Source of the DNA: Bacteroidota bacterium
GTDB lineage: Bacteria > Bacteroidota > Bacteroidia > Chitinophagales > Saprospiraceae
Length of the DNA: 64,000 nt
Assembly (NCBI GenBank): GCA_016124585.1
Contig: WGNL01000001.1
Coordinates: 1 to 64,000 of the forward strand
Direction: 5' to 3'
How positions within the stretch are numbered: position 1 is the stretch's first letter; each line of letters starts with the position of its first letter. This document shows positions 1 through 64,000 of this stretch, in pieces. The position numbers and the translations under genes are program-made. The notes below the pieces were generated by a model. The model saw only the letters and a program-made list of their open reading frames with translations. It was not told where the DNA came from and ran no database searches.

Positions 1-105
1 GTGCAGCACACGGCCGAGATATGGGCCGGAAAAATTGCCAACGCAAAGGTCATCCTCCTACAGTTTGACGCACTTTTCCCGGACAGGCTGGGAATAAAAA
101 TTTGA
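1..105 (+). CDS. C-terminal tail of an unidentified protein (partial)
   Basis: Frame 1 is open from the window edge to a TGA at 103-105 and gives 34 residues ending in FPDRLGIKI. The composition is ordinary for a protein, and the reading direction converges with the lipoprotein gene that ends at 151. The piece is too short to identify and could be a chance open frame. Confidence 0.35.
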   Translation: MQHTAEIWAGKIANAKVILLQFDALFPDRLGIKI

Positions 106-150
106 AATTTAATTTACACACTTTTTGAAGCAGTCTCCCAAAATCCCGCC

Positions 151-882
151 TTACTTCTCCAAAAGTATGGGACAGTTTTCAAGTTCAATATTGTACTTCC
201 CAGTTTTACAGCTTTTGTAAATTTTCACTTTCCTGACGCCCTCATCATCGCCCAAACGGATATTGAACACACAGTCCGGGCTTTCAAATTCATACACTGT
301 GGAAACGTATTCGTTGCCCGTTTGCGGGTCTTCGTCCGTTTCGGCAGCCAGTACGAAGCCAGGGTTGAGGCTCGCCTTGCCCCTCAACTGGTCCACGGTC
401 TGGCGGCCCTTGCGCAGCTCAAAATTAAAGTCGAGCGTGGTATAGTTCACCCTCGAAACATCCAGCGAATACAGATACCCGCCTTTGCTCGCCACGAAAT
501 TCGTCCATTCGCCCTTCGGCAATGGCATGGGGAAAACCAGTGTGTCCGTTTGTTCCAAGATAATGAAACTGTCGGCCAGTTCGATGTTCTGGGCGAGGTT
601 GGCGTAGGTCAGTTTCTGTAAAAAATCGGGGGAATAGTCCAAGTCGCTGGGCATTTTGATTTTGGCGGGCTTCACGTTGGCAGGCACGGTGTCCTTAGCT
701 TGTTTTGCTGGCGCAACGGCGTCCTCGCCCATGAGCGAGGAATCTGCCAAGAGTGAGTCGAGGGCAGGCGTACTGTGCTGGGGTGTTCTCCCGAAATCAC
801 CGCCACATGCCGTGAGGAGCAGTGCACCCATTGCGCAGCACATAAAAAATAAAATACGGCGTTTGAATTGCATGAAAATCAT
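151..882 (-). CDS. Putative outer-membrane or periplasmic lipoprotein
   Basis: The 243-residue product begins with a basic stretch, a hydrophobic segment and a lipobox-like LTAC followed by GG, so a type II (lipoprotein) signal peptide with the lipidated Cys near residue 26 is likely. Two in-frame ATGs exist; the second, at 873, gives the more typical start MQFKRR. After the Cys comes a Pro/Ala/Asp-rich linker to about residue 75 and then a mixed globular domain without a motif I recognise. Its start lies 38 bp behind the stop of the sugar transporter gene on the same strand, and I see no terminator between them, so the two are probably co-transcribed. A role with that transporter is only inferred. 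Confidence 0.75.
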   Translation of the reverse strand: MIFMQFKRRILFFMCCAMGALLLTACGGDFGRTPQHSTPALDSLLADSSLMGEDAVAPAKQAKDTVPANVKPAKIKMPSDLDYSPDFLQKLTYANLAQNIELADSFIILEQTDTLVFPMPLPKGEWTNFVASKGGYLYSLDVSRVNYTTLDFNFELRKGRQTVDQLRGKASLNPGFVLAAETDEDPQTGNEYVSTVYEFESPDCVFNIRLGDDEGVRKVKIYKSCKTGKYNIELENCPILLEK

Positions 883-920
883 GGTAAAAAAAAACCTTCT
901 CGCTAGGCATTTTCTTTGGG

Positions 921-2234
921 TTAAATGGGCTTGACTTTATACCCCTTCCAGCCATACAGCCCGATGATGGCGAAGCAGATTAATGGGAGAAACAATGCTT
1001 TTTGGAAGCTGCCCATCGCTGTGGAAAGGTAGCCAAAAGTTGGCGGGATAATCGCCCCGCCCACGATGGACATAATGATGAGCGACGAGCCAAGCTTCAC
1101 CTGCTCGCCGAGACTTCGGGTACCCAATGCGAAGATGGTCGGGAACATCAGCGACATGAAGAAACTGGTAAACAGCAACACGACCACTGCCGTGAGGCCC
1201 GTGGTCATCATCGCTATGGCAAAAAGCGCCACCGCACCGATGGCGAAAGTGGTCAACAGTCTTTGCGGAGCAAAATACGTCATCAGCCAAGTACCCGTGA
1301 ACCTGCCCACCATGAATAAGATAAAACTGAAAGTCAGGTGAAAACCCGCCCAACGCCTTGGGGTAAGCTCCTCACCCGCCCCGGCCATCCACTCAAAAAA
1401 TGGCTTGAGTGCCTCCACCAAAAAGAAATGGTGGTCGGGCGAGAGCGTCAGTTTGATATCAATGAGGTAGCCGAACATGGCGGTCTGCGCCCCAACGTAG
1501 CAGAACTGGGCGATGATGGCCAGCCGGAGGTGCCTGTGCTTGAAGATGCCGTCCCAGCCCCGCTTCCCTTCGTTACCGGACTGAACGGGTTCGGGCATCT
1601 TCGTCAGCCAAAATAGCAGCGCCACAAACAATACCACGGCAGCGAGGCCTAGGTAGGGCGTCTGCACGGTATGCGCCTCAGCGATGCGGATGGCGTCCGC
1701 TTGTTCGGCAGGCATGGCGGCGAGGTCTGCTACCGTATATTTATTATTGGTGAAAATGAGCAGGCTGCCCAGCAGTGGCCCGAAGATGATGCTCAGCCCA
1801 TTGAAGGATTGCGAGAAATTGATGCGCTGTGCCGCACCCTCCGGCTCACCGAGGATGGAAACATACGGATTGGCCGCAGTCTCCAAGAAGGCCAAGCCGC
1901 TTGCTATGGTAAAAAGGGCAAACAAAAAGAAGCCGTAAACCCTCGCTTCGGCGGCAGGGTAGAAGAGTATAGCACCGATGCCGTACAATATCAGGCCGAA
2001 GATGATGCCTTTCTTATAACCGAACCTGTTCATGAAAAGTCCAGCAGGAATGGCGAAGACGAAATATCCAAAATAGAAAGCTGAGTCCACGAGTCCTGCC
2101 TGCCAGCGCTTCAAATCGAGCGCAAGCTGGAAGTGACTGATGAGTACGCCGTTCAAGGAATTGGCGATGCCCCAAAGAAAGAAGAGGCTGGTGACGAGTG
2201 CGAAGGGCAGCAGGTACTTGTTTTTTTCAGACAT
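921..2234 (-). CDS. FucP-family sugar:H+ symporter (MFS)
   Basis: This is a major facilitator superfamily permease of the L-fucose / glucose-galactose symporter (FucP-like) family, acting in the inner membrane. Hallmarks are FFLWGIANSLNG in the first helix, a motif around GYFVFAIPAG, FLETAANPYVS in the middle of the N-terminal half, and INFSQSFNG just after it. About twelve hydrophobic segments are visible. The frame is open further upstream to 2321, but I place the start at ATG 2234 (MSEKNKYLLPF), giving 437 residues. That start fits the family, and the extra upstream residues would lie across a terminator and the likely promoter. The substrate (fucose, glucose, N-acetyl sugar or other) cannot be told from sequence. 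It is followed closely by the lipoprotein gene. Confidence 0.9.
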   Translation of the reverse strand: MSEKNKYLLPFALVTSLFFLWGIANSLNGVLISHFQLALDLKRWQAGLVDSAFYFGYFVFAIPAGLFMNRFGYKKGIIFGLILYGIGAILFYPAAEARVYGFFLFALFTIASGLAFLETAANPYVSILGEPEGAAQRINFSQSFNGLSIIFGPLLGSLLIFTNNKYTVADLAAMPAEQADAIRIAEAHTVQTPYLGLAAVVLFVALLFWLTKMPEPVQSGNEGKRGWDGIFKHRHLRLAIIAQFCYVGAQTAMFGYLIDIKLTLSPDHHFFLVEALKPFFEWMAGAGEELTPRRWAGFHLTFSFILFMVGRFTGTWLMTYFAPQRLLTTFAIGAVALFAIAMMTTGLTAVVVLLFTSFFMSLMFPTIFALGTRSLGEQVKLGSSLIIMSIVGGAIIPPTFGYLSTAMGSFQKALFLPLICFAIIGLYGWKGYKVKPI

Positions 2235-2257
2235 GTTGTTTTTCGTTTTGACCGTGC

Positions 2258-2265
2258 CAAAGGTA
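2258..2265 (-). promoter_or_regulatory. Bacteroidota -7 promoter element of the transporter gene
   Basis: The minus strand reads TACCTTTG, an exact match to the Bacteroidota -7 consensus TAnnTTTG. It lies about 24 bp ahead of the chosen ATG at 2234. A -33 TTTG at the usual 19-21 bp spacing is not clear; that position is a T-rich run. The element supports the shorter start of the transporter. Confidence 0.5.
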
Positions 2266-2279
2266 TCTTTTTCCCTAAA

Positions 2280-2312
2280 CAAAAAAAGGGGGGCAGCCGC
2301 AGCTGCCTCCCC
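2280..2312 (-). terminator. Intrinsic terminator of the large lectin-domain gene
   Basis: On the minus strand a GC-rich hairpin (stem GGGAGGCAGC pairing with GCTGCCCCCC around a four-base loop) is followed directly by seven T. It lies 22 bp after the stop of the 1593-residue protein and ahead of the transporter promoter. Confidence 0.85.
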
Positions 2313-2334
2313 AGAAACCATTTTACCAAAAAAC

Positions 2335-5300
2335 TTACTTTGAAATTATGAGCTTTTTAGCCACTGGTCGCTTGCTGTCCGTGGAGATTTGCACGGAGTA
2401 GCGGCCTGTTTGCAGTGTCTGCAAATCGAGATGGTAAGTGGCGTCATATACTTCGTCAATTTGTACTTGCTGCACTTGGCGGCCTGCCCAGTCGTAGATT
2501 TTCACGACCACGTTTTTCTCACCTACCAATGTTTCTAAATTGAGGTTGGTAGAAGTGCTGGCCGGGTTCGGATAGATGCCGAAGTCTGCGATTTCATTGA
2601 TGGTAACCGTCTGGATGTCGGACGTTTGTGTAGTTCCATCGAGGAAAGTGACGGTGATGCGGTAGAGGTTGTCACCAACTACAGGGTCTAGGTCAATATC
2701 TTCGAAAAGATTCTCCGACTGGTCTTCGTCCTTGTAAGCATCCTGCGTAAACAACACCTCCCAATTGGTACCATCGGTAGATTTCTCCATCGTATAAGTC
2801 TGGTTTTTGAAGCCCGTGTTGTTCTTCCAGTAGAGGTTCACCATGTTGTCGCCACGTTGTGCGGTAAGTTCTAGCAGGTCGTTGCGTTGTGTTTCAGCGT
2901 TCACACCGAGGTTGCAACCACTTGCCCATTGCACCGTGCGGTCGAAAACTAACCATCCAGTCGAGGTACAATTGTCGGCGTTATCGGTATCGAGGAAGAA
3001 GCCGCAACGACGAGCCGGGGCGGTCATGCCGACCATTTGGTCGCCTGCATCGTAGGTGAATATCAAGGCGCAGTTGTTGTAGCCTGGTACGGTCGCCACT
3101 TTGCTGGCGCTGCTGCTTGGGTTACCCCAGTTGACGGTTTTACCACAATTAAATATGGTGTAATCGCCTGTTGCGCCGGATGCGATCGGGTGGCTGCTGT
3201 CGCTTACCCGCAGTTTGCTGATGTAGTTGGAAGTGCCGTAGTGGTAATTGACGGAGGTGCCCGTCATTTTCATATCGTCGTAGATATAGCTTTCCCAAGT
3301 GATGACAGGCACCGGCACGTCACGGTATTTTGAGCCTACGTAGCTGGAATTGCAAGTGGAGCTGATGACAATCAAACCTTTATCGTTGCTGTCGTTGCTG
3401 CTGCAAGAACCGTCATCTTTAACGGTCACGGTGTAGCCGAGGCCCTCGAGGCGTTTCTTCACGGCATTGTCTGAGCCGCAAAGCCAAGTGTTGCCCACTA
3501 CAAAGAGTGCTTTCTTATTGCAGGTTGGCGGTGGTGGTGGTGTGCTGCCGCAATCCTCAATCGTGAACTGCTGGTTGTTGCCGCCGTGCTTCGACCAAAG
3601 GATGATTTCGGCACCGTTGCTGGTGGAAGCACCTGAAACATCAAAGTAGAGGCCGCTGCTCACGTTTTTGATGAAATAGTAACCACTGCCGGCGTCCTCG
3701 ATTTTCCATTTCTGGCTGTTGGTGCCGTCGCAGTAGTTCTGCACTACCCTTGAGCCAGCGGAGCAAGTAGAGGTTGCATCAACACATTTGCCACTGTGCT
3801 TGGCTGTGAGGGTATAGGTGTTTGTGCCCACTTTCGTGAACAGGAATTTCTGGTTGTCGCCACCATTAGCATCCCACTGGATGAGCTTTGCGCCGTTGTA
3901 GGTAGAACCTCCGTACACGTCCACGGACTTGCCGCTATGGCGGGCCTTTAAGCAAAGGTATTTGCCGTCAAATGGGTCGCCAGTGTTGTTGGTGCTGCCG
4001 CAATTGCTGGCATCGCCACCTTTGCCCGTCGGTTTTTTGCCAGTCAAAGTCAGGTAAAGCTTGTCCAAGCAAGCGTTTGGCTCCCGCCAAGAGAACTGGA
4101 TGGTGTTTGTGCCAGCAATCAACGGGAAGCTAACGGGCACGTCTTTTTCGCAGCCACTCCAGCTACCGACTTGGTCCCATTGGAATCCGCTGTAAGATGG
4201 TGCATTGATGCTGTTCCATTTAACCCAAGAGCCATTGTTAACCCGTACCCAGTAGCTGTCGCCACTGCTATTTGGAACGATGGTGCGTGCAAAAAGGCGG
4301 TAGTTACCTGCCACACTCACGCTCACGTTGAAGGTTACGAGGTCGGCGGCGTTGGTCGGCGGCGTATCGTATGCGTAGCTGTTCGGTGGGAGAAGGAGCT
4401 TGCCGTTGGAAGCATTGGCGTCCGTTTTCACTGTCCATTTGCTACCGACGGTAGCGCATTCGGCTTCGAGGTAAATGCTATTGTGGCATTGTACGGCATC
4501 GCCTAGGCGGAAATTGAAATCGCCGCCGTGTGTAGCGCCGTTGTCCATGGAGAACCAGGCGCTCAAGCCTTGCAATGTTTTATCCTGAAGGTTTCCACCC
4601 AATCCCATCTGTGGTGATGGGCCGTAACGCTTGATGGCGTAGCTGCGGCAATCGTCCAACACGATGCTACCTGTCATGGTAGGGTAGTAGGTCCAGGCTG
4701 GGTTGCCGCTGGTCACGCAGAGTTCCAATTTCGGGCTGCCGGATGGTGCAGTTGTGGTTTTACCAGAAAATAAAACCTCTACGTAGCCACGAGAGTTGCC
4801 TTTAGTAACTGAACCTACGAGCTGTGCTGTTCCATTAGTGTATTCGATGAAAAGCAGGTCGTTGCCAGCGGCATAGTACTGGTTGTTGAGCCACATGGAG
4901 TAGGCAGTTCCGCTACCGCAATTTGTGGCCGTGCTGTTCACTTTGCGCACCGAAGCCACGTCGGCGCAGTCGCCTGGTGGGACTACGATGACGGTGAAAT
5001 CGCATGGCGATGCACCATTTCCTTTGCCATCGGTTGCATTGTAAGTAACGGTGGTTGAACCAACTGCGAAGCCTGTTCCAGGTGTGTGGGTTGAGGTTAC
5101 ATTGACGGGACCACAGTTGTCGGTGGCAGTCGGTTCAGTCCAGGTTACGGAAGTCGTTGCGCCAGTTGCTACTACCACCATGTCAGCAGGGCAGTTGTGA
5201 AACACAGGGGCAGTATTGTCAATAATTGTCACCGTTGCGTTACAATCGACTTTGGTTCCGATGCGGTCAAGGATGGTCAGTTTTACACTCTTCGTGCCGA

Positions 5301-7116
5301 GGTCAGCACAAGTGTAGGTGATGGAATTGCTGTCGTTGACTTTCAGGGTAAGGGTGGTGCAATCGTCGTAAGCACTTGTCGCAATGACAGCGCCAGTTAT
5401 GGTCACAGAGCCATTATCGCCAAGTGCGACCGTTGCATTTTCACAAATCTCAGTGGAAGTCGGGCCAGTGATTTCCACGCCGCCGTCCATGTTCATCTGA
5501 TGGTAAGGAAGTTCGTTGAAAGTGCCGTAATTGAAGAACAAGCTGTGGTTTGTCCACCAGTAGTAGTTGTTGATGATGCCCGTGTTGATGAACGAGGAGC
5601 AGGCGAAATTGAAGATTTCGTCGTAGTTGTTGAGGGTTCCTTTGTTGTTGAAAACGCCACCGTTGGAGTTTTCCAGCACACCACCGTTCGAGCCTTGTGT
5701 AGTGGAAGTGTGGGTGTTTTTGAAAACACCAGTTACCTCGTTTACGAAGTCGCCGATGTTCAGCAGGTAGCCGTTGTTTTCAAAATAATTGTTGTTGAAA
5801 ACACGCACACCATTCTCAATCGTACCGTTGTTGTACAAGTTCTGATTGTTGACGATGTTGTAATCGTTGGAAATGCGGGCAGGCTGGGCATTGTAGAGGT
5901 CACCGTTGTTGGTGAAAACGCCGCCACTGTTGTTTTGGAGCTGGCCGTTGTTATTGAAGACGCCAGTGTTGATGATGGTCTCCAGGTTGTTCAACAGGTT
6001 GTTGTTTACAAAATTGCCCGAAGTGTTGATGCTACCGCCCGTGCTGGTGTAAATAGAGCCGTTGTTTGAAAAGGTAGCTGTGTTCAAAATGCCTCCGACA
6101 CTTTGGATTTCGCCCAAATTGTTGAAGATATTGGCGTTTGTTATCTGCGCCCCGAAATTGTTGTTGATTTTCCCGGTAGCGGTATTATTGAAAGTGCCGC
6201 CTGCGAGGGTGTTCAACTGACCTTTGTTTTCAACGACAAAATTGTTGTTGAAAGTGCCGCTGTTGTTCACTTCGAACACGTTAAGGAAGCTGCTCTGATT
6301 GTTATTGTTGAACGCCCCAAAATTGTTCAGGCGGAAATTGTTGGTGATGTTACCGCCAGCGTTGTTGTTGAACAACAGGTTGTTGACGATAATACCGCCA
6401 TTGGTGAGCGCACCGCTGCAATTATAGGTGCCGTTGTTGGTAAGAGTTCCTTGGTTGTTGAGCGTAGCGTTTGTTGTGTGGTTTAGTGTTTTTCCAGTAG
6501 CGTTCTCGAAATTGGCACCATTGAAATTGGTGACAGTGCCGCCATTTAAATTACAAATTCCATTATTGTTGAAGGCGTTGTTGGTGCCAATCGTACCACC
6601 TGTCACGTTCAGCGTGGCGTTGTTGTTAATGGTGCCAAAATTGCTGAAACTTCCAGCAAGATTAACGATGCCACTGTTGTTGATGACCGCCGTGCCTGTG
6701 CTGGAATAGTTGCCTGTGCTGGTAAATTGGCCACCTGCAACTATGTCCATTGTGCCACGCTGGTCCATCGTTCCGTTGTTGGTCAGTTTGCCTGTTGCAC
6801 CAATTTTAAAGGCAGAACCAGTGTAGTTGTTCAGCGTTCCGCTAACTGTAATTGCTGCGTTGGCGTTGATTGTGCCGTAGCTGGTCAGTGTGCCACTGAT
6901 GGTAAGGTTCGAGTTGATGTTCACAATTGCACCGCCAGGGATTGTGCCTGGATTGGCTGCTGTTGGTACACCTCCCGACCAGTTGGATGCATTGAAAAAA
7001 TCGCTGCTCACTGCACCACTGAAAGTGGTTTGAGCAGAAATCATATTCCCCGCTAAAATGAAAAGTGAAGAAAGCAGGCAAGAAAATGCCGCATTGACTA
7101 CGTAGTGCTTGTACAT
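2335..7116 (-). CDS. Large secreted multidomain protein: Asn-rich solenoid, HYR, CBM-like, ricin-type lectin, T9SS sorting domain
   Basis: I start this 1593-residue protein at ATG 7116 (MYKHYVVNAAF), which gives a clean signal peptide ending in MISAQ; the frame is open to 7191. Residues ~50-540 are a ladder of short units rich in N-N-N-G, alternating with hydrophobic residues, as in beta-solenoids. Then follow a HYR-type domain (~620-715), a CBM6/35-like carbohydrate-binding segment starting IYLEAECA (~880-1030), and a ricin B-type beta-trefoil (~1045-1195) with QKF, QKW and QQF repeats. Next are a flavodoxin/ThuA-like unnamed domain (~1199-1404), an Fn3-like stretch and a T9SS type A sorting domain beginning FGIYPNPAS and ending KKLIISK. 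The protein is probably exported through the T9SS to the cell surface or medium and binds glycans. No catalytic motif is evident. Confidence 0.9.
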   Translation of the reverse strand: MYKHYVVNAAFSCLLSSLFILAGNMISAQTTFSGAVSSDFFNASNWSGGVPTAANPGTIPGGAIVNINSNLTISGTLTSYGTINANAAITVSGTLNNYTGSAFKIGATGKLTNNGTMDQRGTMDIVAGGQFTSTGNYSSTGTAVINNSGIVNLAGSFSNFGTINNNATLNVTGGTIGTNNAFNNNGICNLNGGTVTNFNGANFENATGKTLNHTTNATLNNQGTLTNNGTYNCSGALTNGGIIVNNLLFNNNAGGNITNNFRLNNFGAFNNNNQSSFLNVFEVNNSGTFNNNFVVENKGQLNTLAGGTFNNTATGKINNNFGAQITNANIFNNLGEIQSVGGILNTATFSNNGSIYTSTGGSINTSGNFVNNNLLNNLETIINTGVFNNNGQLQNNSGGVFTNNGDLYNAQPARISNDYNIVNNQNLYNNGTIENGVRVFNNNYFENNGYLLNIGDFVNEVTGVFKNTHTSTTQGSNGGVLENSNGGVFNNKGTLNNYDEIFNFACSSFINTGIINNYYWWTNHSLFFNYGTFNELPYHQMNMDGGVEITGPTSTEICENATVALGDNGSVTITGAVIATSAYDDCTTLTLKVNDSNSITYTCADLGTKSVKLTILDRIGTKVDCNATVTIIDNTAPVFHNCPADMVVVATGATTSVTWTEPTATDNCGPVNVTSTHTPGTGFAVGSTTVTYNATDGKGNGASPCDFTVIVVPPGDCADVASVRKVNSTATNCGSGTAYSMWLNNQYYAAGNDLLFIEYTNGTAQLVGSVTKGNSRGYVEVLFSGKTTTAPSGSPKLELCVTSGNPAWTYYPTMTGSIVLDDCRSYAIKRYGPSPQMGLGGNLQDKTLQGLSAWFSMDNGATHGGDFNFRLGDAVQCHNSIYLEAECATVGSKWTVKTDANASNGKLLLPPNSYAYDTPPTNAADLVTFNVSVSVAGNYRLFARTIVPNSSGDSYWVRVNNGSWVKWNSINAPSYSGFQWDQVGSWSGCEKDVPVSFPLIAGTNTIQFSWREPNACLDKLYLTLTGKKPTGKGGDASNCGSTNNTGDPFDGKYLCLKARHSGKSVDVYGGSTYNGAKLIQWDANGGDNQKFLFTKVGTNTYTLTAKHSGKCVDATSTCSAGSRVVQNYCDGTNSQKWKIEDAGSGYYFIKNVSSGLYFDVSGASTSNGAEIILWSKHGGNNQQFTIEDCGSTPPPPPTCNKKALFVVGNTWLCGSDNAVKKRLEGLGYTVTVKDDGSCSSNDSNDKGLIVISSTCNSSYVGSKYRDVPVPVITWESYIYDDMKMTGTSVNYHYGTSNYISKLRVSDSSHPIASGATGDYTIFNCGKTVNWGNPSSSASKVATVPGYNNCALIFTYDAGDQMVGMTAPARRCGFFLDTDNADNCTSTGWLVFDRTVQWASGCNLGVNAETQRNDLLELTAQRGDNMVNLYWKNNTGFKNQTYTMEKSTDGTNWEVLFTQDAYKDEDQSENLFEDIDLDPVVGDNLYRITVTFLDGTTQTSDIQTVTINEIADFGIYPNPASTSTNLNLETLVGEKNVVVKIYDWAGRQVQQVQIDEVYDATYHLDLQTLQTGRYSVQISTDSKRPVAKKLIISK

Positions 7117-7476
7117 ACTCAAATAAGTTTTGGTTAATAAAATGTAAGTCGGAACGTACAGCCTGCGGGGGAAATGGAAGCCGTTGTTCAATTATGCTGC
7201 CGGTGTCAAATCCGGTGAAAATCCAAATTGTGAATTGTAAGATGTGCTGTTGCCTTGATTCGGTAACAGATGCTTAAATGTGAGTTATTCGGCACATTGC
7301 CGGTGAGACCTGAAAGAAATGTAATGAGGGAAAATGTTGTGGAGAAGGAGAAATAACAAGGGCAAAAATAGGGTGAAAGGTTTGAGAAAGAAATGCCCGC
7401 CTTTAAATATTATTGGCAGGCATTTCTAATTGCCTGATTTTCAATAGGTTGTTATTTGTATTTTTTTATTTAAAAA
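7117..7476. other. Intergenic region upstream of the large lectin-domain gene
   Basis: This 360-bp gap separates two minus-strand genes. It holds a probable terminator hairpin of the channel gene (7391-7425) and a minus-strand CAAAAATA complement of TAnnTTTG at 7363-7370, which could be the -7 element of the large gene with a 5' leader of about 240 nt. The match is weak evidence in AT-rich DNA. I see no open frame or known riboswitch here. Confidence 0.4.
7391..7425 (-). terminator. Probable terminator of the mechanosensitive channel gene
   Basis: AAATGCC and GGCATTT pair, with one internal mismatch and three more GC pairs (11-bp arms around an AT-rich loop). On the minus strand the hairpin is followed by a pyrimidine-rich CTTTCTC rather than a pure T run. 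It sits about 50 bp after the stop of the repaired channel frame. Confidence 0.45.
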
Positions 7477-7640
7477 TTATGAAACTTCCTCTTTTTTATC
7501 GGTAATTTCCAAATTTCGCATCCACACATCCCGCTGTGGAAATGGGATTTGAATATCATTTTCCCTAAAATTCCGATCAATGGCAAAGCGGATGTCGCTT
7601 TTCAAAAATTCGATTCGGAGGAATTCTTTTGTGAAAAAAG
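7477..7640 (-). pseudogene. Out-of-frame 3' part of the MscS-family gene
   Basis: Read one base out of the frame of the main gene, this stretch encodes about 44 residues with the conserved MscS C-terminal pattern (FAIDRNFRENDIQIPFPQRD). It ends at TAA 7477-7479. Nothing suggests that it is translated alone. Confidence 0.75.
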
Positions 7641-8330
7641 AAGGGTAAAATCCAATGAGGAATCTCCAAAGTTCTTGAATTGGACGGCAGGAGCAGGGTC
7701 TTTCAATACCAATTCATGCGCTGCGGCTGAAGCGGCAAGCAGTTTTGACACCTTTTGCAAATCCGAACCGTAGGCAACACCAACATTAATGTGAAATCGA
7801 GTTGGTTGGTCATCGTGCGTCCAATTGGTTACTTTGTTAACGACCAGATTGGAATTGGGAATCAAAATGCTCACCCTGTCACGAGTTTCGAGCTTGGAGG
7901 TACGAAGCCCTATGGAACTTACCCTCGCCACGATGCCATCCACTTCAAGGACATCGCCGACTTCAACCGTTCCTTCCACCAGAATGATTACACCGGAAAT
8001 CAAATCTTTAAAACTGTCCTGCAAGCCCAAACCAACGCCAACTAACAAAGCTGCAGAACTTGCCAAAAGCATGGAACCAATGCTAAATAGTTCTAGAATG
8101 CCATAAGTTGCCAGAATCCAAACGATGTAACTTAGGAACTGCTTGATGGCAATCTGTCGGCCTTTATCCAACCGTTTGTTTTTGAAATAATGTTCTAGCA
8201 GAAGGTTTCGAATTGCCCAAGTAAACAGTTTTGCAGCAATAAAAATGATTAACGCAAAAAGTAAATGCGCCACCGTAAGTTGAAACTTGCCGATATTGAT
8301 ATGTAGCTCTAGAAATTGTTTGAAATCCAT
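7602..8330 (-). CDS. MscS-family mechanosensitive channel, C-terminus frameshifted
   Basis: The 242-residue readable product is a small-conductance mechanosensitive channel of the inner membrane. Hydrophobic helices occupy residues ~17-45, ~65-82 and ~86-115, followed by the MscS beta-domain with GLGLQDSFKDLISG and IPNSNLVVNKVTNW. The end of the frame (SQKNSSESNF) does not look like the family. One base further, the DNA encodes FTKEFLRIEF and then an MscS-typical IQIPFPQRDVW tail down to a TAA at 7477. Adding one A to the run of six A at 7634-7639 would restore a 284-residue protein. This is either a recent frameshift or a sequencing/assembly error. The channel may be alive with a truncated cytoplasmic domain, or inactive. 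Confidence 0.85.
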   Translation of the reverse strand: MDFKQFLELHINIGKFQLTVAHLLFALIIFIAAKLFTWAIRNLLLEHYFKNKRLDKGRQIAIKQFLSYIVWILATYGILELFSIGSMLLASSAALLVGVGLGLQDSFKDLISGVIILVEGTVEVGDVLEVDGIVARVSSIGLRTSKLETRDRVSILIPNSNLVVNKVTNWTHDDQPTRFHINVGVAYGSDLQKVSKLLAASAAAHELVLKDPAPAVQFKNFGDSSLDFTLLFSQKNSSESNF

Positions 8331-8479
8331 ATTGCAATTTTATGAAAATTTGACTTTTTGAGATTTGATGTCATTTTAGGTAGGGCAAATCTGCATAACT
8401 TAGAGCGTTTTAAGAAACCCTACGTGACATTAGCAACTTGTACGTGTTTCGGAACCCTAATTCGTAAAATATTTAAAGC

Positions 8480-9955
8480 ATGAAAAACTTAACGACTTTG
8501 TTTTTTTTCGTAACATTTTGTAGCTTTTCTCAAGCACAGGATGCCATTGATGCCAATATTTCTTATGCCACTTTTCAGAGTCAAGGAAATGGGTTTGTAG
8601 AAATTTACCTGAATATCCTTGGTCAATCCACAGGACTTTCCCCTGTTTCAGATAGTACAAATCAAGCCGTTGTAGATGTAGTTATCCTTTTCAAGCAAGG
8701 AGAAAATGTAGTGAAATTTGATAAATATCGATTAAAAGGCCCTATTTCAACTGCCCCTGTTGATTTTGTTGATGTCAAGCGCTATGCATTGCCAAATGGC
8801 AACTACCAGCTTGAAGTTTCTGTGGAGGATATGGTGAAAACTGGGAATGCCCATAAATATGAATCAACATTTAACTTGGATTATACTGCTGACAAACTAG
8901 GTATCTCAGACTTCGAATTAATTGCTTCAGTATCCAATGCAGACCCCACTAAATCTGCCACCAATCCAATGATAAAGGGCAATTATTTATTTGAGCCAAT
9001 GCCCACAAATTTTTATGCAAAGAATGATGAATTGATGTTGTTTTATTTTGAAGTTTACAACACTGACAAAGCTATAGGGGATGATTATCTGATGTCGATT
9101 TTCATTGACAACGATGATACCAAAGAACGGGAGGAGAAGATTTCCGTTTCGCACAAGCGCAAAAAACCTGAACCTGTTGCAGCGGCTGTTCAACAGGTTG
9201 ACATCAAAGAATTGCCTACAGGCAATTACAACCTCGTGGTTGAAATCAGGGATAAAGACCGTCAGTTGTTGGCGAAAAAAGCAATTCCCTTCCAACGGAG
9301 CAATCCGTATTTAAAGGTTTCTGAGACAGATATTGCAACCGGGAAATATGCATTGGAAGATGAATTTGTTGGCAAAATGACGGCTGATGAGCTAGTTTAT
9401 GCACTTAAGGCCATTTTTATGCAGGTGGATAAAGCAGATGGTGAACACATCAAAATGATTACCTCTCAACGGAATATGAACGCCATGCGGCTTTACCTTT
9501 TCAGCTATTGGATTAAAGAAAACCACAATAACCCACAGGCCGCTTACGAGGCTTATATGAATGTTGCAAGGCAGGTAGATGTCAGCTTCGCAAATGGCTT
9601 TGGGAGAGGTTTTGAAACTGACCGGGGTTATATTTTCTTAAAATATGGTGCGCCTAACAACACGGTTTTTGAAGAAAATGACCCCAGTGCGCCACCTTAT
9701 GAGATTTGGTTTTATAACCAGTTTCCTAAGACCAACCAAAATAATGTCAAGTTCATATTCTACAACCCTTCACTGACAACGAATGGGCATGTTTTACTGC
9801 ATTCGACGGCACGTGGAGAAATCAATAATCCCCGATGGGAAGTTGAGCTTTATCGAAATGCGCCAAATGAAATTCAAGGCAACCAATTCATCGACGGCAC
9901 ACAGATGCAGTCGAATATCGGCAGGCATGCTCGACAATTATTTGACAGTTTCTAA
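8480..9955 (+). CDS. GWxTD domain-containing secreted protein
   Basis: The 491-residue protein has an N-terminal signal peptide (MKNLTTLFFFVTFCSFSQAQ). A beta-rich region resembling repeated surface modules fills residues ~20-270. The C-terminal GWxTD domain carries FETDRGYIFLKYG and YEIWFYNQF (~365-425). GWxTD proteins are widespread in Bacteroidota and related phyla; their function is unknown and they are usually periplasmic or exported. The gene is divergent from the channel gene across a 149-bp gap in which I saw no exact TAnnTTTG. Confidence 0.85.
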   Translation: MKNLTTLFFFVTFCSFSQAQDAIDANISYATFQSQGNGFVEIYLNILGQSTGLSPVSDSTNQAVVDVVILFKQGENVVKFDKYRLKGPISTAPVDFVDVKRYALPNGNYQLEVSVEDMVKTGNAHKYESTFNLDYTADKLGISDFELIASVSNADPTKSATNPMIKGNYLFEPMPTNFYAKNDELMLFYFEVYNTDKAIGDDYLMSIFIDNDDTKEREEKISVSHKRKKPEPVAAAVQQVDIKELPTGNYNLVVEIRDKDRQLLAKKAIPFQRSNPYLKVSETDIATGKYALEDEFVGKMTADELVYALKAIFMQVDKADGEHIKMITSQRNMNAMRLYLFSYWIKENHNNPQAAYEAYMNVARQVDVSFANGFGRGFETDRGYIFLKYGAPNNTVFEENDPSAPPYEIWFYNQFPKTNQNNVKFIFYNPSLTTNGHVLLHSTARGEINNPRWEVELYRNAPNEIQGNQFIDGTQMQSNIGRHARQLFDSF

Positions 9956-10032
9956 GGCGGTATCATTTTTGAAAATTTCTAGGAACTTTATTCTCAAAAC
10001 AAAATGGGTAGAACCTGAATGCCAAAAAATAA

Positions 10033-10040
10033 TATTTTTG
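10033..10040 (+). promoter_or_regulatory. Possible -7 promoter element of the mannosyltransferase gene
   Basis: TATTTTTG is an exact TAnnTTTG match and is followed by CCGC, as often seen after such elements. It lies 73 bp ahead of the TTG start at 10113. If it is used, the hairpin at 10054-10089 would be in the leader and could not be a simple terminator of the upstream gene. Confidence 0.35.
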
Positions 10041-10053
10041 CCGCACATCCAAC

Positions 10054-10098
10054 ACAGAGGTGACGCACCAAGATGAGCGCCACCTCTGTTATTTTAAA
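10054..10098 (+). terminator. Hairpin between the GWxTD and mannosyltransferase genes
   Basis: ACAGAGGTG and CACCTCTGT form a perfect 9-bp stem around an 18-base loop, followed by TATTTTAAAA. It could terminate the GWxTD transcript about 95 bp after its stop, although the T run is interrupted. It may instead act in the leader of the next gene. Confidence 0.4.
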
Positions 10099-10112
10099 AA
10101 ATCTGACCTGTA

Positions 10113-10829
10113 TTGTCGAAGAACCTAGTCATCATACCTACCTACAACGAATTGGAAAACGTTGGAAAAATGCTCGATACTGTGCAAGAACTGCCTGTCC
10201 CTTTCGATGTACTTGTGGTGGATGATGGTTCTCCAGATGGCACATCAGCTGTAGTTCGGGAAAAATCAGCGGAATATCCTGGTCGCATTTTTCTGCTTCA
10301 GCGCAGTGGAAAATTAGGATTGGGTACTGCCTATATCGAAGGCTTTAAGTATGGTCTCGAAAAAGAATATGACTATATCTTTGAGATGGATTGTGATTTT
10401 TCACATAACCCGTCTGACTTGCCTAGGATGTTGCAAGCCCTTGAAAATGAGGCTGATGTGGTTGTAGGCTCCCGCTATGTTAAGCACGGAAATACCATAA
10501 ACTGGCCCGCCGACAGGAAGGTTCTGTCCTATGGAGCCTCTATTTATGTTCGAATAATTACTTGGATGTGGGTGAAAGACCCAACAGCAGGCTTTGTGGG
10601 CTACCGAAAAAAGGTTTTGGAAACCATGGATTTGGACAAAATTCACTTTATCGGATATGCCTTTCAGATTGAAATGAAATTTACTGCCTGGAGGCTTGGA
10701 TTCAAAATTGAAGAAATTCCTATCACCTTCACTGACCGGATTGAAGGTTCATCAAAGATGACTAAAGGTATCGTAAAGGAAGCAATTTTCGGAGTGCTCC
10801 AAATGAAGTGGAAAAGCTTCTTTAGTTAA
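10113..10829 (+). CDS. Polyprenol monophosphomannose synthase (Dpm1-like GT2)
   Basis: This 238-residue GT-A fold family 2 glycosyltransferase resembles dolichol/polyprenol-phosphate mannosyltransferases, which move mannose from GDP-mannose to a lipid phosphate at the inner face of the membrane. Visible are the N-terminal IIPTYNELENV, the nucleotide-binding VVDDGSPDGT, an acidic DCDFSHNP metal site, and DPTAGFVGYR later on. There is no C-terminal membrane domain, as in the short bacterial/Dpm1 form. The start is TTG at 10113, because an in-frame TGA lies only 9 bp upstream and no ATG fits. Sugar and lipid specificity are inferred from family only. Confidence 0.9.
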   Translation: MSKNLVIIPTYNELENVGKMLDTVQELPVPFDVLVVDDGSPDGTSAVVREKSAEYPGRIFLLQRSGKLGLGTAYIEGFKYGLEKEYDYIFEMDCDFSHNPSDLPRMLQALENEADVVVGSRYVKHGNTINWPADRKVLSYGASIYVRIITWMWVKDPTAGFVGYRKKVLETMDLDKIHFIGYAFQIEMKFTAWRLGFKIEEIPITFTDRIEGSSKMTKGIVKEAIFGVLQMKWKSFFS

Positions 10830-11172
10830 TACATAGTTCCCTTTTCTTAAGGTTTTTTGCTGTGTACATGCTTCTCATATTTTAGCTCGCCTTCCTGGAG
10901 CTAAAGCTTAATCCATGTGTACTTAGTCATGGACAAAATTGTCGCTGGTGTAGAGGCCATCTTGCCAATCTGTACTTTTTTCTGCCTCAGGTGTAAAAAA
11001 GTGGGAAAAATTCCACGCTTCAATATTCAATTATTACCAAATCAGCTCGCTAATACATGGAGTATATTAAAATATTTAACTGATTCGGTTAAATAATTAG
11101 CAACAAATTAGTGAAAACTGACAAAATATTATTAATACATCTAAATGTGGAAAACTTTTTTCGCACGCCAAG
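10830..11172. other. Intergenic region ahead of the dcw cluster
   Basis: There is no credible gene. The stretch is AT-rich and has a lone TGGGAAAAAT at 11002-11011, similar to the units of the MraZ array further down but without neighbours in phase. I found no clear terminator for the mannosyltransferase gene. Confidence 0.5.
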
Positions 11173-11216
11173 TGGGAAAAAGTGGGAAGTTTTGGAAAAA
11201 AGTGAATACTTTTGGC
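11173..11216 (+). promoter_or_regulatory. Phased TGGG repeats: likely MraZ operator of the dcw cluster
   Basis: Units beginning TGGGA (11173), TGGGA (11183), TGGAA (11193), a degenerate TGAAT (11203) and TGGCC (11213) recur every 10 bp. MraZ from other bacteria is known to bind TGGG-type direct repeats with about 10-bp periodicity in front of mraZ. The array ends about 24 bp before the mraZ ATG and overlaps the probable -7 element, which suits autorepression. Confidence 0.7.
11207..11214 (+). promoter_or_regulatory. -7 promoter element of the dcw cluster
   Basis: TACTTTTG matches TAnnTTTG exactly and lies 26 bp before the mraZ start, which would give a short 5' leader of about 15-20 nt. The -33 position at the usual spacing falls in a TGGG unit of the MraZ array and is not a good TTTG. 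Confidence 0.55.
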
Positions 11217-11239
11217 CAAGAAATTAAGTTACAAGGCTA

Positions 11240-11710
11240 ATGAACCAACTTCTAGGGGAATATCCGTGCAAAATTGACCCGAAAGGTCGTTTGCGATTGC
11301 CAAGCTCGCTGCTTGAGCAATTGCCAGCCGACGAACGGGACAATTTCGTGGTAAACCGGGGGATGGAAAAATGCCTTGTCCTTTATCCCAAAAATGTTTG
11401 GGATGAAAAATCTGCGCAAGTTAACCAAATCAACGAATTTGATACAGATGCCCGCAATTTCAAACGGCAGTTTTACCGTGGTGCCACGCCCCTGAAGCGG
11501 GACAGCGCCGACCGCCTCAATTTCCCCAACCAGCTCCTCGAATGGGCCGGAATCATGGAAGGCGATGGCGAGGTAGTGCTTGCAGCGGTGAACGAAAAAG
11601 TAGAGATCTGGTCGAAAGTTGAGTATGATATCCAGCTCAACGGCGAGGTGGACATGGCACAATTGGCGCAGAAAGTCATGGTTGACAAAGGGGTTGCAAA
11701 GCCTGCATAA
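11240..11710 (+). CDS. mraZ: Transcriptional regulator MraZ
   Basis: MraZ is a ring-forming DNA-binding protein of the AbrB-like fold and the usual first gene of the division and cell wall cluster. The two characteristic DxxxR motifs are present: D13-P-K-G-R17 followed by LRLP, and D88-S-A-D-R92 followed by LNFP. The 156-residue length fits the Bacteroidota type. Phased TGGG repeats directly upstream are its probable operator. The stop lies 9 bp before rsmH. Confidence 0.95.
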   Translation: MNQLLGEYPCKIDPKGRLRLPSSLLEQLPADERDNFVVNRGMEKCLVLYPKNVWDEKSAQVNQINEFDTDARNFKRQFYRGATPLKRDSADRLNFPNQLLEWAGIMEGDGEVVLAAVNEKVEIWSKVEYDIQLNGEVDMAQLAQKVMVDKGVAKPA

Positions 11711-11719
11711 TTCGACTGT

Positions 11720-12616
11720 ATGGCCTACCACATTCCCATTCTCGCCAAAGAAAGTATCGAAGCGCTGGCTATCAAAAAAGACGGCGTTTACCTCGATGCA
11801 ACCTTCGGCGGTGGTGGTCACAGTTGGTTGATTTTGAATGAATTAGGTGAAAAAGGGCGTCTTTTCGCATTTGACCAAGATGATGACTCGCTCCGCAATT
11901 TAATAGACGACGAGCGTTTCACTTTCAACCACCACAACTTCCGTTACGTGAAGCAATTTTTGAGGCTACACGGCGTGAAAAAAGTGGATGGCATCTTGGC
12001 AGATTTGGGCGTCAGTTCCCACCAACTCGATGAAGCCGAACGTGGCTTCTCGTTCCGTTTCGAGGCGGACTTGGACATGCGGATGAACCGCTCCGAGGAA
12101 ACCACGGCGGCAACAGTTTTGAAAAATTATTCAGCAGCGGAACTGCAAACGATTTTCGGAGAATACGGCGAAGTGCGGAATGCCAAAACGCTGGCACAGG
12201 AAATCGTGAAGCAGCGGGAACACCGACCCATCCGAACCATTGGCGATTTGCTTGGCATCATCGAGCCGCTGGTGCGAGGGCCAAAAAACCGCTACTTGGC
12301 GCAGGTTTTCCAAGCACTTCGGATTGAGGTGAACGACGAGATGGGGGCACTCCAGGAATTTCTCGAAGCGACCCTCGATATTCTAAAGCCCGGCGGACGG
12401 CTCGTGGTCATCAGTTTCCACAGCCTTGAAGACCGGATGGTGAAAAACCTGCTGAAATCCGGCAACGTGGAAGGCGAAATTAAAAGCGACTTCTACGGTA
12501 AAATTGAAAGACCTTTTGAACAGATAAATAAAGGTGTAATCACTCCTTCGGAAGATGAAATGGCTAAAAACAGTAGAGCAAGGAGTGCGAAAATGAGAAT
12601 TGGCGTAAGGAATTGA
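11720..12616 (+). CDS. rsmH: 16S rRNA (cytosine-1402-N4)-methyltransferase RsmH (MraW)
   Basis: RsmH methylates N4 of C1402 in the 16S rRNA decoding centre using S-adenosylmethionine. The 298-residue protein shows the SAM-binding D26-A-T-F-G-G-G-G-H34, then ILADLGVSSHQLDEAERGF, RVFQALRIEVN-type residues and VISFHSLEDRMVK, all in the usual order. It is the second gene of the cluster. Its last codons and stop are encoded by the start of an intergenic repeat. Confidence 0.97.
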   Translation: MAYHIPILAKESIEALAIKKDGVYLDATFGGGGHSWLILNELGEKGRLFAFDQDDDSLRNLIDDERFTFNHHNFRYVKQFLRLHGVKKVDGILADLGVSSHQLDEAERGFSFRFEADLDMRMNRSEETTAATVLKNYSAAELQTIFGEYGEVRNAKTLAQEIVKQREHRPIRTIGDLLGIIEPLVRGPKNRYLAQVFQALRIEVNDEMGALQEFLEATLDILKPGGRLVVISFHSLEDRMVKNLLKSGNVEGEIKSDFYGKIERPFEQINKGVITPSEDEMAKNSRARSAKMRIGVRN

Positions 12617-12710
12617 AAATTGAAAATGGATAATTGAGAATGTTGGAATCATGGTTAAATCCCTGCGTGAATCTTCGATTTCTCAATTTTTAATTCTCCA
12701 TTATCAATTG
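12610..12710. repeat. Inverted repeat of AATTGAAAATGG-type words (rsmH/ftsL gap)
   Basis: The left part carries AATTGAAAATTG and GAAAATGGATAATTG. The right part carries CTCAATTTTTAATTC and TCCATTATCAATTG, so the two halves can pair imperfectly. The left arm begins within the last codons of rsmH and supplies its TGA. The same words recur inside murC at 23525-23552. Confidence 0.7.
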
Positions 12711-12721
12711 TAAAAGCAAGT

Positions 12722-13045
12722 TTGATGGCAGTACAAAAAAAATCACTCGGGAGTTATTTGGAGTTAGGGAGTATGGGAGCTTCCCTAATATTGAAGAACC
12801 TGCCTTTTGTGTTGTTCCTGAGTTTTCTCACCGTCATCTACATTGCCAATGCACACTATGCAGAAAAACAAATCCGGCAAATTCAAGCCTTACAGAACGA
12901 AGTAAAAGAACTGAAGCGTCAGTATAATTCTTTGAAATCCGAAACCATGTACAAGAGCCGTTTGGCGGAAATAGGTGAGGACGTTGAGTCCCTCGGCCTT
13001 CGCAAAACCTCTGGTAACGTGCAACGGATTATTGTGGGAGATTAA
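12722..13045 (+). CDS. FtsL-like division protein
   Basis: The 107-residue bitopic membrane protein has a short cytoplasmic N-terminus, one transmembrane helix (~27-44, LPFVLFLSFLTVIYIANA) and a periplasmic coiled coil (~48-80) with heptad Leu/Ile. Length, topology and position between rsmH and ftsI are those of FtsL, which links FtsB/FtsQ to FtsW-FtsI at the divisome. FtsL sequences are poorly conserved, so the call rests largely on context. The ATG at 12725 gives the first conventional start; the frame is open from 12722, where the codon is TTG or ATG depending on the choice made within MMAV. Confidence 0.8.
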   Translation: MMAVQKKSLGSYLELGSMGASLILKNLPFVLFLSFLTVIYIANAHYAEKQIRQIQALQNEVKELKRQYNSLKSETMYKSRLAEIGEDVESLGLRKTSGNVQRIIVGD

Positions 13046-13060
13046 ACAAACAGCAGTATT

Positions 13061-13137
13061 CAATGGTGAATGATTAATGGTAAATGGTTAAGGCTGAGGG
13101 GCCAATATTAACCATTCATCATTAACCATTTACCATT
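13061..13137. repeat. Inverted repeat of AATGGTAAATGG-type words (ftsL/ftsI gap)
   Basis: Two 30-base arms (from 13062 and from 13108) are inverted copies with about 26 of 30 positions matching, separated by a 16-base GC-richer spacer. Each arm is itself made of reiterated AATGGT / TTAATG words. The murD/ftsW gap has a member of the same family. Confidence 0.85.
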
Positions 13138-13146
13138 CAAAAAGAA

Positions 13147-15291
13147 ATGGCTTTTAACGTCAAAAACGAAGTCCTCCTACGTGTTTACGTAGTGCTCGCC
13201 ACAGTCGTGTTGGTGGCCGCAGCTATTTTTACCCAAGCGGTGAAAATCAGCGTAATTGAGGGTGAAAAATGGCGTAGCAAAGGCGAAGACCTCTATATCA
13301 AAGAGGTGCCGATGGAAGCCGAGCGTGGCAATATCCTGACCGAAGATGGAAGTATGTTAGCCACCTCAATGCCGTTCTTTGACATTTCTTGGGACCCCAA
13401 CTCCAATGCAATTGATACAGCTTTTTGGACTTCAAAATCTTTTGACAGCTTAGCATATTACCTAGCGACCTATGTTAACCCAAGTATGACGCCAGGTGCA
13501 ATGAAAGAGTTTTTGTGGCAACAAAAGCAAATAGGCAAGCGGTTTGTTCCCATCAAAAATGATGCTTCACTGTCTGAAAAGGAACAGATTACGAGTTTCC
13601 CGCTCTTTAACCTTGGCCAATTTAAAGGTGGTTTGATAGTGGTCCAAAAATACAACCGGGAGCGCCCTTTTCATATCCTAGCTAATCGCACGATAGGCTA
13701 TGTGCAAGGTGATTCCATCATGGTGGGTATTGAAGGGGCATTTCATGACCAACTGCAAGGAGAGGAAGGAACGCAACTAATGTATCGGGTAGGTGGCGGC
13801 ATGTGGATACCGCTGGAAAACCTTGCCAAGATAGAGCCGAAGCCAGGGCAAGATGTCATAACGACTTTAGACGTCAATTTGCAAGACATTACAGAGAATG
13901 CATTGTCCAATGCAATGGTTCGCACCAAAGCTGAAAGTGGTGTCGCCATTTTGATGGATGTGAAAACTGGTGCCATTCGGGCAATTGCCAACCTCGGTTG
14001 GACTAAAGAAGGTCAGCTTTGGGAAACTTATAATCATGCCATCGGCTCCGCAACCGAGCCGGGTTCAACCTTCAAACTAGCCTCAATGCTGGCCCTGCTT
14101 GAAGATGGTTTGATAGACCTTAACGACAGCATTGACCTAGAGCAAGGTGTAACAATGTATCATGACGCCGAATTGAAAGATGCTTACACGCATCATTACA
14201 ATCGGGTTCCTGTAAAACAAGCCTTTGGAATGTCCTCGAACGTCGGTGTTTCAAGGTTGGTGGACAATGCTTACGGGACAAAAAACAAAGCTGACCGATA
14301 CATCAAGCAGCTACAAGACTTCTACCTCGACCAACCTACAGGAATTGAAATTGGTGGTGAGGCGGAGCCTTTCATCAAAAGGGCTTATAATAATGAAGAT
14401 GGGTGGAGCGGCACGACGCTTCCATGGATGGCCATTGGCTATGAAATGACGATAACACCCATGCAATTGCTGGCATTTTACAATGCAGTTGCCAATGACG
14501 GGGTGTATGTCAAGCCATATCTCGTGAGGGAAATTCAGCAGTATGGTGAGACCATCAAGAAATTTCCAGTGACTGAAGTGAAAGGTCGGATTGCTTCGAA
14601 AAAAGCCATTCACCAGGCGCAAGAACTACTAGAAGCAGTGGTGGACAGCACCTGGGGAACTGCTCATGCTCTCCGTACGGATGCCTACAATTTTGCGGGT
14701 AAAACGGGTACTGCACAGCTCAACTACCAGCGCCTGAAGGACAAGACACGGGTGGGGGGCTATCAGGCGAGTTTCGCAGGCTATTTTCCGGCAGAGAATC
14801 CAGTTTATTCCTGCATTGTGATTATCACCAAGCCCAAAGAAGCTGGTATCTACGGTGGTGCAGTGGCACTGCCTGTGTTCCGGGAGATAGCTGACAAGGC
14901 CATTGCTACCCGAACAGAACTTTACCCAGTGCTGAATGCAGGCGACAAAGTGGCTTTCCAAAGCAACCAACTACCTGACAAGGACGCTGGTTTCCGCACC
15001 GACCTTCAGTACGTGATGAGCGAACTTGGCCTCGATTATTTCAACAAATCCGATAGCGATTGGGCTGCATTGCGAAGCGCCGCACCCGATTCGCTCAAAT
15101 TGTTAAACCGTCCAGTCGTGGATAAAATAGTGCCCAGCGTCATTGGCATGGGCCTGCGGGATGCCCTGTTTTTGCTCGAAAACAAAGGTTTGAGAGTGCA
15201 GTTCAGCGGTGGTTACGGCAAGGTGGTGACACAATCCATCACGCCGGGCACTCGGGCTGCGGGGCAGACGGTTTATTTGAGGTTGGGGTGA
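13147..15291 (+). CDS. ftsI: Peptidoglycan transpeptidase FtsI (PBP3-type) with C-terminal PASTA domain
   Basis: This class B penicillin-binding protein crosslinks septal peptidoglycan together with FtsW. The 714-residue protein has one N-terminal membrane helix (~10-32) and a PBP dimerisation domain. The transpeptidase domain holds the catalytic S307-T-F-K310, the S363-S-N365 motif and K519-T-G521. Residues ~655-714 form one PASTA domain (VPSVIGMGLRDAL to the end), a frequent addition in Bacteroidota. The ATG at 13147 follows an inverted repeat closely. It lies in the cluster between ftsL and an unknown gene. Confidence 0.96.
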   Translation: MAFNVKNEVLLRVYVVLATVVLVAAAIFTQAVKISVIEGEKWRSKGEDLYIKEVPMEAERGNILTEDGSMLATSMPFFDISWDPNSNAIDTAFWTSKSFDSLAYYLATYVNPSMTPGAMKEFLWQQKQIGKRFVPIKNDASLSEKEQITSFPLFNLGQFKGGLIVVQKYNRERPFHILANRTIGYVQGDSIMVGIEGAFHDQLQGEEGTQLMYRVGGGMWIPLENLAKIEPKPGQDVITTLDVNLQDITENALSNAMVRTKAESGVAILMDVKTGAIRAIANLGWTKEGQLWETYNHAIGSATEPGSTFKLASMLALLEDGLIDLNDSIDLEQGVTMYHDAELKDAYTHHYNRVPVKQAFGMSSNVGVSRLVDNAYGTKNKADRYIKQLQDFYLDQPTGIEIGGEAEPFIKRAYNNEDGWSGTTLPWMAIGYEMTITPMQLLAFYNAVANDGVYVKPYLVREIQQYGETIKKFPVTEVKGRIASKKAIHQAQELLEAVVDSTWGTAHALRTDAYNFAGKTGTAQLNYQRLKDKTRVGGYQASFAGYFPAENPVYSCIVIITKPKEAGIYGGAVALPVFREIADKAIATRTELYPVLNAGDKVAFQSNQLPDKDAGFRTDLQYVMSELGLDYFNKSDSDWAALRSAAPDSLKLLNRPVVDKIVPSVIGMGLRDALFLLENKGLRVQFSGGYGKVVTQSITPGTRAAGQTVYLRLG

Positions 15292-15308
15292 GTTAAAAAT
15301 ACAGCTTT

Positions 15309-15743
15309 ATGCATCCTCAGACTATCCAACAACTGATTGATGAGATTGAAAAATCTGAATTGCAATCACGCAACGCATACTTAGGATTTTTCAACAAGGA
15401 TATGAAGGATGATATTGGGTACATTAAGGCTAATAAGATAGGCTTGGAAAGACTGGTATTAAGGCTTTTGAGAGCTATTCTTGAATTTGATAAACACCTT
15501 AGTGAAGAAAAACCAATACCAGTAAACATAAACTTGCATGAGAATTGGATCGACATCGAAAGTCACTTTTTGATTAATGAAATTGAACCAGTTCATGATA
15601 GATATACAAGAGTTGAACATCCAGTAGTTGAACAAAATTGGTATGACAAGTATGTTCCTTTAGGTTGTGTAATAGCTGTTTGCATAGTATTAGTTGCTGC
15701 AATTATTGGTTTTATATCTATTGGCAAATGGTTGTTCAATTAA
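15309..15743 (+). CDS. Unknown tail-anchored membrane protein inserted in the dcw cluster
   Basis: I do not recognise this 144-residue protein. It is charged and probably helical over residues 1-110, then has WYDKYVPLGC followed by one hydrophobic helix (~117-138) and a short basic end, so it looks tail-anchored with the N-terminus in the cytoplasm. It starts 17 bp after ftsI and ends 13 bp before the likely murE start, so it is probably co-transcribed with them. Its DNA is visibly richer in A+T than ftsI or murE, which suggests later arrival. No gene is expected at this place in the canonical cluster order. Confidence 0.75.
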   Translation: MHPQTIQQLIDEIEKSELQSRNAYLGFFNKDMKDDIGYIKANKIGLERLVLRLLRAILEFDKHLSEEKPIPVNINLHENWIDIESHFLINEIEPVHDRYTRVEHPVVEQNWYDKYVPLGCVIAVCIVLVAAIIGFISIGKWLFN

Positions 15744-15756
15744 TCTTATAGTTTCA

Positions 15757-17214
15757 TTGAAAACACTCACACAAATACTCAACGCCAGCGAAATAAAATC
15801 CCTCCATGGCTCAACGGAGCGGGAGGTCGAAAACTTGACATTGGACAGCCGCAAGGCAGCACCCGGTACCCTCTTCGCCGCCCTCCGTGGTACGGCGAAC
15901 GATGGCCACGCCTTCATCGGCAAGGCAGTGGAGAACGGGGCAACGGTGGTGCTTTGCGAAGAGCTGCCAAGTGAGTTGCACGACAACGTAACCTATGTGC
16001 AAGTGGCGGACAGCGCCGAGGCTTTTGGAAGAATCGCTTCGGAATTTCACGACCGTCCTTCGGAAAAACTCAAGCTCGTCGGCGTGACCGGAACCAACGG
16101 GAAAACGACCACGGCGACGCTGCTCTACGATTTATTTACACAGCTAGGCTATAAAGTTGGCCTGCTTTCGACGATAGAAAACAAAGTGAACAAACGCAGT
16201 GTGCAATCCACCCACACAACACCTGATGCTGGAGCCATCAACTTACTGATACAACAAATGGTGGAGGCAGGCTGCGATTTCGCCTTCATGGAAGTCAGCT
16301 CACACGCTGCCGTCCAGAGGCGAATCGCCGGTCTTTTTTTTTCGGGAGGCATGTTCACAAATATTACACACGACCACTTGGACTATCACAAGACATTCAA
16401 AGCTTACATAGACGCCAAGAAGTTGTTCTTTGACAATTTGCCCAAAAGCGCCTTCGCACTCGTCAACGTGGACGACAAGCGGGGCGAGGTAATGCTCCAA
16501 AACTCGAAGGCCAAGCACCACACGTTTGCGCTGCGGAAGGCAGCGGATTTTAAAGCAAGAATACTCGAAAACAGTCTAAGCGGCCTTCACCTCGACCTCG
16601 ATGGGCACGATTTCCACGCCCGACTCATCGGCGAGTTCAATGCCTACAACTTGCTCGGCGTTTACGGGGCGGCGGTGCTTTTGGGACAAAACAAAGCGGA
16701 GGTGCTGCAAGCACTGAGCGCCTTGCGGGCCGCCGATGGTCGCTTCGACCAAGTGGTGAGTAAAGAGCGCAACGTCATCGGCATCGTGGACTACGCCCAC
16801 ACACCCGATGCGCTGGAGAAGGTGCTTTCAACGATTGACCAGCTTCGTAAAGGCGGGGGTCGAATCATCACGGTCTGTGGCGCTGGCGGTGACCGTGACC
16901 GAACGAAACGCCCGCTGATGGCCAAAGTCGCTTGCGATTACAGCGACCAAGTCATCCTGACCAGTGACAACCCTCGCACCGAAAAGCCTGAAGCAATTCT
17001 GGCGGAAATGGAAGCGGGTGTCCCAGTCGTTGCTAAGCGAAAAGTGCTGACCATCACCGACCGCAGGCAGGCTATCAAGGCAGCTTGTCAAATGGCACAA
17101 AGCGGCGATGTGATACTGGTAGCCGGCAAAGGCCATGAGAAATACCAGGAAATCAAAGGCGTCAAGCACGATTTTGACGATAAAAAAGAACTGGCAGAAG
17201 CGCTGGGGATTTGA
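15757..17214 (+). CDS. murE: UDP-MurNAc-tripeptide synthetase MurE (meso-diaminopimelate type)
   Basis: MurE is the ATP-dependent cytoplasmic ligase that adds the third stem-peptide residue to UDP-MurNAc-L-Ala-D-Glu. The 485-residue protein shows the P-loop G112-T-N-G-K-T-T118 and the D404-N-P-R407 signature, which is associated with meso-diaminopimelate as substrate. I chose TTG at 15757 (then KTLTQIL), because it fits the family N-terminus and follows the preceding gene by 13 bp. The ATG at 15694 would overlap that gene by 50 bp and add unrelated hydrophobic residues. Confidence 0.95.
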   Translation: MKTLTQILNASEIKSLHGSTEREVENLTLDSRKAAPGTLFAALRGTANDGHAFIGKAVENGATVVLCEELPSELHDNVTYVQVADSAEAFGRIASEFHDRPSEKLKLVGVTGTNGKTTTATLLYDLFTQLGYKVGLLSTIENKVNKRSVQSTHTTPDAGAINLLIQQMVEAGCDFAFMEVSSHAAVQRRIAGLFFSGGMFTNITHDHLDYHKTFKAYIDAKKLFFDNLPKSAFALVNVDDKRGEVMLQNSKAKHHTFALRKAADFKARILENSLSGLHLDLDGHDFHARLIGEFNAYNLLGVYGAAVLLGQNKAEVLQALSALRAADGRFDQVVSKERNVIGIVDYAHTPDALEKVLSTIDQLRKGGGRIITVCGAGGDRDRTKRPLMAKVACDYSDQVILTSDNPRTEKPEAILAEMEAGVPVVAKRKVLTITDRRQAIKAACQMAQSGDVILVAGKGHEKYQEIKGVKHDFDDKKELAEALGI

Positions 17215-17251
17215 TTTTGCCGGAGGCAAAAAGATATAAGTAACGGAACAC

Positions 17252-17340
17252 TGCGCCTTTGTCATCCCGTAGGGAACTGTCCACGTCACGTTTGCTCGTA
17301 TCACGTAGACAGTTTGCTTCGCAATGACAATAACGGCGCA
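17252..17340. repeat. Imperfect palindrome in the murE/mraY gap
   Basis: The arms start TGCGCC and end GGCGCA. They contain TTGTCATCCCGTAGGGAACTG on one side and the inverted counterpart of TTGTCATTGCGAAGC, AAACTGTCTACGT on the other, with a short spacer. It resembles the dispersed GTCATTGCGAAGC-type palindromes of many genomes. The murE/mraY gap is 242 bp; besides this element its last part has AATCC/AAATCC words and no gene. Confidence 0.7.
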
Positions 17341-17456
17341 CATTGAGACGCTGACGGATTGCCGTTGGTTATGATAAAACAGAACGAACAACAACTTTAG
17401 GATGGATGAAAGCGGCATGAATCCCAAATCCGCATTCCGAAATCCACAATTGAGAT

Positions 17457-18713
17457 ATGCTTTACCAACTTTTCCATTGGCTTGAGACAAAGTACCATTT
17501 GCCCGGCGCAGGCTTGTGGCAATTTACAACGTTTCGAGCAGGAATGGGCTTAGTTATCTCTTTGATAATCAGTATGTTGTTTGGTGGGCGCATCATCAAT
17601 TTTTTGCGCAGCCTGCAAATTGGTGAGACTGTTAGAGACCTTGGCTTGGAAGGTCAATTATCAAAAAAAGGGACGCCGACAATGGGCGGTGTCATCATCA
17701 TCATGGGCATTGTCGTACCGATATTGCTCGTGGCGGATTTGAAAAATATCTACGTGCTCATCATGCTCTTGGTGACGACTTGGATGGCCATCATAGGTTT
17801 TTTGGATGATTACATCAAGGTTTTCAAAAAGAACAAGGAAGGCCTGAGCGCCAAGTCGAAATTATTTGGGCAGATTGGTTGCGGTTTGATTGTCGCCATC
17901 ATGATGATTCACAGCGACGAAATCAGCGTTCGGTTGGAAACAGAACAGGCCGAAAACCTGGGCTACGAGCAAGTTAGTGCGCCTTATGATGTGCGGGATG
18001 CGAGAGGCGATACCATCGAGGTGGCGCATTACAAAGCCTACATCACAAACGTGCCTTTTTTTAAGGAAAACCAACTGGATTATGCAAAATGGTTGCCGCT
18101 CGAACGAGAGCAGGCGATGAAATATATCTGGCTAATCTTCGTGCCGTTGGTGATTCTCATCATCACCGCTGTCTCGAATGCAGCCAATTTGACAGATGGT
18201 TTGGACGGTTTGGCGACTGGCGTGAGCAGCGTGGTGGCTACCACCTTGGGCGTTTTCGCCTTCGTTAGTGGCAACGTGGTGCTGGCTAATTACCTGAATG
18301 TGTTCTACCTGCCGGGAACGGGCGAGCTGGTGATTTTCGCCGCTTGTTTGCTGGGGGCTTGTACAGGGTTTCTTTGGTACAATTCCTATCCGGCGCAGGT
18401 TTTCATGGGCGACACAGGCAGTCTGACGCTAGGCGGCATCATCGCTACGATGGCCCTATTGCTTCGCAAAGAGCTGCTCATTCCAATCATGTGTGGGGTG
18501 TTTTTGGCGGAAAACCTGTCGGTGATGATTCAAGTGGCGTATTTCAAATACACCAAGAAAAAGTACGGCGAAGGCCGCCGGATTTTCCTGATGTCGCCGC
18601 TGCACCACCATTTCCAGAAAAAAGGAATGCCGGAGGCGAAGATTGTGACGAGGTTTTGGATAGTGAGCATTCTGCTAGCGGTGTTGACGATTTTGACCTT
18701 GAAAGTGAGATAG
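17457..18713 (+). CDS. mraY: Phospho-MurNAc-pentapeptide transferase MraY
   Basis: MraY transfers phospho-MurNAc-pentapeptide from UDP to undecaprenyl phosphate, making lipid I in the inner membrane. The 418-residue protein has about ten transmembrane helices, the early GTPTMGG motif, the catalytic D117-D118 in FLDDYIKV, D247/D250 in NLTDGLDGLA, and the late HHHFQKKG-type loop. Residues ~163-215 form a long periplasmic insert, which I believe is common in Bacteroidota MraY. Start ATG at 17457. Confidence 0.96.
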   Translation: MLYQLFHWLETKYHLPGAGLWQFTTFRAGMGLVISLIISMLFGGRIINFLRSLQIGETVRDLGLEGQLSKKGTPTMGGVIIIMGIVVPILLVADLKNIYVLIMLLVTTWMAIIGFLDDYIKVFKKNKEGLSAKSKLFGQIGCGLIVAIMMIHSDEISVRLETEQAENLGYEQVSAPYDVRDARGDTIEVAHYKAYITNVPFFKENQLDYAKWLPLEREQAMKYIWLIFVPLVILIITAVSNAANLTDGLDGLATGVSSVVATTLGVFAFVSGNVVLANYLNVFYLPGTGELVIFAACLLGACTGFLWYNSYPAQVFMGDTGSLTLGGIIATMALLLRKELLIPIMCGVFLAENLSVMIQVAYFKYTKKKYGEGRRIFLMSPLHHHFQKKGMPEAKIVTRFWIVSILLAVLTILTLKVR

Positions 18714-18762
18714 TGCGAAGCCTGCGGGCAATTTTTTGACCAAAACAAACACGAACAAACGC

Positions 18763-20073
18763 ATGAAAATAGCCATCCTCGGAGGCGGAGAAAGCGGCAC
18801 AGGTGCGGCACTCTTGGCGAAGCACCTTGGCCATGAGGTTTTTCTCTCCGACGGCGGCGTTTTGAAGGAAAATTACAAGGCAGAACTTCTAGATAAAGGC
18901 ATTCCAAACGAGGAAGGCAAACACACGTGGACAAGCATTTTCGAAGCCGATGAAATCATCAAAAGCCCCGGCATTCCTGACGACCTCCCCCCACTTTTGG
19001 ACTTCCGTCGCCAGGGCAAACAGGTGATTTCTGAAATTGAATTTGCGGGCCGACATACGTCGGCAACCATTATTGGCATAACGGGGAGTAACGGGAAAAC
19101 TACCACCACCCGGCTGACCTACCACCTGCTAAAAACGGCAGGCATCAACGCAGCCATCGGAGGCAATGTGGGCTTGAGTTTCGCCCGGAACATCATCGAG
19201 AACAAGTACGACTACTACGTGCTGGAGCTGAGCAGTTTCCAGTTGGACGGCATCGTGGCCTTCCGACCGCACATCGCCATTTTACTCAATATCACACCTG
19301 ACCACTTGGACAGGTACGAGTACAAAATGGAGAACTATGTGCGCTCGAAGTTCCGCATCGCCATGAACCAACAGGCGGAAGATTTGCTCATCACCAACGC
19401 TGACGACAAAGAAATTCAGAACTATCTGAAATCCAATCAGTTAGCTCTACAGATGATTGAAGTTCCGACCCATTTTAACAGCACCAAAAAGTTGGTGGTC
19501 GCAGGTTCGGAATTTGATATGACGAGTTGCAGGTTGAAAGGCCCCCACAATTTTTTCAACACATGCTGCGCCATCCATGCCGCTAAGGCGGTTGGGGTGA
19601 GCGATGAAGCTATTCAGGAAGGTTTGAACACCTTCGTGAACGACCCGCACCGCTTGGAGTTTGTGGCCGAAATAAACGATGTCGAGTACATTAACGATAG
19701 CAAAGCAACCAATGTGGACTCGGTTTTTTATGCCTTGCAAGCGATGGAAAAACCCGTGGTCTGGATTGCCGGAGGCACCGACAAAGGCAACGATTACAGC
19801 CCCATCGAAGACCTCGTGCAGCAGAAAGTGAAAGCACTCATCTGCCTCGGGGTTGACAACTCGAAATTGCTCGGTGTTTTTTCACCGATTTTGAAAAATA
19901 TAGAAGAAGCACGCAGTGCAAAGGAAGCAGTGGAACGAGCCAGCATTTACGCCGAAAGCGGCGATGTGGTGCTACTCAGTCCAGCCTGCGCCAGCTTCGA
20001 TTTGTTTAAAAATTACATGGACAGGGGCGACCAATTTAAAGCCGCTGTTCAATCAATGGTAAATGGTAAATGA
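18763..20073 (+). CDS. murD: UDP-MurNAc-L-Ala:D-Glu ligase MurD
   Basis: MurD adds D-glutamate to UDP-MurNAc-L-alanine in the cytoplasm. I start at ATG 18763 (MKIAILGGGESG), giving 436 residues; the frame is open from a TTG at 18736 but that adds an atypical polar tail. The N-terminal Rossmann-like domain carries GGGESG, and the central ATPase domain has the P-loop T107-G-S-N-G-K-T113. The C-terminal ligase domain has NDSKATN and GGTDKG. The last residues (MVNGK) and the TGA are encoded by the left arm of an intergenic repeat. Confidence 0.95.
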   Translation: MKIAILGGGESGTGAALLAKHLGHEVFLSDGGVLKENYKAELLDKGIPNEEGKHTWTSIFEADEIIKSPGIPDDLPPLLDFRRQGKQVISEIEFAGRHTSATIIGITGSNGKTTTTRLTYHLLKTAGINAAIGGNVGLSFARNIIENKYDYYVLELSSFQLDGIVAFRPHIAILLNITPDHLDRYEYKMENYVRSKFRIAMNQQAEDLLITNADDKEIQNYLKSNQLALQMIEVPTHFNSTKKLVVAGSEFDMTSCRLKGPHNFFNTCCAIHAAKAVGVSDEAIQEGLNTFVNDPHRLEFVAEINDVEYINDSKATNVDSVFYALQAMEKPVVWIAGGTDKGNDYSPIEDLVQQKVKALICLGVDNSKLLGVFSPILKNIEEARSAKEAVERASIYAESGDVVLLSPACASFDLFKNYMDRGDQFKAAVQSMVNGK

Positions 20074-20131
20074 TGAATGGTTAATCATTTCCGATTCGCC
20101 ATTTTCATTCACCATTTAGCATTAACCATTG
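20054..20131. repeat. Inverted repeat of AATGGTAAATGG-type words (murD/ftsW gap)
   Basis: CAATGGTAAATGGTAAATG on the left pairs with the inverted right arm ending at 20131, about 22 of 25 positions. It belongs to the same family as the ftsL/ftsI element. It overlaps the last six codons of murD and ends 4 bp before the ftsW start. Confidence 0.8.
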
Positions 20132-20135
20132 TAAA

Positions 20136-21527
20136 ATGAGCTTTGGAGCAAGACTTTATGCAGAATTAAGAGGCGACCGGGTCATCTGGATGATACTGGC
20201 GGTGCTGAGCATTTTCAGCATCCTGACCGTTTACAGTAGCACAGGTACCATCGCTTACAAGCTCAGTGGTGGCAACACCACGGGCTACTTGATGAAGCAT
20301 GTCGTCATCCTTGGTTTAGGGTTGTTTTTGGCATACTTGGCTTATTTGACACCATACATGCGCTTCATGAAAATGGCACCCTGGCTTTGGCTAATTGCCT
20401 TCGGGTTGCTGGTTTTCACGCTTGGTTTTGGCAAGGAAATCAACCATGCCAGACGTTGGATTGAAATCCCGTTTATCAACCTGACCTTCCAGACCTCAGA
20501 TTTTGCTAAGCTAGCACTCATACTCCTTGTAGCCCGAGAAATCACTCGCCACAAGGATTATATCAAGGACTTCAACAAGGCATTCATGCCTATCATCCTG
20601 CCGATTATCATCATCTGTGGGTTGATTGCACCTGCCGATTTAAGTACCGCAATTGTGCTGTTTCTTACCTGCTTCGCAATGATGTTTGTAGGTCGGGTGG
20701 ACTTCAAGTTCATGGCTTTACTCGTGTTGTTGGCCATCGTCGCATTTGCATTTCTGTTGGTCATTCACCAGTTTGCACCACACATGGTCCGTGTTGATAC
20801 TTGGATAAGTCGGGTACAAGAATTTATGGGCAGCAGCGAAGGGATGTTTCAAAACCAGCAGGCAAAAATTGCCATCGCTAATGGTGAAATATTTGGCAGT
20901 GGCCCCGGGAATAGCATCCAACGCAACTATTTGCCAACGCCTTATGCCGACTTCATCTTCGCCGTTTTTTGTGAAGAATACGGTTTAGTGGGTAGTTTCA
21001 TCTTGCTCGGCCTTTACGTCATGCTATTTTTCAGAGTGACAAGGCTCGTAACCATCAGTGAAAAATCGTTCGGAGCGCTTGTAGCAGTTGGCCTTAGCCT
21101 TAACATCGTGATACAAGCACTGGCAAATATGGCCATCTCGGTGCACCTCGTCCCGGTGGGTGGACTTACGCTACCAATGGTTTCTTGGGGTGGTACATCG
21201 GTGCTGTTCAGTTGTTTGTTTTTTGGCATCATCCTCAGTGTGAGCAGGTATATTGAGGCAGCAGCGGCACAATCTGCACTAGCTACCGAAACTGCTGTTG
21301 AAAGCAGTGGTGGTGCTTCGCAATCACCTCAAAACAATGCTTCGCAAAGTGGTGGAAATCAAGGCGGCGGTCAGCACAAAGGTGGTGGCGGTGGATACCA
21401 AGGTGGCCAAAACAAAGGTGGTAGCCAAAACCGGGGCGGCGGCGGTCAGCATAAAAGTGGTGGAAATCAGGGCGGTGGCCAAAACAGAGGCGGCGGCGGC
21501 CAAGGCGGCGGTGGGAATAGGCGATGA
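20136..21527 (+). CDS. ftsW: Septal peptidoglycan glycosyltransferase FtsW with Gly-rich disordered tail
   Basis: FtsW is the SEDS-family polymerase that works with FtsI at the septum. About ten membrane helices fill residues ~15-375, with FGSGPGNSIQRNYLPTPYAD and the late PMVSWGGTS typical of SEDS proteins. From residue ~390 to 463 a low-complexity tail follows, made of GG, Gln, Asn, Lys and Arg in units such as NQGGGQ and QNRGGGG. It lies on the cytoplasmic side by topology and has the composition of RGG-type disordered regions. Such a tail is not a standard FtsW feature. The underlying codons keep the frame and the gene ends normally 35 bp before murG. Confidence 0.95.
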   Translation: MSFGARLYAELRGDRVIWMILAVLSIFSILTVYSSTGTIAYKLSGGNTTGYLMKHVVILGLGLFLAYLAYLTPYMRFMKMAPWLWLIAFGLLVFTLGFGKEINHARRWIEIPFINLTFQTSDFAKLALILLVAREITRHKDYIKDFNKAFMPIILPIIIICGLIAPADLSTAIVLFLTCFAMMFVGRVDFKFMALLVLLAIVAFAFLLVIHQFAPHMVRVDTWISRVQEFMGSSEGMFQNQQAKIAIANGEIFGSGPGNSIQRNYLPTPYADFIFAVFCEEYGLVGSFILLGLYVMLFFRVTRLVTISEKSFGALVAVGLSLNIVIQALANMAISVHLVPVGGLTLPMVSWGGTSVLFSCLFFGIILSVSRYIEAAAAQSALATETAVESSGGASQSPQNNASQSGGNQGGGQHKGGGGGYQGGQNKGGSQNRGGGGQHKSGGNQGGGQNRGGGGQGGGGNRR

Positions 21528-21562
21528 GTTGTTGAAAACCGAGCGAAAAGAGAACGACTACC

Positions 21563-22654
21563 ATGAGAATAATAATTAGTGGCGGTGGCACAGGCGGGCA
21601 TGTATTTCCCGCCATCGCCATTGCCGATGCAGTGAAAAAACTGAGGCCCGATACCGAGATTTTATTCGTCGGGGCGAAGGGCAAGCTGGAGATGGAAAAA
21701 GTTCCGAAGGCAGGCTACCAAATCGAAGGACTTTGGATTAGCGGCTTCCAGCGGAAATTGACATTTGAGAATTTCTTGCTGCCATTGAAAATCTTGGTAA
21801 GTGGTTGGAAAGCAAGACAAATCGTAAAGCGGTTCAAACCGGATGCTGCGGTTGGGGTAGGAGGTTATGCAAGTGGCCCGACACTCAATGCCGCTGGTTC
21901 GATGGAGATTCCAACAGTGCTGCAAGAACCCAACAGTTTCCCGGGTATCGCCAACCGCATTTTGGCCAAAAAAGCCAATAAGATTTGCGTAGCCTATGAT
22001 GGGATGGAAAAATGGTTTCCGAAGGAAAAAATCGTGATAACGGGCAATCCTATCCGGGCTGAAGTTTTTCAGGGTTTGGATGAAAAACGGGAAGCCGCTT
22101 TTGAATATTTCAAATTGGACAAATCGAAAAGAACGATTTTCATTTTTGGAGGAAGTCTTGGGGCAAAAACGCTGAACGAAGCAATGGCCAGCAATACAGA
22201 ATTGCTTCAAGAGCGTACTGATGTACAAGTGCTTTGGCAAATCGGCAAATTTTACGAGGCAAGCTACATGGATTGTGAAACCGCCAAATTGCCAAATGTC
22301 CGCCCGATGGCATTTGTGGATAAAATGGATTACGCCTATGCTGCCGCAGATTTAGTCATCGGAAGAGCGGGTGGCTCCATCTGGGAAATGTGCTTGGTTG
22401 GGAAACCTGCCATCCTTGTCCCATCCCCGAATGTGACCGAAGACCACCAGACTAAGAACGCTTTGGCCTTGGTGGAAAAAGATGCGGCACTGATGGTGAA
22501 AGATGTGGAGGCAAAAGAGCGGCTGTTATGGACAGCACTGGAAGTGCTTGGAAATCAAGCGCTTGCGAAACGGCTTGGTGAAAACATCAAGCAATTGGCA
22601 AAGCCAAATGCAGCGGAAGCGATTGCGAAGGAAATTTTGAAATTGATAAAATGA
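21563..22654 (+). CDS. murG: UDP-GlcNAc:lipid I N-acetylglucosaminyltransferase MurG
   Basis: MurG makes lipid II at the inner face of the membrane. The 363-residue GT-B enzyme has the N-terminal G-rich motif G7-G-G-T-G-G-H13, a second motif GVGGYASGP, the QEPNSFPG segment, and the donor-site GRAGGSIWE. The gene overlaps murC by four bases (ATGA), so the two are translationally coupled. Confidence 0.97.
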   Translation: MRIIISGGGTGGHVFPAIAIADAVKKLRPDTEILFVGAKGKLEMEKVPKAGYQIEGLWISGFQRKLTFENFLLPLKILVSGWKARQIVKRFKPDAAVGVGGYASGPTLNAAGSMEIPTVLQEPNSFPGIANRILAKKANKICVAYDGMEKWFPKEKIVITGNPIRAEVFQGLDEKREAAFEYFKLDKSKRTIFIFGGSLGAKTLNEAMASNTELLQERTDVQVLWQIGKFYEASYMDCETAKLPNVRPMAFVDKMDYAYAAADLVIGRAGGSIWEMCLVGKPAILVPSPNVTEDHQTKNALALVEKDAALMVKDVEAKERLLWTALEVLGNQALAKRLGENIKQLAKPNAAEAIAKEILKLIK

Positions 22655-24117
22655 ACCTCGACGACATCAAAAAAATCTACTTCCTCGGCATTGGCGGCAT
22701 CGGAATGAGCGCCTTGGCCCGGTACTTTTTGATGAAAGGCTGCGAGGTTCATGGCTACGATAAAACAGAAACCGCCCTCACCAAAAAGTTGGTGAAAGAG
22801 GGCATGACGATTCACTACGGCGGGGCCGATTTGTCAAAAGTCCCCGCAAACCTTGACTTGGTGGTTTGGACGCCAGCCATTCCCCGTGATTTTGAGGAGT
22901 TGCTGCATTTTCAAAACAGCACGATTCCTTTGAAAAAACGGGCAGAGGTGCTCGGCATCATCAGCCGCAGCCAGCGCACGATTGCTGTGGCTGGTACCCA
23001 TGGGAAAACAACAACCTCCTCCCTCATCACGCATCTACTGCGTGTGGGAGGAGTTCGTTGCACGGCCTTTTTGGGCGGCATCGCACAGAACCTCAAGTCG
23101 AATTATGTCGGTGGCGACAGCGAGTGGGTGGTGGCGGAAGCAGACGAGTATGACCGTAGCTTCCTGCACCTCAGTCCTGAAATCGCCGTGCTGCTGAGCA
23201 TGGACCCCGACCATCTTGACATTTATGGCGCTGCTGAGAACGTAGCAGAGACTGGATTTAAGGAATTTCTTAAAAAAACAAAGCCGAATGGCAAGGTTTT
23301 TATTAAGGATGAACTGACGCAACACTTTGACAATCAATTATTTGATAATTCCAACCGAGTTGCGTATTCCACTTTCGGCTTAGGGTCAGGCACATTCCGC
23401 TCAGAGAACGTCCACGTTGAGGACGGCATGTTCGTATTCGACTTCGTAGCTCCGGCCTCTGGCCGGAGTTGGGAGGCTCTTCCCGCCACAAACGGGAGCG
23501 GTGAGGGCCGGAGCTACGAAGAGCGAATTGAAAATGGAGAATTGAAAATGGAAAATTTACGCTTCGCAATGGCGGGGCGGCACAACGTTGAAAATGCAAC
23601 CGCAGCCATCGCTGTGGCGCTGCAACTGGGGGTGACGGAGAAGGCCATTCGCAAGGCGCTCCTGAGTTTCAAAGGCATCCAGCGGCGGTTCGAGTTCATC
23701 TATCGGGATGAAAAAACGGTGTTCATTGATGACTATGCCCACCACCCGACGGAAATACGGGCGGCGGTGCAAGCAGCAAGGGAACTGTTTCCCAGTCGGC
23801 GCATAATGGGCATCTTTCAGCCGCACCTGTACTCCCGCACGAGGGATTTTCAGGATAGATTCGCAGCAGAACTTGACAAATTGGACGACATCATTTTGAT
23901 GGACATTTACCCTGCAAGGGAACTGCCGATGCAAGGCGTCACTTCGGACATCATTTTTCAAAAAATGAAGAATCCGAACAAGGTGCTGGTGACGAAGTCG
24001 ACTTTACTTGACGAATTGAAAACGAGGCAATTGGATGTGGTGATGACGATTGGTGCGGGTGATATTGATACGTTTGTTGGGCCGATTAAACGATTTTTGA
24101 AAACTAAAAAACACTGA
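22651..24117 (+). CDS. murC: UDP-MurNAc:L-Ala ligase MurC carrying an in-frame repeat insertion
   Basis: MurC attaches L-alanine to UDP-MurNAc. The N-terminal IGGIGMS Rossmann motif, the P-loop G115-T-H-G-K-T-T121, AEADEYDRSF, the MAGRHNVENATAA segment and a C-terminal DDYAHHPTEI are all present. The protein has 488 residues, slightly long. Residues ~265-302, just ahead of the AGRHN segment, correspond to a palindromic DNA element plus AATTGAAAATGG words inserted in frame. The insertion falls at a loop in the central domain, so the enzyme may stay active; as an essential single-copy gene it presumably does. Confidence 0.94.
   Translation: MNLDDIKKIYFLGIGGIGMSALARYFLMKGCEVHGYDKTETALTKKLVKEGMTIHYGGADLSKVPANLDLVVWTPAIPRDFEELLHFQNSTIPLKKRAEVLGIISRSQRTIAVAGTHGKTTTSSLITHLLRVGGVRCTAFLGGIAQNLKSNYVGGDSEWVVAEADEYDRSFLHLSPEIAVLLSMDPDHLDIYGAAENVAETGFKEFLKKTKPNGKVFIKDELTQHFDNQLFDNSNRVAYSTFGLGSGTFRSENVHVEDGMFVFDFVAPASGRSWEALPATNGSGEGRSYEERIENGELKMENLRFAMAGRHNVENATAAIAVALQLGVTEKAIRKALLSFKGIQRRFEFIYRDEKTVFIDDYAHHPTEIRAAVQAARELFPSRRIMGIFQPHLYSRTRDFQDRFAAELDKLDDIILMDIYPARELPMQGVTSDIIFQKMKNPNKVLVTKSTLLDELKTRQLDVVMTIGAGDIDTFVGPIKRFLKTKKH
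23443..23552. repeat. Palindromic element inside murC
   Basis: TTCGTAGCTCCGGCC (23443-23457) and its exact inverse (23506-23520) form 15-bp perfect arms around a 48-base centre. The left half also has a local hairpin, CTCCGGCC-TCT-GGCCGGAG. Directly after it, GAATTGAAAATGG and a near copy repeat the words of the rsmH/ftsL gap element. The whole is read through in frame. Confidence 0.85.
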
Positions 24118-24143
24118 AAAACAAAATTCAAGCAACTTCTAAA

Positions 24144-24929
24144 ATGCTCGAAAACGCAAATAAATCTTCTTCCTTTCGTCGCATTGCCTGGATAGGCGGT
24201 GGGTTCCTCACACTGATGCTCATCATCGCAGCAGTGGAGCGGAAAAAGGGATTGACGGTAGCTGCCACGGTGGTAGAAGTGGAACCGTTGGAAGATGGCG
24301 CCCTGCTGATTGACAGCATGGACGTGATTCGGATGGTGGAAAAAAGCATGGGGGCTTCTCTGGATGAACAGACGGCCTCATCGGTAGATGAATCATTGAT
24401 TGAGCGGACATTGGAAGAGAACCTTTTTGTAAAAAATGCTGAAGTACTGCTTACGGCGGATAGCAAAATAAAAATCAATATCGAGCAAAGAGTGCCGATT
24501 CTCAGGGTGATGGACAAGCTCGGGGTGCAGTATTACCTCGACAAAAATGGGGCAAAAGTGCCGCTGTCTCCCCACTTCACGGCAAGAACTTTAGTTGCCA
24601 CGGGTAATATCCAACCGCATACACCAGAGTTTTTGACGAAGAAGAATCACAACATGCGGGAGCTGTTCGAACTGACGAATTTCATACTAGCCGACCCACT
24701 TTGGAAGGCGATGATTGAGCAGGTACATGTGACCAACAAGGAGGAATTTGTGTTAGTACCCAATATTGGCGACCAGACCATTATCCTTGGAAAATGGGAC
24801 GAAAGTTCTGGGGCGAAATTCAAGAAGTTGCGCACTTTTTACGAAGAAGGAATCAGCCGTGAAGGCTGGCAAAAATATAGAACCATTGACCTGCGATACC
24901 GCAACCAAGTGGTTTGTGAACGAAGATAA
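24144..24929 (+). CDS. ftsQ: Division protein FtsQ/DivIB
   Basis: The 261-residue bitopic protein has a cytoplasmic N-terminus, one membrane helix (~14-32) and a periplasmic region. The latter holds a POTRA-like part (VEPLEDGALLIDSMDVIRM to the NAEV and INIEQRVPILRV strand region) and a beta domain ending IDLRYRNQVVCER. FtsQ connects early divisome proteins with FtsL/FtsB and FtsW-FtsI. The position between murC and ftsA supports the call; overall sequence conservation in this family is low. Confidence 0.9.
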   Translation: MLENANKSSSFRRIAWIGGGFLTLMLIIAAVERKKGLTVAATVVEVEPLEDGALLIDSMDVIRMVEKSMGASLDEQTASSVDESLIERTLEENLFVKNAEVLLTADSKIKINIEQRVPILRVMDKLGVQYYLDKNGAKVPLSPHFTARTLVATGNIQPHTPEFLTKKNHNMRELFELTNFILADPLWKAMIEQVHVTNKEEFVLVPNIGDQTIILGKWDESSGAKFKKLRTFYEEGISREGWQKYRTIDLRYRNQVVCERR

Positions 24930-24993
24930 ATCCGTCATTAGTCATTGGGGCCATTGGTTTTTACCAATCACTACAGTGACCAATGACGAATAC
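24927..24993. repeat. Inverted repeat in the ftsQ/ftsA gap
   Basis: TCCGTCATTAGTCATTGG and a right arm that reads, inverted, TTCGTCATTGGTCACTG pair at about 21 of 28 positions around a very short loop. The words GTCATTGG recur within each arm. The element starts at the ftsQ stop codon. Confidence 0.65.
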
Positions 24994-25048
24994 AAACGAA
25001 TTTTACAATAACCTGAAAGACTCATTCTATTGAGCCATTACTAAAATC

Positions 25049-26410
25049 ATGATTATGGATTATCCAAACTTCTCCTCCCAGGATTTGGTGGTCGCCCTCG
25101 ACATCGGCACCACGAAAGTCTGTGCGATTGCCGGTCGCAAGAACGAGCACGGCAGGCTTGAGATTCTCGGAGTCGGCAAAGTCGAGAGCGAAGGCGTGAT
25201 GCGCGGCGTTGTCAGCAATATCGAAAAAACAGTCCGTGCCATTTCCGATGCCATTGCCATTGCGCAACGGGCGGCTGGGATGGAGTTCCGAGTGGCTCAT
25301 GTGGGCATTGCCGGGCAGCATATCAAAAGCCTCCAGCACAGGGGCTTGCTGACCCGTGATAATATCCACACGGAAATCGGGCAGCGGGATATTGACCGAC
25401 TGGTAAACGATATGTACAAACTCGTTTTGCCGCCAGGCGATAAAATCCTACACGTGTTACCGCAAGAGTACACAGTGGACGACGAGCAAGGCATCGTTGA
25501 CCCGATTGGGATGAGCGGCGTTCGTTTGGAGGCTAATTTCCATATCATCACTGGGCAGATCACTGCTACGCAAAACATCGTGAAATGCGTGGAACGTGCT
25601 GGCTTGAAGGTGGCAAACCTGATGCTCGAACCAATAGCAAGCGCCACTTCCGTACTTTCGGAGGAAGAAAAAGAGGCTGGTGTGGCACTGGTGGACATCG
25701 GTGGCGGCACGACGGACATAACCATATTTAAAGACGGTATCATTCGCCACACGGCAGTTATCCCATTCGGTGGTGGTGTCATTACGAAGGACATCAAGGA
25801 GGGCTGCAATGTGATGCAAAACCAAGCTGAGAAATTGAAAGTGAAATTCGGCTCGGCATTGGCGGAGGAAGTTTACGATAACCGTATCATCACCATCCCT
25901 GGTTTGAAAGGCCGTGAGCACAAGGAGATTTCGGAAAAAAATCTGGCCCGCATCATCCAGGCCCGTGTAGAGGAAGTTTTGGATTATGTGGTCTGGGAAA
26001 TCCGTCGGAGTGGTTACGAAGGCAAACTCATCGGTGGCCTCGTGCTAACTGGCGGTGGTGCTTTGATGAACCATATTGACAAACTGGCGGAATTCCATAC
26101 GGGCATGAATACTCGCATCGGAACACCTGTGGAGCACTTGGCGCATGGCTATCATGAGCAACTGCAAAGCCCAGTTTTCTCGACCGCCATCGGCTTGTTG
26201 ATGAAAGGCATTCAAGATGTTGAAGAAGGTAAAGTGCGTTACGAAAGCATGCAGCATCAACCACAGCAATCTGCGGCAGCGCAGGCAGTGGAAGAAATGG
26301 AAGCAGCGGAACTAGCCACTGAAACTTCCAACGTAGGCAATGGCCTTTTCAACAAAATTTTTCAGAAAACGAAGGAATGGTTCCAGACGGAACCAGACGC
26401 AGAATTCTAA
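25049..26410 (+). CDS. ftsA: Division protein FtsA
   Basis: FtsA is the actin-fold protein that tethers FtsZ to the membrane. The 453-residue product shows the phosphate-1 motif around D18-I-G-T-T-K, the 1C domain region, DIGGGTTDITIF and LTGGGALMNHI. A Gln/Glu/Ala-rich linker precedes a C-terminal amphipathic helix (NGLFNKIFQKTKEWFQ), the expected membrane-targeting element. Two Met codons lie at the start (25049 and 25055); either is possible. Confidence 0.96.
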   Translation: MIMDYPNFSSQDLVVALDIGTTKVCAIAGRKNEHGRLEILGVGKVESEGVMRGVVSNIEKTVRAISDAIAIAQRAAGMEFRVAHVGIAGQHIKSLQHRGLLTRDNIHTEIGQRDIDRLVNDMYKLVLPPGDKILHVLPQEYTVDDEQGIVDPIGMSGVRLEANFHIITGQITATQNIVKCVERAGLKVANLMLEPIASATSVLSEEEKEAGVALVDIGGGTTDITIFKDGIIRHTAVIPFGGGVITKDIKEGCNVMQNQAEKLKVKFGSALAEEVYDNRIITIPGLKGREHKEISEKNLARIIQARVEEVLDYVVWEIRRSGYEGKLIGGLVLTGGGALMNHIDKLAEFHTGMNTRIGTPVEHLAHGYHEQLQSPVFSTAIGLLMKGIQDVEEGKVRYESMQHQPQQSAAAQAVEEMEAAELATETSNVGNGLFNKIFQKTKEWFQTEPDAEF

Positions 26411-26412
26411 AT

Positions 26413-26490
26413 CAGGGAAGAGGAATGAGGAATTAGGGATAATTTACTCGTCCCTGCACTTCATTCCTAATCCCTCATTCCTAATTCCTC
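26413..26490. repeat. Inverted repeat of GAGGAATTAGG-type words (ftsA/ftsZ gap)
   Basis: GAGGAATGAGGAATTAGGG on the left and TCCCTCATTCCTAATTCCTC on the right pair with about 20 of 24 positions. The arms consist of reiterated GGAAT/TAGGG words unrelated to the other repeats of the cluster. The gap holds nothing else. Confidence 0.8.
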
Positions 26491-26504
26491 AAAATTTAGC
26501 AGTT

Positions 26505-27968
26505 ATGATATTCAAATTAATTGACGACAATAAAAATAGTGGCGCCCCAATCATCAAGGTTATCGGTGTCGGTGGTGGTGGCTCAAATGCCGTGAACCAC
26601 ATGTTCAAGCAGGGCATCGTTGGAGTGGATTTCGCCATCTGCAATACCGACGAGCAGGCCATGGCCCAAAGCCCTGTCCAAACCAAAATCCAACTTGGCC
26701 CAACCCTGACAGAGGGTCGGGGCGCTGGTTCTAAACCCAACATCGGGAAGCTTTCCGCCGAAGAGAGCATTGAGGAGGTGAAAACCTACCTTGGCAACAA
26801 TTGCAAAATGCTCTTCATCACAGCAGGTATGGGCGGCGGCACAGGCACTGGTGCAGCTCCGATTATTGCCCGTGCAGCGCAGGAGATGGACATTCTGACC
26901 GTGGGCATCGTGACGCTACCTTTTACATTCGAAGGTAACAAGCGGGTCTTCCAAGGTCATGAAGGCTTGGATGAGTTGAAAAAGTACGTGGACACCATTA
27001 TAGTTATATCAAACGATAAACTGAAGGCGATTCACGGCAACTTGACCATTTCGCAGGCATTCGGCCAAGCCGACAATATCTTGACCACAGCAGCAAAAGG
27101 CATTGCCGAAATCATCACCGTACCTGGTTACGTGAACGTTGACTTTGAAGACGTTAACACCGTCATGCGGGACAGTGGGGTAGCCATCATGGGTACGGCC
27201 ATCGCCGAAGGTGACAACCGTGCCAAGCGTGCCGTGGATGAAGCATTGAACTCTCCGCTGCTCGAAGAGAACAATATCAAAGGTGCGCAGCACATCCTTA
27301 TCAATATCACTTCTGGCAAAAAAGAGGTGACGATGGAAGAGATTTTTGAAATCACCGAATTTGTGCAGGAAGAGGCTGGCGCTGGCACTAACCTCATCTG
27401 GGGTAACTGCTACGATGAGACTTTGGCAGACAAACTTAGCGTGACCATCATTGCTACTGGCTTTGAGCGCCTTTCGGCCAACCCAACAATTTCTGGTGCG
27501 AAGCCTGAGTCAAATGCTCGCCCAGTGAAAGTGTCATTGGACGACGATGAATTTTCTTCAAAAAAAAACTACCTGACCACGCTTGGTTCTGATGAGGAAA
27601 AGGATGACGACAACACCTTTGATTTTCCAGATGTGACGGAGCGGTACAATAAATACAGCCGTTTTCACAAAGAAGAGCCTTATGTGCGGAGCAACCGTGA
27701 CCGGGAAGAAGAAGAGCGCCAACATCGCTTGGAGGCTGAGCGTCGCCGGAAGGAGCGTTTGGCCAGTATTTCAAATAAGCCAAAACTCAGCAACCCACAA
27801 GCTGTGAATGAGTTGGAAAATGTACCTGCTTATTTGCGCAAGGGCATCAATTTGGAAGATACTCCCGGCTCTGATGAAATCGCTTATTCAAAGTGGACGA
27901 TTTCGGAGCATGAGTCTGAGCCACAGTTGAGGGAAGGAAATTCTTTCCTTCACGACAATGTGGATTAG
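26505..27968 (+). CDS. ftsZ: Cell division GTPase FtsZ
   Basis: FtsZ polymerises into the Z ring. I start at ATG 26505 (MIFKLIDDNKNSG), giving 487 residues; the same frame is open back into ftsA but that part is repeat-derived. The GTP-binding G-rich turn GVGGGGSN (~21-28), the tubulin signature G110-G-G-T-G-T-G116 and the T7 loop NVDFEDVNTVM are intact. A charged disordered linker follows. The conserved partner-binding peptide N439-V-P-A-Y-L-R445 is not terminal: 41 more residues follow and end FLHDNVD, an ending I associate with Bacteroidota FtsZ. Confidence 0.97.
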   Translation: MIFKLIDDNKNSGAPIIKVIGVGGGGSNAVNHMFKQGIVGVDFAICNTDEQAMAQSPVQTKIQLGPTLTEGRGAGSKPNIGKLSAEESIEEVKTYLGNNCKMLFITAGMGGGTGTGAAPIIARAAQEMDILTVGIVTLPFTFEGNKRVFQGHEGLDELKKYVDTIIVISNDKLKAIHGNLTISQAFGQADNILTTAAKGIAEIITVPGYVNVDFEDVNTVMRDSGVAIMGTAIAEGDNRAKRAVDEALNSPLLEENNIKGAQHILINITSGKKEVTMEEIFEITEFVQEEAGAGTNLIWGNCYDETLADKLSVTIIATGFERLSANPTISGAKPESNARPVKVSLDDDEFSSKKNYLTTLGSDEEKDDDNTFDFPDVTERYNKYSRFHKEEPYVRSNRDREEEERQHRLEAERRRKERLASISNKPKLSNPQAVNELENVPAYLRKGINLEDTPGSDEIAYSKWTISEHESEPQLREGNSFLHDNVD

Positions 27969-27970
27969 AC

Positions 27971-28043
27971 CATTGCCGGATTGCCTTACTGTTTAAATGT
28001 TATTTGTACACAAAAGCATTCAATAATCCAGCAATCCAGCATT
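27971..28043. repeat. Degenerate inverted repeat of GGATTGC-type words after ftsZ
   Basis: CATTGCCGGATTGCC shortly after the ftsZ stop and AATCCAGCAATCCAGC at 28025-28040 can pair with several mismatches. It is the weakest member of the series of inverted repeats along the cluster. Confidence 0.45.
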
Positions 28044-28094
28044 TTCAACAAGTTTTTTATTTTTAGCCATCATAACTTGCTAAACCAAGTTTCG

Positions 28095-28127
28095 GGCATG
28101 GGCCAAAGTAGGCCCATGCCTTTTTTT
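28095..28127 (+). terminator. Intrinsic terminator of the dcw cluster
   Basis: GGCATGGGCC and GGCCCATGCC form a perfect 10-bp stem around AAAGTA, followed by seven T. It lies 127 bp after ftsZ. Confidence 0.93.
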
Positions 28128-28515
28128 GTTTAGAAATGGTCATGGATTTCAAGATTGGCTTTAAAGTGTTGGCATAATGTTTGTCCTGAAACCGGAACGG
28201 TATCCCTCCTTTTAGCTTTCCCTCCCATAATTAGCTTAGAATTCCCCTTGGATAAGTAGACAACATTATTAGAAACGGGGCAAACGTGGAAAACAAAAAC
28301 TTGAAAGTGGACAAATCAAATGGCCTGAAGATGCTTGTATTCCCTCCAATTCTTGCTATTTCTTCAAAGCCGATAGCTGGCCATCCTTTTCTCCTTTTCT
28401 CCTTCTTCCTATTAGTTTTCACTTTCCGGATTGTATTTCAAGAGTCCAATGCAAGCATACTCATGTAGCGCTCTATTCTCACTGATTTAGAAACTAGTTA
28501 ACACTCACAATAATT
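28128..28515. other. Intergenic region ahead of the first giant gene
   Basis: Short open frames exist on both strands but none looks like a protein, and they overlap each other. I saw no exact TAnnTTTG element, so the promoter of the giant gene is not located. Confidence 0.5.
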
Positions 28516-31500
28516 ATGAACAGAATCTTACTCACTTTGACTGGCATCCTATTTTGTATTTCTGGGCTTATAGCCGGAAACCCAAATGGCGATTTGAAAA
28601 TTGAAATGCTGGACTACTACAACCTAGTAGTGGACCACAATATCCAAACACCAAATGGTGCATCGCCAAGAGCAGTTTACATTGGTGTAAAAATATGCAA
28701 TACAGGCAATAACCCGATTGATGATGTATTTGCAAACATTGGCAACTTTTCGGCAAGTACACCTGGCGAATACCCGGTGACCACTATTTCGAGTGGCCCG
28801 TATTCGGGAAATTTTTCATTTACGCATGAAGGAGGGATAAAAGACGCAACTCGGTATATTGGAACTTTGGCTCCTGGGGAGTGTGTGGTTCAATATTGGC
28901 TTTTGAGTTATCCCTTGCTTGACCTAAATGGGAACAAGGTTTGTGGCAGCAAGCCGGACCAAACTGATGATTTAAAACTAAAATATGACGTCTGGGCTAC
29001 TGCTAATGATGCTGGTGTCGCACTGAAAGCAAATGACAGTAAGACTGTTCAATGCCGTGCAATGATTTCTGCCATGGCCAATAAAATTTGGCCCAATACA
29101 ACCTCAAAGGTTCCAAACGAATTTCTGGCAGCATTTCCCGACAAGCAATTAGGTTGGCGGCAGAATACTCCTGCAAATGGAAGTGTACCAGGGTCAACGA
29201 TAGTTCTGGAAGGAATTTGGTTTGACCTAGGGAATATCCGAAAAGGATTTGACAATGATGGAGATTATGTTCCAGACTATAATTTTTTATTACAACCTGT
29301 TGGCAATCCGGCACTGTTTGATGCCAATTGTTTTAGGTTGGTCAAAGTGCATGGCCTGATTGTTATCAAACTCCAAGGTCAAGGAATCAAAACCATTGAG
29401 TTTACCGATAAAATGCATTTTTCGGGGATACCAGAAGACAATACAGGTGCTGTGGGTATGGTGTATTATGAGTTTGCGGTCTTGAATGGGCCTTGCTCGT
29501 CTCAGCTCACACCATATCAAGAAGTGGCCTCAGGCTCTAATAATGAAAAACACAATGGGGATTATGGAACACCAGGAGGTTCTTTAACAGCTGGACCACC
29601 CAGTGGTATATTGGTGACGAATGCGCCAGCTTCAACCCAGGTTGGGCAAACCATTCAAGTCTCAGTTTCATATAACAACAATGGTAATCAACCTATCGGC
29701 TTGCCTAATTTGCAAAACAACCTTGTATATCAAGTCGAAATACCTGATTACACTGCTTATGTAGCAGGTTCAGCTGCTTCCAGCAATTCATTGCCAAATG
29801 GCACCAATGCAACCCTTTTGTATTCTTCCGATGGGGGCCTTAATTGGGAGACAACAGAACCTACCCCCGCAGCCACAATAACTGATATTCAATGGTGGCT
29901 AGATAAACCACTTGAACCTGGTCAAACGGGAATCGTAACCTATGATATTGCAGTATCTTCATCTTATAATGGTACCGTGTTGAAACCGAGTGGCGGAGTT
30001 GGTCTTGGAAATAGTACTCCGTTTGTGAGTGACGAGGCTGCGGTAATGATTGAGGGGAATTATTCAATAACAGGTAAGGTATTCACAGATAATGGAGATG
30101 GTAATGGTGGCATTTTAGGCGATGGCATACAAAATGGGGCAGAATCTGGTATTCCAAACGTAACAGTGTGGTTGTACGTAGATTCTGATGGAGATGGCAT
30201 TGCTGATGAGAATGAATTAATTGCACAAACGGCTGTAACCCAGCCCAATGGAAGTTTTGCTTTTGATAATTTAAGTGATGCGAATTACGTAGTAAAGATA
30301 AATACTTCAGATAATGATATTCCTGACGGCCTTTCAAGCACTACAGCAAGTGAAATTGCAGTAGGAAATTTGAATAATGGTTCACCTACCATTTCAGTTG
30401 GTTTTACAGCGTTGGTAGAGGTTACTAACTCGCTTGCAGGCAATTCAAGTGTTTATGAAAATGATATTGTTAACTACGATATCAATGTTAAAAATAGAAC
30501 ATACGCAGAAGATACTGACAATTCCAGCTCGGTTGTGGCTTGGGCTTCCGTACTCGATCCTTCGACTACCTACAACATTACGCCAAATAATATGTTGGGC
30601 CCCCCTGATGACCATTTGGCCAACTTTAGTTCGAATTGGTCAAGTAAGGCGGTGGTTAAAGGTTTCAATTTTGGGACTCAACAAGGCGAAATTGAGAAAG
30701 TAGAATTATTGTTCTCGCTTTGTACTGATAGAAAAGTGAACAATGATAAACTTCAAGCCAAAATAACTTTAGAAAATGGTACAACGGTAGTTGTGCCAAA
30801 TCCAATTTGGAGTAAGAACAGTTCTCCAAGCTTAAACGATTACGTTGGAGTACCATATTTAGGATTCTTAACTGTGGACCTGAGTGATGTACAAGATTGG
30901 GATTGGTCAGTTTTTGATCCAGAATGGAAAGTCACAATTGAAGGGGTGCAATACGGAAGCTATGATGGAGCTAGAGTTTGGATTGACGCAATTGGTGTCA
31001 AAGTGACCACAACATGCTGTACAACAGAAGGCGTTGGGGAGCCAGGTGATTGTATTTCAACCGTGCAACATGCACCTTTTTCCTATAAATATGATACTGA
31101 CAAGTTGGAGTTTATTTCGGCTTCTGATGAGCCTGACGAATTAAATCCAGGAGAATTAAAATGGGAAGATGTTGGGCCCCTTTATCCTGGCCAAACCAAA
31201 AATTTCAATTTAAGTTTCCGTGCACTACAGCCTGAACTGTCTTCGTGTGCACTGTCAGCACCAGAATGTCTTTCAATTCCTAACCCATGGACGCAGTGTG
31301 AAATTGCTTCATCGGGCTATAGTTATGACAAAACTGTCAATGGAAATGTTACTTGGAGTTCGATTTTGTCGTCAGTGCCAACAAACAACGTGGCAACTTC
31401 CATTCGACTAAGGGGTACGGGAACAATTACAGTACCCTCCGGTGACTTGGTTGTTAACGCTGCTTACTTCGTCGTGGACGGCCCAACCTTGGTTATTGCT

Positions 31501-34500
31501 AACGGGAATTTGATATTGAATCAATACGCCTGTGTGCTGTTTCACAATGGTACTTTTAGGGTGAAGGGAAATGTTGACCAATCAGGCAATCAATCATTTT
31601 TCTGCAACTACAACGAGACCATGGAAATTGGCGATGAGGCTTCCAATGGTTTTTTTAACAGTACGGGTGTTGCTACCACAGGCTATTTCAAGAACAATGG
31701 TGGCAATCGCCGTCTCGAAAACGTTTGTCTCAATGTCACCTCAGATTACACTTTACTCGGTAGTTCGGGACTTGATTATCTGATAAATGTTTGTGGCGAA
31801 ATTGGTGATAAAGGCGCTACTAATGCTGCATCAGGAACAGTTGATGCAGGAGAAGGAGGTTCCATTTCCATTTCTGCCAACTGTACCATGTTCACCTGTG
31901 AGTTGACAGTTGTTGGAAATATTGGGGTGAATTCAGGTGGTACCTTGATGGGCTGCAACTCTGACTTTCGCACCACCAATGGTAATTTTTCTAATGCTGG
32001 GACCTTTAAGGGGTGCGACAATACTATTTGGGTAAATGATGGTAAATCCATTACAAATACTTCGAATTGGACTGCAGTTGTTGCCAAGCGCCGGGGTAAC
32101 TCGTCCATGAGTACAGCGTATATCCCTGTTAACTCATCCCTGGTATCCATAACACCTGAATTTGGCAATTGTACCTGTGCAGAAAGCAATTCTGCAAACG
32201 GATTAATAGTAACTACTGCAAAGGTCGAAGGTGCAAAAAACTGTGAGAACCTTGATGTCCAGAATTCGTCTGATACGGAGTCTATCACAGTATTAGATAG
32301 AGGATCTATTTCAGGAATAATTTACGGAGATAAAGATAATGACGGGTGGCAAGGGGCTACAGGGGTCGAACCTGGAGTCGATTATTATTTAGAGGGAGTT
32401 GAAATAAAACTATTCGCTTGTGTCAGCTCAAATGGAAGGCCAATTTATCCGGCAAGTAATACGAATAAAAGGTGCGACCAGTCTCCAAATAATGGCTCTT
32501 GGGAAGTCCTGCAAACGGATACAACTAATGAAAACGGCTTCTATCGCTTTGAGGGATTGGAGAATGGGTACTACTATACAGAAGTAACGAGCTCAACTGT
32601 GCCTGGAAAAATTTCACAGTCAGCAGATCCTGACCAAACTGGTGTCAAATGCACCTCTTGCAACGACACATGGAAAAACTCAACTGACAAAATTAGCAGG
32701 GCCGGAATTATTGGAGGAGCTAACGATTTTTATGAAGTGAATTTTGGCTACTATCTTGATGAATTGATTTCTGGAAAAGTTTACAATGATATAAATGGCA
32801 ACGGAATAATCGATGAAGGTGATGTTCCAATGCAAGGCGTAACCGTTAAAAGAGTAAGTGGTGGTTGCAGCTCTTGCCCAACAACAGTGACGGATGCAAC
32901 TGGAAAATTTGTTTTTGGAGCGCTTTCAGCAGGTACATCATACAATATTCAAGTTGTCATTTCCTCACTACCTGCAGGAAATGTTTGGTTGGAAACTTAT
33001 GAGTCAGATGGCACCATCAATAATTCAATTGTTCGCACCTTAGCTGCTGGCACACAAAGTACGGATAATATTTATGGGTTTAGGCAGGCTGGAGCTTCAG
33101 ATATTGGCGGAACAGTATACTATGACTGGCATGGCAATGCCTTTATTAACGCTGGAGATGAAGGTATACCAGATGTAAAATTGAACCTATTTAGGGATTC
33201 AAATAATAATGGGGTTAGAAACCCTAAAGAGCCAATTGTCGGAATTACTACTACTGATATTAACGGAAAATACAATTTCGGTAGTTTGCCAGCTGGTAGT
33301 TATATCGTACTTGTGGACGAGGCAACCCTCCCAATTTATCCTTACGAAACTGAAGACCCTTCCGAATCTGGCATTTGTTCTATCTGTGATGCACAAGGTG
33401 AGATATACAACTTAAATGGCACTGCCGATCGTACTGATATTGACTTTGGATACACCGTTTCTCCTGCCTCAAGACCAAATGCAAGAGTCCAAGGGGTTGT
33501 ATTTGAAGATGCGGATGCAAATGGCATACGACATTTCAGCGAATTTGGCTTACCTGGTATTTCAGTGAGTTTGGTTGGCGATGTAAATGGAGACGGTATC
33601 AAGGTCGCAATGAAAAGCAAAACATCTGCTTTTGACGGAAGCTATTATTTTGAAGCTTTGTTGGATGGAGATTATAGTGTTGTAGTAACCGAAGACGACG
33701 ACAATCTTCCGCTACATTACAAGGCATCTACTCTCACGCTTAGGAATTTTAGGATTGCCGGAGGTAAGCTTATAGAAATTGATGGAATTAATTGTGTTAC
33801 ATGTGCTGGTGCATCCATTGATTTTGGTTTTACGCCAGCAGGGTCCATCGAAAGTTATGTCTTCTTTGATGCCAACGGAAATGGAACTCAAGATTGGAGT
33901 GAAAAAGGAATTGTAAATGCTATTGTTTACCTATGCGAAGGAGAGGATGTAGCATGCACATTAGCGAATGCATCTAAAATTGATACAACTGATGCCAACG
34001 GGCTATTTGTTTTTGAAGATTTGGCTTCCTCCTATTACACTGTTGCAGTTGAACTTGCTTCGCTCCCAACAGGTCTGACCCTAACGGCTGATCCTAGTAC
34101 CGATGGCATTCCTTGTTATTCTCCGTTGGATATTGCCGATCCTTATTACAGCTTCCTAAACGCTGGTTGTGACAGCCGGTACGGCGAGGTTCGAATTTAC
34201 CTAGGCTCAAAAGCCAAAAACGTGAATTTTGGGTATAAACCAAGTGGAATTATTGGTGATTTGGTTTGGGTTGATTACAACCTAGATGGTGTACAAGGCT
34301 CAAATGAGCCAGGAATTCCAAGGGTTGAAATTCGTGTTGTTAATGCTACTTCGTTCAGCTACAATGGTACTAATTATACACCAGGTACATACAGAGACAC
34401 CATCTTCACTGATTTCGATGGAATTTATTCATTCGTTAATCTTCCTGATGCAACTTGGACGGTTAATGTGGTGGCTCCTGTTGATTTGGTACCAGTATTT

Positions 34501-37500
34501 GACCCAGATGGAACGCTTAACAACACCACTCAAGTTGTAATTTCAAACGGTAAAATCACGAATATAGGTAATTCGTGGTGTTTGACGGGTAGCAACTGCT
34601 CGTTAGATGTTGATTTTGGCTATCGTCCAAATTACACCAACAGCGTTTCGGGTACTGTCTGTCTTGATGCCGATAGTGATGGCCAATGTGACCCACTCAT
34701 CGATGACGTGCCAAATAATATCACCGTATTTGTATACGATGAACGTGGCAATGAACTTGGACAAAAGACAGCAGATCACAACGGTGATTTTATTTTTGAA
34801 TACTTGCCTAATGATACGGTGATAGTGGCCGTCAGCATGACCCAGACTCCTTTGGAGCTAACAAGCGTCACCACCTCAACAGGTGACACGCCTGCATTCG
34901 AAGTGGAAGAAGTTTCAGGCAGCACCTATCAAAAAATTGACCTGACAGGCGATGTGACGGGCGTAAATTTCGCTTTTGCATTTACGGATACATTTGACCT
35001 TGGCGACCTTCCGCTGCCATATTTGACTACTGTAAACGGTACTCGTACAGGCCCAGCCCACTTGCTTGAAGACGTTCCAACTTTGTTCCTTGGCTCATGG
35101 GTGGATGCGGAATTTTTCCCAGTAATCAATGATGATGCTTCCGGCGACGACAGCTTCGGCGACGACGAGGATGGCATTAGTTTCATAAATCCAGATAACT
35201 GGAAACCAGGGACTGTGGCACTTGGCAAAGGTGGTTCGATTTCAGCAAAAGTAACTGGCAATGGTTACTTAGTTGGTTGGATTGATTTCTCTCAAGACGG
35301 AGATTTCACCGATCCAGGGGAAATGATCGTTAACCAAGTAGTCTCCACAGGTAACTACAATTTCAATTTCGATATTCCTGCCAGCACTGACCTTTCTGGT
35401 GGGCAGGAGATTTACTCCCGATTCCGTGTGTTTGTTGATCGCCCATTCTCACCAGAAACGGCTTGCGATGGAATCGTAGTCGGTGGTGAAGTTGAGGATT
35501 ACCGCACAGATATTTGCCATAACCTGACCGACCCAGGGGCGATTGTTGGTGCAGAGACAGGTTGTGATGGATTTGATGCATCAATAATTTCTGAATCTGC
35601 AGCACCAGCGGGTGGCGGCGGCACACTTGAATACCAATGGCAAATGAGCCTTGACGATGGACTTACCTGGGCAGATATTACAGGTGCTACTGGCACAAGC
35701 TACGATCCAGGCTCCATCACCCAAACAACTCGTTACCGCCGAGGCGCATTGCGGGAGCATTGCGCAGGGTTTGTATACACAAATGCGGTAATTAAGACCG
35801 TTTTGACCAATTTCGACGATCCTGGTATCATTGCTGGTGATGAGGATAACTGCGGAATTTTTGACCCAACACCAGTACTAAGTGTGACACCTCCTAGTGG
35901 TGGCTCAGGCACGGGCACTGTTACCTACCAATGGCAACAGAGCACGGACGGAGGTACTACTTGGATGGACATTGCGTCAGCGAACCAAGAATCATACGAC
36001 CCCGGTATTATCAGCGTGACAACTAATTACCGGAGAACTTCCCGGAAAGCACCCTGCGGCGACCTCGTTTACTCGAATGTCGTTACCAAAATGGTAGCTG
36101 TCAATTTCACCAATGCTGGTACTATTGCTGGCGCAGAATCTATCTGTGGTGGCTACGACCCAGGCATCATTACAAGTGTCAGCCTCCCAACAGGTGGTGT
36201 TGATGGTTACGTAGGATATCAATGGGAGCGCAGTATCGATGGAGGAAACACATGGTCTGTCATCCCAGGTGCTACTAGCACCCAGTATAACCCAGGTACC
36301 ATTACTCAAACAACCCAGTACCGCCGTCAGGCACGCCGTGTACCATGTGGCATTTGGGTCAATTCAAATGTGATTGTCAAGGAGGTGAAAACCATTCCAA
36401 CGGCGTCCATCACTACTTTTCCAACTAGTGGCTCTGGTAATTTGTGTGAATTGACGGACTATGTTTTCGCCGCATCAAATGCCGGTTCAGGCGTGACTTA
36501 CAGCTGGGATTTTGGTACTTATGCAACATCGCCTTCCGGTGCTGGTCAGGGACCACTCAGTGTTCAATTTGATGTGCCGAACGGCAGCTCAACCACATCT
36601 ACTACTGTGAAATTGACAGTTTCAGAAAATGGCTGTCAAATCACTGACAGCAAGGTGTTGAGTTTGCGTCCTGAAATTGTAATCAACAGCGTTTCAAAAG
36701 TCAATCCGACTTCTTGTAGCGCCACAGATGGTAGTATCACCATAATGGCTACCTATCCTGCCAGTTCCACCATCGTTTACAGCATAAACGGTGGAGCTAC
36801 ATGGACTTCCTCTAGTTTTATTGATAATTTGGGAGCAGGAGTTTATGAGGTAATGGCACGTTATAATACAGGTGATTGTGCGGAAAGCTACGGAAACGTA
36901 TCACTTTCCGATCCACCACCTGCCGCAACGATGTCAGTTTCTTCTTTGGAGGAATGCACAGGTCAATCATTTACTGTTAGTGCTTCGGCAGCTACTGGGT
37001 CTCCTGTTTACGGATGGTTCTTTGGCAATGGTGCATCTCCAAGTTCAGCTTCAGGTGCGGGCCCTCACAATGTTACTTTTTCGACAGGTGGCCCAAAGAC
37101 AATTTCCTTGCAATTGAAGGAAAGTGGCTGTGTGGCAATCATTGATACAACAGTGGTGGTGGTTGAAAACTTCAGCGATGGAGGCTCAGTACTTGGTGGC
37201 GGCGTATTGTGCAGTGCCTATGATGCACCTGCTTTTACAGTAGGTTCCAACCCAGCTGGTGGTTACGGCGGCTCTACGCTGTATCAATGGGAAAAAAGAA
37301 CAAGCACAGGCCCAGGTACTTGGGATGCATGGACAGATATAGCTGGCGCTACTAGTGCCACATACGATCCAGGTAATGTGGGTTCTTCTACCGAATATCG
37401 CCGCAAAACTCGTCGCAACCCATGTTCTAGCTGGGTATATTCCAACACATTAACAACAACACTAGTGCTTAAGCCAGTGCTTGGTGATGATAACTATTTC

Positions 37501-40500
37501 ACGGTTTGTCCGGGCTTCCCGTACGCTGATAACGTGAACATTAATGACTATTCACTTTCTAATCCAAGTTTCAATATCTTGACTTGGCCGACCAACGGTG
37601 CGCTTGATTTCGATAACGATGGTGAGATACTTTACGTGCCGAACTCTACTTATTGTGGTACGGACCATTTCAAATATTACGTTTGCAACGAAGGCAGTGT
37701 TTGTTGTGACACGGCGTCAGTAATTATCGACCTGACCGATAACGAGGCTCCAACCATTGCCAACGTGCCACCAAGCATAACCATTAGTTGCGATGACCAG
37801 TTGCCATTGGCAGAATCGGTAGCAGTGGTTGAAAATTGCCAAAACGTTTCGATTGGTGTTGACCAATTCATTACGCAAGGTTCTGATTCCTGCGCACTCC
37901 ACAACTATGAATACATCAGGATGTGGAACGGTGTTGACTACTGTACAAATACAGCTCAAGCTACCCAAGTGATAACGGTGCAGGATAAAACCTCGCCGGA
38001 TATTTACCGGATTTATACCTTACCGAATGGCAAAAAACTGGTAGCTGGTGTGATGGAAAACGTTTCAGAATACTGGAAAACAGTGGCGTTGCCTGTAGCA
38101 TTCAACACGCAGCCCGTTGTATTCACACAGTTATCATCCCGCAATGAAGCCTCTGCTGCCATTGTTCGGATGCGCAACGTATCCACTACGCAGTTCCAAA
38201 TAAGAATCCAGGAGGAGGAAGCTGCCGACGGAACGCATTTGAAAGAAAATGTGGCTTGGATAGCTTTCGAAAAAGGTGCTATCAGCGGCAGTGTTCCATT
38301 TGAAGTGAATACTTGGCTGTTGAACAACGCAACATCAACCAAGACATTTGCCCAAGCATACCCTGGTATCCCGAATTTCATCGCCAGCGTTCAAACTAAC
38401 AACGACAGTGACTTGGCAAATCTTCGATATAGCAACCTGACTAGTAACGCTGTGAACGTCAAGCTACAAGAGGAAACTTCGGCGGATGCTGAAACAACAC
38501 ACAATTTGGAAACGGTAGGTTATCTGGCCATTTACAATTCAGCTCAATTCAAAACAAATACCGGTGAGGTATTTGGCGAGGTTGGCAAAGTAAGTGTCAC
38601 ACAGGATATCGTGAAGGTTGACCTTCAGAACAAATACCACAACCCTGTAGTGATTGTTGGAGGGACTTCCTACAACGACAGTGCTCCAGTGACTGTGCGG
38701 GTGTTTGATGTGACTGAAACATCATTCCAAGTGAAGCTGGATGAGTTCGATTATGAAGATGGGGTACACAGCGTTGAAACTTTGTCCTATTTAGTAGTTG
38801 AGGGCAGTTTGCCACTCGATAAGTTCATTTCCTGCGATAATATCCCAGCACCGCTTGCGATAGGTACGCAAATAATTGCAAAGGACAACTGTGATGCGAC
38901 CATCATGCTTCGGATGGTGGAGAACACACCAAACTTCGACTGTGCTTCAGATACGATTTTGACCCGTACTTGGTCTGTTGTGGATGATTGTGGTAATGAA
39001 ACTTCACTTACAGAAACATACACACTGCGTGATACAGAAGCTCCAACCTTTGTTGCACCAGCAAATGTAACCATCGTTTGCGGAGCAAACAAAGATGACC
39101 TGACCCTGACTGGCATACCTACTAGCCTGCATGACAACTGTGCGGATGAGGTGTTCCCAGTTTACGGTGATGATATGACCAATCTCTTGGGATGCAACGG
39201 GTATATATTGCGTACTTGGACAGTAGAGGACAATTGTGGCAACATAACGTCAAAAGTCCAAATCATAACCATTGCGCCTCCAACTGACACGGACAGAGAT
39301 GGTGTGACTGATTTCTACGATTTGGATGATGACAACGACGGCATTCCTGATGCTATCGAAGGCACTATAGACTCAGACGGAGATGGCATTCCTAACTCAT
39401 TGGATTTGGATAGCGACAATGACGGTATTCCAGATTTGATTGAAACTGGTCGAGTTGACATCAACGGAGATGGTGTTATCGACATCGTGGGAACACCGGG
39501 TTGGGATCACGACCATGATGGATTTGCTTTTGGTTATGACGGCAGTGACATCAGCTCAAATGCAGGTGCATCCGTGACATTTGACCCAGGTTCTTTGACC
39601 AATGACCGGGATCAAGACGGCGTGCCTAACTATTTGGACCTTGACAGTGACAACGACGGTATTCCTGACCTTGTGGAAGTTGGTGGTGCAGACGTCAATG
39701 GAGATGGTGTCATCGACTATCCAATTCCAAATGACCCGACCTCGATGCCGGATATTGACTCGGATGGTTTCCATGATAGCCTTGATTCTGATGATGATGG
39801 GGTGCCAGGAGCAGAGGCAACTAATCAACCTTTCATCAAATACAACGGAATAGCCTATACGGGTGGTCTCACTTCTGAAACACCAGATTTTGATGGTGAT
39901 GGTGTTCCAAATTTCTTGGACAGCGACAGTGACAATGACGGTGTGCCTGACCTCATCGAAGCAGGTGGCGTAGATACGGATGGAGACGGTAAGCTGAAAT
40001 TGAACGGTTATTTTGTAGATAACAACAACGATGGTTTGTTCGATATTTATGTGACCAACTCACTTATCCGCACGGAAGCCGGTTCTTCCAGTGGCAACCT
40101 GCGCCCACATGATTATGACAACAATGGAACGGCCTATATTGGTGCAGATGCCGATTTTGATGGCATGCCAAACCATGTTGACCGTGACAGCGATGGCGAC
40201 CATATTTACGACATCTTGGAAGCTGGACTATCCAGCCGTGACCTCAACAAGGATGGGGTAATCGACAACTTCACTGATGGCACACATTCCGGCTTCGATG
40301 ATTTGATTGAGGCTTCAGGTAATATTATCACTGAACAAGATGGAGCCACATTTGATGGCCGACCAGAAGACAGTGGCGACGCCGACGATACGCCTTATCT
40401 TTCTACTCAAGCTGATGGTGCCTTTGGTATCGTAAATGGCAACCCTGATGTGGATGAAGATGGTGACGGTTTATTGAATCTTTACGATGTAGACTCCGAC

Positions 40501-41625
40501 AATGACCTTATCATGGACTACATTGAAGACAAAAACTTCAACGGAACGGTCAACGTTGGTGAAACTAACTTGTATAACCCTGACTCAGATTTCGACGCAA
40601 TTCGTGACGGTATCGAAGACCGCAACCGCAACGGCAAACGTGACGAAGGTGAAACCGATCCACTCAACCCGAATACTGACGGTGACTTGCTGGATGATGG
40701 GGAAGAGGATGACAACAAGGACGGCATCGTGGATGCAGGTGAAAGCAGCGCTCTTGACCCTTGTGACCCATACTTAAGCGATGCCTGTAAAGGCGTGGCT
40801 GTGAATGTGCGGGTAAAACTACTCGGACCACTCGTAGGTAACACAGATACAGTAGCCATCATGAGGGATGACCTTCGTGAAAAACTGTTCTTGACGACGA
40901 CGGAGCCATACACCAAATTGACGCATATAAATCACGTAGGTGTGCCGGACGATCCAAATACACCTACAACTGGAGGTTCAACGGACTACAAGGAATCCAT
41001 TACACCTGGTCTGCTTTACATTACAGGTCTTGATGCACCAGTGGATTGGGTGCTCGTGGAATTGCGTTCTGCAAGCTATCCAGACAGCGTAATCGCAAGT
41101 AGGGCTGGAATCCTTCAGGCAGATGGGGATGTTCGGGATGTAAATGATATTGACTACTTGGTGTTCCCTGAAGTTAGGGCAGGTGAATACTTCGTATCAG
41201 TGCGTCACCGGAATCACTTAGGCGTAATGACGGAGGACCCATACTTGCTCACGCCAACCATTACAAATATTGATTTCACTGATCCAACATTGCATGTTTA
41301 TGGCAATGATTCCAGATATGACCGAAATGGTGAAATGACTTTCTGGCCCGGTGATTTCAACAACGATGGAAGTGTAATTTATCAAGGCCCAGCCAACGAT
41401 ATAACCTACTTGTTCCAGACAGTACTTTTGTATCCTTCGAACACCCAGACACTGGCGAATTTCATTGTGCAAGGCTACAAACAATCTGATTTGAACCTTG
41501 ATGGACAATGTATCTACCAAGGCCCGAACAATGACCGGGCAATGGTACTGATTAACGCCATCTTGGCTTCACCAGAGAACGTATTACACCTTGGCAACTT
41601 CATCGTCCATGAAAAACTGCCATAA
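28516..41625 (+). CDS. Giant secreted adhesin-like protein (SdrD-B, GEVED, Ig-like, HYR, TSP3, dockerin-like end)
   Basis: A signal peptide (~1-21) opens this 4369-residue protein. Eight SdrD-B/Cna-B-like modules begin near residues 516, 1264, 1416, 1528, 1656, 1776, 1912 and 2042, each with a pattern such as GKVYNDINGNG. A GEVED domain follows (~2215-2335). Four copies of a ~95-residue Ig-like unit (YQWQ, DGG, YRR, ARR-PC) lie at ~2340-2625 and ~2890-2985, with PKD-like segments between. Then come a cadherin-like domain (~2990-3075), HYR-type domains, an H-lectin-like double unit (~3160-3440) and an Asp-rich thrombospondin-3-like calcium-binding array (~3592-4090). A final shared domain ends in two EF/dockerin-like IYQGP repeats and HEKLP. 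It is probably a surface or extracellular adhesin or matrix protein. There is no canonical T9SS domain. Confidence 0.92.
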   Translation: MNRILLTLTGILFCISGLIAGNPNGDLKIEMLDYYNLVVDHNIQTPNGASPRAVYIGVKICNTGNNPIDDVFANIGNFSASTPGEYPVTTISSGPYSGNFSFTHEGGIKDATRYIGTLAPGECVVQYWLLSYPLLDLNGNKVCGSKPDQTDDLKLKYDVWATANDAGVALKANDSKTVQCRAMISAMANKIWPNTTSKVPNEFLAAFPDKQLGWRQNTPANGSVPGSTIVLEGIWFDLGNIRKGFDNDGDYVPDYNFLLQPVGNPALFDANCFRLVKVHGLIVIKLQGQGIKTIEFTDKMHFSGIPEDNTGAVGMVYYEFAVLNGPCSSQLTPYQEVASGSNNEKHNGDYGTPGGSLTAGPPSGILVTNAPASTQVGQTIQVSVSYNNNGNQPIGLPNLQNNLVYQVEIPDYTAYVAGSAASSNSLPNGTNATLLYSSDGGLNWETTEPTPAATITDIQWWLDKPLEPGQTGIVTYDIAVSSSYNGTVLKPSGGVGLGNSTPFVSDEAAVMIEGNYSITGKVFTDNGDGNGGILGDGIQNGAESGIPNVTVWLYVDSDGDGIADENELIAQTAVTQPNGSFAFDNLSDANYVVKINTSDNDIPDGLSSTTASEIAVGNLNNGSPTISVGFTALVEVTNSLAGNSSVYENDIVNYDINVKNRTYAEDTDNSSSVVAWASVLDPSTTYNITPNNMLGPPDDHLANFSSNWSSKAVVKGFNFGTQQGEIEKVELLFSLCTDRKVNNDKLQAKITLENGTTVVVPNPIWSKNSSPSLNDYVGVPYLGFLTVDLSDVQDWDWSVFDPEWKVTIEGVQYGSYDGARVWIDAIGVKVTTTCCTTEGVGEPGDCISTVQHAPFSYKYDTDKLEFISASDEPDELNPGELKWEDVGPLYPGQTKNFNLSFRALQPELSSCALSAPECLSIPNPWTQCEIASSGYSYDKTVNGNVTWSSILSSVPTNNVATSIRLRGTGTITVPSGDLVVNAAYFVVDGPTLVIANGNLILNQYACVLFHNGTFRVKGNVDQSGNQSFFCNYNETMEIGDEASNGFFNSTGVATTGYFKNNGGNRRLENVCLNVTSDYTLLGSSGLDYLINVCGEIGDKGATNAASGTVDAGEGGSISISANCTMFTCELTVVGNIGVNSGGTLMGCNSDFRTTNGNFSNAGTFKGCDNTIWVNDGKSITNTSNWTAVVAKRRGNSSMSTAYIPVNSSLVSITPEFGNCTCAESNSANGLIVTTAKVEGAKNCENLDVQNSSDTESITVLDRGSISGIIYGDKDNDGWQGATGVEPGVDYYLEGVEIKLFACVSSNGRPIYPASNTNKRCDQSPNNGSWEVLQTDTTNENGFYRFEGLENGYYYTEVTSSTVPGKISQSADPDQTGVKCTSCNDTWKNSTDKISRAGIIGGANDFYEVNFGYYLDELISGKVYNDINGNGIIDEGDVPMQGVTVKRVSGGCSSCPTTVTDATGKFVFGALSAGTSYNIQVVISSLPAGNVWLETYESDGTINNSIVRTLAAGTQSTDNIYGFRQAGASDIGGTVYYDWHGNAFINAGDEGIPDVKLNLFRDSNNNGVRNPKEPIVGITTTDINGKYNFGSLPAGSYIVLVDEATLPIYPYETEDPSESGICSICDAQGEIYNLNGTADRTDIDFGYTVSPASRPNARVQGVVFEDADANGIRHFSEFGLPGISVSLVGDVNGDGIKVAMKSKTSAFDGSYYFEALLDGDYSVVVTEDDDNLPLHYKASTLTLRNFRIAGGKLIEIDGINCVTCAGASIDFGFTPAGSIESYVFFDANGNGTQDWSEKGIVNAIVYLCEGEDVACTLANASKIDTTDANGLFVFEDLASSYYTVAVELASLPTGLTLTADPSTDGIPCYSPLDIADPYYSFLNAGCDSRYGEVRIYLGSKAKNVNFGYKPSGIIGDLVWVDYNLDGVQGSNEPGIPRVEIRVVNATSFSYNGTNYTPGTYRDTIFTDFDGIYSFVNLPDATWTVNVVAPVDLVPVFDPDGTLNNTTQVVISNGKITNIGNSWCLTGSNCSLDVDFGYRPNYTNSVSGTVCLDADSDGQCDPLIDDVPNNITVFVYDERGNELGQKTADHNGDFIFEYLPNDTVIVAVSMTQTPLELTSVTTSTGDTPAFEVEEVSGSTYQKIDLTGDVTGVNFAFAFTDTFDLGDLPLPYLTTVNGTRTGPAHLLEDVPTLFLGSWVDAEFFPVINDDASGDDSFGDDEDGISFINPDNWKPGTVALGKGGSISAKVTGNGYLVGWIDFSQDGDFTDPGEMIVNQVVSTGNYNFNFDIPASTDLSGGQEIYSRFRVFVDRPFSPETACDGIVVGGEVEDYRTDICHNLTDPGAIVGAETGCDGFDASIISESAAPAGGGGTLEYQWQMSLDDGLTWADITGATGTSYDPGSITQTTRYRRGALREHCAGFVYTNAVIKTVLTNFDDPGIIAGDEDNCGIFDPTPVLSVTPPSGGSGTGTVTYQWQQSTDGGTTWMDIASANQESYDPGIISVTTNYRRTSRKAPCGDLVYSNVVTKMVAVNFTNAGTIAGAESICGGYDPGIITSVSLPTGGVDGYVGYQWERSIDGGNTWSVIPGATSTQYNPGTITQTTQYRRQARRVPCGIWVNSNVIVKEVKTIPTASITTFPTSGSGNLCELTDYVFAASNAGSGVTYSWDFGTYATSPSGAGQGPLSVQFDVPNGSSTTSTTVKLTVSENGCQITDSKVLSLRPEIVINSVSKVNPTSCSATDGSITIMATYPASSTIVYSINGGATWTSSSFIDNLGAGVYEVMARYNTGDCAESYGNVSLSDPPPAATMSVSSLEECTGQSFTVSASAATGSPVYGWFFGNGASPSSASGAGPHNVTFSTGGPKTISLQLKESGCVAIIDTTVVVVENFSDGGSVLGGGVLCSAYDAPAFTVGSNPAGGYGGSTLYQWEKRTSTGPGTWDAWTDIAGATSATYDPGNVGSSTEYRRKTRRNPCSSWVYSNTLTTTLVLKPVLGDDNYFTVCPGFPYADNVNINDYSLSNPSFNILTWPTNGALDFDNDGEILYVPNSTYCGTDHFKYYVCNEGSVCCDTASVIIDLTDNEAPTIANVPPSITISCDDQLPLAESVAVVENCQNVSIGVDQFITQGSDSCALHNYEYIRMWNGVDYCTNTAQATQVITVQDKTSPDIYRIYTLPNGKKLVAGVMENVSEYWKTVALPVAFNTQPVVFTQLSSRNEASAAIVRMRNVSTTQFQIRIQEEEAADGTHLKENVAWIAFEKGAISGSVPFEVNTWLLNNATSTKTFAQAYPGIPNFIASVQTNNDSDLANLRYSNLTSNAVNVKLQEETSADAETTHNLETVGYLAIYNSAQFKTNTGEVFGEVGKVSVTQDIVKVDLQNKYHNPVVIVGGTSYNDSAPVTVRVFDVTETSFQVKLDEFDYEDGVHSVETLSYLVVEGSLPLDKFISCDNIPAPLAIGTQIIAKDNCDATIMLRMVENTPNFDCASDTILTRTWSVVDDCGNETSLTETYTLRDTEAPTFVAPANVTIVCGANKDDLTLTGIPTSLHDNCADEVFPVYGDDMTNLLGCNGYILRTWTVEDNCGNITSKVQIITIAPPTDTDRDGVTDFYDLDDDNDGIPDAIEGTIDSDGDGIPNSLDLDSDNDGIPDLIETGRVDINGDGVIDIVGTPGWDHDHDGFAFGYDGSDISSNAGASVTFDPGSLTNDRDQDGVPNYLDLDSDNDGIPDLVEVGGADVNGDGVIDYPIPNDPTSMPDIDSDGFHDSLDSDDDGVPGAEATNQPFIKYNGIAYTGGLTSETPDFDGDGVPNFLDSDSDNDGVPDLIEAGGVDTDGDGKLKLNGYFVDNNNDGLFDIYVTNSLIRTEAGSSSGNLRPHDYDNNGTAYIGADADFDGMPNHVDRDSDGDHIYDILEAGLSSRDLNKDGVIDNFTDGTHSGFDDLIEASGNIITEQDGATFDGRPEDSGDADDTPYLSTQADGAFGIVNGNPDVDEDGDGLLNLYDVDSDNDLIMDYIEDKNFNGTVNVGETNLYNPDSDFDAIRDGIEDRNRNGKRDEGETDPLNPNTDGDLLDDGEEDDNKDGIVDAGESSALDPCDPYLSDACKGVAVNVRVKLLGPLVGNTDTVAIMRDDLREKLFLTTTEPYTKLTHINHVGVPDDPNTPTTGGSTDYKESITPGLLYITGLDAPVDWVLVELRSASYPDSVIASRAGILQADGDVRDVNDIDYLVFPEVRAGEYFVSVRHRNHLGVMTEDPYLLTPTITNIDFTDPTLHVYGNDSRYDRNGEMTFWPGDFNNDGSVIYQGPANDITYLFQTVLLYPSNTQTLANFIVQGYKQSDLNLDGQCIYQGPNNDRAMVLINAILASPENVLHLGNFIVHEKLP

Positions 41626-41701
41626 TCTTGAAATGACATCCAAACAAATAAGCATTCTGAAACCATTCTTTTATTAAATTTACTTTTAAAACTTTTTGAG
41701 C

Positions 41702-41740
41702 AAAGCCCCGGTGGAAGTGATTCCGTCGGGGCTTTTTCTT
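41702..41740 (+). terminator. Intrinsic terminator of the first giant gene
   Basis: AAAGCCCCG and CGGGGCTTT pair, with an inner GGAA/TTCC extension, and five T follow. It lies about 75 bp after the stop codon. Confidence 0.85.
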
Positions 41741-41870
41741 TCTGTTGATTAAGAAGTATTTTGAAGCCCAATTGGCAGTCTTTAAAGAAAAACATTACCT
41801 GCATTTCTTAATCAAGGAAGCATTTTTGCCATCGGCCATGACTAATCAAGGCTTGCTATTGCAATTGACT

Positions 41871-44085
41871 TCAATATGTATCGGGAAAATTACTTTCATA
41901 GCTTTTCAACTGCTTCTCGATTTTTGTAAACCAACCGACTGCCCAATCCAAGTCAGGATGTCCTTCAGGAAAGCACCTCTGCAAATTGGCCACCGCCTGT
42001 TCCACTTGCAGAAGAGCTAAATTTGGTTGGTTCTTTTCAAAATAGATAATGGCCAAATTAACCAATGAAATAGCAAGATTAGTATGTTCCTTCTCCAATA
42101 CTTTTTCCCAAATAGCAATGGCATTCTACTGCCATTCGAAGGCTGCATCGAGGTCGCCACTTTATTGGTAAATCTGCGCAAGGTTGTTATGAGAAGTTGC
42201 AACTCCTGGGTGGTTTTCGCCAAAGCTTCTTGCCAATTATACAATGCTTTTAGCTGCCACATTATTGCATCATCGAAATTGCCTTTTTAACATGTGTTGT
42301 ACAAAGGATATTTGTCAAAATAGCTGTTCGTTCATAGTGCGTTAAGTTTTTAGCCAACACTATGCACATTGATAGCCATGCAAATGCCAGCGCTGGGTTT
42401 CTAGATTTATTCTTACCAATTGAATATTTATCGATAAAAAAATCAACCATTTCTATCCATGCCTCCACACTGGGCTTCTCTTTCTTTCGAATCACTTCTT
42501 GTAGCACCGGGTGCATATAAAAACCTTTTCACTGGGTGCTTCTGGTTCGAGTTGAGGGCAGGTAGGGGGCAGTGCTGGCAGTTTTTCAAGTAGGCCTTTT
42601 TCTGTTAGGCCATGCAGCAATAGAAATAGGTAGTCTTCGTCCGTGCCTTCCTTTTTAGCAAACATCTCCACCAGTAAAAAAAGGTTGCTACCAAACGGGT
42701 TTCAAGCTTAGATTGGCTTGGAGCCAACACCCTTCTTCACTCAAGTATACAAGGTTGGTATCGAAAAGATAGCTAGCTTAATTAGCAATGCGCTGGTGTT
42801 CATGGGTGTTGTGCGCTGAGTCGACTTCGGCTTTAGTTTCAAGGTGACTAAGGCCCTCTGTTTCTAAATGTTTCAACATATTTTTGGGTGCCCAACCTTG
42901 CTTTTCAGCAGTCTTCGCCAGCAGCTCAACTACAAGTGCGTGCCGCCCGACTAATGCAAGGAGCGTATCGAGGGTAGATTGAGCTATGTTAATTGGTATC
43001 GCTAGTGAATCGTCCAATTTTGCCGATATGCAATGGGCGGGAACAGTTCACGGGCTATATCAAGCGCCATTGTGCCCACATGATGACATGTAAAACGATC
43101 GTCGTATTCCCTTGCAATAGGGTTTTCCACCTTGGGGTAGACGGCAGGTGGGCATGCTTGGCGGCATCTGATACATCAGCAAATGTGTTCAGGTTGTCCA
43201 CAATGAGAAGGTTTTGGCCGGCAAGCTTGTCCATCGCCAATAGCAGTTCCTCAAACTGCGTTTCAGTGCTGTTCTCAAGAAATCGGGTAAGTTCTTGTGT
43301 GTCAAAGCCAAGAGTTTTGTAATTGGACACTTCCCGGACAAGTTCAGCGGGGAGACTATCCATGAAGTTTACCCAAGCGATGTGTTAATACAGATGGGCT
43401 TTGGTTTCGATGAAATTGCCCGCCAAAGTGCTTTTCCCAATGCCACCCATGCCATTTAGCAGTAAAAGATGAATGACTTTTTTCAGATGCTCCGCAATGG
43501 CTTCAAGGTCAGCTTTTCTTTCAAGTACGAGATGTTCGGGTAAAGGTGGGCGTCAAGTAGGGGAGAGGTATATGGTCTTATGTGATTTAATGTTGGTATT
43601 GGATTTTGCAGATGCAATAATGTCGTATCGGTCGGACAATTGGAAATTGGAATTGCTTGTCAGCTCTGAAACATGAAGGTATTCAGTTTGGAAATGCCTG
43701 ATTTCTTTCAATCTTTCTATAAAATTATACCTAATGTCAATATCTCATTTTGTTCTAAGGCGAAAAGGCTCGGTTTTTTCATAGACATAGATTATTGGCT
43801 TGCCTGTTTTCAAAATTTGGCTTGAACAGCTTTAAACTCTTCACTTGTGTGCATGCCTACTTTCCTCTAAACATTACCCCCAGCAAATCACATCGTTTTA
43901 GTGATTTATTATAATCATTCTGTTTCCGAGTAGGTGAGAGGGCGTCGCTATGGTCTTCCCAATGAACAAGTTTAAAATGAATGCCTTTCTTTTGCGGCGT
44001 TCATTTTTGATTAAGGTTTTCTCAAAGTCGTTCTCTTTTTAGCTAATAATAATGATGAGGTAAGGAATATCTGAATAGTTTTCAT
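41871..44085 (-). pseudogene. Decayed STAND-type NTPase: TIR/DUF4062-like N-terminus, NB-ARC-like P-loop, winged helix, TPRs
   Basis: Reading the minus strand from ATG 44085 and switching frame where needed recovers one protein of roughly 730 residues. It starts MKTIQIFLTSS. An LVHWEDHSDALSPTRKQNDY segment and KTGKPIIYVYEKTEPF follow, as in TIR/DUF4062-like N-terminal domains joined to NTPases. Then come a P-loop NGMGGIGKSTLA (~43422-43457), a Walker B-like LLIVDNLN, LVGRHALVVELLAKT, a winged-helix-like LTEKGLLEKL to HPVLQEVIRKK, and TPRs ending near 41871. Lesions include frameshifts near 44040, 43985, 43858, 43815, 43115 and 43025, in-frame stops in RTK-DIDI, SPT-RPP and HLY-HIAW, and more towards the 3' end. 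Proteins of this architecture often act in phage defence or signalling. Neighbouring genes are intact, so this is genuine decay rather than poor sequence. Confidence 0.85.
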
Positions 44086-44743
44086 GGTGTTTGCGTTTGC
44101 GAGCAAAATAGGGGTTATAACGGATTATTAATTTCCAGCAAACTTGCGAGTACTCCATTTATTATAGCTTTTCGATACTGAATATCCTATTGATTTATGA
44201 GTTCAAAAATAGATTTTTAAGTGTCTTAGGCAAGCATAATGAGGTTGCTGGTATGCCAAAAGATGAAATGAATATAAGAATTGAATTTTTGAGCAGACTT
44301 TCATGAATATAAATCAGGCTTAGTGGGCGTATTAGTGTATGCCAAATAATCGCAACTTTTGCAATCAGGTATTGGTCCTACAAATTATTGAAACTATTTG
44401 CTGTTAAAATTATATAAGGTGGAATATATTGTAAGCAAAATTTAATAAGAAGATTAGTGAAAGCTAATTAGTGGAAGGGTTAGTAACTTGGGTTGTGCAC
44501 TGTAAGCACCTTTATTTGCGAATATTCGGCCTTTATTGCGGCAAATTTATTAGAATTGATGGCAATTCTTTTTGAGTATAATATTTCATTCTAAAAGTTT
44601 TAGACCTAGAGTTCACTGTTTATTAGAAATAATCTTTATACCCCATCTTGGCAATTTATGCAGTTGCTTATTAAGAATATTTATTGAAACCACATGGGAA
44701 AGGTATGTTCATGATAACCCTGCAATGTAATTATATGAAAAAC
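44086..44743. other. AT-rich region without genes
   Basis: I see no convincing open frame on either strand. The part next to 44085 presumably held the promoter of the decayed gene; a near-consensus minus-strand CAAAATA lies at 44103-44109. The rest is AT-rich sequence of unknown origin. Confidence 0.5.
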
Positions 44744-44773
44744 AAAAGGCAGCGCATTATGCGCTGCCTTTTT
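44744..44773 (-). terminator. Intrinsic terminator of the second giant gene
   Basis: AAAAGGCAGCGCA and TGCGCTGCCTTTTT form a perfect stem around TTA. On the minus strand the stem is followed by TTTTGTTTTT. It lies 40 bp after the stop of the giant gene and would work in both directions. Confidence 0.88.
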
Positions 44774-44812
44774 AATGTGGACTAATTCAGTTTTAATTTT
44801 AGAAATAATTGC

Positions 44813-47800
44813 CTAAGGCAATTGTTGGACAATAATATAGTTTGTGAGTAGATTAACATTGGATGGAGCTTTTAAGATTGAGTTTAAAAGCAACATAGAG
44901 CGGTCGTTAGCCGGACCTTGATATATGGTTTGTCCATCCATGTTTATATCGCTCGTTTTGTACCCATTTACCACAAAGTTTGCCAATTGATTGACATTAA
45001 GCGGTTCCAGCAATACCGTGAAGAACAATGTATTGATATCATTGTTTGGACCTTGGTAAATGGTCTGGCCATCACTATTCAAATCACCCGGCCACATCGC
45101 ATTTACCCCATTAATGGCAATTTGAGACTGCATTCCATAAGTGGAAGTGGAGGGGTCTGAAAAATCAACTGCCGTAGGTACTGGTGACAACATCCGGGGT
45201 ACCAAGGTTGCTACACCAAGATGGTTTCGATGGCGAACAGTAATATAATATTCGCCACTTGGCATCGAATCGAATCGGACGTACGAAAAGCCATCTAAAT
45301 CGACAATGTCTCCATCACGTTGCAGCAAAGCCGAGCGGGTCGCCACTACTTGCTGTGGGTCAAGACTATTACGCAGTTCAATGAACATCCAATCCACAAT
45401 CGCATTAGGCCCTGTGATATTGAAAACACTGGTATCCACTACTTCCAGCCCACCTTGACTACCCACATGGTGGAAATTCTGCATAGCTTGATAAGGCTCT
45501 TTTACTGGCAAATATCCTTTTGACCGGAGGTAATCCGACATGATAGGAGTGACCGTATTGCCGATAAGAGGGCCAGCCATACGGGTGTTTATCGATAAGC
45601 TGACACCAACACAAGCGGGTGTTGCAATTGGGTCGCATGGGTTTCGAGGGTCACTTTCTGAACCATCCACCATGCCGTTTTGATTTGAATCCTCAACACC
45701 ATCGTTGTAGCCATCGTTGTCAGTGTCTTCATTCAATGGGTCGGTTTCCACACCTGGGTCGTAATGCCCGTCATGATTGGCATCTTCCGTTCCATCGGAA
45801 ATAAAATCACCGTCTGTGTCTGAATTGAGATAATTGGTTTCACCTGTGTCAGTAATGCCGTTTCCATTTGAATCCTCAATTTCATCCAACAAAAGATCGT
45901 TGTCACTATCGGTATCCAAGAAATTCGGAATGCCATCACCATCATCATCAAGGTCTGGTTGACCGTTATTTTCCCCAAAAGTTCCATCCGCAAGCACGCT
46001 GCCATAAGCAGTTGAGTTGGCATCGGCATTGTCCTGCGGTTTGCCATCCGGCACCGAGCCATCCCCATCAGTGAAAATTGTTCCTGAAGAACCATCATTC
46101 AAGCCATCGCCATTGGTGTCAATAATGGTGTCAATATGGCCATCATGGTCAAGGTCAAGAGCGCCGTATCCGATTTCGATTACATCGTTGATGCCGTCAT
46201 TGTCACTATCGGTATCTTGCTGGTTTGGAATGCCATCATGGTCTGCATCGGCGCTGTTATAAGCAGAACCATCGCCATCGTCGTCATCAGGTAAGCCATC
46301 ATTGTTGGCACCATCTGAGTCAGTTGTGATTAGGGCATAAGTTTCATAGATATCATGAAAACCATTACCGTTGGTATCCAAAAAGTCATCGCTGTCGATA
46401 CGGCCATCACCGTCCTTGTCCACACCTCCCACTTCAATGAGGTCAACAATGCCGTCATTATCACTGTCCAAGTCAATGAAATCTGGTACGCCGTCACCAT
46501 CAGAGTCAGGGCCGAGGCCCACATTATTACCTCCATAAGTTCCATTGTCATTGGTTATGAGTGCATCACCTGGGTTGTCAATGCCGAATATTGAATTGTC
46601 ATCTGGATCGTATGTGTCCACAAACCCATCGCCATCAGCATCTTCCATAGAGCCTGGATCGCCAGGGATTGGGTAGTCAATAATTCCATCCCCATCCGTA
46701 TCTACTCCACCTGCTTCGATGAGGTCAGGAATACCATCATTGTCGCTGTCCAAGTCAAGGAAGTTTGGAATACCATCACCGTCGCTGTCATGCTGACTGT
46801 CATATGGGTCGAAACCATCAGAAGCTGCCAGCGAGGTATTATCGTCATCAAGGTCAAACTCATTGGCAAGGCCATCGCCATCAATGTCCCAATCAGGGTC
46901 TCCAAATGAATCTACGATTCCATCCCCATTGGCATCCGTAAAGCCAGCTTCAATAATATCGGGTATGCCGTCATTGTCGCTGTCAAGGTCTTGGGCATTT
47001 GGTATGCCATCTCCATCGGTATCGCCTGTGCCTTCATCCACATCAGGGATACCATCGTTGTCATCGTCAAGGTCAAATGGGTCGGCAAGTCCGTCACCAT
47101 CTGTGTCGTTCGGATTGTAGATGATGATGATTTGCGGATGAGTAGTGGTATTTCCACAATTATCCACCAAAGTCCAATTACGTATCACATACCCAGAACA
47201 CCCATTTCTAAAACTGTTGTCATCAGTGTAAGTGGCCTCTAAACCCGTCGAGCAATTATCCGATTCATCTACCACATCGCCTAGGTAGGGAAGGCTATCG
47301 AGATTCACCAGGCAGGTTACTATGATGTCAGCAGGTGCCGAAAATGTGGGTGGCGTGGTGTCACGCAGCGTGTACACCTGTGTCATGGTGGTAAAATTGC
47401 CGCATTCGTCCTGCACATGGAATGTGCGGGTAAACATGGTGTCGCTTGCGCAATTAAAATTAAATGGACTGTCAGTAATGGTAAGTGGCGTAGAAACGTC
47501 GCAATTATCCATACCCACAATCTGAACGCCAATGGTTGGCGGTGCAGGTATCGCACTGCATTCTACCTCCCGGTCGAAAGGGATACTGCCCTCGACGACC
47601 ATGTAGCTCAAATTTTCTATGAGATGGTATCCATCAAGGTACATCCATTCTTGAATCTGGACTTTAAAACTATTTGGGGTAATATTTGATGCCCGTATTA
47701 TACTTGGTTGTAGGCCATTGAAGGTCATGCCACCCAGCACTACGACTGGATTGTGGTATTGATGCTGAAGGTTGACTGTGATGGTGGTGCTGTCCAAATT

Positions 47801-50800
47801 GATTTTGCCAGTTTCACCGATGATTTCGCCAGCCTGATTTTTCAAATCGCCCGAACCACTTAATGCGATATACCCTACAGTTTCAAAGCCGTGATTTGTT
47901 TCAGGGTCAAGTGAAGTTTCTTCTTCGCAAAAGACTTTTGCTTGGGTAGAGGAAAGTGAAGTCAAGCGCAAGCTGACTGGGTCTTTTTCATTGAAAGATT
48001 GTATCGTACCAATGAAGCAGGGCGTTGGCTTTGGTGTAGCAAAGCTGATTGTCGCCGAGCTATTGCTCACTAGTTTAGTGTTGATCTCGTAGGGTAGGGT
48101 GCCGGTCACTTCTCCTTTTTCCATCGCAATCCATGCGACGCTTTCCAAGCCGTGGATGCCGTCTTCATTCTCTTCTTCCTGCAATCTCATTTTAAATTGA
48201 GAAGTGGAAACATTTTGTAACCTAACCACTACAGGCGTCGGGTCATTCTTTGTCACAATTTGAGCAAAAACAACTGGTATGCTCGAAAACTGCACCGGAA
48301 ATCTTACCGTCTTCCAGCGTTGTGATACATTTTCCATCACACCTCCCACCATTTTTTTGCTATTTGGCATTGTGTAAATCCGGTAAATATCAGGTGATGT
48401 GATGTCCTGAATATTGATGACTTGGTTCTCAGAAGCATTGTTCCCACAATAGTCGCTTCCTGTCCAAGTACGTGTGAGAGCATAGGAATAAATGGAACAA
48501 CTGTCCAGGGTTCCTTGGTTGGACGCTTCGTCCATTCCCAAGATGATTGTGTGACAGTTTTCGCTTGCATCCACAATAGGAGCCAAAGGAATTTCATCAT
48601 CGCAGCTGATGGTCACATCTGCTGGGATATTGAGCAATGCAGGTGGTTCATCATCTGACATGTCAATTACCACTTTGGCAGTAGCGCAGCAGGTTGTACC
48701 ATTGTTGCAGACTCGGTAAGTGAATTCATCCGTTCCGCAAAATGAGGCATTGGGTGTGTAAACGAATTCACCGTCAATGTCCAGGTCAATTGTACCGTTG
48801 ATTGGAGGCGTTTCAACGGAATAAACGGGATTGGATAAATTGATGTCGTTTAGTGAAACATAGTCGAAAAACAGAATGCCAGGGCAGGCTGAAGTGTAAA
48901 TGTCATCCTTTGGTTCAGGTAGGTTCGAAAGCCGTTTTAGGACTTCATTTGAGAATACCCAACTTCCACAAGGCATTCTCCGTGCTCCTCTACGGAATTT
49001 AGAGGAAGCTGAAATCAAGCCCGGTGCGTAGGTCGTTCCATTTGCACCAGCAATATCCGTCCAAGCGGTCCAACCGCCGAATCCATCGTCTTCTGATACT
49101 TGCCACTGATATTCAATTGTACCGCCAGAGCCTCCACTAGGCATGGTAACTGAGGTGGTTGGGGTGGTGTTTGGTATATCACAGAGGTCTTCATTGCCTG
49201 CAATCAAACCACCGGAAGTGTAGTTGTCCACAATTGTTATCATGGTATCAACATAACCGGTACAGAAGTTTTCCCTGATGAACAATTGTACTGTCTGTGT
49301 GCCTGCGTTACTGAATGTGACAGAATGGGGCCCCAAACCTACTGCGGTAGCAGGTGTAGCACCCGGGCCAAAATCCCACTCAAAAATTGACCCTAAACTA
49401 TCCGTTTTGATGGCTTCAAAAATCAATGCATCATCCTTACAACCTATGTTTTGTGAAACATGGATTTCCGCTGCAAGGTCGAGTGGGTCTTTCAGCGTTA
49501 CACTGCCATAGTCGTACACACAATCCCCATCATCGTAGCGCAATTTTATCTGGTAAATACCAGAATATAAGCTGTCGAAATGCAAGGGTTCATCATCCCA
49601 TGTTGTTCCGCCGTCAATACTTGCCTGTACATTGGTAAGGGCAGGGTGACTGGTGTTGATGAATATTTCACCGTTGTTGACCTCACAATCCTCTGGATGT
49701 ACAAGTGAGGTACCGGTCACAGAAATCTGTGGCCTAATATTGAATGAAATTGAATCCATATCATCGCAACCACCTACTGAGCCACTTAAAGTCACGGTAC
49801 TTGGGGTAGAAAAGGCTCCATTTGGAACGTTGAAAGTCACTACGTGTGGGCCAATGCCAGTGGCTGAACTTGGCATAGCGTATGGGCCAAAATCCCAGGC
49901 ATAAGTTGCTCCAGCACCCATGTCCGTTGCTTCGAATACACACGGAGTCCATTCACAGATGTAGCTTACGTTGTCTGGGTGCGTTGCGATCGTAAAATCA
50001 GGAGAAGCCAGCACCGTTTTTGTGACAGTATTTGAATTTATCCAAGTCGAACAAGGTGAACGCCTACTTTGCCTGCGAAATAGTGTAGTCGTGCTAATGG
50101 TGGCAGGATCGAGAGTTTCGTCAAATTCACCTGGAATAGTTACCCAAGTAGTACCTCCATCAATACTTTGTTGCCATTGGTAGGTAAATGTTCCGTCAAT
50201 ACCACCGGAAGGGTAAGCCGCATTCGATATCAAGAATGGATCGTAATTTCCGCAAGTGCCTTGGTCTCCAGAAATCACACCACCAGCATTGAAGTTTACC
50301 ACCACCATTTTAATAATTGGGTTGGAATAAATGAATGCTGTGCAAGGTGAACGCCTTGCTGCCCTGCGGTAATAGGTTGTTTGGATAATTGTGATAGGGT
50401 TATAAGTTTCTGCAGTTGCTGCAGGTATGTTTAGCCAACTAGCTCCATAATCCGTGCTGTATTGCCATTGATATTCTAAGCTTCCACCTATGCCTCCGGA
50501 TGGCACAATTACGCTCGAAATGATATCTGGGTCGAAGCTGGAACAACTGCTTTCTGCACCTGCGATGATACCGGGATCGGTGTAGTTTACCACCACCATT
50601 TTTGTGACAGTGGCAGAATAAATATTGATGGTACAAGGAGAGCGCCTTGCTCCTCTTCGGTAATATGTTGTCTGAGTTATCGAAGTTGGATTGAAGGAGG
50701 CGCTGGTTGCTCCTGCAATATCAGACCAAGTAATGCTATCCGTACTTGATTGCCATTGGTAGGCAAGTGTACCGCCTGCACCGCCTGTTGGAACAGTGAT

Positions 50801-53800
50801 ACTGAAAATATTGGAGGGGTCATAGCCTCCACAATTCATTTCATCACCCAAAATTGTTCCAGGGCTTGTGTAATTGACAATGATGGTTTTCGTAATTACA
50901 TTGGAATAAACCCATGCCAAACATGGTGATCTTCTACCAGCCCTACGGTATTGTGTAGCTGTCGAAATGGAAGTCGGGTCGTAGGTACTTGAATTTGCAC
51001 CAGCAATATCGGCCCAATTCACTCCACCATCCGTGCTCGATTGCCATTGGTATTCCGTTGTTCCAGCACTACCACCACTGGCTGGGGCAGAACTGGTTAT
51101 TAAGCTAGGGTCAAATGTTCCCGAACATGAAGCTTCATCTCCTACAATGGTTCCGCCATTGGTATGGTTAGCAATGCTGTTGACATCGATAGTTTGGGAA
51201 TTGGAGCAACCTGCAGCTGAGGTAACTGTTACCGTATAGGCACCAGCAAAAAGGTTGGTGCGGTCACCGTCGTTTCTGGCAAGGTCGGCAACCTGGTCAG
51301 CGTTCAAGCCTATTTCGTGATAGTAACGGATGTCATCCATTTGTCCCTTATAAAATGTGCCTGAGCTATTGAGTACGCTACCACCAATAGAACTACCGAC
51401 ACCTCCGTTGTTACCATGATTGCTCACCGTAGTAAAGCTGCTGGTATTCGAAGTTGAGGATGGCACACCATCAATGTACATGGTCAAATCCCCGCTGTCA
51501 AATACAGCGGCTACATGGTGCCAGTTCCCATCAGAAGGGAAGGTGGAGGAGACTTCAATAAAACCAGATTCACGAACCCTAGTAACTAAGGTATTGTTAC
51601 TGAAACGCATTGCAATACCCTTTCCACTGGTAGAGCCACCTTCATCAAATACCGTTTTAACCCCACTCAGGTTTTCAGGCTTTAGCCACATGGACAAGCT
51701 CAGCTTAGTAAATGGTTGTTCCATGAATCCATTGTCCACACTGTATCGGACATAGGAGCTGCCATTAAAATAGATTGAATAGTTTCCTTCAATTGCATCT
51801 TTTGAATAGATGAAACTACCCGATGTACCATTACTGTGGTGGTCATTTCCTGAAACGTCATTCAGATTTTCTTCAAAAGTCCACCATGCAGTTGGCACCA
51901 TATCTGACCAAACGTATGAAAGTGGCAAGTCAAGCGATAAGGACGTCAAATCAATTGCACCACCACCACTTCCACAGTTTTCATTGGTAACAACATAGGA
52001 TGCCGTCAGCCCATCTGAACAATCAGGATCGTCGCAGTCAGTTAAGCCGTCAAAGTCATCGTCTAGTCCATTATTGCAAACCTCAGGGTGACAAATAGGT
52101 GCAAGGTTTGCACCTGGAATGATGTTCCAAGAGGAATTGGAAGGGGTTTTCCATTGAACTTGGAAGTGGTCAAGTCCACCACCTTCTTTTTGTACCAATT
52201 CGATGTAATATTTCGTGCCGGCTGTCAAATAGATGGACGAGGAAGTCTGCTGGGTATACTTGGTATATTCTGTGATATTTGTCCAACCCGGCACATAGGC
52301 AATCACCGATTTGTTTAGCGGGCTGCTATTTGAACTGAGGTAGAGCCTTGAATTGTCATCGGAAGTAACGTTGAATGTATAATTTCCTGTTATGCTTGGC
52401 TGTAAGTATCCCAAAACCCGGGTACCGTAATTGTCATCAATGTTTGCTGGACCTTGAAACGAATACAGCATACCGGTCTCGTTGTAATTGTTCGGGAAAT
52501 TGGGGTTGGTCATAAGGTCGTACATATTCGACCCACCGATTCCTGTCCAACGCTGATAGGTAATGCCCCCAGGCCCACAAGAGACTTCTGTCTCACAATT
52601 TACTTTCGATAAATTGACGGCATCCACGGCAACACCTACATTATTCCGGCTATTGCTGATGCTGAAATTTGATATCGGATTGAGTGAACTGTAGGTAAAT
52701 GTATAAGTGTACTTTTTCCAACTCAAGTTGTTCATGCTTGCACTTGCTGGTACCGACCATTTCTCCACAGTCGTGTATCCACTGGAAAATGTAATTCCCA
52801 AGTCAACAACTGTGGGCAATTGAGGGTCTGTCCCACCGTCAGGCAGGCCACTACTATTCAGTGAACCAGCCCAACTTGCAGCATAAAAGCATAGCGTATA
52901 ATCTTCGCCATCTTCCATCTTTAAGTTGTCCGTGAAATCTACGATAGAAAACCACCCGTCTCCATTTTGGGGAAGCCATAAAAAATAATCCCCTTCCGGA
53001 TTGTTGACCGTAGCTGGAATATCCTTGACAATGAAAGAATATTTGTTGGACTGCGTGCGCCAAGGAGCGGCAGTTGATGAGTTGTTATTGGAGATGGCTG
53101 CCACGCTCTTTCCATCCAAAGTGTATGGAAATGAACTGGTATTCAATTCTTCAAAACCACCATTTGGCAGCATGTTGTCTGAACAACCACAACCAAGTGG
53201 AAAATTGGTCCCTCCAAGCGAATTGGCAAGACTTAGACAAAAATCATCTACATACAACCTTCTAGAGGTAGAGCCGGATTTGTACCCACCAATTTCAGCA
53301 TAAGCAGCATTAGATGGTGCTGTGCCGGTAAGTGTAAACTGCTTATATTCAGTGACATTTGATAAAATGGGCTGAATTATTGAATGGATGACATTCCCAT
53401 TGTAATCAACCCAATCTAAAAAGACTTCAGCATAAGAAGGAGCCGAAGTAGTTACTTTCGCCCAGACTGTCAATTCGTAAGTTTGAGAAGGTTGAATGGC
53501 AAGTCTTTGTGTGAGCGTCGTCGAATTGCTCACAAATTCAGCGGCCGAAGTTCCTGAGTGTGCGTCTGTTGAATTGGAGATTGACCCACCTGATATAGAC
53601 CAGTTATTCATGCCATTTTCAAAACCAGTGTTTTGTGCTAGGATACATGAGCCAATGGTAGGTATGGTTTCTTGAACACAGAAGTCATCCACTTTTAACC
53701 TGCCTGAAGAGCCCGATTTAAACGCATAGACGTCGATATAATATGCACCAGTAGGTGCTGTGGCACTTGCATAGTAGGCAGCATAGTAGGTTGATGTTAC

Positions 53801-54259
53801 ATCTATTGTGGTGACATTCAGCACGTTATTGCTCGAATTTTTGAATCGAATTACTACGACTGCTGAACTTGGGCCATTTTCTATTTTCCCCCAAAACGAT
53901 AGGTCATAAACTCTTCCAGGGGTTATACCAGTTTTTGATTGGTAAACATAGCTGTTGGAGCCTGTTAGGTTAGCGCCATAAGTACCTGAATGGCTATCTG
54001 AGGTTGTGCTAACTGAACTGCCGGTGATCCAAGATGACAGACCTGATTCAAAATCAGGGTTGGAAAGAAAACTGCATGAAGGCGGCATCATTGCTACAGC
54101 CATTCTGTCCAGCCGAATGGAAAGCGTACTAAATGCCCGTTGGCCAAAGCTGCCTTGTAATTGGTCAAATGGACGATTGGCCCTTCCAAATTGCCCCAAA
54201 AGCAATAGAAAAAGCACTATCAAGTACTTGTTGTTTAGTGAAGACTGGTGCGAGACCAT
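44813..54259 (-). CDS. Giant secreted adhesin-like protein (CBM-like, PA14, LamG, Ig-like, TSP3, dockerin-like end)
   Basis: The 3148-residue paralogue of the first giant protein begins with a signal peptide (~8-27). Two CBM4/9-like domains (~60-200, ~205-345) each end in VDDFC and a third related domain follows (~355-560). Next are a PA14 domain (~560-725), a MopE-type metal-binding motif (EVCNNGLDDDFDGLTDC) and a LamG/concanavalin-like domain (~785-990). Ig-like units come next (four near 1030-1420 and one later), with ARRSPC signatures. From there the order equals that of the other giant: PKD-like, cadherin-like, HYR, H-lectin-like unit, thrombospondin-3-like Asp array (~2384-2867) and the duplicated IYQGP end finishing VQQLP. 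The N-terminal half is carbohydrate- and matrix-directed where the paralogue has SdrD-B modules. Export to the cell surface is inferred; substrates are unknown. Confidence 0.92.
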   Translation of the reverse strand: MVSHQSSLNNKYLIVLFLLLLGQFGRANRPFDQLQGSFGQRAFSTLSIRLDRMAVAMMPPSCSFLSNPDFESGLSSWITGSSVSTTSDSHSGTYGANLTGSNSYVYQSKTGITPGRVYDLSFWGKIENGPSSAVVVIRFKNSSNNVLNVTTIDVTSTYYAAYYASATAPTGAYYIDVYAFKSGSSGRLKVDDFCVQETIPTIGSCILAQNTGFENGMNNWSISGGSISNSTDAHSGTSAAEFVSNSTTLTQRLAIQPSQTYELTVWAKVTTSAPSYAEVFLDWVDYNGNVIHSIIQPILSNVTEYKQFTLTGTAPSNAAYAEIGGYKSGSTSRRLYVDDFCLSLANSLGGTNFPLGCGCSDNMLPNGGFEELNTSSFPYTLDGKSVAAISNNNSSTAAPWRTQSNKYSFIVKDIPATVNNPEGDYFLWLPQNGDGWFSIVDFTDNLKMEDGEDYTLCFYAASWAGSLNSSGLPDGGTDPQLPTVVDLGITFSSGYTTVEKWSVPASASMNNLSWKKYTYTFTYSSLNPISNFSISNSRNNVGVAVDAVNLSKVNCETEVSCGPGGITYQRWTGIGGSNMYDLMTNPNFPNNYNETGMLYSFQGPANIDDNYGTRVLGYLQPSITGNYTFNVTSDDNSRLYLSSNSSPLNKSVIAYVPGWTNITEYTKYTQQTSSSIYLTAGTKYYIELVQKEGGGLDHFQVQWKTPSNSSWNIIPGANLAPICHPEVCNNGLDDDFDGLTDCDDPDCSDGLTASYVVTNENCGSGGGAIDLTSLSLDLPLSYVWSDMVPTAWWTFEENLNDVSGNDHHSNGTSGSFIYSKDAIEGNYSIYFNGSSYVRYSVDNGFMEQPFTKLSLSMWLKPENLSGVKTVFDEGGSTSGKGIAMRFSNNTLVTRVRESGFIEVSSTFPSDGNWHHVAAVFDSGDLTMYIDGVPSSTSNTSSFTTVSNHGNNGGVGSSIGGSVLNSSGTFYKGQMDDIRYYHEIGLNADQVADLARNDGDRTNLFAGAYTVTVTSAAGCSNSQTIDVNSIANHTNGGTIVGDEASCSGTFDPSLITSSAPASGGSAGTTEYQWQSSTDGGVNWADIAGANSSTYDPTSISTATQYRRAGRRSPCLAWVYSNVITKTIIVNYTSPGTILGDEMNCGGYDPSNIFSITVPTGGAGGTLAYQWQSSTDSITWSDIAGATSASFNPTSITQTTYYRRGARRSPCTINIYSATVTKMVVVNYTDPGIIAGAESSCSSFDPDIISSVIVPSGGIGGSLEYQWQYSTDYGASWLNIPAATAETYNPITIIQTTYYRRAARRSPCTAFIYSNPIIKMVVVNFNAGGVISGDQGTCGNYDPFLISNAAYPSGGIDGTFTYQWQQSIDGGTTWVTIPGEFDETLDPATISTTTLFRRQSRRSPCSTWINSNTVTKTVLASPDFTIATHPDNVSYICEWTPCVFEATDMGAGATYAWDFGPYAMPSSATGIGPHVVTFNVPNGAFSTPSTVTLSGSVGGCDDMDSISFNIRPQISVTGTSLVHPEDCEVNNGEIFINTSHPALTNVQASIDGGTTWDDEPLHFDSLYSGIYQIKLRYDDGDCVYDYGSVTLKDPLDLAAEIHVSQNIGCKDDALIFEAIKTDSLGSIFEWDFGPGATPATAVGLGPHSVTFSNAGTQTVQLFIRENFCTGYVDTMITIVDNYTSGGLIAGNEDLCDIPNTTPTTSVTMPSGGSGGTIEYQWQVSEDDGFGGWTAWTDIAGANGTTYAPGLISASSKFRRGARRMPCGSWVFSNEVLKRLSNLPEPKDDIYTSACPGILFFDYVSLNDINLSNPVYSVETPPINGTIDLDIDGEFVYTPNASFCGTDEFTYRVCNNGTTCCATAKVVIDMSDDEPPALLNIPADVTISCDDEIPLAPIVDASENCHTIILGMDEASNQGTLDSCSIYSYALTRTWTGSDYCGNNASENQVINIQDITSPDIYRIYTMPNSKKMVGGVMENVSQRWKTVRFPVQFSSIPVVFAQIVTKNDPTPVVVRLQNVSTSQFKMRLQEEENEDGIHGLESVAWIAMEKGEVTGTLPYEINTKLVSNSSATISFATPKPTPCFIGTIQSFNEKDPVSLRLTSLSSTQAKVFCEEETSLDPETNHGFETVGYIALSGSGDLKNQAGEIIGETGKINLDSTTITVNLQHQYHNPVVVLGGMTFNGLQPSIIRASNITPNSFKVQIQEWMYLDGYHLIENLSYMVVEGSIPFDREVECSAIPAPPTIGVQIVGMDNCDVSTPLTITDSPFNFNCASDTMFTRTFHVQDECGNFTTMTQVYTLRDTTPPTFSAPADIIVTCLVNLDSLPYLGDVVDESDNCSTGLEATYTDDNSFRNGCSGYVIRNWTLVDNCGNTTTHPQIIIIYNPNDTDGDGLADPFDLDDDNDGIPDVDEGTGDTDGDGIPNAQDLDSDNDGIPDIIEAGFTDANGDGIVDSFGDPDWDIDGDGLANEFDLDDDNTSLAASDGFDPYDSQHDSDGDGIPNFLDLDSDNDGIPDLIEAGGVDTDGDGIIDYPIPGDPGSMEDADGDGFVDTYDPDDNSIFGIDNPGDALITNDNGTYGGNNVGLGPDSDGDGVPDFIDLDSDNDGIVDLIEVGGVDKDGDGRIDSDDFLDTNGNGFHDIYETYALITTDSDGANNDGLPDDDDGDGSAYNSADADHDGIPNQQDTDSDNDGINDVIEIGYGALDLDHDGHIDTIIDTNGDGLNDGSSGTIFTDGDGSVPDGKPQDNADANSTAYGSVLADGTFGENNGQPDLDDDGDGIPNFLDTDSDNDLLLDEIEDSNGNGITDTGETNYLNSDTDGDFISDGTEDANHDGHYDPGVETDPLNEDTDNDGYNDGVEDSNQNGMVDGSESDPRNPCDPIATPACVGVSLSINTRMAGPLIGNTVTPIMSDYLRSKGYLPVKEPYQAMQNFHHVGSQGGLEVVDTSVFNITGPNAIVDWMFIELRNSLDPQQVVATRSALLQRDGDIVDLDGFSYVRFDSMPSGEYYITVRHRNHLGVATLVPRMLSPVPTAVDFSDPSTSTYGMQSQIAINGVNAMWPGDLNSDGQTIYQGPNNDINTLFFTVLLEPLNVNQLANFVVNGYKTSDINMDGQTIYQGPANDRSMLLLNSILKAPSNVNLLTNYIIVQQLP

Positions 54260-54357
54260 ATATCGTTCGTTCGTCCAGGGGGATGGGTGTTATTGTTGCC
54301 TAGTTTGTTCCAATTAGGAATTGTTCAAATGTTTATCTTTTGTTTCTTATAAAAACA

Positions 54358-54570
54358 TTAGACTGATGATGTAGTATGGGAAACAGGGAAGCAAGAAGAA
54401 ATTCGAACAGTTAGTGGAAATGACTCGAAATGTTCAAGTTGATTGCTCCGTTCAATTGAGATGGGATCGCTAGAAAACTCAAACCAAGGCTGTACTTGGG
54501 AATGGCCACAGGAACGGCCATTGATGGTGCAGAAATGCCCAAAGGTGGAATTGGTGTCCGTGTGTTTCAT
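54358..54570 (-). CDS. Possible small protein upstream of the giant gene
   Basis: The frame gives 70 residues beginning MKHTDTNSTFGHF, with three Cys and no hydrophobic segment. It has the same orientation as the giant gene and ends 98 bp before it, so it could be a leader gene. Composition and length give no family, and a chance frame is quite possible. Confidence 0.3.
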   Translation of the reverse strand: MKHTDTNSTFGHFCTINGRSCGHSQVQPWFEFSSDPISIERSNQLEHFESFPLTVRISSCFPVSHTTSSV

Positions 54571-54587
54571 TCTGTTCTAGTTTTTGT

Positions 54588-54613
54588 AAAAAAAAATAAC
54601 CTCAACTGAGGTT
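54588..54613 (-). terminator. Probable terminator of the unknown acidic protein gene
   Basis: AACCTC and GAGGTT form a 6-bp stem around AACT. On the minus strand a run of nine T follows after one base. It lies about 170 bp after the stop at 54781. Confidence 0.5.
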
Positions 54614-54780
54614 GGGTAACTACATCTTAAACAAGGGGGGAAACAGGGAGGGAATTTTAGCTTCAATCAAGCTAGGGCATCTTAGCCAATAATTGTACCA
54701 AAGTATTTGTTTGAAAGGTTTTAGCTAATTTGAGAATATTGTTAGTTAACAAAAACAGGATTCATTTTGTCAAAAAAAAA

Positions 54781-55593
54781 TTAAAAAATTGGCAAATCAA
54801 AGTCACTATCTTTTTCTGTATCGTCATTGTTGTCATCGTTTAAAGTGTCAGGGAGCATTTGACCTTTGTTGTAGTCCAAACCATCATCCCACAAAAAATA
54901 ATTGGCCCAATCCTCATCTTCATTATCATTTTTCATTGAGGGAGAATCTTCAGAACTGGGTTCATTTCTCAACAAGGCTTCATTGATGCCAAACATTAAC
55001 CACTCTTCGCTTAAATTTTTTTGAAGGCTCCTTTTACGTCTAGCCTCCTCAAATGCTGCCTCCTCCTCCTCTGAGAGGTCAAGGTAGGGGTCGATACCTT
55101 GAGAACGTACATGTTCTTCCCAAATCTCAAGGTCCTGCTTAATAGTTTCATCTAAAGCCTTGCAATGACAATAACCGCTATTGATTCCAAATGGGCAGTA
55201 GTTTCCCGTTTCATGTTGGCAAATACTTAAATTACCCCCTTTCTCTACTGACCAACATACCATTTCATGTTGCATCGCATGCAAAAATGCTTTGTAAAGC
55301 TGCCGGTCAGTGAGTTGTGGTGGGAGATTCCAATTCAATCTCCAATTGGCCCAAAGCCGCTTGATACTGTCTACCAAAAGGTTGACTTGCAAATCGTTCA
55401 ATAATGACTCAGGTGGAAAGGCTTCGAAAGGAAGTTCATAGATGGAAGGTAGGGACACAGATTTTACTGCTGTTAAGCTAATTTCCTCGTCATCAAGTTC
55501 GTAAATAGGTACCCACTCTCGTTGCGGCAGTTGATTTGCCATTTGGATGGAATGTTCAACATCCCCTAGAAGTTGCTGAAGATATTTGATCAT
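54781..55593 (-). CDS. Unknown acidic protein with a Cys/His cluster
   Basis: I do not recognise this 270-residue protein. It has no signal peptide or membrane helix and is probably cytoplasmic. Residues ~108-148 contain HAMQHEMVC followed by CQH, YCPFG and CHC, a spacing that could bind a metal. The region after ~170 is charged with a predicted helical EEEEAAFEEARR stretch, and the last ~60 residues are an Asp/Glu/Asn-rich tail. It is a monocistronic gene, divergent from the DUF1501 gene. A structural or regulatory role would be a guess. Confidence 0.8.
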   Translation of the reverse strand: MIKYLQQLLGDVEHSIQMANQLPQREWVPIYELDDEEISLTAVKSVSLPSIYELPFEAFPPESLLNDLQVNLLVDSIKRLWANWRLNWNLPPQLTDRQLYKAFLHAMQHEMVCWSVEKGGNLSICQHETGNYCPFGINSGYCHCKALDETIKQDLEIWEEHVRSQGIDPYLDLSEEEEAAFEEARRKRSLQKNLSEEWLMFGINEALLRNEPSSEDSPSMKNDNEDEDWANYFLWDDGLDYNKGQMLPDTLNDDNNDDTEKDSDFDLPIF

Positions 55594-55625
55594 TTTGAGT
55601 GAGTATTATTTGTCGCTAAAAATAG

Positions 55626-55633
55626 CAAAAATA
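55626..55633 (-). promoter_or_regulatory. -7 promoter element of the unknown acidic protein gene
   Basis: The minus strand reads TATTTTTG, an exact TAnnTTTG match, 33 bp ahead of the ATG at 55593. The -33 box is not clear. Confidence 0.45.
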
Positions 55634-55698
55634 TTTTCAAATTTCACTTTGGGTTAAAAATTCAATTACATCTAGCTTACTTTGAGCAAAATTTCAGT

Positions 55699-57174
55699 AT
55701 GAAACGGGATTCGATTTCCAATATAAATGAAGTGGAAATGGCCACCCGCCGGCTTTTCCTTCGGCAATCCTTATTTGGTATTGGCGGGATGGCACTTGGA
55801 AACCTGCTCAGTAGTTGTCAGCCAAAAAACTCGCACCAAAGCTTCGACCTCACCAACCCAATGGGTTTGAAAATGCCCCATTTTTCACCAAAAGCGAAAT
55901 CAATCATTTACCTGCACATGGCTGGTGCCCCCAGTCAATTGGAATTGTTCGATTACAAACCCGACCTCGCAAAACTTGATGGTGAAGATTGTCCACCGTC
56001 ATTGCTTGAGGGCAAAAAGTTTGCATTCATTCGTGGTGTTCCGAAGATGCTGGGCCCACAGGCTACCTTTCGTCAGTATGGGCAATCGGGGCAGTGGGTC
56101 AGCAACTATTTGCCGCATTTTCAAAAAGTGGTGGATGAGGTAGCTATTATCAAAAGCCTTACCACTGACCAGTTCAACCATGCGCCCGCACAACTTTTCA
56201 TGCACACCGGCTCGCCGAGGTTAGGTCGGCCAAGCATTGGTTCTTGGGTGACTTACGGTCTGGGTTCAGTGAATGAAAACTTGCCCGGATTCGTGGTGCT
56301 TACTTCCGGTGGAAAAAATCCAGATGCTGGAAAAAGCGTGTGGGGCAGCGGTTTTTTGCCATCTGTTTACCAAGGAGTGCAGTGCAGGTCGGAGGGAGAT
56401 CCAGTGCTTTTTATCAACAACCCTGATGGTATGGACACGGATTTGCGACGAGCTAGCATTGATGCAATCAACGAAATCAACGAAATCAATCATTCCGAAA
56501 CTGGGGACCCAGAAACATTGTCACGAATTTCCCAATATGAAATGGCCTACCGAATGCAAATCAGTGCACCGGAGGTAATGAATATCAACAATGAACCTGC
56601 CTACATCCACGAAATGTATGGCACCGAGCCTGGCAAAACCAGCTTTGCAAATAATGTGCTTTTGGCAAGGCGGCTGGTTGAAAAAGGCGTGCGTTTTGTA
56701 CAACTTTTCGACTGGGGCTGGGATGCCCACGGTACCGATGAGTCGCTGGCAATCGACCTGGGTATGCGTCGAAAATGTGAATCAGTTGACAAAGCAATGA
56801 CGGCCCTTATTTTGGACTTGAAACAGCGAGGATTACTGGAGGAAACGCTGGTCATATGGGGCGGTGAATTTGGAAGGACGCCCATGCAAGAGAATCGGAA
56901 TGGTGCCAAAATGCCCTTCAAAGGACGTGACCACCACACCGAATGTTTTTCGATTTGGATGGCTGGCGGTGGCATCAAGGGCGGCGTCACACATGGTGAA
57001 ACTGATGAAATTGGTTACTCGACCGTGAGTGGGAAAGTTACACCGCATGATGTTCAGGCGACCATTCTGAATCAGCTTGGATTCGACCACGAGCAATTGA
57101 CCTATCAATTTCAGGGGCGGCCATTTCGGCTAACGGATGTTAGTGGACAGGTCATTTCGAGCATTGTAGCTTAA
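55699..57174 (+). CDS. DUF1501 family protein with Tat signal
   Basis: The 491-residue protein has a twin-arginine-type N-terminus (RRLFLRQSLFGIGGMALG) followed by a lipobox-like LLSSC, so export by the Tat pathway is likely. The rest is a DUF1501 domain of the alkaline phosphatase/sulfatase-like superfamily: YLHMAGAPSQLELFDYKP near the start, FNHAPAQLFMHTGSPR in the middle, and WGGEFGRTP with GRDHHTECF near the end. DUF1501 genes often sit beside DUF1549/1553 (Planctomycete-cytochrome) genes; here none is adjacent. A TIM-barrel gene follows after 39 bp. The first ATG is used; an internal Met at 55738 is an alternative start. Confidence 0.9.
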   Translation: MKRDSISNINEVEMATRRLFLRQSLFGIGGMALGNLLSSCQPKNSHQSFDLTNPMGLKMPHFSPKAKSIIYLHMAGAPSQLELFDYKPDLAKLDGEDCPPSLLEGKKFAFIRGVPKMLGPQATFRQYGQSGQWVSNYLPHFQKVVDEVAIIKSLTTDQFNHAPAQLFMHTGSPRLGRPSIGSWVTYGLGSVNENLPGFVVLTSGGKNPDAGKSVWGSGFLPSVYQGVQCRSEGDPVLFINNPDGMDTDLRRASIDAINEINEINHSETGDPETLSRISQYEMAYRMQISAPEVMNINNEPAYIHEMYGTEPGKTSFANNVLLARRLVEKGVRFVQLFDWGWDAHGTDESLAIDLGMRRKCESVDKAMTALILDLKQRGLLEETLVIWGGEFGRTPMQENRNGAKMPFKGRDHHTECFSIWMAGGGIKGGVTHGETDEIGYSTVSGKVTPHDVQATILNQLGFDHEQLTYQFQGRPFRLTDVSGQVISSIVA

Positions 57175-57213
57175 AATACAAACGATACAGACACTAATTC
57201 ATCATTTGAAACT

Positions 57214-58119
57214 ATGCCAATTTCACGAAGAAAATTCCTTGCGGCGACCACTGCTGCAGCCACTTTAAATCCATTTTCTATGATTTCAAAACCAATCATT
57301 GATGCCCAACCTGGTTTTTCCTTAAAGATTTTGGCCACGAATTGGGGCTACGAAGGTGGCTGGGACAGTTTTTGTGAAAAAGCGAAAGCGGCTGGCTATG
57401 ATGGTGTCGAAGTTTGGTTCCCTCCTGAAAAAGACCGCCCAGCTTTTTTGGAAGCCGTTGCCAAGCATGGGCTTTCGTTTGGGTTTCTTTGCGGCAGTGG
57501 CGAAGCCAATTTTGCAAAACATTTTACCCAATTTGAAAAAATACTGACAGATGCAGTAGCGCTCAAGCCGTTGTATTTCAATAGCCATTCAGGTCGTGAC
57601 TGGTTCGACTTTGAGCAGGGGAAAAAGTTCGTAGAGCTAGGTTCGGAAGTGTCAAAGTCGAGCGGCGTACCTGTTTATCATGAGACTCACCGTGGCCGCC
57701 TGATGTTTGCTGCCCAAGTGACCCGAAAATACCTTGAAGCATACCCAGAACTACGGCTGACGCTCGATATTTCACATTGGACAAATGTCCATGAATCGCT
57801 ACTGGAGGATCAAGTGGAGACCGTACAGCTTGCGCTTAGCCGTACTGATCATATCCATGCCCGCATTGGGCACCAAGAGGGGCCACAAGTCAACGATCCC
57901 CGTGCACCGGAATGGGAAGCTGCCGTGAATGCCCACTTCGCTTGGTGGGACACCGTGCTTAAACGGAAAGCTGCCGAAGGCAAACCTATGACCATCCTCA
58001 CCGAATTTGGGCCACCCACCTATCTTCCCACTGTGCCCTACACTTTTCAGCCAGTTGCCAATCAGTGGGAGATCAACGTCCACATGATGAAACTGCTTCG
58101 GGAAAGATATTCACGATGA
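57214..58119 (+). CDS. Sugar phosphate isomerase/epimerase-like TIM-barrel protein, exported
   Basis: The 301-residue protein starts with a Tat-like signal (SRRKFLAATTAAATLNPFS) followed by an AP endonuclease 2/xylose isomerase-like TIM barrel. Visible landmarks are GYDGVEVWFPP, the His/Glu region YFNSHSGRD, VYHETHRGR, LTLDISHW, HIHARIGHQEGPQ and LTEFGPP, which together would supply the His, Asp and Glu metal ligands of the family. It probably acts on a sugar or polyol in the periplasm. Close spacing behind the DUF1501 gene suggests a two-gene unit; the substrate is unknown. Confidence 0.88.
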   Translation: MPISRRKFLAATTAAATLNPFSMISKPIIDAQPGFSLKILATNWGYEGGWDSFCEKAKAAGYDGVEVWFPPEKDRPAFLEAVAKHGLSFGFLCGSGEANFAKHFTQFEKILTDAVALKPLYFNSHSGRDWFDFEQGKKFVELGSEVSKSSGVPVYHETHRGRLMFAAQVTRKYLEAYPELRLTLDISHWTNVHESLLEDQVETVQLALSRTDHIHARIGHQEGPQVNDPRAPEWEAAVNAHFAWWDTVLKRKAAEGKPMTILTEFGPPTYLPTVPYTFQPVANQWEINVHMMKLLRERYSR

Positions 58120-58184
58120 GCCAGAAGTTTTGATGGAGCAGGGTGGCTAATCTGTGACCCACTCACACTGTCAAACTGAAAACA

Positions 58185-58192
58185 TATCTTTG
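58185..58192 (+). promoter_or_regulatory. -7 promoter element of the PASTA protein gene
   Basis: TATCTTTG followed by CCGC matches TAnnTTTG exactly, 24 bp ahead of the chosen ATG at 58216. The -33 position is not a clear TTTG. Confidence 0.5.
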
Positions 58193-58215
58193 CCGCAAAT
58201 TCTAAACAAGTGAGA

Positions 58216-59076
58216 ATGGAAAACTTGAAAGCCTTTGCCAAGGAGGTCTGGTTGTTTTTATCAAGCGGAATTTTTTTGAAAAACTTCGCAATGATGCTGG
58301 GTGCATTGGTAGGTATTGCGCTCATCTCAAATTGGTTTTTGGGTTGCTACACGAACCATGGAGAATCGGTGCAGGTCGATGATTTTACTGGAATGGAAGT
58401 AAGTGATGCAAAACGGCAGGCCAGGGACAAGGATTTTGAGTTTGAAGTTCTAGATTCAGTTTGGAAAGAAGGCAAACCAAGCGGCATAATTTTATCGCAA
58501 ACTCCTGCACCACTTTCAAGGGTTAAAGAAGGTCGAAAGATATACCTGACTGTCACGGGCGAGCCTGAATCATATCGTCTGCCAGATATCAAACTCAGTG
58601 CCTACGAGTTTGACCGATATGCGAAAAAACTGGCTATGAACGGAGTGAAATCAAGGATTAAAGAGCGGGTTTATGACCGAAAGCAAGAGGATGGTTCAAT
58701 CCTTTATTTTTACCATGATGGAAAAAAAGTGACAGAAGGCGAGGTTAAATCTGGCTACTATGTCATGCCGGGTGATGTTCTCGAATTCGTGGTGACTGAG
58801 CAGCGCAGCAACCAGTTGCAAGTTCCCGACATCGTTTGTATGAACTATTCAGCGGCCGAGTTTTTGATAAGTTCTTCCAACCTAATGATAGGTACAGTGA
58901 ACGAAGAAGGAACCATCACCAGCCAATCCACAGCCTATATCCTCCGCCAATCCCCGGCAGCCGGCCAACCCATGCAAATGGGCGGGCAAATCACGGTATG
59001 GCTCTCACAATCGCAACCGCCCGGTTGCGATGATGGACAAGATGCTTCTGATGATGGTACGGACGATGGTCAGTAA
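58216..59076 (+). CDS. Membrane-anchored PASTA-domain protein
   Basis: I start this 286-residue protein at ATG 58216 (MENLKAFAKEV); a GTG two codons earlier is also in frame. A single membrane helix (~24-44) is followed by three PASTA-like repeats: VDDFTGMEVSDAKRQA, a degenerate one beginning YRLPDIKLSAYEF, and VPDIVCMNYSAAEFL. The tail is Asp/Gly-rich (~270-286). PASTA domains bind peptidoglycan or muropeptides. There is no kinase or penicillin-binding domain, so this is a stand-alone PASTA protein such as Bacteroidota often carry. Its job at the cell wall is inferred from the domain only. Confidence 0.88.
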   Translation: MENLKAFAKEVWLFLSSGIFLKNFAMMLGALVGIALISNWFLGCYTNHGESVQVDDFTGMEVSDAKRQARDKDFEFEVLDSVWKEGKPSGIILSQTPAPLSRVKEGRKIYLTVTGEPESYRLPDIKLSAYEFDRYAKKLAMNGVKSRIKERVYDRKQEDGSILYFYHDGKKVTEGEVKSGYYVMPGDVLEFVVTEQRSNQLQVPDIVCMNYSAAEFLISSSNLMIGTVNEEGTITSQSTAYILRQSPAAGQPMQMGGQITVWLSQSQPPGCDDGQDASDDGTDDGQ

Positions 59077-59176
59077 GGTATTTAACTTCGGCAACAAAAA
59101 CAGCTTTGCATCGTTTTCAACAACTTAAACCTTACTGGCAAAAAAATCTGAAGTTATCAAGAGAATACATCCGACA

Positions 59177-61750
59177 ATGAAATTTTTACACACTGCTTTT
59201 CTGCTGCTTTTTGTAGCCCATTTTGTCCATTCCCAAAACCTCCAAGTTTCACCCGTCAAAGGCAATCCCGTTTTGAGAAGTTTTGTTGCGCAAAAAGCGG
59301 CCAGTGATGCCAAATTTGTGGAACACTTGACCGGCCACAAGCCCAGTGCTCCAATTGCGGGCGACCGTGCTGATGGCTGCCCTCCAAAATTGGATGGCTA
59401 TTATTTGACTTCAGGGAGTAGCATAGAATTTGAGATTGACACTTTTGGATTGATGAAGGATACATTTCTTGCCACACTTACGATAGATAATGAAAACAGC
59501 CTTCAATTCGGTACCGTTTCGTTCAGTCCAGAAGAGCTATACTTGATTTATGAGTCCAATTCCGGTCTTACTGGCGCTGAGACGGAAACACTTCTTCTCA
59601 AACTTTCGCAACCCGGCCACGATACGATAGTGCCAATTGAAATAAACATAAGGCGCAAATCAAGGGTAGTCATCGCAAATACCCAAACTGTTCAGCCTGA
59701 ATCAATAACCACATTTTGTCTAGACAATGAGCTGGATTTTGCGAAACCTATGGCATGTAGCCGTGCCTTCGATTGTCAAGACAATTATGACGGCACTGGT
59801 CAAACTGTGCTGCATCTTTCCTCCTACGATTATCCAGATACCTGTCTTGTTTACTATGCCAGCCGTTTTCCAGGTGTGGATACGGTCTGTGTCAGGATTT
59901 GCGACGAATGGGCAGTTTGTGATACATTCAAGGTGCCCTATATCATTGTTGGCGATACACTTTCCATTGCGTCAAAACCTTTTTTCGATGACTTCTCGGC
60001 ATATAAAGGGCCTTATCCAAGCAGCGATTTTTGGTTGGATAATAGCGTTTACCTAAATTATACATTGGCAAAAGACCCACCATCAGTTGGTTTTGTCACA
60101 TTTGACGGCTTAGACCGACGGGGTGATGTGTACAATATAGTGACTGGGGTAGGGGATAGGCTCACTTCCAAGGCCATTGATTTGAGTGACTACAACCCCA
60201 ATAGTGAAGTGTTTTTGCGGTTTTTTCTTGCTCCTAAAGGCTATGGTTTGGAACCCGAAATTACCGACAACATGGTTTTGGAATTCAGAAACGCTAACCG
60301 GGATTGGGTGACGGTTGGTACTTATGACGGAACTGGAAATGTGCCAATTGATTCATTCCCACCGTTTTTGTTTTATGCTATAAAAGTGGATGACGCCCAG
60401 TTTTTCCACAAGGGTTTTCAATTCCGATTTTCTGCCACTACCTCGCCGGGCGGTACCGTTGATTTATGGCATTTGGACTATGTGGAACTGAGTAAAAATG
60501 AAGGCTCGAATGATAATTTTTCTGATGTTGCCTTCACAGAATTGCCCACTTCCATCTTGAAAAATTATACGGCAATGCCGTGGAAGCAGTTTAAAGGACA
60601 TGTAGATGATGAGACCAAAGACCAGTTGCAATCGCATTTTTACAATCATTTCACGGATGTACATGCAATTGCATCTTCAAGCGTTACCTACAAAGAATTG
60701 TCTTCAGGGCAGGACATCGGTAGTTTTTTCACCGTGGTTGAAAGTGGGACAGACAACAACATGGAACCGCATCAGCCAATAACCCGAAATAGGACGATTC
60801 CTAATGGAAATTTTTCGCAGATAAAAAATGACCTCGATGGAATACCAGTCGGCGGCACAAAAATTTTAGAGACTACTTTTTCATTCGTGGAGTCCGGTCA
60901 AGTACAGCTTTTCGAATCAAATGACACAGTCAAACTCCGCAACGTGTTCTCCAATTATTTTGCCCATGACGATGGCACTGCTGAGTGGTCGATTAACGTG
61001 CCTCATGCAGCAGGTGTGGAGCGAGTTGCTACTAAATTTCACGCTAATGAGCAAGATTCGTTGAAAGCTGTTCAAATCATGTTTCCACATGTCATCGGCG
61101 ATGTGCAAGACCAGTTTTTCAACCTGGAAATTTATTTAGGTTCCTTGGATACTGACCCGGTTTTTGTCCGCTCCTTGCTCAGTCCTTTTTACCCAAACAA
61201 TGTGTATGATACGCTACAAGGTTTCACCACATACGTGCTGGATGATTTTTCAGGCAATAAAATACCAGTCAACATACCAAAGGATAGCGATTTTTACGTC
61301 AGTTTTCAGCAAGCATCTTCGGCTGTTGAAGGCATCCCGATTGGATTTGATATTCAAAATAAATGTGAGTGCAACTCGGTGAACCTGGGTGACGGAAACG
61401 GTTGGAAAAATTTCCCCAACAGCATTCAGGGGGCTTTAATGATGCGTCCAGTTTTTGGTGATGCTAAAAATACTAATAGCGCTGCTCATGAAACGGTAAG
61501 TGCCGAGTCTTCCCATTTGGTCATTTACCCAAATCCAACAACGGGGCTTGTGAATTTTTCCTTGGAGAAAGCGAACTACGATGACTTCCAACTGACGGTA
61601 TTCAATAATTTGGGTCAAATCGTCAGCAAGGGGAAATTGGAGAGAAGCTTGAGTTTAAGCAGTTTCAATAATGGCATTTACCACTTTCAATTTTTAAATG
61701 AAAAAACAGGAGAGCTGCTCAGTAAGCGCATAATTTTGTCAAAAGATTAA
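59177..61750 (+). CDS. T9SS-sorted extracellular protein of unknown function
   Basis: The 857-residue protein has a signal peptide (MKFLHTAFLLLFVAHFVHSQ). Residues ~70-260 are beta-rich, with paired Cys and CVRICDEWAVCDTFKVPYI resembling domains of Bacteroidota surface proteins. A jelly-roll-like part starts PFFDDFSAYKGPYP (~275-440). The middle region is unassigned. A T9SS type A sorting domain begins VIYPNPTTG (~780) and ends KRIILSKD. It should be secreted through the T9SS and retained at the surface or released. I see no enzyme motif. Confidence 0.9.
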   Translation: MKFLHTAFLLLFVAHFVHSQNLQVSPVKGNPVLRSFVAQKAASDAKFVEHLTGHKPSAPIAGDRADGCPPKLDGYYLTSGSSIEFEIDTFGLMKDTFLATLTIDNENSLQFGTVSFSPEELYLIYESNSGLTGAETETLLLKLSQPGHDTIVPIEINIRRKSRVVIANTQTVQPESITTFCLDNELDFAKPMACSRAFDCQDNYDGTGQTVLHLSSYDYPDTCLVYYASRFPGVDTVCVRICDEWAVCDTFKVPYIIVGDTLSIASKPFFDDFSAYKGPYPSSDFWLDNSVYLNYTLAKDPPSVGFVTFDGLDRRGDVYNIVTGVGDRLTSKAIDLSDYNPNSEVFLRFFLAPKGYGLEPEITDNMVLEFRNANRDWVTVGTYDGTGNVPIDSFPPFLFYAIKVDDAQFFHKGFQFRFSATTSPGGTVDLWHLDYVELSKNEGSNDNFSDVAFTELPTSILKNYTAMPWKQFKGHVDDETKDQLQSHFYNHFTDVHAIASSSVTYKELSSGQDIGSFFTVVESGTDNNMEPHQPITRNRTIPNGNFSQIKNDLDGIPVGGTKILETTFSFVESGQVQLFESNDTVKLRNVFSNYFAHDDGTAEWSINVPHAAGVERVATKFHANEQDSLKAVQIMFPHVIGDVQDQFFNLEIYLGSLDTDPVFVRSLLSPFYPNNVYDTLQGFTTYVLDDFSGNKIPVNIPKDSDFYVSFQQASSAVEGIPIGFDIQNKCECNSVNLGDGNGWKNFPNSIQGALMMRPVFGDAKNTNSAAHETVSAESSHLVIYPNPTTGLVNFSLEKANYDDFQLTVFNNLGQIVSKGKLERSLSLSSFNNGIYHFQFLNEKTGELLSKRIILSKD

Positions 61751-61755
61751 TTTTG
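61748..61755 (+). promoter_or_regulatory. Possible -7 promoter element of the rhodanese gene
   Basis: TAATTTTG is an exact TAnnTTTG match that overlaps the stop codon of the upstream gene. It would give a leader of about 105 nt that begins with the palindrome at 61763-61778. Confidence 0.35.
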
Positions 61756-61762
61756 CAAATAT

Positions 61763-61778
61763 CCTTGCTATAGCAAGG
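61763..61778. repeat. Perfect 16-bp palindrome
   Basis: CCTTGCTATAGCAAGG is a perfect inverted repeat between the T9SS protein gene and the rhodanese gene. No T run follows, so it is not a typical terminator. It could be an operator site or a weak 3' hairpin. Confidence 0.6.
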
Positions 61779-61868
61779 TGTTAATAATGTAGCAAAATAT
61801 ACAAGCTGCTGGTTATCAACTCCTTGTGAATTTAGCTTCAAATTTTTTCTCACTATTTATCTAAAAAA

Positions 61869-62171
61869 ATGGACATCACTGTACAAGAACTTAAACAAAG
61901 AATCGACGCCGGAGACAACGATTACATGCTGATTGACGTCCGGGAAACATACGAGCATGAAGAGTTTAATATTGGAGGAAAATTGATTCCGGTAGGAACT
62001 ATTATGGCTGCAATCCCTGACTTAGCTCCCCACAAAAATGAAGAAATTGTAGTGTATTGCCGCTCCGGAAACCGCTCCGGCATGGCAAAGCAACTATTGG
62101 AAGCTTCTGGTTTTACCAATGTGAAAAACCTGCTGGGTGGAATGAATGCTTGGCAAAGTAGCTTAGGTTAA
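61869..62171 (+). CDS. Rhodanese-like domain protein (sulfurtransferase)
   Basis: This is a single-domain rhodanese of 100 residues. The N-terminal DVRETYEHEEFNIGG and the active-site loop C64-R-S-G-N-R-S are intact, with GGMNAW at the end. Such proteins carry sulfur as a Cys persulfide, often in the cytoplasm; donor and acceptor are unknown. It ends at a convergent terminator shared with the SPOR gene. Confidence 0.93.
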   Translation: MDITVQELKQRIDAGDNDYMLIDVRETYEHEEFNIGGKLIPVGTIMAAIPDLAPHKNEEIVVYCRSGNRSGMAKQLLEASGFTNVKNLLGGMNAWQSSLG

Positions 62172-62172
62172 C

Positions 62173-62206
62173 AAAAAAAAGGGTTGCTATTCAGCAACCC
62201 TTTTTT
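62173..62206. terminator. Bidirectional terminator between rhodanese and SPOR genes
   Basis: GGGTTGCT and AGCAACCC form an 8-bp stem around ATTC, flanked by A8 on one side and T6 on the other, so it can serve both converging genes. Confidence 0.92.
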
Positions 62207-62207
62207 A

Positions 62208-62804
62208 TCAGGATTTAATTTTCACATAACTTTTCACGCCATCACCGTTCAGTTTTTTGACGGTTCGCTCTGCATCCGCCATATTCCCAAAGCGGTCCAC
62301 CAGCACTACTGCATATTTCCCACGGTCAAAAATTTCCACTTGAGCATGGTTGTACCCCAGCTTATTCAGCTTTTTCACTTGCGCATCGGCTAGTGCTTTT
62401 TTTGTAAATGAACCAGCCAATACCATGTATTTTCCACTGGAAGCATTTGTTTTTTCGGAGCTATCTGATGCCGAGCTGCCAGAATGAGTTGTAGTGGAAG
62501 TACTTGATGGCACTTTTTCTTCGTCATCTTCGGCAGGTGCGTTAGTAGCTGATTGTTCGGTAGTATTAGCGGGCTTGGTAGTGCTCGTTTTGTCGGTGGC
62601 AGCTACACCATTGGAATCGACATTCTGGTCAATTTCGTAATCATACACGCTGTCATCCTCCGTTTCCACCGAGTCTGAGGCGATTTCAGTATTGTCTTTT
62701 GGCTTTTCCGCGTTGAAAACATTGGTCATTTTATAAACCAAAAAAGCAATGGCAAGAATGCAAATGCCAACGATAGCGACGGTAACATAATCAAGTCTAG
62801 ACAT
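62208..62804 (-). CDS. SPOR domain membrane protein
   Basis: The 198-residue bitopic protein has an N-terminal membrane helix (~8-26), a disordered Thr/Ser/Asp/Glu-rich linker (~33-122) and a SPOR domain (~124-198; YMVLAGSFTKKALAD to VKSYVKIKS). SPOR domains bind denuded glycan strands at division septa. It is a stand-alone SPOR protein, probably inner-membrane anchored and periplasmic, and likely takes part in septal peptidoglycan remodelling. Confidence 0.9.
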   Translation of the reverse strand: MSRLDYVTVAIVGICILAIAFLVYKMTNVFNAEKPKDNTEIASDSVETEDDSVYDYEIDQNVDSNGVAATDKTSTTKPANTTEQSATNAPAEDDEEKVPSSTSTTTHSGSSASDSSEKTNASSGKYMVLAGSFTKKALADAQVKKLNKLGYNHAQVEIFDRGKYAVVLVDRFGNMADAERTVKKLNGDGVKSYVKIKS

Positions 62805-62986
62805 GGTATCAGATCTTAGGTTTTGATAATCAATAAGTTACGAAAAGCCGGAGCAGTTACTTTTTACTAAAAAAAGCACCAACTACCGAGGTAAAATTAG
62901 TTTGAAATCTTGGAAACAGCAAACTCCCTGTACTGCTTACCTTCGCAGCTGCACTTTTTTCTTACAGAATCAATCATTAGCTTAAA

Positions 62987-64000
62987 ATGAACCTCAAAAT
63001 CATATCCGCAGGTGCTGGTTCGGGCAAAACTTACCGCTTGACCCAAGAATTGGTAGGACTTTTGGCGTCTGGAAAGGTACGGGCGAGTGGCATCATCGTC
63101 ACTACTTTCACCAACAAGGCAGCAGCGGAATTACATGAGCGGGTTAGAGTGCGGTTGCTTGAGGAAGGGCTCACGCAAGCAGCCAATGAGCTATCGAATG
63201 CCCTGATTGGCACAGTCCACGGGCTCGGGGTTAAACTTCTCAAACGCTTTGCTTACGAAGCTGGTGTCTCCCCAAAAGTGGAAATCATTGCTGATGAAGA
63301 CCAGCAAATGCTATTTAATCAATCGCTTTCAATGGTACTGACCAGTGAAAGGGTGGAGGAAATGGAGCGGCTGTCTGACCGTCTAGGGCTTACGAAATCT
63401 GATTTTGGCAAAACGGATTGGCGGAAATTATTGAAGGATTTGGCGGAAGTGGTTCGTGCCAATGACTTCTCAGAACATGTTCTGGAAAACAGCAAACAGC
63501 GCTCTTTTGAGTCCTTCGTACGTTTTCTTGATCCATTGATTGACCGGCCCACCGACACTTGGAATGAGCTTTTGGAGGAACAAATAGATGCAGCAATTTC
63601 AAGGCTTGAAAACAATGGCGATACTACCAAAGTCACCTCAGATGGAGTGAAATCCTTGCGTGAAATAAAGGCTGAGCTTCGTTTGCGAGGCGAATTGAAT
63701 TGGCATGTTTGGGCAAAAATTGCGAAGACAAAAGTAGGGGCAAAAAGCCGAGATGACCTATCTGAATTAGTAGAGTTTTCAAATACTCACCTTGGCCATG
63801 CTGCGCTTCATGATGATGTTAAGTCGTTCATTTTCAATGTGTTCGACCTTGCGGCTGCTGCGATGAGCGAGTTTGAACAGTTTAAAAAAAGCCGTGGCCT
63901 CATTGACTACAACGACATGGAAAGCTATGTAAAAAGCCTTCTTGATGACCCTACTGTCCAAGAGGTGTTGACCGAAGAACTTGATTTGCTATTGGTGGAT
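62987..64000 (+). CDS. UvrD/AddA-type superfamily 1 helicase (partial, runs off the window)
   Basis: The frame starts at ATG 62987 and is open to the window end (338 codons). Walker A is SAGAGSGKT (residues ~6-14), with TFTNKAA (motif Ia), IGTVHGLG and a later LIDYNDM. The last residues visible, LLLVD, are the beginning of the Walker B DE motif. The order fits UvrD-like helicases of the AddA/RecB type used in double-strand break repair; in Bacteroidota such proteins often carry a C-terminal nuclease domain, which would lie outside the window. Confidence 0.9.
   Translation, partial: MNLKIISAGAGSGKTYRLTQELVGLLASGKVRASGIIVTTFTNKAAAELHERVRVRLLEEGLTQAANELSNALIGTVHGLGVKLLKRFAYEAGVSPKVEIIADEDQQMLFNQSLSMVLTSERVEEMERLSDRLGLTKSDFGKTDWRKLLKDLAEVVRANDFSEHVLENSKQRSFESFVRFLDPLIDRPTDTWNELLEEQIDAAISRLENNGDTTKVTSDGVKSLREIKAELRLRGELNWHVWAKIAKTKVGAKSRDDLSELVEFSNTHLGHAALHDDVKSFIFNVFDLAAAAMSEFEQFKKSRGLIDYNDMESYVKSLLDDPTVQEVLTEELDLLLVD

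What the first reader, a model, noticed from the sequence alone, without database searches (positions are those of the whole stretch)
41871..44085. Decayed TIR/DUF4062-like NTPase-TPR gene hidden between two giant genes
No single frame longer than about 100 codons survives here, yet frame-switching on the minus strand recovers a coherent protein in the right order: an MKTIQIFLTSS start, a WEDHSDALSPTR and KTGKPIIYVY N-terminal domain, P-loop NGMGGIGKSTLA, LLIVDN, LVGRHALVVELL, HPVLQEVIRKK and TPRs. This is the architecture of STAND defence/signalling proteins. At least eight lesions are visible. It points to a former defence gene inactivated in place, possibly with intact relatives elsewhere in the lineage.
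Basis: partly seen in the sequence, partly recalled or inferred. Interest (0 to 1): 0.7.

Follow-up and report, generated by a model that had tools for sequence, protein, structure and literature searches.

The report
Broken immune-type gene between giant genes
Between two giant surface-protein genes of an environmental bacterium lies the wreck of a gene for an immune-type switch protein, riddled with frame breaks and stop signals, while open relatives survive elsewhere in the same genome; it is an ordinary pseudogene of a known kind.

Summary
On the minus strand, 44085 to 41871, a frameshift-tolerant alignment recovers one protein in order: TIR-like (DUF4062/NPHP3-like) domain, NB-ARC NTPase, TPRs. 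Scores against three open relatives are 404, 319 and 252, against maxima of 63, 55 and 57 in 200 shuffles. Merging two alignments gives about 10 frame changes and 6 in-frame stops. The same procedure on open relatives' DNA gave no stops in 18 of 18 comparisons and no frame changes in 17 of 18; both flanking giant ORFs are open. General sequence error is therefore unlikely, but reads could not be checked, and frame changes lie near short homopolymers more often than expected.

The same genome holds four open relatives, one with the N-terminal domain. That domain, modelled from a relative, has a TIR/nucleoside-deoxyribosyltransferase fold. A 2026 preprint reports DUF4062 proteins as TIR-like NADases with antiphage activity (PMC13174449), so a former abortive-infection gene is the likeliest reading, by inference.

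The gap between the giant genes differs among four genomes of the genus (this one and three others); one holds IS3-type remnants and no detectable trace of this gene. Verdict: an ordinary pseudogene of a known architecture.

The parts
41871..44085 (-). whole pseudogene, from the ATG at 44085 to the terminal stop at 41873-41871
   Evidence: three-frame translation; frameshift-tolerant alignments
43560..44085 (-). remains of the N-terminal TIR-like (DUF4062/NPHP3-like) domain; 4 frame changes, stop at 43747 (a further stop at 43555 lies in the linker just behind it)
   Evidence: alignment to L145; 12 of 15 columns invariant in the 15 intact domains are kept, including both glutamates of the T-x-E-E-F motif
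42930..43549 (-). remains of the NB-ARC NTPase; stop at 43387, 2 frame changes
   Evidence: PF00931 on the fragment; alignment A1; alignment to L171
43421..43456 (-). Walker A / P-loop NGMGGIGKSTLA
   Evidence: translation, alignment A1
43193..43210 (-). Walker B-like LLIVDN
   Evidence: translation, alignment A1
42290..42929 (-). remains of the region between NTPase and TPRs, with HPVLQEVIRKK (LVGRHALVVELL lies across its upper border); stop at 42780, 2 frame changes
   Evidence: alignment to L171; that this region holds the ARC / winged-helix part is recalled from the NB-ARC family, not tested
41874..42289 (-). remains of the C-terminal TPRs; stops at 42164 and 42128, 2 frame changes
   Evidence: PF13424 E 1.2e-28 on the read-through fragment; 70% DNA identity over 42051-42231 with an open TPR reading frame at a contig edge of congener G011
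41702..41735 (+). terminator-like hairpin after the 4369-aa giant gene
   Evidence: the similarity to congener L177 runs through this hairpin (window 41225-41750)
44744..44772 (-). terminator-like hairpin after the 3148-aa giant gene
28516..41625 (+). flanking giant gene 1 (4369 aa; SdrD_B, HYR_4C, GEVED domains), open
44813..54259 (-). flanking giant gene 2 (3148 aa; Laminin_G_3, PA14, CBM_4_9, HYR_4C domains), open

Best explanation
Window 44085-41871 (minus strand) is a pseudogene. Its ancestor encoded one STAND protein of about 740 residues: an N-terminal TIR-like effector domain, a central NB-ARC switch, and C-terminal TPRs as the likely sensor. Most likely mechanism of the ancestor (inferred from family knowledge and a preprint on DUF4062): the TPRs hold the NTPase closed; a phage product bound by the TPRs lets it exchange ADP for ATP and oligomerise; the clustered TIR-like domains then cleave NAD+, and the infected cell stops growing or dies. 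Here the gene no longer encodes that protein. It sits in a gap between two convergent giant genes, each followed by a terminator-like hairpin, and the content of that gap differs between related species; the gene either arrived after the split from the examined congeners or was lost from them, and then decayed. Shown: domain order, lesions, open relatives, predicted fold of a relative's N domain, difference of the gap between congeners. Inferred: NADase activity, defence role, order of arrival and decay.
For: Alignment scores 404/319/252 against shuffle maxima 63/55/57. About 10 frame changes and 6 stops, against 0 stops in 18 of 18 and 0 frame changes in 17 of 18 control comparisons with open relatives' DNA. 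The giant genes on both sides, 22,557 bases, are uninterrupted ORFs. In a sample of 396 genomes of the order, 37 (own counted) match the NB-ARC profile at E<=1e-12, and the window's is the only listed match with a stop inside. Of 139 ORFs that match either domain, 12 match both, which are nine distinct genes (three were fetched twice); being stop-to-stop frames they are open by construction, and one of them (L152) lies in this genome. Model of a relative's N domain: pLDDT 85, pTM 0.80, VIA Z 13.8 (rmsd 2.6, 131 aligned) to the TIR part of a SPARTA TIR-APAZ protein. DUF4062 reported as TIR-like NADase with antiphage activity (PMC13174449). The window has lost 3 of 15 and 5 of 22 columns that are invariant in the intact N domains and NB-ARC stretches. 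Codon-position GC of 748 recovered codons (0.51/0.34/0.42) is like that of the same-genome relative L005 (0.51/0.31/0.39).
Against: No reads were available, so assembly error is disfavoured, not excluded. 7 of 12 listed frame-change sites have a short homopolymer within 15 bases, against 24% of all positions in the pseudogene and about 12% in the giant genes; natural slippage and sequencing error would both do this. Loss of conserved columns is not unique to the window: intact rows L006 (22 of 33 kept), L004 (22 of 26) and L076 (15 of 19) also miss several. The best-scoring relative, L171, has a different N-terminal region and no match to the N domain. No defence context was seen, but I scanned only four window proteins, with Pfam alone. 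Of 7 neighbours of relatives that I scanned, only one (L153:3471-4568) matched a PADLOC model. The window N-terminal fragment itself matches no Pfam family. The other three open same-genome relatives are not among the ORFs that match the N domain.
Confidence: 0.86

Rival explanations
1. The gene is intact in the organism and the breaks are local sequencing or assembly errors.
For: Of 12 listed frame-change sites, six have a run of five or more identical bases within 15 bases and one more a run of four G; by chance 24% of positions in the pseudogene would. No reads to check.
Against: The six in-frame stops would need errors too; 22,557 bases of flanking giant ORFs with 104 such runs show no break, although run density there is about half that of the pseudogene (104 in 22,557 against 20 in 2,212); 3 of 15 invariant N-domain columns and 5 of 22 NB-ARC columns are changed as well.
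Confidence: 0.07
2. The broken stretch still makes one or more short functional proteins, for example the 109-codon NB-ARC piece or the TPR tail.
For: Pieces are open for up to 109 codons and keep conserved motifs; codon-position composition is still gene-like.
Against: The P-loop and the Walker B-like motif are separated by a stop at 43387; the domains are cut internally; promoter-like sites are no more than chance (8 found, 9.5 in shuffles; sigma-70 consensus only). Ribosome sites were not searched.
Confidence: 0.05
3. The ancestor was a transcription or developmental regulator of the MalT / nephrocystin-like STAND type, not a defence protein (a rival to the function, not to the pseudogene).
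For: The best NCBIfam match of relatives L005, L006, L034 and L035 is FxSxx_TPR, below its cut-off; TPR_NPHP3 matches the tail, below cut-off; the two flanking genes are surface-protein genes.
Against: TIR domains and STAND NTPases recur in reported prokaryotic conflict systems (PMC13174449, PMC7159879); the same-genome relative L152 matches a PADLOC candidate-defence model over its N domain (PDC-S60, E 3e-7); the family is patchy: 37 of 396 genomes at E<=1e-12.
Confidence: 0.2

Closest known systems
TIR-AP-ATPase(NB-ARC)-TPR proteins of prokaryotic conflict systems (eLife 2020, PMC7159879; search passages seen)
   Same: Kinds of parts: AP-ATPase with N-terminal TIR, and AP-ATPase effectors with C-terminal TPRs, are described there.
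   Different: The passages tie them to VMAP ternary and peptide-processing systems (FxSxx, RXD, acidic types); FxSxx_TPR (NF040586) matches the window fragment only at 24.5 bits against a cut-off of 300, and the two flanking genes here are giant surface-protein genes. The gene here is broken.
DUF4062 TIR-like NADases, including Swarozyc (PMC13174449 preprint; abstract, part 1 of Results, Discussion and search passages read)
   Same: A relative's N domain is predicted to have the TIR-like fold, with an invariant Glu near the start of the helix after the third strand.
   Different: KpSwz carries a winged helix-turn-helix auxiliary domain rather than NB-ARC plus TPR; activity here untested; the gene is broken.
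Eukaryotic NPHP3 / NWD1 / TEP1 STAND proteins
   Same: DUF4062-type domain with a STAND NTPase (PMC13174449 Discussion); that NPHP3 ends in TPRs is recalled and fits the Pfam name TPR_NPHP3. PF25022 (NPHP3) matches 8 of 15 relatives' N domains at E<=0.1.
   Different: No NPHP3-type match reached its curated cut-off where scores are shown; no descent claimed.
PADLOC PDC-S60 (candidate defence protein)
   Same: N domain of the same-genome relative L152 matches profile positions 5-169 of 906 (E 3e-7).
   Different: Only the N domain matches; the two window fragments scanned do not match it.

Membership tests
NB-ARC (AP-ATPase) STAND NTPase | profile match over the curated cut-off | tested here: met
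   PF00931 26.7 bits against a cut-off of 23.5 on the read-through fragment
NB-ARC (AP-ATPase) STAND NTPase | Walker A and Walker B-like motifs | tested here: met
   NGMGGIGKSTLA and LLIVDN, aligned with relatives
NB-ARC (AP-ATPase) STAND NTPase | C-terminal superstructure repeats | tested here: met
   TPR_12 E 1.2e-28 on the read-through fragment
NB-ARC (AP-ATPase) STAND NTPase | one continuous reading frame | tested here: not met
   about 10 frame changes and 6 stops
DUF4062 / TIR-like NADase domain | profile match over the curated cut-off | tested here: not met
   no Pfam family for the window fragment; PF13271 absent from the genome. Relatives: 8 of 15 at E<=0.1; the two DUF4062 scores seen (19.2 and 16 bits, L041 and L033) are below the cut-off of 24.7. 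So 'TIR-like, akin to DUF4062', not 'a DUF4062 member'
DUF4062 / TIR-like NADase domain | TIR-like fold | tested here: met
   on a relative, not on the window itself: model of the L112 domain, pTM 0.80; VIA Z 13.8, rmsd 2.6, 131 aligned to SPARTA TIR-APAZ; DNPH1 13.7. Foldseek alone is weaker: best E 3.3e-4, TM about 0.5
DUF4062 / TIR-like NADase domain | conserved glutamate of the active site | tested here: inconclusive
   an invariant Glu in the T-x-E-E-F motif near the start of the helix after strand 3 is still readable in the window; that it is the catalytic one is inferred from position
DUF4062 / TIR-like NADase domain | NAD+ cleavage | not testable with these tools
   needs a bench assay on an intact relative
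Swarozyc | winged-HTH auxiliary domain that binds phage portal | not tested
   no profile of that domain was searched; the stretch behind the N domain is NB-ARC and TPR
FxSxx-COOH system TPR protein (NF040586) | score over the curated cut-off | tested here: not met
   24.5 bits on the window fragment, 109-152 bits on four relatives (L034, L035, L005, L006), cut-off 300
Pseudogene | several frame-disrupting lesions against open relatives | tested here: met
Pseudogene | lesions real, not sequence errors | tested here: inconclusive
   flanking ORFs clean; frame changes enriched near short homopolymers; no reads available

The most novel reading that the evidence does not exclude
The gap between the two convergent giant surface-protein genes is a turnover site in this genus: because both genes end there with their own terminators, foreign DNA such as defence genes and insertion sequences can land harmlessly, differs from species to species and decays in place. 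In the four genomes examined (this one, G013, G007, G009) the gap holds, respectively, this broken TIR-like/NB-ARC/TPR gene, IS3-type remnants, an arginyltransferase-like gene with two secretion-tail genes, and a four-gene set with a GldC-like gene.
Probability: 0.25. Interest if true: 0.4.

Novelty: new member of a known kind. Interest (0 to 1): 0.27.

Why it matters
It documents a wrecked immune-type gene with open relatives in the same genome, a natural record of gain and loss of such genes. It also shows a TIR-like domain, of the kind recently tied to NAD+-based phage defence, in several settings: at the front of NB-ARC/TPR proteins, at the end of Roco-type proteins, and in short ORFs without an NTPase. 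For annotation it is a reminder that a 3-kb 'intergenic' stretch can hold a recognisable gene.

Tried and rejected
DUF4062 family search of the own genome found nothing. A first scan of the named genome collection with the 109-aa NB-ARC piece found no relative; the second, with alignment A1, kept 80 loci of 87 confirmed. The 109-aa piece alone matched 2 of 80 genomes, the own genome included; the profile was needed. Search of solved structures by sequence with the N-domain alignment gave only chance-level hits, best E 0.2. Rfam at gathering thresholds: nothing in 41500-45000. Tandem repeats at score 50: none in 41000-45500. Promoter-like and terminator-like counts equal chance; the two hairpins are taken as terminators because of their length and place. 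Pfam did not recognise three decayed transposase pieces of L177 at E<=0.001 and two of six pieces only weakly at E<=5, apart from a shortened copy of one; the IS3 label rests on tblastn against annotated plasmids (best hit 52% to a 'transposase', four of the eight listed rows named IS3 family). That the gene was IS-borne in the window was considered and not supported: I saw no transposase-like piece in the translations, but ran no dedicated search. A programmed-frameshift reading was rejected because of the number of lesions. Paper searches for a decayed STAND gene in Saprospiraceae, for bacterial nephrocystin-3-like proteins, for decay of STAND defence genes and for TIR-like NB-ARC TPR proteins gave nothing relevant as judged from titles and starts of abstracts; only this library was searched.

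Full report
WHAT WAS CHECKED. The window is the start of contig 45 of a 6.63-Mb genome. A congener in the search set (G002) has a contig of 13,364 bases, the same length as SCUG01000198.1, titled Saprospiraceae, so I take the organism to be a member of Saprospiraceae, by inference. Four read-through fragments were scanned against Pfam: NB-ARC passes its cut-off in fragment 2, TPR_12 has E 1.2e-28 in fragment 4, fragments 1 and 3 match nothing at E<=1.

IS IT MORE THAN CHANCE. I wrote a local protein-to-DNA aligner that allows frame changes (BLOSUM62, gap 11/1, frame change 15, stop 6). Against five open relatives the window's minus strand scored 212-257, the plus strand 33-43, and 20 dinucleotide shuffles at most 48. 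Of 650 ORFs, 139 matched either domain by BLASTP at E<=1e-4; over these the best was 404 for L171 (G549), then L063 321 and L145 319. With 200 shuffles the maxima were 63, 55 and 57 for L171, L145 and L152, whose observed scores are 404, 319 and 252. L171 aligns from the start of the NTPase to the TPRs; its own N-terminal region is different and does not match the N domain.

THE LESIONS. The L145 alignment covers the N domain and NTPase (44085-42784; 401 codons, 31.9% identical, 6 frame changes, 3 stops). The L171 alignment covers 43549-41907 (506 codons, 30.8%, 6 frame changes, 4 stops). Taking N-terminal lesions from the first and the rest from the second gives about 10 frame changes and 6 stops. 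Control: the same aligner on the DNA of 7 open relatives against 3 relatives' proteins (18 comparisons, reciprocal pairs included) gave no stops in any, and frame changes in 1 of 18 (two, L005 against L171). The giant ORFs on either side, together 22,557 bases with 104 homopolymer runs of the size counted, are open. So a general error rate does not explain the breaks. Against this: 7 of the 12 listed frame-change sites have a short homopolymer within 15 bases, while 24% of all positions in the pseudogene and about 12% in the giant genes do. Slippage in a decaying gene and sequencing error would both give this, and no reads could be checked. The relative with the closest DNA found in the genus, 70% over 182 columns, is at the edge of a contig in G011; there the TPR end reads open for 127 codons from the contig edge to a stop.

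HOW FAR DECAYED. Of 15 columns invariant among 15 intact N domains the window keeps 12; of 22 invariant among six intact NB-ARC stretches it keeps 17. Leaving out each intact row in turn, 11 of 15 N domains keep every column invariant in the other intact rows, and L069, L038 and L036 miss 1 and L076 4; for NB-ARC, three of six rows keep all, L005 misses 1, L004 4 and L006 11 (one search gave similar figures with the window among the reference rows). So the window has lost conserved residues, but no more than the most divergent intact rows. Codon-position GC of 748 recovered codons, 0.51/0.34/0.42, still looks like one intact relative in the same genome (L005: 0.51/0.31/0.39; the other three differ more). 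The gene is broken many times over but far from erased.

RELATIVES. With the NB-ARC profile (A1, which contains the window row and two same-genome rows), the own genome has five matches: the window and four in open frames of 695, 711, 894 and 669 codons; 37 of 396 genomes of the order, own counted, match at E<=1e-12, and the window's is the only listed match with a stop inside. The N-domain piece matches 17 of 395 genomes of the phylum sample at E<=1e-5 and 5 of 14 of the genus at E<=0.001, the own genome counted in both; there one other match, in G114 (L016), also has a stop inside, and many matches lie in frames of only 126-268 codons. Twelve of the 139 ORFs match both domains; three genes occur twice at different lengths, so nine distinct genes: L145, L018, L152, L035, L034, L112, L069, L076, L037. 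They are stop-to-stop frames, hence open by construction; L018 is only 452 codons and may be cut short. L152 lies in this genome. The relatives at 677 and 689 aa (L005, L006) start just ahead of the NTPase.

WHAT THE N DOMAIN IS. Fifteen intact domains were aligned (A2). Matches at E<=0.1: NPHP3 (PF25022) 8 of 15, DUF4062 (PF13271) 8 of 15, TIR_2 5 of 15; the modelled one, L112, matches TIR_2 (E 0.037) and DUF4843 (E 0.015) but not DUF4062. In the full-length scans where scores are shown, DUF4062, NPHP3 and TIR_2 all lie below their cut-offs. AlphaFold2 on the L112 domain: mean pLDDT 85.1, pTM 0.80, alternating strands and helices. Foldseek: nucleoside deoxyribosyltransferases and plant TIR domains, best E 3.3e-4, with TM about 0.5 and rmsd 5-7. 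VIA-align on Foldseek's candidates: SPARTA TIR-APAZ Z 13.8 (rmsd 2.6, 131 aligned), human DNPH1 13.7 (2.5, 130), plant RPP1 11.3 (4.4, 144). So the fold is TIR / deoxyribosyltransferase-like. An invariant Glu in T-x-E-E-F sits near the start of the helix after strand 3, where TIR enzymes have their catalytic Glu (position recalled); it is still readable in the window.

LITERATURE. A 2026 preprint (PMC13174449; [quoted passage not shown] it notes the STAND-like architecture of NWD1, NWD2, NPHP3 and TEP1. An eLife 2020 paper (PMC7159879; passages only) describes AP-ATPases with N-terminal TIR and AP-ATPase effectors with C-terminal TPRs in prokaryotic conflict systems. The architecture is therefore known in kind.

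SURROUNDINGS. Giant gene 1 (plus; SdrD_B, HYR_4C, GEVED) and giant gene 2 (minus; Laminin_G_3, PA14, CBM_4_9, HYR_4C) converge on the gap; their tails are similar to each other, and each is followed by a terminator-like hairpin, 41702-41735 and 44772-44744 (the total count of such sites equals chance). Congener G013 (L177) has both genes, about 73% identical in DNA, with similarity ending at window 41750 and 44815; the 3.4 kb between them hold transposase-like pieces (tblastn: 52% to an annotated transposase, others named IS3 family) and no detectable trace of this gene: alignment scores 36-50, noise level. In G007 (L206), where relatives of both giants converge (61-63% protein identity), the gap holds an arginyltransferase-like gene and two genes with a secretion tail. 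In G009 (L207) a gene-2 relative (57%) converges with a giant-like tail that is only 41-43% similar to either giant, so the pairing is less certain; between them lie a GldC-like gene, an epimerase, a secreted phosphatase-type gene and an amidase. Neither locus shows the NB-ARC gene (scores 40-51). The other ten congeners were not resolved at this gap: matches there are short and repetitive. So among the four genomes examined only this one holds the broken gene here; arrival here and loss there cannot be told apart.

MECHANISM AND VERDICT. For the ancestor, the likeliest mechanism is a STAND switch: TPR sensing, NTPase oligomerisation, TIR-like NAD+ cleavage, cell shutdown. Only the parts are shown; activity and defence role are inferred. 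Of 10 proteins scanned against PADLOC in three relatives' loci, the L152 protein matched the candidate model PDC-S60 over its N domain (E 3e-7), the L153 and L112 proteins matched TPR, Avs4 or PDC-S73 models over parts (E 1.8e-7 to 4e-4), and of the 7 neighbours one, L153:3471-4568, matched effector models. Window fragments gave only PDC-S57 at E 0.036. The finding is real, correctly described, and ordinary: a pseudogene of a known kind of protein.

Noticed in passing
L032:8022-10961, L033:915-4073, L038:1-2001: The same TIR-like domain sits at the C-terminal end of Roco-type proteins (Roc, COR and LRR domains in L032 and L033; L038 is cut and its Roc-COR nature is read from sequence, not scanned) in two congeners (G008, G010) and one other genome of the phylum (G454).
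   Followed up: partly
L153:3471-4568 and 4575-6578: In the same genome, a 366-aa protein matching a PADLOC effector model described as PN-superfamily (E 1.1e-16; nucleoside-phosphorylase-like in my reading) is directly followed by an open 668-aa NB-ARC/TPR relative, which looks like a split effector-switch pair.
   Followed up: no
L177:5591-9014: The gap between the orthologous giant genes in congener G013 holds decayed IS3-type transposase pieces, with two copies of the first ORF in opposite orientation.
   Followed up: partly
window 41487-41534 and 45039-45086: The tails of the two convergent giant genes form a 48-nt inverted repeat, 77% complementary; both proteins end in similar repeats with the word IYQGP.
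   Followed up: no
L039:6168-6893, L040:6461-7132: In two congeners (G001, G006) the TIR-like domain occurs in short open frames of 242 and 224 codons, without an NTPase in the same frame.
   Followed up: no
L016 (G114:C55:20980-21189): Another genome's match to the N domain also carries an internal stop, perhaps a second decayed copy of this domain family.
   Followed up: no
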